Part shown: one piece after another, positions 1-22,269 of the stretch
Layout: the number at the start of each line of letters is the position of its first letter
Position numbering within the stretch: the stretch's first letter is position 1
Origin: a virus
IMG/VR virus record: IMGVR_UViG_3300023116_000392
Coordinates: 1 to 22,269 of that record
Reading direction: 5' to 3' (one strand)
Length of the DNA stretch: 22,269 nucleotides
The notes under the pieces: model-generated
The model's input: only the letters and a program-made list of their open reading frames with translations
The model's database searches: none
Told to the model about the DNA's origin: nothing
Made by a program: the position numbers and the translations under genes

Positions 1-2
1 AG

Positions 3-233
3 GTTGAGTTCATCGCTCAAACCTACGTTGCCTGTGGTGGTGACCGTCAAACCATCGTCGCCGCCTTCCTCAACCGTTTCCCCCTGTCGGGTCACTCTGC
101 CGATAGTGTGGACCAGAAGGTCTGCCGCTTCCAAGTGTTGGACGCTTCCCGCCCCGACATGGTCCAGTGGGAGACCGATAACCAGGTCCGCCGCATCGCT
201 AAGGACTTCCCTGAGTTCTTCGCTGCCGCCTGA
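3..233 (+). CDS. 3' end of a GC-rich gene, unknown function (partial at window edge)
   Basis: I do not recognise this protein. An open frame enters from the left edge and gives 76 residues before TGA at 231-233, so the start is outside the window. The readable part begins VEFIAQTYVACGGDRQTIVA and ends KDFPEFFAAA. Codons are strongly C/G-ending (gcc, ctc, cgc, gac), as expected for a real gene in GC-rich DNA and unlike the AT-rich, A/T-ending genes downstream. The pattern 'GGDRQTIVAAF...SADSVDQKV' has the spacing of small helix-turn-helix proteins that cyanophages often carry (a glycine turn, then a hydrophobic helix, then S-V-x-x-K-V), but this is only a weak resemblance. The overlapping frame from 4 to 273 is a shadow, being rich in Ser/Pro/Arg and without family resemblance. 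I am fairly sure it is coding and unsure of its role. Confidence 0.7.
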   Translation, partial: VEFIAQTYVACGGDRQTIVAAFLNRFPLSGHSADSVDQKVCRFQVLDASRPDMVQWETDNQVRRIAKDFPEFFAAA

Positions 234-285
234 TAGGAGTGGGGGGACACCCTCCCCCTGCCCTGTGTGTTAGTGGATCGGCAGT

Positions 286-336
286 GCCCCCCGTTGTGGG
301 GGCGCGTCGGCGGGGCGCGTTAGGCGGTTTGCCCCC
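286..336 (+). other. GC-rich hairpin with an alternative pairing partner
   Basis: GCCCCC at 286-291 can pair with GGGGGC at 298-303 around a 6-nt loop. The same GGGGGC could instead pair with GCCCCC at 331-336, and GGGGC at 312-316 can pair with GCCCC at 331-335. These pairings are mutually exclusive. No T-run follows, so it is not a standard intrinsic terminator, although a stop in transcription after the upstream gene is possible. The direct repeat GGCGCGT occurs at 301-307 and 314-320. Confidence 0.4.
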
Positions 337-339
337 CCG

Positions 340-349
340 TATATAAAAC
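340..349 (+). promoter_or_regulatory. TATATAAAAC box, copy 1 (possible degenerate late promoter)
   Basis: The 10-mer TATATAAAAC occurs exactly at the GC-rich to AT-rich boundary and again at 427-436. It resembles the T4-type late box TATAAATA but lacks the final TA. Without a -35 element it could serve sigma-gp55 polymerase weakly, or simply be AT-rich sequence. Confidence 0.25.
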
Positions 350-426
350 CCCATAACTACCCTAATCTATAAAGTGTTACGATCACGAGCTCTTTATAAG
401 ATTCAAAGTCTAACTCACAGTTTTTC

Positions 427-436
427 TATATAAAAC
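427..436 (+). promoter_or_regulatory. TATATAAAAC box, copy 2, directly upstream of the AbrB-like gene
   Basis: This is the second copy of the 10-mer seen at 340-349. It ends only 4 nt before the ATG at 441, so a transcript started from it would begin at or just after the start codon and be nearly leaderless or too short. Copy 1, or readthrough from upstream, would be the more plausible source of mRNA. Weak evidence. Confidence 0.2.
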
Positions 437-440
437 AAAA

Positions 441-638
441 ATGGAAACACAAATACCTTCGATGCAAAAAAATCCGGACAAAAATTTTACGACTGTAGAG
501 GTCGATCCAATAACTGGGGAGTATTATGTAACGATTCCTGAGTGGATTCTAAGTGAGTATGGGTGGTATGAGGGCACTGTAGTAAACATGGAAGTAGAAG
601 GAGACTGTATTGTCATTACTGAAGTCCGTGAGGAATGA
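441..638 (+). CDS. Small AbrB/MazE-type (SpoVT-AbrB fold) protein
   Basis: 65-residue protein. Residues ~27-62 read YYVTIPEWILSEYGWYEG followed by TVVNMEVEGDCIVITEV. This matches the swapped-hairpin AbrB/MazE pattern: beta strand, 'TIP', a short helix containing a G-W, a 'xEGxxV' turn, then two strands ending in 'IVI'. Members of this family are DNA-binding regulators or antitoxins that act as dimers. Small stand-alone members are common among cyanophage hypothetical proteins. No toxin gene is adjacent, so an antitoxin role is not supported; a regulator of phage or host promoters is the simplest inference. The residue before the helix is acidic (PEW) and the protein overall is acidic, which is unusual for a DNA binder. 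I see no Shine-Dalgarno before the ATG. An in-frame ATG at 462 is a possible alternative start, but it would cut only the unstructured N-terminus. Confidence 0.75.
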   Translation: METQIPSMQKNPDKNFTTVEVDPITGEYYVTIPEWILSEYGWYEGTVVNMEVEGDCIVITEVREE

Positions 639-642
639 TCGA

Positions 643-671
643 TTGACACCTTCTACATAGTGTTGTATGAT
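643..671 (+). promoter_or_regulatory. sigma70-type promoter, TTGACA-17-TATGAT
   Basis: TTGACA at 643-648 is a perfect -35. TATGAT at 666-671 is a one-mismatch -10, and the spacer is exactly 17 nt. The predicted start is near 678, leaving a leader of about 17 nt before the ATG at 695. This is the form of host-polymerase (early) promoters in T4-like phages, and it contrasts with the late boxes elsewhere in the window. It should drive the glycosyltransferase and the two small genes up to the terminator at 1767-1789. Confidence 0.8.
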
Positions 672-678
672 TACTGAT

Positions 679-688
679 GTAACGTTAC
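679..688. promoter_or_regulatory. 10-bp palindrome GTAACGTTAC at the predicted +1 region
   Basis: A perfect inverted repeat sits immediately downstream of the predicted start of the sigma70 promoter (about +2 to +11). This position suits an operator where a dimeric repressor could block transcription. The neighbouring AbrB-like protein would be one candidate binder. That link is inference; a 10-bp palindrome can occur by chance. Confidence 0.3.
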
Positions 689-694
689 TTTCTT

Positions 695-1453
695 ATGGCT
701 AAAGGATTTACAGTAAAAGCGAAAGCCCCTGCCCCATCAACGAACAATGAAGAATGGGATTATGACAAAGCGAGGGAAATGATTCGTGGGAAGTCGATTG
801 TATTTTGTCTTCCAGGTCGCGGAGTATCCTATACGTATTTGAAGAATTTTGTTCAATTATGTTTTGACATTGTTCAAGCAGGAGGGTCGATTCAGATTTC
901 GCAGGATTATTCATCGATGGTAAACTTTGCAAGATGCAAATGTTTAGGTGCGAATGTTTTGCGTGGACCTGATCAACTTCCTTGGGATGGCAAATTGAAT
1001 TATGATTATCAATTATGGATTGATAGTGATATTGTATTCAATACTGAAAAATTCTATCAATTGGTATTGATGGATAAAGATATTGTGAGTGGATGGTATT
1101 GCACTGAAGACGGGCATACGACATCAGTTGCTCATTGGATGGATGAGGATGACTTCAAGAATAATGGTGGAGTTATGAATCATGAAACACTTGAAACGAT
1201 TCAGAAGCGTCGGAAACCATTTACTGTTGATTATGCAGGATTTGGATGGTTAATGATCAAGAGAGGAGTTTTTGAGCATCCAGAGATGAAGTATCCATGG
1301 TTTGCTCCTAAGATGCAAGTTTTTGAATCTGGTCAGGTTCAAGATATGTGCGGAGAGGATGTAAGTTTCTGTTTAGATGCAAAGGAAGCAGGCTTTGAAA
1401 TTTGGTGCGATCCACGCATCAGAGTCGGTCACGAAAAGACAAGAGTTATTTGA
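695..1453 (+). CDS. GT-A fold glycosyltransferase (family 2-like)
   Basis: 252 residues. Residues 37-90 form the N-terminal nucleotide-binding half (VFCLPGRGVSYTYLKNF and a following 'MVNFARCKCLGANVL' stretch). A DxD-type motif, WIDSDIVF, lies at 108-115 (D110-S-D112) and would hold the metal and sugar-nucleotide diphosphate. Residues 180-195 (DYAGFGWLMIKRGVF) match the acceptor-side loop. GEDVSFC at 220-226 gives the E-D pair typical of the catalytic base region, and DPRIRVGH ends in H246, the usual C-terminal histidine. It probably transfers a sugar in the cytoplasm; the acceptor (phage protein, DNA or host glycan) cannot be read from sequence. It is the first gene after the sigma70 promoter and is followed after 1 nt by the next start. 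No clear Shine-Dalgarno is present. The family is fairly sure, the substrate unknown. Confidence 0.82.
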   Translation: MAKGFTVKAKAPAPSTNNEEWDYDKAREMIRGKSIVFCLPGRGVSYTYLKNFVQLCFDIVQAGGSIQISQDYSSMVNFARCKCLGANVLRGPDQLPWDGKLNYDYQLWIDSDIVFNTEKFYQLVLMDKDIVSGWYCTEDGHTTSVAHWMDEDDFKNNGGVMNHETLETIQKRRKPFTVDYAGFGWLMIKRGVFEHPEMKYPWFAPKMQVFESGQVQDMCGEDVSFCLDAKEAGFEIWCDPRIRVGHEKTRVI

Positions 1454-1454
1454 A

Positions 1455-1622
1455 ATGGCTAACAGAGAATCTTACAATATATACCGTAATGGGAGTAAGA
1501 TTTACACGAACTTGACACAGGGCGAATATTTCGATATCATGGAGGACCTGTCGATTGAATACTATCAGACAGGTTCTCCAAGTCCTGAAGACTTATACAC
1601 TGAAATTACCTCGGAGGATTAA
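1455..1622 (+). CDS. Small conserved cyanophage-type protein, unknown function
   Basis: 55 residues beginning MANRESYNIYRNGSKIYTNL and ending in an acidic tail (EDLYTEITSED). I chose ATG 1455 rather than the longer frame from 1377 because 1455 lies 1 nt after the glycosyltransferase stop, and because the upstream extension would overlap that gene and reads as an out-of-frame shadow. The MANRExYxIYRNG start with 'LTxxEYFxxMEDLxxxYYxTGxPxP' resembles short hypothetical proteins I recall from several cyanophages. The composition is aromatic and acidic with no transmembrane segment. Probably co-transcribed with the genes on either side. No function can be assigned. Confidence 0.8.
   Translation: MANRESYNIYRNGSKIYTNLTQGEYFDIMEDLSIEYYQTGSPSPEDLYTEITSED
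1613..1617 (+). promoter_or_regulatory. Shine-Dalgarno GGAGG for the 45-aa basic protein
   Basis: GGAGG lies 7 nt before ATG 1625, inside the last codons of the preceding gene. It is the clearest ribosome binding site in the left part of the window and supports this short frame as a real gene, since most neighbours lack an obvious site. Confidence 0.7.
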
Positions 1623-1624
1623 TT

Positions 1625-1762
1625 ATGGCTATGCGTAAAGGTGGCGGTTATGTGGAGGGTGCTCCTAAGAAAACTCGTCAGGGAACAGGGATGAATACAA
1701 AGTATGCAGCGTCTTCTCGCAATAAAGCTAAGAAGAAGTATCGCGGGCAAGGTAAAGGTTAA
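1625..1762 (+). CDS. 45-aa very basic conserved phage protein
   Basis: The product starts MAMRKGGGYVEGAPKKTRQG and ends SRNKAKKKYRGQGKG: 45 residues, about one third Lys/Arg with many Gly, and few acidic residues. It has a strong GGAGG site 7 nt upstream and its stop lies 4 nt before a terminator hairpin, so it is the last gene of the sigma70-driven cassette. I recall very similar short proteins ('APKKTRQG...KYAASSRNKxKKxYRGQG') in many T4-like cyanophages, without assigned function. The charge suggests binding to nucleic acid or to an acidic capsid or ribosomal partner. The RxKKKYRGQGK tail looks ribosomal-protein-like, but no homology is claimed. Confidence 0.8.
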   Translation: MAMRKGGGYVEGAPKKTRQGTGMNTKYAASSRNKAKKKYRGQGKG

Positions 1763-1766
1763 TATT

Positions 1767-1789
1767 AAGACCCTACGGGGTCTTTTTTA
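1767..1789 (+). terminator. Intrinsic terminator with a TACG tetraloop
   Basis: The stem AAGACCC (1767-1773) pairs with GGGTCTT (1778-1784) around the loop TACG, a stable UNCG-type tetraloop closed by C-G. It is followed directly by a T-run (1783-1788). It ends the sigma70-driven cassette and insulates it from the late promoter that begins 6 nt later. Confidence 0.92.
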
Positions 1790-1794
1790 ATGGA

Positions 1795-1802
1795 AATAAA
1801 TA
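1795..1802 (+). promoter_or_regulatory. T4-type late promoter AATAAATA
   Basis: AATAAATA differs from the T4 late consensus TATAAATA at one position. It stands alone without a -35, directly after a terminator and before a gene, as expected for sigma-gp55 promoters. The predicted start is near 1808, giving a leader of about 53 nt before ATG 1861. Confidence 0.75.
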
Positions 1803-1808
1803 GTCTTA

Positions 1809-1855
1809 AGGGATAGCAACCCCTCTAAAAGTTCTGATTTCATGCAAATCAGGAG
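1809..1855 (+). promoter_or_regulatory. Structured leader with a partly hidden Shine-Dalgarno
   Basis: Two hairpins fit the predicted late leader. AGGG (1809-1812) can pair with CCCT (1821-1824) at its extreme 5' end. CTGATTT (1834-1840) pairs perfectly with AAATCAG (1846-1852) around CATGC. The 3' arm of the second hairpin overlaps AGGAG (1851-1855), the ribosome site 5 nt before ATG 1861, and the stem may extend by a G-U and a U-A pair into it. This could dampen or time translation of the 83-aa protein. Confidence 0.6.
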
Positions 1856-1860
1856 CTAAA

Positions 1861-2112
1861 ATGGGACAATCACCTGTCGATAGAAACACTGAATATATGA
1901 GAGAGATGTGGGGAACCACTAAACTCATCTCAGATTATGGATCAATGCAACATAATGACCAAAAAAGAGTTCTGACAGAGGTGATGCACGATACTGCACC
2001 TCGTCATGATCTTAAAAAACAGACTGAATTACACGAAAAAATTCGTAATGACAATGATTATGATGATTGGGAGTATGGAACTGAGCCAAATTATGGTAAT
2101 CCTTGGATTTGA
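1861..2112 (+). CDS. 83-aa late protein, unknown function
   Basis: The product begins MGQSPVDRNTEYMREMWGTT and ends in an acidic, aromatic tail (NDYDDWEYG..NYGNPWI). It is hydrophilic and probably helical in the middle (DQKRVLTEVMHDTAPRHDLKKQTELHEKI), with no signal peptide or membrane segment. It has its own late promoter, a structured leader and an AGGAG site, and lies directly before gp25. Its timing should therefore be late and its role structural or assembly-related. Similar short proteins sit before gp25 in other cyanophages as far as I recall, but none has a function I can name. It could be a small baseplate or head decoration protein, or an assembly factor; this is inference from position only. 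Confidence 0.8.
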   Translation: MGQSPVDRNTEYMREMWGTTKLISDYGSMQHNDQKRVLTEVMHDTAPRHDLKKQTELHEKIRNDNDYDDWEYGTEPNYGNPWI

Positions 2113-2113
2113 A

Positions 2114-2121
2114 CATAAATA
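2114..2121 (+). promoter_or_regulatory. T4-type late promoter CATAAATA
   Basis: CATAAATA has one mismatch to TATAAATA. It begins 2 nt after the preceding stop codon and lies 23 nt before the gp25 start. The predicted start is near 2127. It is the likely entry point for the gp25-gp6-giant gene transcript. Confidence 0.78.
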
Positions 2122-2123
2122 AA

Positions 2124-2142
2124 GTCAAGAAAACTTCTTGAC
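2124..2142 (+). promoter_or_regulatory. Perfect 8-bp hairpin abutting the gp25 start codon
   Basis: GTCAAGAA (2124-2131) pairs perfectly with TTCTTGAC (2135-2142) around AAC, and ATG follows 2 nt later with no Shine-Dalgarno. The hairpin overlaps the predicted late start (~2127). A readthrough transcript would fold it fully, while a late transcript would lose the first bases of its 5' arm. This is the arrangement used by some T4 genes to restrict translation to late mRNA. Confidence 0.6.
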
Positions 2143-2144
2143 CA

Positions 2145-2546
2145 ATGGCAGTCACAAGGATATCAAGAGCATTTAAGGACATAAGTCTGTCTTTTGACCC
2201 ACACCCTGTGACAAAAGACCTTCCAATTCTTAAAAATGAGAATGCAATTCGTCGTTCAGTAAGGAATTTGGTCGAAACAATCCCAACAGAGCGTTATTTT
2301 AACCCTCTTTTGGGGTCTGATGTTCGATCAAGTCTCTTTGAATTCGTTGATTTTGGTACTGCATCCGAAATTGAGTCACAAATAGTGACTACTATTGAGA
2401 ATTTTGAACCAAGAGTGACAAATATCCGTGTTGATGTCAATCCTCAACCCGATGATAACACTTTTGAGGTCACAATTTTCTTTGATATTATCGGTCAAGA
2501 CTTTCCTGCTCAAGAATTTACGTTTTTACTAGAGGCAACCAGATAA
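2145..2546 (+). CDS. 25: gp25-like baseplate wedge protein
   Basis: 133 residues, essentially the length of T4 gp25 (132). The GPW_gp25 domain covers about residues 20-115. Its hallmark is KNENAIRRSVRNLVETIPTE at 30-49 followed by RYFNPLLGSDVRSSLFEF, the region that joins the wedge to the hub and sheath end. A strand-rich C-terminal half (TNIRVDVNPQPDDNTFEVTI) completes the fold. gp25 is the conserved sheath-initiating wedge component shared with contractile injection systems. It lies first in the wedge operon, 3 nt before gp6, under the late promoter at 2114. The start is fixed by the short spacing and full family length. Confidence 0.97.
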   Translation: MAVTRISRAFKDISLSFDPHPVTKDLPILKNENAIRRSVRNLVETIPTERYFNPLLGSDVRSSLFEFVDFGTASEIESQIVTTIENFEPRVTNIRVDVNPQPDDNTFEVTIFFDIIGQDFPAQEFTFLLEATR

Positions 2547-2549
2547 ACA

Positions 2550-4427
2550 ATGCCTTTTACCAAATATACAAACCTCGATTTTGACCAGATAAAGACCTCT
2601 ATCAAGGATTATCTCCGTGCAAACTCAAATTTCACGGATTTTGACTTTGAGGGGTCTAATTTTTCTGTCTTAATCGACACTTTAGCGTATAATACCTATA
2701 TTACGGCATTTAACTCGAATATGATTGTCAATGAATCCTTCTTGGATTCGGCAACATTGAGAGAAAATGTCGTTTCATTGGCAAGAAATATAGGATATGT
2801 ACCACGCTCTAGAAGCGCCTCTAAGGCAACTATAGATTTAGACGTAGAACTGAATGAAGATGCCTCAACATTGACCTTAGAAGCGGGTTTAGCGTGTGTA
2901 GGATCGGTATCTGACAGCAACTATGTCTTCTCAGTCCCAGAAAATATTACAACAACGGTAAATTCTAAAAAAGCAATATTTTCGAGCATCGATATCTATC
3001 AAGGATCCTTCGTAAGAAATTCTTTCGTCGTTGATGGATCACTAGATCAAAGATTTATTCTCAATAATTCATTCATCGACACCTCAACAATATCTGTTTA
3101 TGTAAAGGGAATCAATGATTCTGGACTAGGAAGACAATATAAACTTGTTGATAATATATTAAACTTAAATTCTTCTTCTGAAATTTACTTGATTCAAGAA
3201 GTTCAGGATGAGAAGTATGAATTATTCTTTGGTGATGGATATTTCGGTAAAAAGTTGGAAAATGGAGCAGTAATAACAGTTACGTATATTGTCACTGATG
3301 GAATTGAAGGCAATGGCGCATCAGATTTCTCATTCTCTGGAAGACTGACAAATTCATTGGGCAATATACCCAGTGTAAAAACAATATCAGTTTCTACAAT
3401 AAACAGTTCCTCCAATGGTGGAGAAATTGAAAGCGTTGACTCGATTAAATACTTTGCTCCAAGATTATATTCTTCACAATATAGAGCAGTCACTACCCGT
3501 GACTATGAATCTATCATTCAAATGATATATCCAAATACGGAGTCTGTATCTGTTGTTGGTGGTGAAGAATTAGATCCTCCACAGTTTGGAAATGTATTGA
3601 TTAGTATTAAACCAAAAAATGGAGATTATATTTCAGATTTTGATAAGGACAACATTACTTCAAAATTAAAAAAATATTCTGTTTCTGGAATCAATCAGCA
3701 AATTATTGATCTGAAGGTTCTTTACGTTGAAGTTGACACGGCAGTTTACTATAATAGCGCAGGTGTTTCAAATGTCAACGATTTGAAGACAAATATTATC
3801 ACCACTTTGAATACTTTTGCACGTTCTAATGTCAATATGTTTGGTGGAAGATTTAAATACAGCAAATTGTGCCAAACGATTGATAACGTTGATAATGCTA
3901 TCACATCAAATATTACTAGAATTAAAATTAGAAGAAATTTAAGAGCATCAATTAACCAGGCAACACAGTATGAGATTTGTTTTGGAAATAAATTCCATGT
4001 GAATAGTGGCGGTTTTAATATTAAGAGTACAGGATTTACTCTTGCCGGAAGAATAGGAACATTCTATTTCACAGATGTTCCTGGGACAAATGGAACTGGT
4101 GTTTTATCCATTGTTAAAGAATCTACTATTGAAGGCAAATATATTATAGAAATTAAATCGGCGGGAACAGTAGATTATGATAGAGGTGAGATTATAATTA
4201 ATACCTTGAATATTACATCAACTGAAAAGGATAATAATGTTATTGAGATTCAGGCATTCCCAGAGTCTAATGATGTCATCGGTCTGAAGGATCTTTATTT
4301 AAGTTTCTCAGTTGCCGATAGCAAGATAAATATGGTTAAGGATACTATTACATCTGGAGAACAGATATCCGGTGTCGGATATAAGACAACTTCTAGCTAC
4401 TTAAACGGAGAACTAAAGAGGGTATAA
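2550..4427 (+). CDS. 6: gp6-like baseplate wedge protein (Baseplate_J type)
   Basis: 625 residues (T4 gp6 is ~660). The N-terminal part (MPFTKYTNLDFDQIKTSIKD, then the helical 'LIDTLAYNTYITAFNSNMIVNESFLDSATLRENVVSLARNIGY') is the diagnostic gp6/Baseplate_J start. Around 224-255 comes LFFGDGYFGKKLENGAVI leading to 'YIVTDGIEGNG', and around 313-360 'TTRDYESIIQMIYPN' with 'VVGGEE..PPQFGNVLISIKPK', both Baseplate_J hallmarks. A C-terminal domain (~500-625) has the 'GTVDYDRGEIII' strand pair. gp6 forms the dimeric ring linking adjacent wedges and is the core of the baseplate iris. It is followed after 1 nt by the giant gene, so the two are probably translationally coupled and made in related amounts. 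Confidence 0.97.
   Translation: MPFTKYTNLDFDQIKTSIKDYLRANSNFTDFDFEGSNFSVLIDTLAYNTYITAFNSNMIVNESFLDSATLRENVVSLARNIGYVPRSRSASKATIDLDVELNEDASTLTLEAGLACVGSVSDSNYVFSVPENITTTVNSKKAIFSSIDIYQGSFVRNSFVVDGSLDQRFILNNSFIDTSTISVYVKGINDSGLGRQYKLVDNILNLNSSSEIYLIQEVQDEKYELFFGDGYFGKKLENGAVITVTYIVTDGIEGNGASDFSFSGRLTNSLGNIPSVKTISVSTINSSSNGGEIESVDSIKYFAPRLYSSQYRAVTTRDYESIIQMIYPNTESVSVVGGEELDPPQFGNVLISIKPKNGDYISDFDKDNITSKLKKYSVSGINQQIIDLKVLYVEVDTAVYYNSAGVSNVNDLKTNIITTLNTFARSNVNMFGGRFKYSKLCQTIDNVDNAITSNITRIKIRRNLRASINQATQYEICFGNKFHVNSGGFNIKSTGFTLAGRIGTFYFTDVPGTNGTGVLSIVKESTIEGKYIIEIKSAGTVDYDRGEIIINTLNITSTEKDNNVIEIQAFPESNDVIGLKDLYLSFSVADSKINMVKDTITSGEQISGVGYKTTSSYLNGELKRV
4417..4422 (+). promoter_or_regulatory. Shine-Dalgarno AGAGGG for the giant gene
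   Basis: AGAGGG lies 6 nt before ATG 4429, within the last codons of gp6. It supports this start and, with the 1-nt gap, suggests coupled translation of gp6 and the giant protein. Confidence 0.65.
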
Positions 4428-4428
4428 G

Positions 4429-7400
4429 ATGATAAAAACTGGATTTGAGACGAGGGTAAAAGTTCAGCAAATTATTGAGAACCAACTCCCAGAATTTTTA
4501 CGTTCTGAAAGTCCTAAGGCAATAGATTTTTTAAAGCAGTATTATATTTCACAGGAATATCAGGGTGGTCCAGTAGACATTGCTGATAACTTAGACCAAT
4601 ATTTGAAGATCGACAACCTCACACCAGAGGTTCTTTCTGGTTCTACAGATATTACTTCAAATATTTCTTCTAGTGTAGATACTATTCAGGTATCATCGAC
4701 TAAAGGATTTCCTGCTCAATATGGTTTATTACAGATTGATGATGAAATTATCACTTACACTGGAATTACAACCAACAGTTTCACTGGTTGTGTGAGGGGA
4801 TTTAGTGCAATTACCGATTATAGATCATCTTCAAACCCAGAAGAATTGGTTTTTAGCACATCTAGTGCAGCATCTCATACCTCAGGATCATCTGTAAAGA
4901 ATTTAAGTGTTGAGTTTTTAAAAGAGTTTTATAAAAAACTTAAATATTCTTTCACTCCAGGTTTAGAAAACGTTGATTTTGTATCTGACCTTGATGTAAA
5001 TAACTTTATAAAGGAATCAAGGTCCCTTTACGAATCCAAAGGAACAGAAGAATCTTTCAAAATTCTCTTCAAAGTTTTATATGGAATAACTCCTACAGTA
5101 GTCGATTTAGAGAATTACCTCCCAAAACCATCATCTGCAAGATTTTTAAGAAGAGAAATAGCAGTTGTTGAGGCAATTTCTGGCGATCCATTGAAACTGG
5201 TTGGTCAGACAATTAGAAAATCGACAGATTCGGAAACACAGGCATCAATATCTGAGGTTGAAATTTTCACCAGATCTGGTCTTAATAAGACATACTATAA
5301 GATTAGTCTGTTTGTAGGATACGATGATAACAATTCAATTCAAGGAACTTTTGTACCACAACCAAAAGTTTTAGCAATTAATCCAGTATCTGTTGGATCT
5401 AGTGTTATTACAGTCGATTCTACAATAGGATTTGCAGATTCGGGAACTTTAATTTCCGGCGACAACACACTGACATATACTGGAAAAACAATAAACCAAT
5501 TTTTAGGTTGTAGTGGTATTACTTCTATTATCAACGCAACTGATGAAATCAGATCTGATGAGTTTTACTATGGATATGAGAATGGTGACGTTACCAAAAA
5601 GGTAGAAGTTCGTCTAACAGGAGTACTGTCAGAATTTAATCTCATTAGTGATATTAAGTTGGCATCGGAAGGGCAGAAAGTTTTTGTAAATAATGTTGGT
5701 GAAAAGATTCTAAATCCCGATCAAAGCAAAACACATAAAGAAATTTTTGCAAATTCTTGGATTTATAATACAAGTGTTAGATTTGAAGTTGATAGTATTA
5801 GTGGATCCAATTTTGTTTTAAAGGGTATTCCAGATAAGTCTAATTTAAAAGTAGGTGATCATGTAGACATACTGTTAGGTTCTACTGAAAATATTGTTTA
5901 TTCAAATGCAGTTGTTTCATCTATATTTGAAAATCAAGTCTCACTCGGAAGTCTTACTGGATTTGTATATGATTCTACACTCGATTATTCCATTAGAAGA
6001 AATTTAAAAAAAGCAAAAAGTTCTTCTATTCCAATTCTTTATGGTAATGATGTAGTAACCTCCGATGTTCAAAATTTATATAATGAAAAGGATGAATATT
6101 TTTACGTAGCATCAAACTCACTTCCATCGTATACTATAACAACTGCAACAAATAAGGCAGTTATGTCATCTGGCGATATAAGTCTGTTTGATGGTTACAA
6201 TTCTGATACTAACAATTATTCAATCTTATCATTCCCCTCAAGTGTTCCATTTGTTAATGGTGATGAAATATACTATATTCCAGAAAATGATCCTATTACA
6301 GGTCTTGAAGAAGGTAGTTATTTCGTAAAAGTTTTATCTCCATCGAATAGAATCAAGCTCTATCTTTCAAGATCATTAATTATTAGTGACACGGCAGTAG
6401 AATTTTCCCCAATAACTACGTCTGGGAATCATACATTTATTTTGTATTCCCAAAAAGATCAATACATATATCCACAAAGAATCCTCAAAAAGTTTCCAAG
6501 TAACAGAACTATCAAACTTGGAAAAAATATTAGAACTATACCAGGAACTGTAGGAACTCTGGTAAACGGTGTTGATATTTTAAATTACAAATCACAAGAT
6601 AAGATCTACTATGGACCGTTAGATGAAGTTAAAATCTATAACGGAGGAGAGGATTATGACGTTATTAATCCACCATCTGTAGTAGTATCAAATCCAACTA
6701 GTGGAACTACATCTTTAGTAAGACCAGTATTAAAGGGATCTTTAAAAGAAGTCATTGTAGATCCACAAAATTTTGATATTAAAAGAATTTTATCAATAAA
6801 ATTAACTGGTGGAAATGGTATTGGTGCAAGATTTGAACCTGTTCTTCAAAGACGAAGGAGAGATTTTGAATTTGATGCTAGACCACATTATGCTGGTGGT
6901 GGAATAAACATTTATACTGATACAATTAAATTCTTAGATAACCACAATTTGGTTAGTGGTGAGCCATTGATTTATGACAATAATTCAAATGATTCTGTAG
7001 GCATTGGAACATATCTGGGTTCAAACTTAAATTTAGGAACCACTCTGAAAAAAGATACCTTATATTATCCAGAAGTTGTAAATGCAACAACTGTAAAATT
7101 ATATGCAACTCTCTCAGATTACACTGCTGGAATTAATACAGTAGGATTTACAACATCCAGTGCTCAGGGAATCCATAGATTAAGAACGTATGATATCAAA
7201 AATTCATTAAAGTCAATTAAGATCATCGATCCAGGTAGTGGATATCAAAATAGAAAATTAATTGTAAAACCTGAAAATGTATCTTACATTGAAGATAAAA
7301 TTAATTTTAAAAATCATGGTTTCAATGATGGCGATTTAGTAGTTTACACTACAGACGGGACTGAAATTGCTGGTTTGTCAACAGCATTGGATTATTATGT

Positions 7401-10400
7401 TATCAAAGAAGATGCTAATAACTTTAGATTAGCGGATGCTGGAATTGGTGGGACAATTACATCAAATTATACTAGAAAAAATTATGTAGATCTTTCCTCC
7501 TCTGGAACTGGATATCAAAATTTCTCATACAAACCAATCACATTGACGGTTGATGTTGAGTATGATGGGGTAGTAGGAGTCTTGACTGCAACTCCAATTA
7601 TTAGAGGATCAATAACAGATTTATATCTTTACGAAAAAGGAACTGGATATGGATCCAATGTATTGAATTTTGATAAAAAACCATCAGTATCTTTTAATAG
7701 TGGAAAAAATGCAGAACTGAATGCAATTGTTATTGGTGGAAAAATAGATAAAGTATTGGTAAGTAATTCTGGATCAGAATACACTTCAGCCCCAGATTTA
7801 GAAGTCTCTGGAAGTGGTATCGGTGCAAAATTACGTGCTGTTGTTTCTGATGGAAAAATAACAAATGTTATCATTGTAAATCAGGGCATTAATTATGGAA
7901 ATGATACTGTAATTAAGGTTATTCCAAATGGAAAGAATGCTTTTGCAATTCCTACCATAAGAAGCTTAACGGTCAACAATGTTTCTAGATTCAATACGAA
8001 TGAAATTATTATAGACAATGTATCCAATGAGGAAGGACAAGGATATGCTTTATGTGGATACACAACAAGTATTGTTAGTGATTTTAATGATAATGGATCT
8101 ACACATTCCCCAATAATTGGTTGGGCAATCGATGGAAATCCAATTTATGGACCTTATGGATATAGTGATCCAGATAATTATAGTTCTAAAATTAAAGTTA
8201 TACGACCAGGATATGTATTATCACCTTCCAGTGTAATTGATAGACCTTTAGGATTTACAAATGGATTCTTTATTGAAGATTATGTCTACAACAATTCTGG
8301 AGATTTGGATCAATATAATGGTAGATACTGTAAGACCCCAGAATTTCCTAATGGTGTGTATGCATACTTTGCTGGAATTTCTTCAACAACTTTCAATTCA
8401 CAATTCCCATATTTTATTGGAGATTCATACAAAGCATTACCAGTAACTCAAGAATTAAATCAAGATTTTGATTTCAATAATTCTAATTTAATCAGAAATA
8501 CATTCCCATATGGCGTTGCTGAAAGATATTCAAATAATGATTTCATAATAGAACCCTATGAGATTAAGGAGCAAACCTTAGTTATTGATTCTGTAACTAA
8601 GGGAAGTGTTACAAAATTAACTATAAATGAAGAAGGAAGCGATTATGCTGTCGGAGATTCTTTAGTATTTGATAATACTGACACAAATGGATCTGGATTG
8701 ACTGCAGATGTAAAATCTGTATTAGGTAAAACAATAACAGATATTACAACTACAACTGAAACACATCAATCTGCAAAGGTAGTTTGGAGAGACCAGAATA
8801 CAGTTTCTTTACATATTGATCCATCTAACAATATCATCAACAATGATAGTGTTGTTGTTTCTGGTTTATCAACCTTTATTGACGGATTATCAAAATCACA
8901 TATTGCTGGAATTTCTTCTGCTAAGGTCTATCTCTTAAAAGAAGTATCTTCAAACGCAACAGCAGGTGTTGTAACAGATATCTATGTCTCTAGTATCCCA
9001 GTAACAGTATCTACAGGATCTACAATTGCCATTGGAACTGAGAGAATGTCAGTTCTTAATGTATTTGAAAGTGAAAAGGTAATAAGAACAGTAAGAGGAA
9101 CTGTCGGATCTGCTCATACAGCATCAACTGAAGTTACTGTATATGATGGAAAAATTACTCTACCAGTATCTGTTCCATATTTTGAATCAAGACTCAATGA
9201 TAAGGTATACTTTAATCCATCACAATCATTAGGAATTGGAACCCAGACTGGTATATCCTCTTCATACAATTATGTCATTGGCGATAGAACTCTTTCAATA
9301 TCTGTTCCAAACCAAAGCATATATCTTCCAAACCACCCATTCAAAACTTCTCAAGCAGTAACACTTGAAATTGTAAGCGGTATCAATACTATTTCGGTAT
9401 CAAATACTGAAACAAGTTCAATATTTACTATTCCATCCAATGGAACCTCACAGACACTATATGTAATTAACAAGTCGAAAGATTACATTGGTCTAACAAC
9501 ACAAGTTGGTCTGACAACAAATACTGATGGATTGTATTTCAGATCTTTCGTTTCGAACGGTAGCGATGAAGACTACAAGTATTCCTTAGAATCTAACTAC
9601 ACGCAAGTTACTGGAAAGGTTGAGAAACTTCAATCAGTTGTCTCAGTATCTACATCACATTTACTGAATACTGGCGATGTAATTAATTTGAAAGTAAACT
9701 CAAATAGATCTATAGGTGTTGGAGACTCCACCGCCATTTATGTAAAATATAATGGCGACTATAATAAACTTTTAATAAATCCAATAGGATTTACATCCTC
9801 TGATATTTCAACAACATCAAATATTATCACTTTATCTAATCACAAGTTAAAAACTGGCGATAAGGTTTTCTATAGTTCTGTTGGAGACGTTGCTAGTGGT
9901 CTCACCACTGGATCATATCATGTATACAGAATTGATGATAATCAAATTAGATTAGGTAAAACTTTAATAGATGTTAAACAGTATCCATTGTCTTTAATCA
10001 GTATTGGATCTACTGGTGGATCATCTCAAGAAATTTCTTTAATTAATCCAAGAATTTCCGTAATTAGAAATAATGATCTTGTATTTGATCTCTCAAATTC
10101 ATCTCTTAATGGATATGATTTCAAGATCTTTGAAGATAGTGATTTCTACAACAAGTTAGATTCTACAGGATCATCTTCCACATTCAATGTAATAGGCGTT
10201 GGAACGGTTGGCGTATCTACCAATGCATCACTCACGTTGAATTATAGTGAATATTTACCAGAAAAATTATATTATGCACTCGAAAATGGCGGTTATATTA
10301 GCACTGCTGATAAGGACATCCCAAATAATAATGAAATTTTATTTGAAAATAGTGTTTATGATGGATCATATGTTATTTCTGGTGTTGGAACCACAACGTT

Positions 10401-13400
10401 TACCATCTCACTGAAGTCTTTACCAGAAACTTTAAATTATACTCAAGATAATACCGATGTTTTAAAGTATTCCACATCTTCTGCAAGCGCCAGAGGCGGT
10501 GTTTCTGAAATTAAAATTATTGATAGGGGACTTAATTACAAAAAACTTCCAAAATTTGTAAGTATCGCATCAACTCAAGGAACGGGTGTTGATATTACTC
10601 CAGAATCTACAAATATTGGAAGAATAAATGAGGTAACAATTCTTGATCAAGGATTTGATTTCTCTTCAGATAAGACATTAAACCCACAGGCATACGTATC
10701 ACCAAGAATTTCAATATCCAACAGAGATTATGTTGTCGATATTCAAATTACATCTGGTGGATCAAATTATACGTCTGCTCCAGATTTGGTTGTAGTAAAT
10801 CCAGAAACTGGTGAAGCATATCAAAGTGGTATTTTGGAGGCAAGTATTCAGGGGTCATCAATTTCCTCCGTGAATATTGTAGAACCTGCAACTGGATTGG
10901 CAAATATAGTTAATAAGGTATTCGCAACAAACAATACCAACGGAATTGGTATTAATAGTTGTTTGTCTTCAAGTTCTGGAGTTGTAACTTGCATATTGAA
11001 TACACCAATCTTAGGATTTAGCACTAATGCATTTAATGTTGGTGATAGGGTCTTTGTTGAAAATATAGAAAAATTGGGATCATCTGGAGATGGATTTAAT
11101 TCACCAGATCTCGGATATAAGTTTTTTGATGTTACCGCATACAGAAATACAAATCCAGCAGAGGTTGAATTTAATATTTCAGAATATACTTCAAATCCAG
11201 GTATAGCTCTTACCAGTCAAACAACATCCTTTGCATCTATAATTAAAGAATCAAATTATCCAACATTTAATGTAATTCAAGATTCGCAAGAATTTAATAT
11301 TGGAGAATTCTTATTTGTTCAAAAAAATGGATCATATATTGAAACTGATCTGATTATTACTGAAAGTATAAACAATCAAATAAAGGTATATGGTTCTTAT
11401 CAACTGACAAAAAATGAGGTTGTTATTGGAAAAGATTCTGGAACTAAAGCAACTATAAGTTCCATAGAAGAAAATAAAGCATCATTTACCATTGATTACT
11501 CTCTGAGAAAAGATATAGGATGGTCTGACGACGTTGGAAAGTTAAACTTAGATACACAAGTTTTACCAGACAATGATTACTATCAAAATCTTTCTTATAC
11601 AATTAAGAGTCCAATAACTTATGATGAGCAAATAAATCCTGTAAATAGACTTCTGCATACATCAGGTCTCAAAAATTTCGCAGATACTGCAATAATACAA
11701 TCTGTTAAAGCAGGAATTGGAACTGGAATACAGGCGTCTGCAGTTGCAGTTGTTGATGTATCTTCCGAAAGAAGAGTTGATACAATAAATGCATTTGATT
11801 TAACTGTCGATATTGATGTAGTTGGACCAAAATCTAAGTTTTTACAATTTGAAAATAAAAAATTAACGGATTATATTGATTGTGTAACTAACAAAGTTTT
11901 AATACTTGATAATGTAAATTATGAATTTTCAAGCAATGATTCCACTAATGACTTATACACTGATGTGCATGAGTATGATATTGAAAGTAAGTATAACAGA
12001 TTCTTAGTTCAGGTCATCAATCCAAATAACAATGAAAGACAATCTACAGAAATAATAACACTGCCAACAGCAACTGGAAATGTAATAACGGTTCAAAAAG
12101 GATCTGTATATTCTACTGCCAATGAGATTTGTGATTTAGTGGCAAATATTTCCCCTGCTGATGAATTATCTCTGAGATTTACTCCAGAAGAAAAATATGA
12201 TTTTGATTATGATATTAAAGTTATAAAGAATAGTTTCACATCTTCATTGTCTGGAAGCACTGGTTCAGAATCTGTTGGTTTTGTCAATCTTACAGGATCT
12301 AATGTTTCTGTTGGTATTGGATCAACACAACCAATAATCAGCGTAGCATCTGCATCTAACGAAGGTTTATTCTTAAATGTTGAGGTTGAAAATACCAGCA
12401 ATGATTCAATCAATTATGTTGAATTATATGTTGATCATAATGGAACAGATACTTTTATATCTGAATTGTCTTTCAATAACGATGATTCCAGTATATCAGC
12501 AGGTAACTTTATAGGATCTTTTGGAGCAAATATAGATTCTGGTATTTTGTCAATAAATTACACCAACAATGAATCTTCTGATGTATTCCTCAGATCAAAA
12601 ATTGTTGGATTTGGAGCAACTTCTTCTGGTATTGGAACATACAGATTCTTATCTCAGGATCAACCATCTGGATCGGAAAATACTGCTAGACTTCAAAGCA
12701 ATTTTATAAATTCGTCTGGAGTATCGACAGTATTTACAGTATCTTCAAGTGATGTTACAACAATTAAGTCGGTAGCAAAAGTTGGATATGGTAATACTTC
12801 AGCATTACACCAATTTATAGTTATTCATGACGAAACAAATTCTCATATTGTCCAGTATCCATTTATGTCAAATGGTAGCAAAACTGGAATAGGAACATTT
12901 GGGTCAAATCTCAATGGAACTGATTTAAGTATAGAGTTCTTCCCAGATGCTGGTATAACTGATTCTATTACGATTCAAACTTATAGCGAAATAATTCAAA
13001 CAGAAACTGACATAGTTAATATTCCAAAACCTTTAACATATGGAAGTGTAACTGAAAATCTTTTAACAGCATTTTATAATGCTATCAATGGTGATAGAGT
13101 TAATAAGACTAGTTTTGAAGCAAAAACTTCTGGAATACCAGTATTTGAAAAATCATTTGATCCTGATGGAGCATTAAACTTAGCAACTGGAACATTTACG
13201 GTCAATAATCATTTCTTTAGCACAGGAGAAGAATTAATCTATGAGTCTGGATCATCGTTCACTGGAATAGCGTATAGTGATATTCAAGTATCTGGTGCGG
13301 GAAATCTTCCATCAAATGTTTTTGCTATCAAACTGAATGATAATCAATTCCAATTGGCAACTACTAGATCTGATGCAAATTCTGGAACAGGAATTACATT

Positions 13401-16302
13401 TAGTTCCTATGGAAGTGGAAATGCTCATACTTTGGAAATGTTTAAAAAGATGGAAAAATCCATCATCACCATTGATGGTATTGTCCAAAGTCCAATTGCG
13501 TATACTAACGTATCATACACCTTACAAGATAATGGTGGAACAGTCGGATCTGCTGCAACATACTTTGCTGTTTCAGGAATTTCTTCGATTATACCTGGTG
13601 ATATTTTAAAAATTGATGATGAATATATTGAAGTTGAATCTGTAGGTCTTGGAACAACTTCTTTAGGTCCAATTACAGGATCTGGATCTTTTAATATCAT
13701 TAAAGCAGGAAGAGGATTTGTTGGATCTTCAGCAACTACACATACAGATGGAACTGAGGCAAGAATTTATCTTGGTTCATTTAATATTGTAGACAACAAG
13801 ATACATTTTACAGATCCTCCTAGAGGAAATAGCAGTGAAATTAGAGATGATGGAAATCTTTTATATGAGAGATCTGATTTCTCCGGAAGAGTTTATTTGA
13901 GACAAGATTATGAAACAAATAAGATTTATGATAATATTTCGAAGTCATTTACTGGAATTGGTCAAACATATCAATTGACAGTTGGTGGTGCAAATACAAC
14001 AGGTATTGAAACTGGAAGTGGTGTTCTCTTTATTAACAATATCTTCCAAACACCAACTACGCAAAATAATTCAGGAAATAACTACGATTATGCAGAAAAT
14101 TCTGGAATAACAAGTGCAATTTTTACTGGAATATCAACCTCTGGTGGAATTTTAATTTCAGATTATGACGTTAACCAAAATCAACTTCCAAGAGGAGGAA
14201 TAATTGTTTCTCTTGGATCAACACCAGGATTGGGGTATGCACCTCTTGTAGGAGCGTCTGTGACCGCTGTAGTTGGTGCTGGAGGATCAATCGTATCAGT
14301 CGGTCTTGGAACAACAGATAGAGTCGGTTCTGGATACAATGGAATAGTTTCTATTGGTGTATCTGTATTCGAAAGTGGTCATATTGGCGATGTTGCATCA
14401 ATCACCGCAAATGTTGGTGCTGGTGGAACATTATCATTTGTAGTCGGATCTGGTGGAACTGGATATACAAGTCCATCTATATTAGTTTCTCCACCATCTT
14501 ATGAAAATCTTCAAATAACTGGCGTTTCAAGACTTGGAGTTGGATCTACTACAGATACTGGAACTGGTTTATTGTTATCGGTTGATGTTGGATCCAGTTC
14601 AACAACTGGAATTGGATCAACCATGTATGAAGTTAAAAACTTCAAAATCACTAGACCTGGATACGGATTCCAAGTAGGAGATGTATTTAAACCAGTTGGA
14701 TTGGTTACTGACAAAAATCTTTCTTCACCAGTAGAAGATTTTGAACTTACAGTTTTAGATACATTTACAGACTCCTTCTCATCATGGCAATTTGGAGAAC
14801 TGGACTTTATTGATTCAATTAAAGATTTACAGGATGGATTAAGAGTCAGATTCCCACTTTACTATAATTCACAACTGTTGAGTTTTGAGACCAGTCAGCC
14901 TGGATTTGATATGAATTCAGTTTTGCTGATATTCATAAATGGAGTTATCCAAGAACCAGGAGAAGCATATACTTTTAGTGGTGGAACATCTTTCAGATTT
15001 ACTGAGGCTCCTACAGATGAAGATATAGTTGATATATTCTTCTACAGAGGAACTAGAGGTGTTGATAGTAAACTTGAAAATGTGATAGAAACCATAAAAA
15101 TTGGCGATTCTGTCCAGGTTCGTAGAAACAACAATATACCAAATACTATCGAACAAGAAAATAGACTGGTCATCGGTATTTCTTCTTCAAGTGTAGAGAC
15201 AAACCTTTACAGTGGAGCTGGAATTGATGATGTAAATTATAAACCAACTGATTGGATAAAGCAGAAAAAAGATTATATCATCGGTCAAGAGATTGTAACA
15301 AAATCTAGAGATTCTATTGAACTTCAAGTATACCCAACAGCAAAAGTAATTGGCGATCTTACAACATCAGATACTGAAATATTTGTTGATGATGCCCAAT
15401 TCTTCAATTATGAAGAAAATGAATCTGCAATTACAATTCTCAATGTTGATGGAATTATTATTCAAGAACAGGATCTAATTCCTGCAAATATTAGTGCTAA
15501 CGTTTCTTCTGGTGGAACAATTAGTTCTTTAACGATCAATGATGGTGGATCTGGATATTCTTCAGGTTCAGTAAGTATATCTATTGCACCTCCAAAACAC
15601 ATATATGTTGGTCTTGGAACAACTTCTGGTCTTGGTATTGGCGTAACTGCAACAGCAACTGGAACTATTGGCGCTGGAGGATCTATAACTTCAGTATCTA
15701 TTGTAAATCCAGGAGCTGGATATAGTGTTTCAAATCCACCAAAAGTATTGGCACCAGATCCCAGTATTTCTTATGAAAGAATAACAAACATCAGTGACGT
15801 TCAGGGATTCTCTGGCATCGTTACTGGAATTGGAACAACCACTGGAACGGGTGGTAATCCTTTGGCAATTAAGTTTAATTTGAATTCTTCAGATATGAAT
15901 GGCGATCTTGCAGTTGGATATCCAATTTTGATCTATGATACCGCAGTTGGATCTGGCGTAACCTCTATTGATGATAGCGATTCTAACTTGGTTGGAATCG
16001 GAACAACATTTGCCGACAACATTTATTTGATACAGTCAATTTCCATAGCATCTACAAGTGCTGAGATTGTTGCTAATGTATTATCTACAACAAATATAAT
16101 TGGTTTGTCTACTGTCGGATTCTCAACAAATCCTGTAGGTAAATTCTCTTGGGGTAGATTATCAGGGTTCTCAAGATCCACTTCACCAATCTCTATTGGG
16201 GTAACTGGATTAGTTGTTGATTCTGGATTATCAACATTCCCAACAATTCAGAGAAGAGGATATGGACTGCGTGATAATGGATCCTTGAGAAAGGATCTGT
16301 GA
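4429..16302 (+). CDS. Giant (3,957-aa) gp7-like baseplate wedge protein with repeat modules and a YHYH domain
   Basis: This uninterrupted frame fills the slot T4 uses for gp7, between gp6 and gp8. Residues 1-60 (LPEFLRSESPKAIDFLKQYY) begin the core. Residues 200-219 (LYESKGTEESFKILFKVLYG) closely match T4 gp7 'YSTKGIEASYKFLFKVLYN', and LVGQTI at 257-262 matches again. The next gp7-like piece, DNDYYQNLSYTIKS then 'LLHTSGLKNF', is at ~2381-2417. Between and after lie repeated modules: at least 15 'GxGY(T/S)sxP'-type beads (for example Y743, Y939, Y1118, Y2114, Y3346, Y3710, Y3765), several 'NHxF/LxTGDxVxY' units (~838, 961, 1804, 2927), a YHYH domain at ~1215-1350, and an 'IDGIVQSP' module near 3010. 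T4 gp7 has about 1,030 residues, so this is almost four times longer. No signal peptide or membrane segment is seen. Expected location: outer baseplate, possibly reaching the host surface. The gene is certain; gp7 descent is likely. Confidence 0.8.
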   Translation: MIKTGFETRVKVQQIIENQLPEFLRSESPKAIDFLKQYYISQEYQGGPVDIADNLDQYLKIDNLTPEVLSGSTDITSNISSSVDTIQVSSTKGFPAQYGLLQIDDEIITYTGITTNSFTGCVRGFSAITDYRSSSNPEELVFSTSSAASHTSGSSVKNLSVEFLKEFYKKLKYSFTPGLENVDFVSDLDVNNFIKESRSLYESKGTEESFKILFKVLYGITPTVVDLENYLPKPSSARFLRREIAVVEAISGDPLKLVGQTIRKSTDSETQASISEVEIFTRSGLNKTYYKISLFVGYDDNNSIQGTFVPQPKVLAINPVSVGSSVITVDSTIGFADSGTLISGDNTLTYTGKTINQFLGCSGITSIINATDEIRSDEFYYGYENGDVTKKVEVRLTGVLSEFNLISDIKLASEGQKVFVNNVGEKILNPDQSKTHKEIFANSWIYNTSVRFEVDSISGSNFVLKGIPDKSNLKVGDHVDILLGSTENIVYSNAVVSSIFENQVSLGSLTGFVYDSTLDYSIRRNLKKAKSSSIPILYGNDVVTSDVQNLYNEKDEYFYVASNSLPSYTITTATNKAVMSSGDISLFDGYNSDTNNYSILSFPSSVPFVNGDEIYYIPENDPITGLEEGSYFVKVLSPSNRIKLYLSRSLIISDTAVEFSPITTSGNHTFILYSQKDQYIYPQRILKKFPSNRTIKLGKNIRTIPGTVGTLVNGVDILNYKSQDKIYYGPLDEVKIYNGGEDYDVINPPSVVVSNPTSGTTSLVRPVLKGSLKEVIVDPQNFDIKRILSIKLTGGNGIGARFEPVLQRRRRDFEFDARPHYAGGGINIYTDTIKFLDNHNLVSGEPLIYDNNSNDSVGIGTYLGSNLNLGTTLKKDTLYYPEVVNATTVKLYATLSDYTAGINTVGFTTSSAQGIHRLRTYDIKNSLKSIKIIDPGSGYQNRKLIVKPENVSYIEDKINFKNHGFNDGDLVVYTTDGTEIAGLSTALDYYVIKEDANNFRLADAGIGGTITSNYTRKNYVDLSSSGTGYQNFSYKPITLTVDVEYDGVVGVLTATPIIRGSITDLYLYEKGTGYGSNVLNFDKKPSVSFNSGKNAELNAIVIGGKIDKVLVSNSGSEYTSAPDLEVSGSGIGAKLRAVVSDGKITNVIIVNQGINYGNDTVIKVIPNGKNAFAIPTIRSLTVNNVSRFNTNEIIIDNVSNEEGQGYALCGYTTSIVSDFNDNGSTHSPIIGWAIDGNPIYGPYGYSDPDNYSSKIKVIRPGYVLSPSSVIDRPLGFTNGFFIEDYVYNNSGDLDQYNGRYCKTPEFPNGVYAYFAGISSTTFNSQFPYFIGDSYKALPVTQELNQDFDFNNSNLIRNTFPYGVAERYSNNDFIIEPYEIKEQTLVIDSVTKGSVTKLTINEEGSDYAVGDSLVFDNTDTNGSGLTADVKSVLGKTITDITTTTETHQSAKVVWRDQNTVSLHIDPSNNIINNDSVVVSGLSTFIDGLSKSHIAGISSAKVYLLKEVSSNATAGVVTDIYVSSIPVTVSTGSTIAIGTERMSVLNVFESEKVIRTVRGTVGSAHTASTEVTVYDGKITLPVSVPYFESRLNDKVYFNPSQSLGIGTQTGISSSYNYVIGDRTLSISVPNQSIYLPNHPFKTSQAVTLEIVSGINTISVSNTETSSIFTIPSNGTSQTLYVINKSKDYIGLTTQVGLTTNTDGLYFRSFVSNGSDEDYKYSLESNYTQVTGKVEKLQSVVSVSTSHLLNTGDVINLKVNSNRSIGVGDSTAIYVKYNGDYNKLLINPIGFTSSDISTTSNIITLSNHKLKTGDKVFYSSVGDVASGLTTGSYHVYRIDDNQIRLGKTLIDVKQYPLSLISIGSTGGSSQEISLINPRISVIRNNDLVFDLSNSSLNGYDFKIFEDSDFYNKLDSTGSSSTFNVIGVGTVGVSTNASLTLNYSEYLPEKLYYALENGGYISTADKDIPNNNEILFENSVYDGSYVISGVGTTTFTISLKSLPETLNYTQDNTDVLKYSTSSASARGGVSEIKIIDRGLNYKKLPKFVSIASTQGTGVDITPESTNIGRINEVTILDQGFDFSSDKTLNPQAYVSPRISISNRDYVVDIQITSGGSNYTSAPDLVVVNPETGEAYQSGILEASIQGSSISSVNIVEPATGLANIVNKVFATNNTNGIGINSCLSSSSGVVTCILNTPILGFSTNAFNVGDRVFVENIEKLGSSGDGFNSPDLGYKFFDVTAYRNTNPAEVEFNISEYTSNPGIALTSQTTSFASIIKESNYPTFNVIQDSQEFNIGEFLFVQKNGSYIETDLIITESINNQIKVYGSYQLTKNEVVIGKDSGTKATISSIEENKASFTIDYSLRKDIGWSDDVGKLNLDTQVLPDNDYYQNLSYTIKSPITYDEQINPVNRLLHTSGLKNFADTAIIQSVKAGIGTGIQASAVAVVDVSSERRVDTINAFDLTVDIDVVGPKSKFLQFENKKLTDYIDCVTNKVLILDNVNYEFSSNDSTNDLYTDVHEYDIESKYNRFLVQVINPNNNERQSTEIITLPTATGNVITVQKGSVYSTANEICDLVANISPADELSLRFTPEEKYDFDYDIKVIKNSFTSSLSGSTGSESVGFVNLTGSNVSVGIGSTQPIISVASASNEGLFLNVEVENTSNDSINYVELYVDHNGTDTFISELSFNNDDSSISAGNFIGSFGANIDSGILSINYTNNESSDVFLRSKIVGFGATSSGIGTYRFLSQDQPSGSENTARLQSNFINSSGVSTVFTVSSSDVTTIKSVAKVGYGNTSALHQFIVIHDETNSHIVQYPFMSNGSKTGIGTFGSNLNGTDLSIEFFPDAGITDSITIQTYSEIIQTETDIVNIPKPLTYGSVTENLLTAFYNAINGDRVNKTSFEAKTSGIPVFEKSFDPDGALNLATGTFTVNNHFFSTGEELIYESGSSFTGIAYSDIQVSGAGNLPSNVFAIKLNDNQFQLATTRSDANSGTGITFSSYGSGNAHTLEMFKKMEKSIITIDGIVQSPIAYTNVSYTLQDNGGTVGSAATYFAVSGISSIIPGDILKIDDEYIEVESVGLGTTSLGPITGSGSFNIIKAGRGFVGSSATTHTDGTEARIYLGSFNIVDNKIHFTDPPRGNSSEIRDDGNLLYERSDFSGRVYLRQDYETNKIYDNISKSFTGIGQTYQLTVGGANTTGIETGSGVLFINNIFQTPTTQNNSGNNYDYAENSGITSAIFTGISTSGGILISDYDVNQNQLPRGGIIVSLGSTPGLGYAPLVGASVTAVVGAGGSIVSVGLGTTDRVGSGYNGIVSIGVSVFESGHIGDVASITANVGAGGTLSFVVGSGGTGYTSPSILVSPPSYENLQITGVSRLGVGSTTDTGTGLLLSVDVGSSSTTGIGSTMYEVKNFKITRPGYGFQVGDVFKPVGLVTDKNLSSPVEDFELTVLDTFTDSFSSWQFGELDFIDSIKDLQDGLRVRFPLYYNSQLLSFETSQPGFDMNSVLLIFINGVIQEPGEAYTFSGGTSFRFTEAPTDEDIVDIFFYRGTRGVDSKLENVIETIKIGDSVQVRRNNNIPNTIEQENRLVIGISSSSVETNLYSGAGIDDVNYKPTDWIKQKKDYIIGQEIVTKSRDSIELQVYPTAKVIGDLTTSDTEIFVDDAQFFNYEENESAITILNVDGIIIQEQDLIPANISANVSSGGTISSLTINDGGSGYSSGSVSISIAPPKHIYVGLGTTSGLGIGVTATATGTIGAGGSITSVSIVNPGAGYSVSNPPKVLAPDPSISYERITNISDVQGFSGIVTGIGTTTGTGGNPLAIKFNLNSSDMNGDLAVGYPILIYDTAVGSGVTSIDDSDSNLVGIGTTFADNIYLIQSISIASTSAEIVANVLSTTNIIGLSTVGFSTNPVGKFSWGRLSGFSRSTSPISIGVTGLVVDSGLSTFPTIQRRGYGLRDNGSLRKDL
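6637..7900 (+). repeat. Cluster of GxGY bead repeats (protein-level) in the giant gene
   Basis: Within residues ~738-1156 the pattern G-x-x-Y followed by a hydrophobic strand recurs: NGGEDYDV, DPGSGYQN, SGTGYQNF, KGTGYGSN, NSGSEYTSAPDLEV and NQGINYGN. Each is followed by a strand and often by 'GxGxGA(K)LxAxVxxGKIxxVxIxNxG'. Further copies lie near 1406, 2037, 2114, 3303, 3346, 3412, 3710 and 3765. The DNA is diverged between copies, so the repeats are old or under protein-level selection. Confidence 0.75.
8077..8455 (+). other. YHYH domain inside the giant protein
   Basis: Around residues 1217-1342 the protein reads 'HSPIIGWAIDGNPIYGPYGY', then an arginine-containing link, 'FFIEDYVYNNSGDLDQYNGRY', 'TPEFPNGVYAYF' and 'FPYFIGDSYKAL'. 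These are the ordered hallmarks of the YHYH family, which is found in secreted and phage structural proteins. The name-giving Y-H-Y-H tetrad is not visible in the segment just before (QGYALCGYTTSIVSDFND), so any metal-binding or enzymatic role tied to it may be lost. Its role in phage virions is not established. Confidence 0.85.
13645..15627 (+). repeat. VGLGTT micro-repeat with an exact 18-nt DNA match
   Basis: GGTCTTGGAACAACTTCT occurs identically at 13645-13662 and 15610-15627, and its first 14 bases recur at 14302-14315. They encode GLGTTS in the same frame. The pattern G-(I/V/L)-G-(T/S)-T is scattered through the giant protein from about residue 860 to 3860. Confidence 0.6.
16280..16297 (+). 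other. Hairpin with GAGA tetraloop in the last codons of the giant gene
   Basis: GATCCTT (16280-16286) pairs with AAGGATC (16291-16297) around GAGA, a GNRA-type loop. The stop codon follows 2 nt later. There is no T-run, so a full terminator is unlikely; it could stabilise the 3' end of the giant mRNA or slow readthrough before the next promoter. Confidence 0.5.
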
Positions 16303-16306
16303 TACT

Positions 16307-16314
16307 TATAAATA
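16307..16314 (+). promoter_or_regulatory. Perfect T4-type late promoter TATAAATA
   Basis: This is an exact match to the T4 late consensus, 4 nt after the giant gene's stop. The predicted start near 16320 gives a leader of about 13 nt before gp8. It is the best late box in the window and gives gp8 and the DUF4815 gene transcription independent of the 14-kb upstream unit. Confidence 0.9.
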
Positions 16315-16332
16315 TAGAAAAAAGCTATTACG

Positions 16333-17877
16333 ATGGCGGCAATTGTAACAGATCAGTTTAGAATATTAAACGCTAGTAACTTTTTAGATTCAGTTAATGA
16401 TGCTTCTAATTCATATTATGTTTTTGTAGGTCTACCAAATCCAAAATCATCTGGATTTGGTAGAGATGCTGATTGGGATACCAATACACCAATACCAACA
16501 GATAATGATGAATATTTGAATTTTGTTGGTAGTGTTTCCATGTATGGAAAAAAAGTAACTTCTTCTAATGTAAGAAGACTAGCAAGAAAAATTGATTGGA
16601 ATAGTGGAACTCGATACGAAATGTATCGTCATGATTATAGCATAAACAATTTGTCACCACTGACAAAATCTTCTAGACTTTATGATTCAAACTATTATGT
16701 TGTAAATAGTGAATATAAAGTATACGTATGTATAGATAACGGTTCATCAGGAATCAATACACTTGGTAATGCATCTTTGGATGAACCCGCGTTTACAGAT
16801 TTGGAACCATCCAAGGCTGGTCAAAGTGGCGATGGATATGTATGGAAATATCTTTACAGTATTTCGCCATCAGATATCATCAAATTTGATTCTACCGAGT
16901 ATATTACTCTACCAAATGATTGGAGCACATCAACAAATACGCAAATATCTGCAGTTAGAGATAATGCAAACTCGGATGATAATGATAATCAAATAAAGAA
17001 AGTATATATTGAAGATCAAGGAGTTGGATACTCAACCGGATCTCATGAACTTGATATAATTGGTGATGGATCTGGAGCCAAAGTTGTTGTTGATGTTGAT
17101 ACATCAGGAAGAATAACAAATACTTTAGTATCTGCTGGCGGAAAAAATTATACTTATGGAATAGTTGATTTGGGTTCAATTAGCAATACAGTATCTGTAA
17201 ATGCAAAATTAATCCCAATAATTCCACCATCCAAAGGTCATGGATATGACCTATACAAGGAACTTGGATCGGATAAAGTATTACTATATGCTAGATTTGA
17301 TGATTCAACAAAAGATTTCCCAACGGATACTTCACTGTCACAAATTGGTGTAGTGAAAAATCCAACATCAATTGGATCAACTCAAATATTTACTGATAAT
17401 CAATATTCATCGTTGGGAGCATTAAAATTCTTAAGTGTAACAGGCACACCAAGTGTTGGAGATGTCATTTCTCAGTCTGTCACTAATGGAACTGCTAAGG
17501 CATATGTTGCTTCATATGATAGTGAAACTAAGGTTGTAAAATACTTCCAAGAAAGAAGTTTATTCTTGAATCAAACAACATACGATACTACTGACTATGT
17601 TGGTGTATCTACGGATGCTTATTCATATGAATTTGAATCAACTACAAATAATGTAACATCATCAACTTTCGTTGGAACAATTGACACCGGGTTTACCGGT
17701 ATCACAACAAATCCAACTGGAAACAAAGTAATTTCTTTAGGATCAGTATTTACAAATGGAATTGCTTCTCCTGAGATAAATAAAGGGTCGGGAGATATAA
17801 TTTATCTTGATAATCGCCCAGTGATCCCTAGGAATTCTAGACAAAAAGAAGACGTTAAAATTATCCTGGAATTTTAA
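16333..17877 (+). CDS. 8: gp8-like baseplate wedge protein with inserted modules
   Basis: 514 residues against 334 in T4 gp8. The N-terminus (AAIVTDQFRILNASNFLDSV) corresponds to T4 'AIVTSKFRTEKMLNFYNSI'. ARKIDWNSGTRYEMYRHDYS matches 'IPRRDWGDTRYPDPYTFRIND', GDGYVWKYLYSI (166-177) matches 'GDGYVWEYLFEI', and IYLDNRPVI near 490-498 matches 'IYMENRPPI'. The family end 'KEDVKIILEF' is present. gp8 is a dimeric wedge protein that joins gp7 and gp10 in T4. The extra length comes mainly from residues ~217-290, two GxGY-type beads like those of the giant protein (DQGVGYSTG; GGKNYTYG), and from ~370-465, a 'GDVISQSVTNGTAKAYV' module. It starts 19 nt after a perfect late promoter and is followed after 3 nt by the next gene. 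No strong Shine-Dalgarno is visible. Confidence 0.92.
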   Translation: MAAIVTDQFRILNASNFLDSVNDASNSYYVFVGLPNPKSSGFGRDADWDTNTPIPTDNDEYLNFVGSVSMYGKKVTSSNVRRLARKIDWNSGTRYEMYRHDYSINNLSPLTKSSRLYDSNYYVVNSEYKVYVCIDNGSSGINTLGNASLDEPAFTDLEPSKAGQSGDGYVWKYLYSISPSDIIKFDSTEYITLPNDWSTSTNTQISAVRDNANSDDNDNQIKKVYIEDQGVGYSTGSHELDIIGDGSGAKVVVDVDTSGRITNTLVSAGGKNYTYGIVDLGSISNTVSVNAKLIPIIPPSKGHGYDLYKELGSDKVLLYARFDDSTKDFPTDTSLSQIGVVKNPTSIGSTQIFTDNQYSSLGALKFLSVTGTPSVGDVISQSVTNGTAKAYVASYDSETKVVKYFQERSLFLNQTTYDTTDYVGVSTDAYSYEFESTTNNVTSSTFVGTIDTGFTGITTNPTGNKVISLGSVFTNGIASPEINKGSGDIIYLDNRPVIPRNSRQKEDVKIILEF

Positions 17878-17880
17878 AAA

Positions 17881-20800
17881 ATGCCACAGAAAACGAATCT
17901 CAATATAAGTCCATATTATGACGATTTTGATAAAAATGATAATTTCTACAGGGTTTTATTTAAACCAGGGCACCCTATTCAAGCTAGGGAATTAACGGCT
18001 TTACAATCAATTCTACAAAATCAAGTAGAATCATTTGGAAGTCATATGTTTAAAGAGGGATCAATGGTGATCCCTGGAAATATTAACTATGATTCTGAAT
18101 ATTATTCGGTAAAAATAAATCAGGAGCATCTTGGAATTGATGTTACTGTTTATGCGGATTATTTGGTAGGAAAAAGAATTAGGGGAGCGGCATCAGATAT
18201 TGTTGCGGTAGTAGATAAGTATCTAACGCCAGAAGATTCTGATGATATTACCGACGTAACATTATTTGTCAAATATTTAAGTTCTGGAACTGGAAATAAT
18301 ATTTCTTATTTTGAAGATGGTGAAATTCTTATCACGGATGAGTCATTCACTTATGGTAATACCACTATCAGTAGTGGAGATACTGTAGCATCTCTTATTG
18401 CACAAAATGCTTGCTATAGAGGATCTTCTGCCTCAGTAGGCGAAGGTGTTTATTTTATCAGAGGCACTTTTGTACAGGTATCATCAGACAAATTAGTTCT
18501 TGATCCATATTCATCCTTCCCCTCATATAGGGTTGGTCTATCAATTTATGAGGAACTCGTCACAGCAAAAGACGATCCTTCACTTTATGATAATGCTAAA
18601 GGTTTTTCAAATTACTCAGCACCGGGTGCAGATAGATTAAAAATATATACAAAATTATCTAAGAAAAGTTTAGATGATTATAATGATAAAAACTTTGTAG
18701 AACTTCTTAGAGTTGATAACGGTGAAATTAAAAAATTACAAAATAAATCTGAATACAGTATAATCAGGGATTATTTTGCCAAGAGGACTTATGAAGAGTC
18801 TGGAGATTATTCTGTTGGTAAGTTTGATATTGAGGTAAAAGAGTCTTTAAATAATAATCTTTCAAATGGAGGTGTATTTACATCCTCACAGTCTACCGAA
18901 CAAGGTAATACCCCATCGGATGATTTAGCTTGTGTAAAAGTATCGCCAGGAAAAGCATATGTTAGGGGATACGATATTGAATCTGTAGGAACAACTATAT
19001 TAGACGTAGAAAAACCAAGAGATAAAGAAACGGTTTCGCAATCTTTAATTCCTTTTGAATTTGGTACTCTACTTAGGGTTAATAATGTTTCAGGATCTCC
19101 ATTTATTGGATTAAACAACAACTATAATACAGTTAAATTATATAATCAAAGAAAATCATCAACATCTTCAGGAACTGGAAATTTAATTGGTGAAGCTAGA
19201 ATTTATTCTTTTAGTTTGACTGATGCTGCATATGTGGATGCAACCACAGAGTGGGATTTATATCTATTTGATGTTCAAACATATACTACCATCGTTATAA
19301 ATACATTCACCGATATTAGTAAGTCTAGTCTAATTCGAGGAGAAAGTAGTGGTGCTACAGGATATACAGTATCTAACAGCACTGGAAACGTTATAACTTT
19401 GACTCAAACCTCAGGATCTTTTATCCCAAATGAGAGATTAACTGTATCTGGAAGAACAGATTTAAATTTGGCGATATCTCCATCTACAACTTCGATTACT
19501 TCTTATGGCGTTGAAGATATAAAATCAGTATATCAAGATTCTACATCATTATCTTCGGAGTTAAAAGTAGATTTTGGAGCAGATACTGTTCTTCAAAGAA
19601 AATTACCAAAAGGTTTTGGCATAGCAGATAATATCTCAATTACTGCTGCAGGTAATGTAACATCTCCCGGTAAGAATTTTAGTGATATAAAAGTTGGTTC
19701 AATAATTAGATATCAAACATCCGGTTTATCTACAGAATCTTATAATAGAGTTACTTCTGTTTCAGCAGATGGATCTTCTATGATTGTTTCTGGCGTTCCT
19801 GGTGTAAGTGGTGTTTGTCATGGACCACTACCTTCAGGAACAGTGACAGTTCCATTTTCTATAGGATATCCAGAAGTTAAAAATTCTGGAGGATTGTATT
19901 CAAAACTATCTTCGGATAATATTTCTTCCGTAAATCTTTCTGGATCAAATATAACTATCAATAGTCAACTTAGAGAACAAACTACAGATGTTAATGGAAG
20001 AACTACATTATCCATTCCAACTGGAATAACAAGTGCATTCTTTGAAACTTTTGATCCAGAAAGATATTCTGTATTTTATGCGGATGGATCTATTGAAGAT
20101 TTAACTTCGGATCAATTTACTTTAAGTTCGGATGGGACTTCAGTAACTTTATCTGGTCTTACCCCATCACAATCTAGTAATGTAACTGTAAATGTCACTC
20201 TAAGAAAGAATGGCATTAGAAATAGAAAAAAAGAATATACAAGAAGTTCTAAAATAGTTGTAAATAAAAATATTTCTGGATTTTCTACAAGTTTGTCTGG
20301 ATTGACAACGAGCACTGTTTATGGACTTAGAGTTGAAGATAAAGAAATTTCTTTAAATACTCCCGATGTTGTAAAAGTTATTGCAATACATGAATCATAT
20401 GATTCAAATCCATCAACATTAGATTCACTTAGTTTCCCATCAGGTCTTGGTTTAGACACCAATTCGATTCTTGGGGAGAAGATTATTGGTAGAGATTCAA
20501 ATGCAATTGGTCAAATTGTAACTAGATCATCAGCAACTTCTGTTGAGTTTGTATATTTGAATTCTAATGATTTTATTCCTGGAGAAACTGTTGTTTTTGA
20601 AGAATCTAATATCATAACAACAATACAAACAATTACAATCGGAAATTATCAGGATATTACTAATAAATTTAACTTAGATAAGGGTCACAAAGATCAATAT
20701 TATGATTATTCCAGAATTGTAAGAAAGAATAATCAATATATTCCATCCCACCAACTGCTGGTAATCTTCGATCACTATACTGTTCCATCTGATGATAATG

Positions 20801-22269
20801 GAGATGTATACACAGTAAACTCTTATTCCGATGAGAGATATACTAATGATATTCCACTATTGGGTGACGGAACAAGATCATCTGATACTTTAGATTTTAG
20901 ACCTCGTGTAGCACCAATTAGTGGAATAGCAACAATCTCACCTTTCCACTTTGATAGTAGATCTTTTGAAGTGGCAGGAACAACTCCAACACATATTGTA
21001 AAACCAGAGGAAAGTGCTCTTGTTGGATATGATTTCTATCTCCCAAGAATTGATAAAGTAGTTCTTGATAAATCTGGAATTTTCAGCGTTATCAAAGGTG
21101 CTTCTAGCAGAAATCCAAAACCTCCAGTGAATGTGGAAGAGGCAATGGATATTGCTACTTTAGAATATCCAGCATATTTGTTTAATACTGATGATGTAAA
21201 AATCACTCTTGTAGATAATAGAAGATATACTATGAGAGATATTGGAAAACTTGAAGATAGAATTGAAAATCTTGAAGTTTTAACTTCTCTTTCACTTTTG
21301 GAACTTAATACAAAAACATTACAAATAACTGATTTTGATGGTCTTGATAGATTCAAGAGTGGATTTTTTGTAGATGATTTTAAAGATCCTTCCAGATTAG
21401 ATGTTGATTTGTCAAAATCTGATATAGATTCTGATAATCAGGAGTTAATGTCTCCATTAGATTTTTATACTCTAAAACCAGAAATATCAGTCGATCCATC
21501 AATTGATGTTAATACTGCCGACTTTAGCACAAATTTAAAACTTTTAGATCCAAATGTCCAAAAGACTGGAGATTTGATTACTCTCAAATATGAAGAAAAG
21601 GGTTGGATTGAACAACCTCTTGCTTCTAGAGTTGAGAATGTAAACCCATTCAACATGATTGAGTTTATTGGTAGAATCCAATTAAATCCAGCATCTGACA
21701 ATTGGGTAAGAAACGTTTACATTGATGGGGGAACTAGATCGGAAATTGGAAATTGGAATGGAACATATATTGAAACGATTAAAATTTCTAGCAAACCAGA
21801 TCCTTATATCCGCTCAAGAAACGTAACATTTGTTAGTGGTGGATTAAAACCATTAACAAGATACTATCCATTCTTTGATGGTTCATCCGGTCTTGAAATT
21901 ATTCCAAAATTAATTGAAATTGCAATGGTATCTGGATCTTTCCAGGTAGGAGAAACTGTTAGGGGATATCATGGATCTACTAACTTATTTACTGCAAGAA
22001 TAATTCAACCAAATCACAAAACAGGAACATACAATAGTCCAACAACAACAATATCGCTGAATCCATATGATAAGGCTGTCACACTACCAACATCATATTC
22101 AGCATCATCAACTGTTTTAAATATTGATACGGAATCTTTGTCGGATGAAGTAATTGGGAAGTATAATGGATACATTACCATTGGAATGACTTTGCTTGGT
22201 GAAACAAGTGGTGCTCAGGCAACAATAACAAACAATAGATTAATTACAGATACATTTGGGGATGTTGGA
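17881..22269 (+). CDS. DUF4815-type large tail/baseplate protein (3' end beyond window)
   Basis: The frame is open from ATG 17881 to the window edge, giving at least 1,463 residues; I read it through without a stop. Residues ~12-66 (YYDDFDKNDNFYRVLFKPGH, then 'PIQARELTALQSILQNQVE') are the hallmark of DUF4815, a domain of large virion proteins in T4-like marine phages. 'LDFRPRV' occurs near 1004, 'NPFNMIEFIGRIQL' near 1255, and 'DPYIRSRNVTFVSGGLKPL' with 'YYPFFDG' at 1307-1334, a combination common in cyanophage tail and fibre proteins. Short 'GxxSGAxGxxV' modules recur near 488 and 1443. It stands where T4 has gp9/gp10, so a peripheral wedge, pin or fibre-attachment role is the best guess. 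It starts 3 nt after gp8, so it should share the late promoter at 16307. Confidence 0.87.
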   Translation, partial: MPQKTNLNISPYYDDFDKNDNFYRVLFKPGHPIQARELTALQSILQNQVESFGSHMFKEGSMVIPGNINYDSEYYSVKINQEHLGIDVTVYADYLVGKRIRGAASDIVAVVDKYLTPEDSDDITDVTLFVKYLSSGTGNNISYFEDGEILITDESFTYGNTTISSGDTVASLIAQNACYRGSSASVGEGVYFIRGTFVQVSSDKLVLDPYSSFPSYRVGLSIYEELVTAKDDPSLYDNAKGFSNYSAPGADRLKIYTKLSKKSLDDYNDKNFVELLRVDNGEIKKLQNKSEYSIIRDYFAKRTYEESGDYSVGKFDIEVKESLNNNLSNGGVFTSSQSTEQGNTPSDDLACVKVSPGKAYVRGYDIESVGTTILDVEKPRDKETVSQSLIPFEFGTLLRVNNVSGSPFIGLNNNYNTVKLYNQRKSSTSSGTGNLIGEARIYSFSLTDAAYVDATTEWDLYLFDVQTYTTIVINTFTDISKSSLIRGESSGATGYTVSNSTGNVITLTQTSGSFIPNERLTVSGRTDLNLAISPSTTSITSYGVEDIKSVYQDSTSLSSELKVDFGADTVLQRKLPKGFGIADNISITAAGNVTSPGKNFSDIKVGSIIRYQTSGLSTESYNRVTSVSADGSSMIVSGVPGVSGVCHGPLPSGTVTVPFSIGYPEVKNSGGLYSKLSSDNISSVNLSGSNITINSQLREQTTDVNGRTTLSIPTGITSAFFETFDPERYSVFYADGSIEDLTSDQFTLSSDGTSVTLSGLTPSQSSNVTVNVTLRKNGIRNRKKEYTRSSKIVVNKNISGFSTSLSGLTTSTVYGLRVEDKEISLNTPDVVKVIAIHESYDSNPSTLDSLSFPSGLGLDTNSILGEKIIGRDSNAIGQIVTRSSATSVEFVYLNSNDFIPGETVVFEESNIITTIQTITIGNYQDITNKFNLDKGHKDQYYDYSRIVRKNNQYIPSHQLLVIFDHYTVPSDDNGDVYTVNSYSDERYTNDIPLLGDGTRSSDTLDFRPRVAPISGIATISPFHFDSRSFEVAGTTPTHIVKPEESALVGYDFYLPRIDKVVLDKSGIFSVIKGASSRNPKPPVNVEEAMDIATLEYPAYLFNTDDVKITLVDNRRYTMRDIGKLEDRIENLEVLTSLSLLELNTKTLQITDFDGLDRFKSGFFVDDFKDPSRLDVDLSKSDIDSDNQELMSPLDFYTLKPEISVDPSIDVNTADFSTNLKLLDPNVQKTGDLITLKYEEKGWIEQPLASRVENVNPFNMIEFIGRIQLNPASDNWVRNVYIDGGTRSEIGNWNGTYIETIKISSKPDPYIRSRNVTFVSGGLKPLTRYYPFFDGSSGLEIIPKLIEIAMVSGSFQVGETVRGYHGSTNLFTARIIQPNHKTGTYNSPTTTISLNPYDKAVTLPTSYSASSTVLNIDTESLSDEVIGKYNGYITIGMTLLGETSGAQATITNNRLITDTFGDVG

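Follow-up and report, generated by a model that had tools for sequence, protein, structure and literature searches.

A promoter-anchored hairpin before gp25 and a candidate late-leader translation gate at uvsW in cyanophages

Cyanophages very probably share the late-hairpin design of phage T4, and uvsW is the gene at which it is conserved. We base this view on an excess of promoter-adjacent hairpins in a survey of late leaders, on the preponderance of G·U over A·C in their stems, and on covariation at uvsW; taken together, a late-leader mechanism in cyanophages, above all at uvsW, appears well supported by sequence. A hairpin of the same layout precedes gp25 in a 22,269-base virus record (the window, by which we mean the whole stretch analyzed). 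At gp25 the mechanism is possible but not conserved, and we give an even chance to the reading that this hairpin is an instance, specific to its lineage, of the promoter-anchored late-leader type. Among named relatives, S-SKS1 and S-SRM01, both T4-like Synechococcus phages, cover positions 1500 to 3000 best, and gp25, gp6, and gp8 of the window match baseplate wedge families. The features are collected in Table 1.

Table 1. Features of the gp25 leader and the region upstream of it
Feature	Position	Strand	Basis
Terminator-like hairpin, which would limit readthrough	1767-1784	+	Consensus match only
Second late promoter, AATAAATA	1795-1802	+	Sequence reading
Small gene flanked by late promoters	1861-2112	+	phrog_1414 match, weak (E 3.1e-05); function unknown
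Late promoter (T4 gp55 type), CATAAATA	2114-2121	+	Sequence reading
Hairpin 5' arm, GTCAAGAA	2124-2131	+	Sequence and folding
Predicted late transcription start	2127	+	Inferred from the T4 -13/-6 rule
Leader core, AGAAA	2128-2132	+	Alignment of 34 gp25 leaders
Hairpin loop, AAC	2132-2134	+	Sequence and folding
Hairpin 3' arm, TTCTTGAC	2135-2142	+	Sequence and folding
gp25, baseplate wedge subunit	2145-2546	+	Match to phrog_261, E 4.2e-54

The late promoter CATAAATA starts directly after the stop codon of the upstream gene, the 5' arm of the hairpin begins 2 nt 3' of the promoter, and the 3' arm is followed by CA and then by the gp25 ATG. The initial annotation had described a perfect 8-bp stem at 2124-2142, 2 nt short of the ATG of a gene without a Shine-Dalgarno sequence. 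Reading of the sequence bears this out: no GGAG- or AGGA-like motif was seen by eye in the 20 nt 5' of the ATG. The hairpin folds at -8.1 kcal/mol, compared to -1.76 (SD, 1.58) for shuffled sequences, and none of 200 shuffles was as stable. T4 late promoters are described as spanning -13 to -6 (PMC1524935); by this rule, the late start is predicted to lie inside the 5' arm, as the annotation had proposed, and three of the eight stem pairs would therefore be lost from late RNA. Folding agrees with the further proposal that readthrough RNA carries the full hairpin and late RNA a shortened one. For RNA begun at 2127 the hairpin is not the best fold, and opening the region from -10 to +6 of gp25 costs 10.3 kcal/mol on upstream RNA versus 6.6 kcal/mol on late RNA, both being model values for naked RNA. 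The gp25 start would thus be harder to open on upstream RNA than on RNA started at 2127, so the yield of gp25 would be expected to be lower from upstream RNA than from transcripts begun at the gp25 promoter. An intrinsic terminator on the plus strand was considered and rejected, as the stem is followed by CAATGG with no U run and is absent from the plus-strand terminator-like sites.

Inverted repeats of this kind are not rare at the scale of the window, which holds 5 perfect ones (arms of at least 8, loops of 3 to 8) against a mean of 5.0 in 60 shuffles; at the gp25 spot, however, the hairpin is unusual. When only the spacer was shuffled and the promoter and start were left intact, a fold at least as good arose in 1.0% of 300 trials; for the spacer and ATG alone, with the spacer shuffled, it arose in none of 300. 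No further copy of the exact hairpin pattern was found in this 22,269-base fragment. Rfam returned no matches in the window and six loci, and none above the gathering score for 1600-2300. Elsewhere in the window, the gp8 gene contains a perfect inverted repeat of 13 bp, with a loop of 8 nt, at 16431-16464.

Which RNA would enter gp25 from upstream bears on the proposal that the hairpin keeps the gene silent on early readthrough RNA. Given the terminator-like hairpin and the second late promoter in Table 1, upstream RNA entering gp25 is likely to be late, or early RNA that has passed the putative terminator; the early part of the proposal is therefore doubtful, and late RNA reading through into gp25 would likely originate at the predicted second late promoter. 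The leader of the small gene downstream of it (1809-1857) contains a pair of small hairpins in which the loop region GATAGCAAC is almost invariant and AAAAGTTCTG is invariant; the second hairpin pairs across the AGGAG preceding the ATG. An alignment of 25 chosen relatives gave 15 consensus pairs, 3 of them with changes on both sides, and there was no Rfam match to 1809-1857, which may possibly be a new structured leader. Farther upstream, positions 239-350 look GC-rich against AT-rich surroundings and include a terminator-like hairpin at 239-261.

Conservation of the gp25 stem was examined in the best 80 loci among the matches listed, to which three named phages and the window were added; after L073 and L075 were dropped, 82 sequences with an upstream TAAATA remained, comprising 41 distinct leaders. 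Among these matches, a perfect stem of at least 8 bp is present in 2 of the 41 leaders (5 of the 82 sequences, the window included): one shared by the window and L005, and one of 9 bp in L010, L012, and L013. Two further leaders among the matches listed, representing six sequences, have a 6-bp stem. L006, the nearest relative besides L005 among the matches listed, has gp25 DNA that is 89.1% identical and a stem of 4 bp, while L010, with its 9-bp stem, is 83.6% identical. For the 41 leaders among the matches listed, shuffle p values averaged 0.50 when the promoter was included and 0.45 for the spacer only, and spacer-only folds averaged -1.57 versus -0.56 when shuffled. One leader, that of L053, has a different hairpin in which the promoter pairs with the start (p 0.003).

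Thirty-four of the 41 leaders were aligned (L003, L044, L053, L054, L059, L082, and L083 were omitted as short or diverged). Paired cells made up 62.3%, compared to 34.5 to 51.7% when slid and 58.1% when shuffled (2/500 shuffles); double-change cells numbered 13 versus 7.5 (10/500), and covariation was 0.139 versus 0.108 (16/500). Pairs changed on both sides (144/500) and pair types (87/500) were not above chance in these 34 leaders, and RNAalifold found no consensus pair for the gp25 leaders. The right-arm GAC occurs in 17 of the 34 and the left GTC in 7, with both in 6. The covariation is thus a weak signal, in related sequences, and conservation of the stem was rejected on the strength of this weakness, the 2-of-41 count among the matches listed, and the lack of such a stem in L006. 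What is invariant in all 34 is the ATAAATA, the GAAA at 2129-2132, and the ATG; an A precedes the GAAA core in at least 90% of them, and the spacing is 21 to 23 nt in 33 of the 41 leaders among the matches listed. The difference in opening cost between upstream and late RNA averaged 1.7 over a chosen set of 33 gp25 loci (L005 included, window excluded), reaching at least 3 in 7 of them.

This pattern of conservation, in which promoter, GAAA core, and spacing are kept and the stem is not, is what would be expected if the leader is maintained for its promoter, A-rich core, and spacing, and a purine run and a following pyrimidine run pair by chance. We regard such an incidental stem as quite plausible, if somewhat short of an even chance. 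The match between the observed and expected numbers of repeats in the window also favors it. Against it, the probability of such a fold at this position is about 1% or less; stems of 8 to 9 bp occur in two distinct gp25 leaders and a different hairpin in a third, L053; and other late leaders show an excess of hairpins in the same place, as described below. The gp25 hairpin is a patchy instance of the design, perhaps functional and perhaps incidental. If functional, it would have a modest effect and be under weak selection at most, given that the stem is missing from most relatives; we know of no cost of early gp25 production.

The wider occurrence of late-leader hairpins was assessed in a survey of 409 loci (4.56 Mb), the partly overlapping top 80 of each scan among the matches listed, which yielded 588 distinct ATAAATA leaders in 82 single-linkage protein clusters. 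With thresholds set in the course of the analysis and a fixed 25-nt window, 80 of the 588 leaders among the matches listed had a hairpin beginning 0 to 3 nt past the ATAAATA, compared to 21.0 when shuffled. The excess persisted when clusters were weighted (10.3 versus 3.7 of 82) and when the uvsW and gp22 clusters were removed (41/510 versus 17.6). Control ATAAATA sites that do not precede an open reading frame showed 9/315 versus 8.0, and starts without a late promoter showed a smaller excess (84/2176 versus 43.6). With one leader per cluster, perfect stems of at least 7 bp numbered 5.83 versus 0.48 in shuffles, and where a perfect stem of at least 6 bp was present, it began 0 to 2 nt from the promoter in 44 of 56 leaders. 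For gp25, 5 of 43 leaders in the survey had a hairpin at offset 0 to 3 versus 0.84 expected, a contrast that is overstated owing to the relatedness of these leaders. A hairpin is absent from most late leaders: in S-SRM01, where some late leaders have one directly 3' of the promoter, 11 of 82 reached p ≤ 0.05, and the mean p was 0.69.

When G·T and A·C were scored alike in the stems, they numbered 41 and 12, respectively, versus 178 and 148 in shuffles. This excess of G·T points to structure in the plus-strand RNA, and it disfavors the suggestion that the gp25 hairpin serves as a terminator for an antisense RNA. That suggestion stems from a minus-strand terminator-like site, in which the hairpin is followed by TTTATTTATG; besides the G·U asymmetry, the window contains no minus-strand open reading frame longer than 106 aa, and we consider an antisense terminator extremely improbable.

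The clusters with promoter-adjacent hairpins, identified from family matches of one member each, include uvsW, the gp22 scaffold, tail sheath, portal, speD, and a homing endonuclease. The speD (adenosylmethionine decarboxylase) leaders, in L031 and others, have an AATTTTT..AAAAATT-type hairpin directly after the promoter and far from the ATG. Hairpins of 8 to 10 bp lie between late promoter and ATG in L086 (~22216-22246), L183, and L357; the L086 gene matches homing endonucleases, and the L183 and L357 proteins form one cluster that appears HNH-like by eye, a situation resembling that of the T4 homing endonucleases. A product annotated as "terminase large subunit" in the S-SRM01 record MW015081.1 (L085, 40001-42178) matches tail sheath (phrog_23, E 2.9e-124). 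Since the sheath and speD hairpins sit away from the ATG, it seems unlikely that all of these hairpins have one role. That distance, with the tie to the promoter, could instead suggest a 5'-end stem-loop that stabilizes late RNA. At gp25, however, with the predicted +1 six nt past the promoter, the 5' arm would be partly missing and the hairpin is not the best fold, and we judge stabilization to be very unlikely there.

The survey pointed to uvsW, and this gene was chosen for further analysis on that account. Of the best 80 loci among the matches listed, 77 had a leader that could be used, and these comprised 60 distinct leaders; 39 of the 60 fold at -5 kcal/mol or better, and 21 have no strong hairpin. 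In most of the leaders among the matches listed (L410-L489), a covarying hairpin fills the space between promoter and ATG, and GGAG occurs in 4 of the 60 distinct leaders. Covariation was analyzed in the 24 of the 60 that share one length (23 nt), in which the modeled stem runs from the end of the promoter to 2 nt before the ATG. Paired cells reached 89.8%, compared to 33.3 to 49.5% when slid and 74.7% when shuffled; double-change cells numbered 35 versus 14.8, and covariation was 0.568 versus 0.288, with 0 of 500 shuffles in all three cases. Pairs changed on both sides (315/500) and pair types (182/500) were not above shuffles in these 24 leaders. The stem thus appears clearly to be kept by compensatory changes. 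The upstream-minus-late opening cost averaged 4.2 over the 60 leaders among the matches listed and was at least 3 in 35 of them. The uvsW leader hairpin is, in our view, a strong candidate for a gate on translation that cyanophages have conserved.

Ten named cyanophages were also read. In S-SKS1, P-SSM2, and Sf-CH5, a TAAATA lies 21 to 22 nt before uvsW and the leader folds at -9.8 to -11.0 kcal/mol; the S-SRM01 hairpin is weaker (-3.5 kcal/mol, p 0.05), and ACG-2014f has one (-16.2) but lacks a TAAATA in 60 nt. In the other five (S-CAM9, S-PRM1, S-SCSM2R, DSL-LC03, and S-T4), uvsW overlaps or abuts the preceding gene (labeled UvsY in three of the five) and has no TAAATA within 50 nt; folding energies for the same stretch are -4.8 to -6.5. 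In T4, uvsW and uvsY are on opposite strands; in S-SRM01, S-SKS1, P-SSM2, and Sf-CH5, uvsW is on the same strand as uvsY and downstream of it, directly or past one to three small genes. With this gene order, readthrough could make UvsW too early, and a late-leader gate would fit it. T4 UvsW is described as being expressed from a late promoter and as unwinding origin R-loops (PMC3016281); the hairpin could plausibly delay a helicase potentially harmful to early replication. An upstream uvsY did not mark the uvsW leaders with hairpins: it was found for 26 of the 39 leaders with a strong hairpin and for 13 of the other 21, a count in which some loci had too little upstream DNA to judge.

Thus, the idea that a late gene is kept silent as in T4 seems to hold elsewhere in cyanophages, best at uvsW, as judged from sequence evidence, while the gp25 stem that gave rise to it is rare. 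We propose that the promoter-anchored design has been selected at uvsW and is over-represented in other cyanophage late leaders. More tentatively, it may represent a general timing gate in cyanophages, acting mostly without Shine-Dalgarno sequences, in which a post-promoter hairpin shuts the start on readthrough RNA and late initiation opens it; uvsW would be the conserved case, gp22, tail sheath, portal, speD, and homing-endonuclease genes further cases, and gp25 a recent functional gain. We hold this broader version to be possible, though rather doubtful. If true, T4-style late-gene timing would extend to abundant marine phages and would work at starts that often lack a Shine-Dalgarno sequence, with uvsW as a concrete conserved case of a late-leader hairpin. 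Our literature search, which left most subscription papers outside its coverage, found no paper on a cyanophage late-leader hairpin and no mapped late starts in cyanophages.

Among known systems, T4 gene 25 offers a contrasting use of a hairpin directly before the start of the same gene. That hairpin is described as aiding translation by shortening the distance between the Shine-Dalgarno sequence and the start, and it is reportedly absent from distant phages (PMC3014915). A similar enhancer at gp25 of the window, drawing a distant Shine-Dalgarno sequence near the start, is suggested by the identity of the gene. In T4, however, the Shine-Dalgarno sequence lies 5' of the hairpin and translation is promoted, whereas in the window that place is taken by the late promoter, which would be absent from late RNA, and no Shine-Dalgarno sequence is seen; an enhancer is accordingly a most remote prospect. 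The promoter-anchored gate has closer parallels in T4 e, soc, 49, and I-TevI, where helices are described as silencing the genes on upstream RNA and, for gene e, the 5' strand of the helix is encoded by the late promoter region (PMC3014915). The initial annotation was right about the geometry and about this resemblance: as in e, soc, and 49, late RNA is predicted to lack the 5' part, and the start region may be shut on upstream RNA; as in the gene e and I-TevI type, the gp25 5' arm spans the predicted +1. The helices of e, soc, and 49 cover the Shine-Dalgarno sequence and/or the AUG, and that of gene e was tested experimentally; silencing at gp25 is a possibility, and there the stem stops 2 nt short of the AUG, no Shine-Dalgarno sequence is present, and the stem is rare in relatives. 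Arrangements similar to these have been described for I-TevII, I-TevIII, segB, and mobE (PMC2988022). In I-TevI, I-TevII, I-TevIII, segB, and Aeh1 mobE, the late promoter is said to be sited such that the structure is unable to form in late RNA (PMC2988022), as would be the case at gp25. The T4 segB leader hairpin also begins directly after the promoter, and an S-SRM01 homing-endonuclease gene has the same layout as gp25, although gp25, unlike the genes behind these hairpins, is structural. Finally, the gp25 stem differs from that of cyanophage uvsW in not being kept by compensatory changes and resembles it in lying between late promoter and ATG and ending 2 nt short of the start.

Follow-up and report, generated by a model that had tools for sequence, protein, structure and literature searches.

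The DNA analysed here, a virus record of 22,269 bases that we refer to as the window, contains the wedge cluster of a T4-like cyanophage whose nearest annotated relatives are the Synechococcus phages S-SKS1 and S-SRM01. The features of this locus are collected in Table 1. The genes follow each other in the order gp25-gp6-gp7-gp8-DUF4815/VrlC, as they do in related phages, and the gp7 of T4 (the baseplate wedge initiator; PDB 5iv5, 5hx2 and 9f4a; phrog_964) is likewise located between gp6 and gp8. The gp7 position of the window is occupied by one unbroken and very large ORF, referred to below as the giant ORF, which is matched by phrog_2885 (baseplate wedge subunit) at 3,847 bits, with residues 2-3294 aligned on positions 2-3335 of the 4179 in the profile. 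The gp6-like protein encoded immediately upstream is the predicted partner of the gp7 core described below.

Table 1. Genes of the window and component parts of the giant ORF. Coordinates are window positions and residue numbers are those of the giant ORF.
Feature	Coordinates	Strand	Size or residues	Evidence
gp25-like baseplate wedge protein	2145..2546	+	133 aa	PF04965 GPW_gp25 E 3.5e-13; phrog_261 E 4e-54
gp6-like baseplate wedge protein	2550..4427	+	625 aa	PF21379 E 3e-18; T4 gp6 phmmer E 3.5e-41
gp7-core giant wedge protein	4429..16302	+	3,957 aa	phrog_2885; core profiles; position between gp6 and gp8
Core piece 1, N-terminal core helices	4429..4620	+	1-64	compact-gp7 profile 6-59 on residues 11-64; hhalign A4 vs A3
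Insert site 1, beta domain	4621..4923	+	65-165 (~100 aa)	gap in profile match
Core piece 2, KGT helices and start of domain V with LVGQTI	4924..5358	+	166-310	profile 62-183 on residues 166-294, E 2.5e-13; T4 729-791
Insert site 2, repeated beta modules and YHYH domain	5359..11526	+	~311-2366 (~2,055 aa)	distance between core matches; internal repeats
Insert block containing the YHYH domain	7588..8730	+	1054-1434	colinear BLASTP chains
YHYH domain	8086..8394	+	1220-1322	PF14240 E 1.3e-25
Insert part similar to first half of ~285-aa pelagimyophage gp7 insert	8566..8802	+	about 1380-1458	phmmer, down to E 1.5e-9
Insert part similar to second half of pelagimyophage gp7 insert	10474..10938	+	2016-2170	phmmer, down to E 7e-8
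Core piece 3, DxYYQxxSYxIKS..HPxGF strand-helix	11527..11718	+	2367-2430	compact-gp7 profile on 2375-2429, E 3e-12; giants-only profile to T4 865-890
C-terminal extension, repeated beta modules	11719..16302	+	2431-3957 (1,527 aa)	internal repeats
gp8-like wedge protein	16333..17877	+	514 aa	PF09215 E 3.7e-14; T4 gp8 phmmer E 2e-10
DUF4815 baseplate protein, VrlC position	17881..22269	+	runs off window end	PF16075 E 5e-60

An earlier note on this DNA proposed that a gp7-like protein is split here by one insertion of about 2,100 residues, and it named four motifs in support, all of which were found at the residues it gave: SKGTEESFKILFKVLYG (203-219), LVGQTI (257-262), DYYQNLSYTIKS (2383-2394) and LLHTSGLKNF (2408-2417). 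Its statement that T4 gp7 carries such elements near its C-terminus in the same order is also borne out, the counterparts being STKGIEASYKFLFKVLYN (736-753), LVGQTI (781-786), SYYVMKIKS (860-868) and FVHPVGFGF (882-890). LVGQTI and the last group are 73 residues apart in T4 gp7 but 2,120 apart in the giant ORF. The single insertion, however, is only part of the picture. An insert of ~2,055 residues is indeed present at site 2, but there is a second site of ~100 residues as well as a long C-terminal extension, and these two features, together with the core piece at residues 11-64, were absent from the earlier note.

The link was provided by compact phages. With the C-terminal segment as query, a search reached Pseudoalteromonas phage XG4, in which the protein at the gp7 position has 419 residues and both motif groups, and its relatives yielded smaller gp7-position proteins from phages of Stenotrophomonas, Pseudomonas, Rhizobium, Xanthomonas, Caulobacter, Ochrobactrum, Pelagibacter and others. 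Profiles built from these compact phages, without T4 and without any cyanophage giant, matched the giant ORF at E 4e-22 (N-terminal part) and E 3e-12 (C-terminal part), our script E-values being computed for a nominal 1,000 sequences; the matches cover residues 11-64, 166-294 and 2375-2429 and are colinear. In T4 gp7 the same profiles matched 644-830 and then 865-890, an order that agrees with the giant ORF. Profiles made only from cyanophage giants reached T4 gp7 directly at 730-758 (E 2e-7) and, more modestly for the C-terminal half, at 865-890 (E 8e-4), while reversed-ORF decoys for these profiles gave best values of E 0.21 and 1.2 for the two halves. An hhalign comparison of the window-family alignment with T4 gp7 aligned exactly the KGT and LVGQTI elements (T4 729-791), and alignment A4 against the compact alignment A3 gave P 99.6% for the N-terminal helices and the KGT part. 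In a profile search of the PDB with seven compact forms (alignment A2), gp7 alone scored below E 0.3 (1.5e-8 and 2.1e-8). Both segments of the giant ORF thus match consecutive parts of the C-terminal region of gp7, as the earlier note had anticipated, and the profile and hhalign comparisons returned no better match to another family. Sequence comparison shows that the core of the giant ORF is homologous to, and colinear with, T4 gp7 from about 644 to 890.

Simpler searches barely detect this relationship. When employed as a lone query, T4 gp7 finds the giant ORF at E 0.098, which may be why the connection has been overlooked. BLASTP of residues 1-404 against T4 gp7 produced weak and partly misplaced matches, so that profiles were needed. 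A phmmer search of the PDB with the whole giant ORF gave no relevant match, and Pfam and NCBIfam gave none above their cut-offs for its core. Indeed, PF23786 (Baseplate_wedge), whose gathering score of 27 bits is passed by the compact relatives, reached only 13.8 bits on the whole ORF and 18 bits on residues 1-404, and the giant ORF is not filed under this family for that reason. As a side observation, TIGR02242 (phage tail protein domain) scored 25.6 bits on phiM12 gp7, below its cut-off of 51.85, a hint of a link between that gp7 and the TIGR02242 tail family.

Structure prediction was carried out on both forms of the core. The model of the L185 protein, a natural, insert-free compact core of 296 aa (pLDDT 70), has gp7 chains as its sole PDB matches below E 1e-3 (E 3e-11 to 2e-8, best 2.8e-11, over ~300 columns), with wedge proteins of a Streptomyces CIS, of diffocin and of phage Mu far below them; the low TM-scores (0.26-0.33) and an rmsd above 20 Å leave the overall arrangement of the domains unconfirmed. 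For residues 1-345 of the giant ORF the AF2 model is of low quality (pLDDT 58), although gp7 is again its top PDB match, at E 1.2e-3. Folding-together of the core halves was viewed on the compact homologue model only, at moderate confidence.

T4 gp7 and the giant ORF share, in the same order, the helical core, the KGT motif, the start of domain V with LVGQTI and the HPxGF strand-helix, whereas T4 residues 1-640 and 906-1032 have no equivalent in the giant ORF, which for its part has ~100 residues at site 1, ~2,055 at site 2 and the extension of 1,527. A profile of T4 gp7 1-640 (T4+nt-1) found no match at E 10 in the window proteins tested; hence the N-terminal absence that the earlier note had put at ~700 residues holds, at ~640. 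A profile of 906-1032 (domain VI) found nothing in the C-terminal extension, its best match in the window (E 2.7) being to another ORF. The Pfam families Gp7_helical, Gp7_5th and Gp7_6th, all of which match T4 gp7, were without a match on the giant ORF at E 1.

The closest relatives of the giant ORF in core sequence are the compact gp7-type wedge proteins (PF23786) of phages OC, pf16, Moby, Cr30 and XG4 and of contig L185, which have the same core and synteny. These are proteins of 419-767 aa in which site 1 is unsplit and domain V is separated from the final strand-helix by 9 to about 460 residues. In SRB7757, OC and L185 the site-2 spacing is 9-22 residues, that is, no insert is present, and these natural insert-free gp7 proteins at the same gene position uphold the view that gp7 has been split by insertion. 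(A scan of viral contigs with the SRB7757 gp7 as query gave no match.) The gp7 proteins of pelagimyophages and Methylophilales phages (Mosig, 874 aa; Melnitz, 896 aa) have both sites filled, as has the giant ORF, with a site-2 insert of ~285 residues that is about one seventh as long as that of the giant and lacks a Pfam YHYH match. At the other extreme, the cyanophage giants of P-SSM2 (5,195 aa), P-SSM4 (7,312 aa) and Syn9 (6,076 aa), all of phrog_2885, have the same split core at the same position and are longer than the 3,957-aa ORF of the window. Across 212 ORFs with both cores, a sample shaped by the queries used and not a census, the site-2 spacing ranges from 9 to 2,731 residues; 37 of them carry both cores in one frame at a spacing of 2,040-2,120, nearly all on independent metagenomic contigs, which rules out an assembly artefact.

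The inserts themselves are related. Matches to the giant ORF at E < 1e-3 were obtained for 75 of 159 short and middle-sized inserts, compared with none to the reversed giant protein. The pelagimyophage insert of ~285 residues is homologous to two separate parts of the giant insert (Table 1) and is thus found split within it; in the search with all 159 inserts this type mapped to residues 1384-1470 and 2016-2170. Both matches occur in 28 inserts; they are colinear in all 12 of the 28 that were listed, and the median query coordinates of all 28 follow the same order. Block 1054-1434 is additionally shared by S-RSM4 and S-CREM2, which show no match to residues 362-1054 in BLASTP chains; it is also present in P-HM1, Syn9 and P-SSM4, with a slightly different start in some of these phages. 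The YHYH domain occupies the same place in the two relatives tested, S-SRM01 and DSL-LC03, and the chains for S-SRM01, Syn9 and P-SSM4 reveal a spine of the insert that is colinear with the giant ORF. The layers amount to 285, then ~1,500-1,630 and then ~2,070 residues. Since the site-2 lengths vary and the split pelagimyophage insert lies inside the giant one, repeated beta modules were most likely added in nested steps to give the giant insert. A tree of the core columns requires two changes for the giant state, and the small forms X1 and Moby, which sit on a long branch, fall beside P-HM1. Given this placement, and because the tree comes from a quick search and has long branches, it neither proves nor dismisses that the giant state arose once.

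The site-1 domain, which is absent from T4 and from compact gp7, is predicted to be mostly beta (pLDDT about 60-85 at residues 71-126, lower at 127-143), and its residues 79-142 resemble residues 320-381, the first module of site 2 (E 1.5e-6). Residues 218-276 of the gp8-like protein resemble residues ~1103-1160 of the gp7 insert (E 9e-4), so that wedge proteins of this phage have a beta module in common. In the giants of P-SSM4 (L003, 5145-27083) and Syn9 (L004, 8763-26993) site 1 contains ~600 residues as against about 100 here. In two gp7 proteins of pelagimyophage type (L021 and L016) residues ~50-150 form a site-1 insert with 'GExIxGxxSGATA'-like stretches resembling domain V, and, as judged by alignment only, this insert is unlike the site-1 domain of the giant ORF.

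How these findings relate to the published record requires some care. The earlier note stated that gp7 is usually regarded as missing from cyanophages. This is true of two papers, one of which says that cyano- and pelagimyophages lack gp7 and have VrlC in its stead (PMC7029224) and the other of which assigns it to the non-cyanophage core (PMC3037559), but many database records name the ORF gp7 or 'baseplate wedge initiator', among them those of P-SSM2, P-SSM4, P-HM1 and S-SSM7, and these names are also used for relatives in papers. One survey lists the P-SSM4 giant as the largest bacterial-virus protein (PMC8553790). Relatives have furthermore been detected in virions by mass spectrometry: ORF122 of S-CREM2, which both of our core profiles match, with 91 peptides (PMC10665884), and S-SZBM1_208, a 6,619-aa 'baseplate wedge initiator' likened to the giant by name, with 71 peptides (PMC9146016). 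Names and virion detection were thus already known. The papers searched, which included little of the subscription literature, contain no account of the split core, the compact series or the nested inserts and no published argument for the database name, for which core homology now supplies the evidence.

If VrlC had replaced gp7 in these phages, as PMC7029224 states, the giant ORF would be a fibre-like structural protein unrelated to gp7, and both the annotation of the Syn9 giant as a 'putative fiber' and the faint signal of the simple T4 gp7 search would fit. The core profiles, however, match the giant ORF with high significance but miss the DUF4815 protein: on the part of it within the window they reached E 1.9 or worse, and VrlC was rejected as a holder of the gp7 core. 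Moreover, phages with a smaller gp7 (for example DLP6, Mosig and phiM12) carry the gp7 core beside a large VrlC-position protein. At the level of sequence, the colinear match of the core speaks strongly against replacement by VrlC, which we consider highly improbable, and the findings correct the published claim for cyano- and pelagimyophages.

A different order of events is that the long insert is ancestral and was lost by T4 and the other compact forms. An unrooted count of changes does not distinguish gain from loss, but short forms occur throughout the tree, including the T4-like outgroup and BUCT-ZZ01 near it, with the giants nested, and the layered inserts fit accretion, which makes ancestral length improbable. 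Slightly less probable still is cleavage of the giant after synthesis, with the core halves separate or loosely associated and the insert released or placed elsewhere. The peptide coverage of the virion-detected relatives, a mere 13-27% (PMC9146016, PMC10665884), leaves room for this, yet neither an intein nor a protease domain was found in the giant ORF by Pfam or PHROG scans.

We therefore favour, with a probability of roughly 0.85, the reading in which the giant ORF is the cyanophage form of gp7, with a split but colinear core that presumably joins gp6, and an insert grown in nested steps. In T4, gp7 is a monomer of the wedge, whose assembly follows a strict order listed as gp11, gp10, gp7, gp8, gp6, gp53 and gp25, and one domain of gp7 is bound by the N-terminal domain of gp9 (PMC3004832). 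The giant protein would be the wedge subunit that partners two chains of gp6, its three core pieces presumably forming a single gp7-like fold in contact with gp6. Less certainly, the insert and the extension, including the YHYH domain, may project outward as a peripheral arm; the module content makes a multi-domain arm plausible. Such an arm could take over peripheral tasks, namely the holding of fibre or receptor-contact proteins, which in T4 belong to the missing N-terminal half of gp7 and to gp10-gp12. A bolder version, which we put forward tentatively and consider rather unlikely, is that gp7 in cyanomyoviruses constitutes the baseplate periphery itself, the nested inserts of a core loop forming a fibre- and receptor-bearing arm so that one chain performs the work of the T4 gp7 N-terminal half and of gp10, gp11 and gp12. 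The insert is a candidate for the peripheral baseplate parts that these abundant marine viruses lack. More generally, the findings illustrate how proteins of 4,000-7,000 residues can arise, a single loop of a conserved tail protein taking up one insertion after another while intermediates persist in other phages.

Three minor observations concern individual records. Synechococcus phage BUCT-ZZ01, which infects S. elongatus and is classified in Kyanoviridae, encodes a 607-aa compact gp7 (L019, 5977-7800), so a cyanobacterial host need not go with a giant gp7. In Ochrobactrum phage OC (L020, 6091-7974) the gp6-position protein is annotated 'T4-like gp7' with a note identical to that of the next ORF; the gp7 core is found in that next ORF, and the label is probably an annotation slip. 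Finally, the first kilobase of the window has a G+C content of 0.47, as against about 0.30-0.40 elsewhere, and among the listed matches of window positions 1-4428 to phage DNA none begins before base 323; positions 1-400 may possibly represent a contig-end chimera or a foreign stretch.
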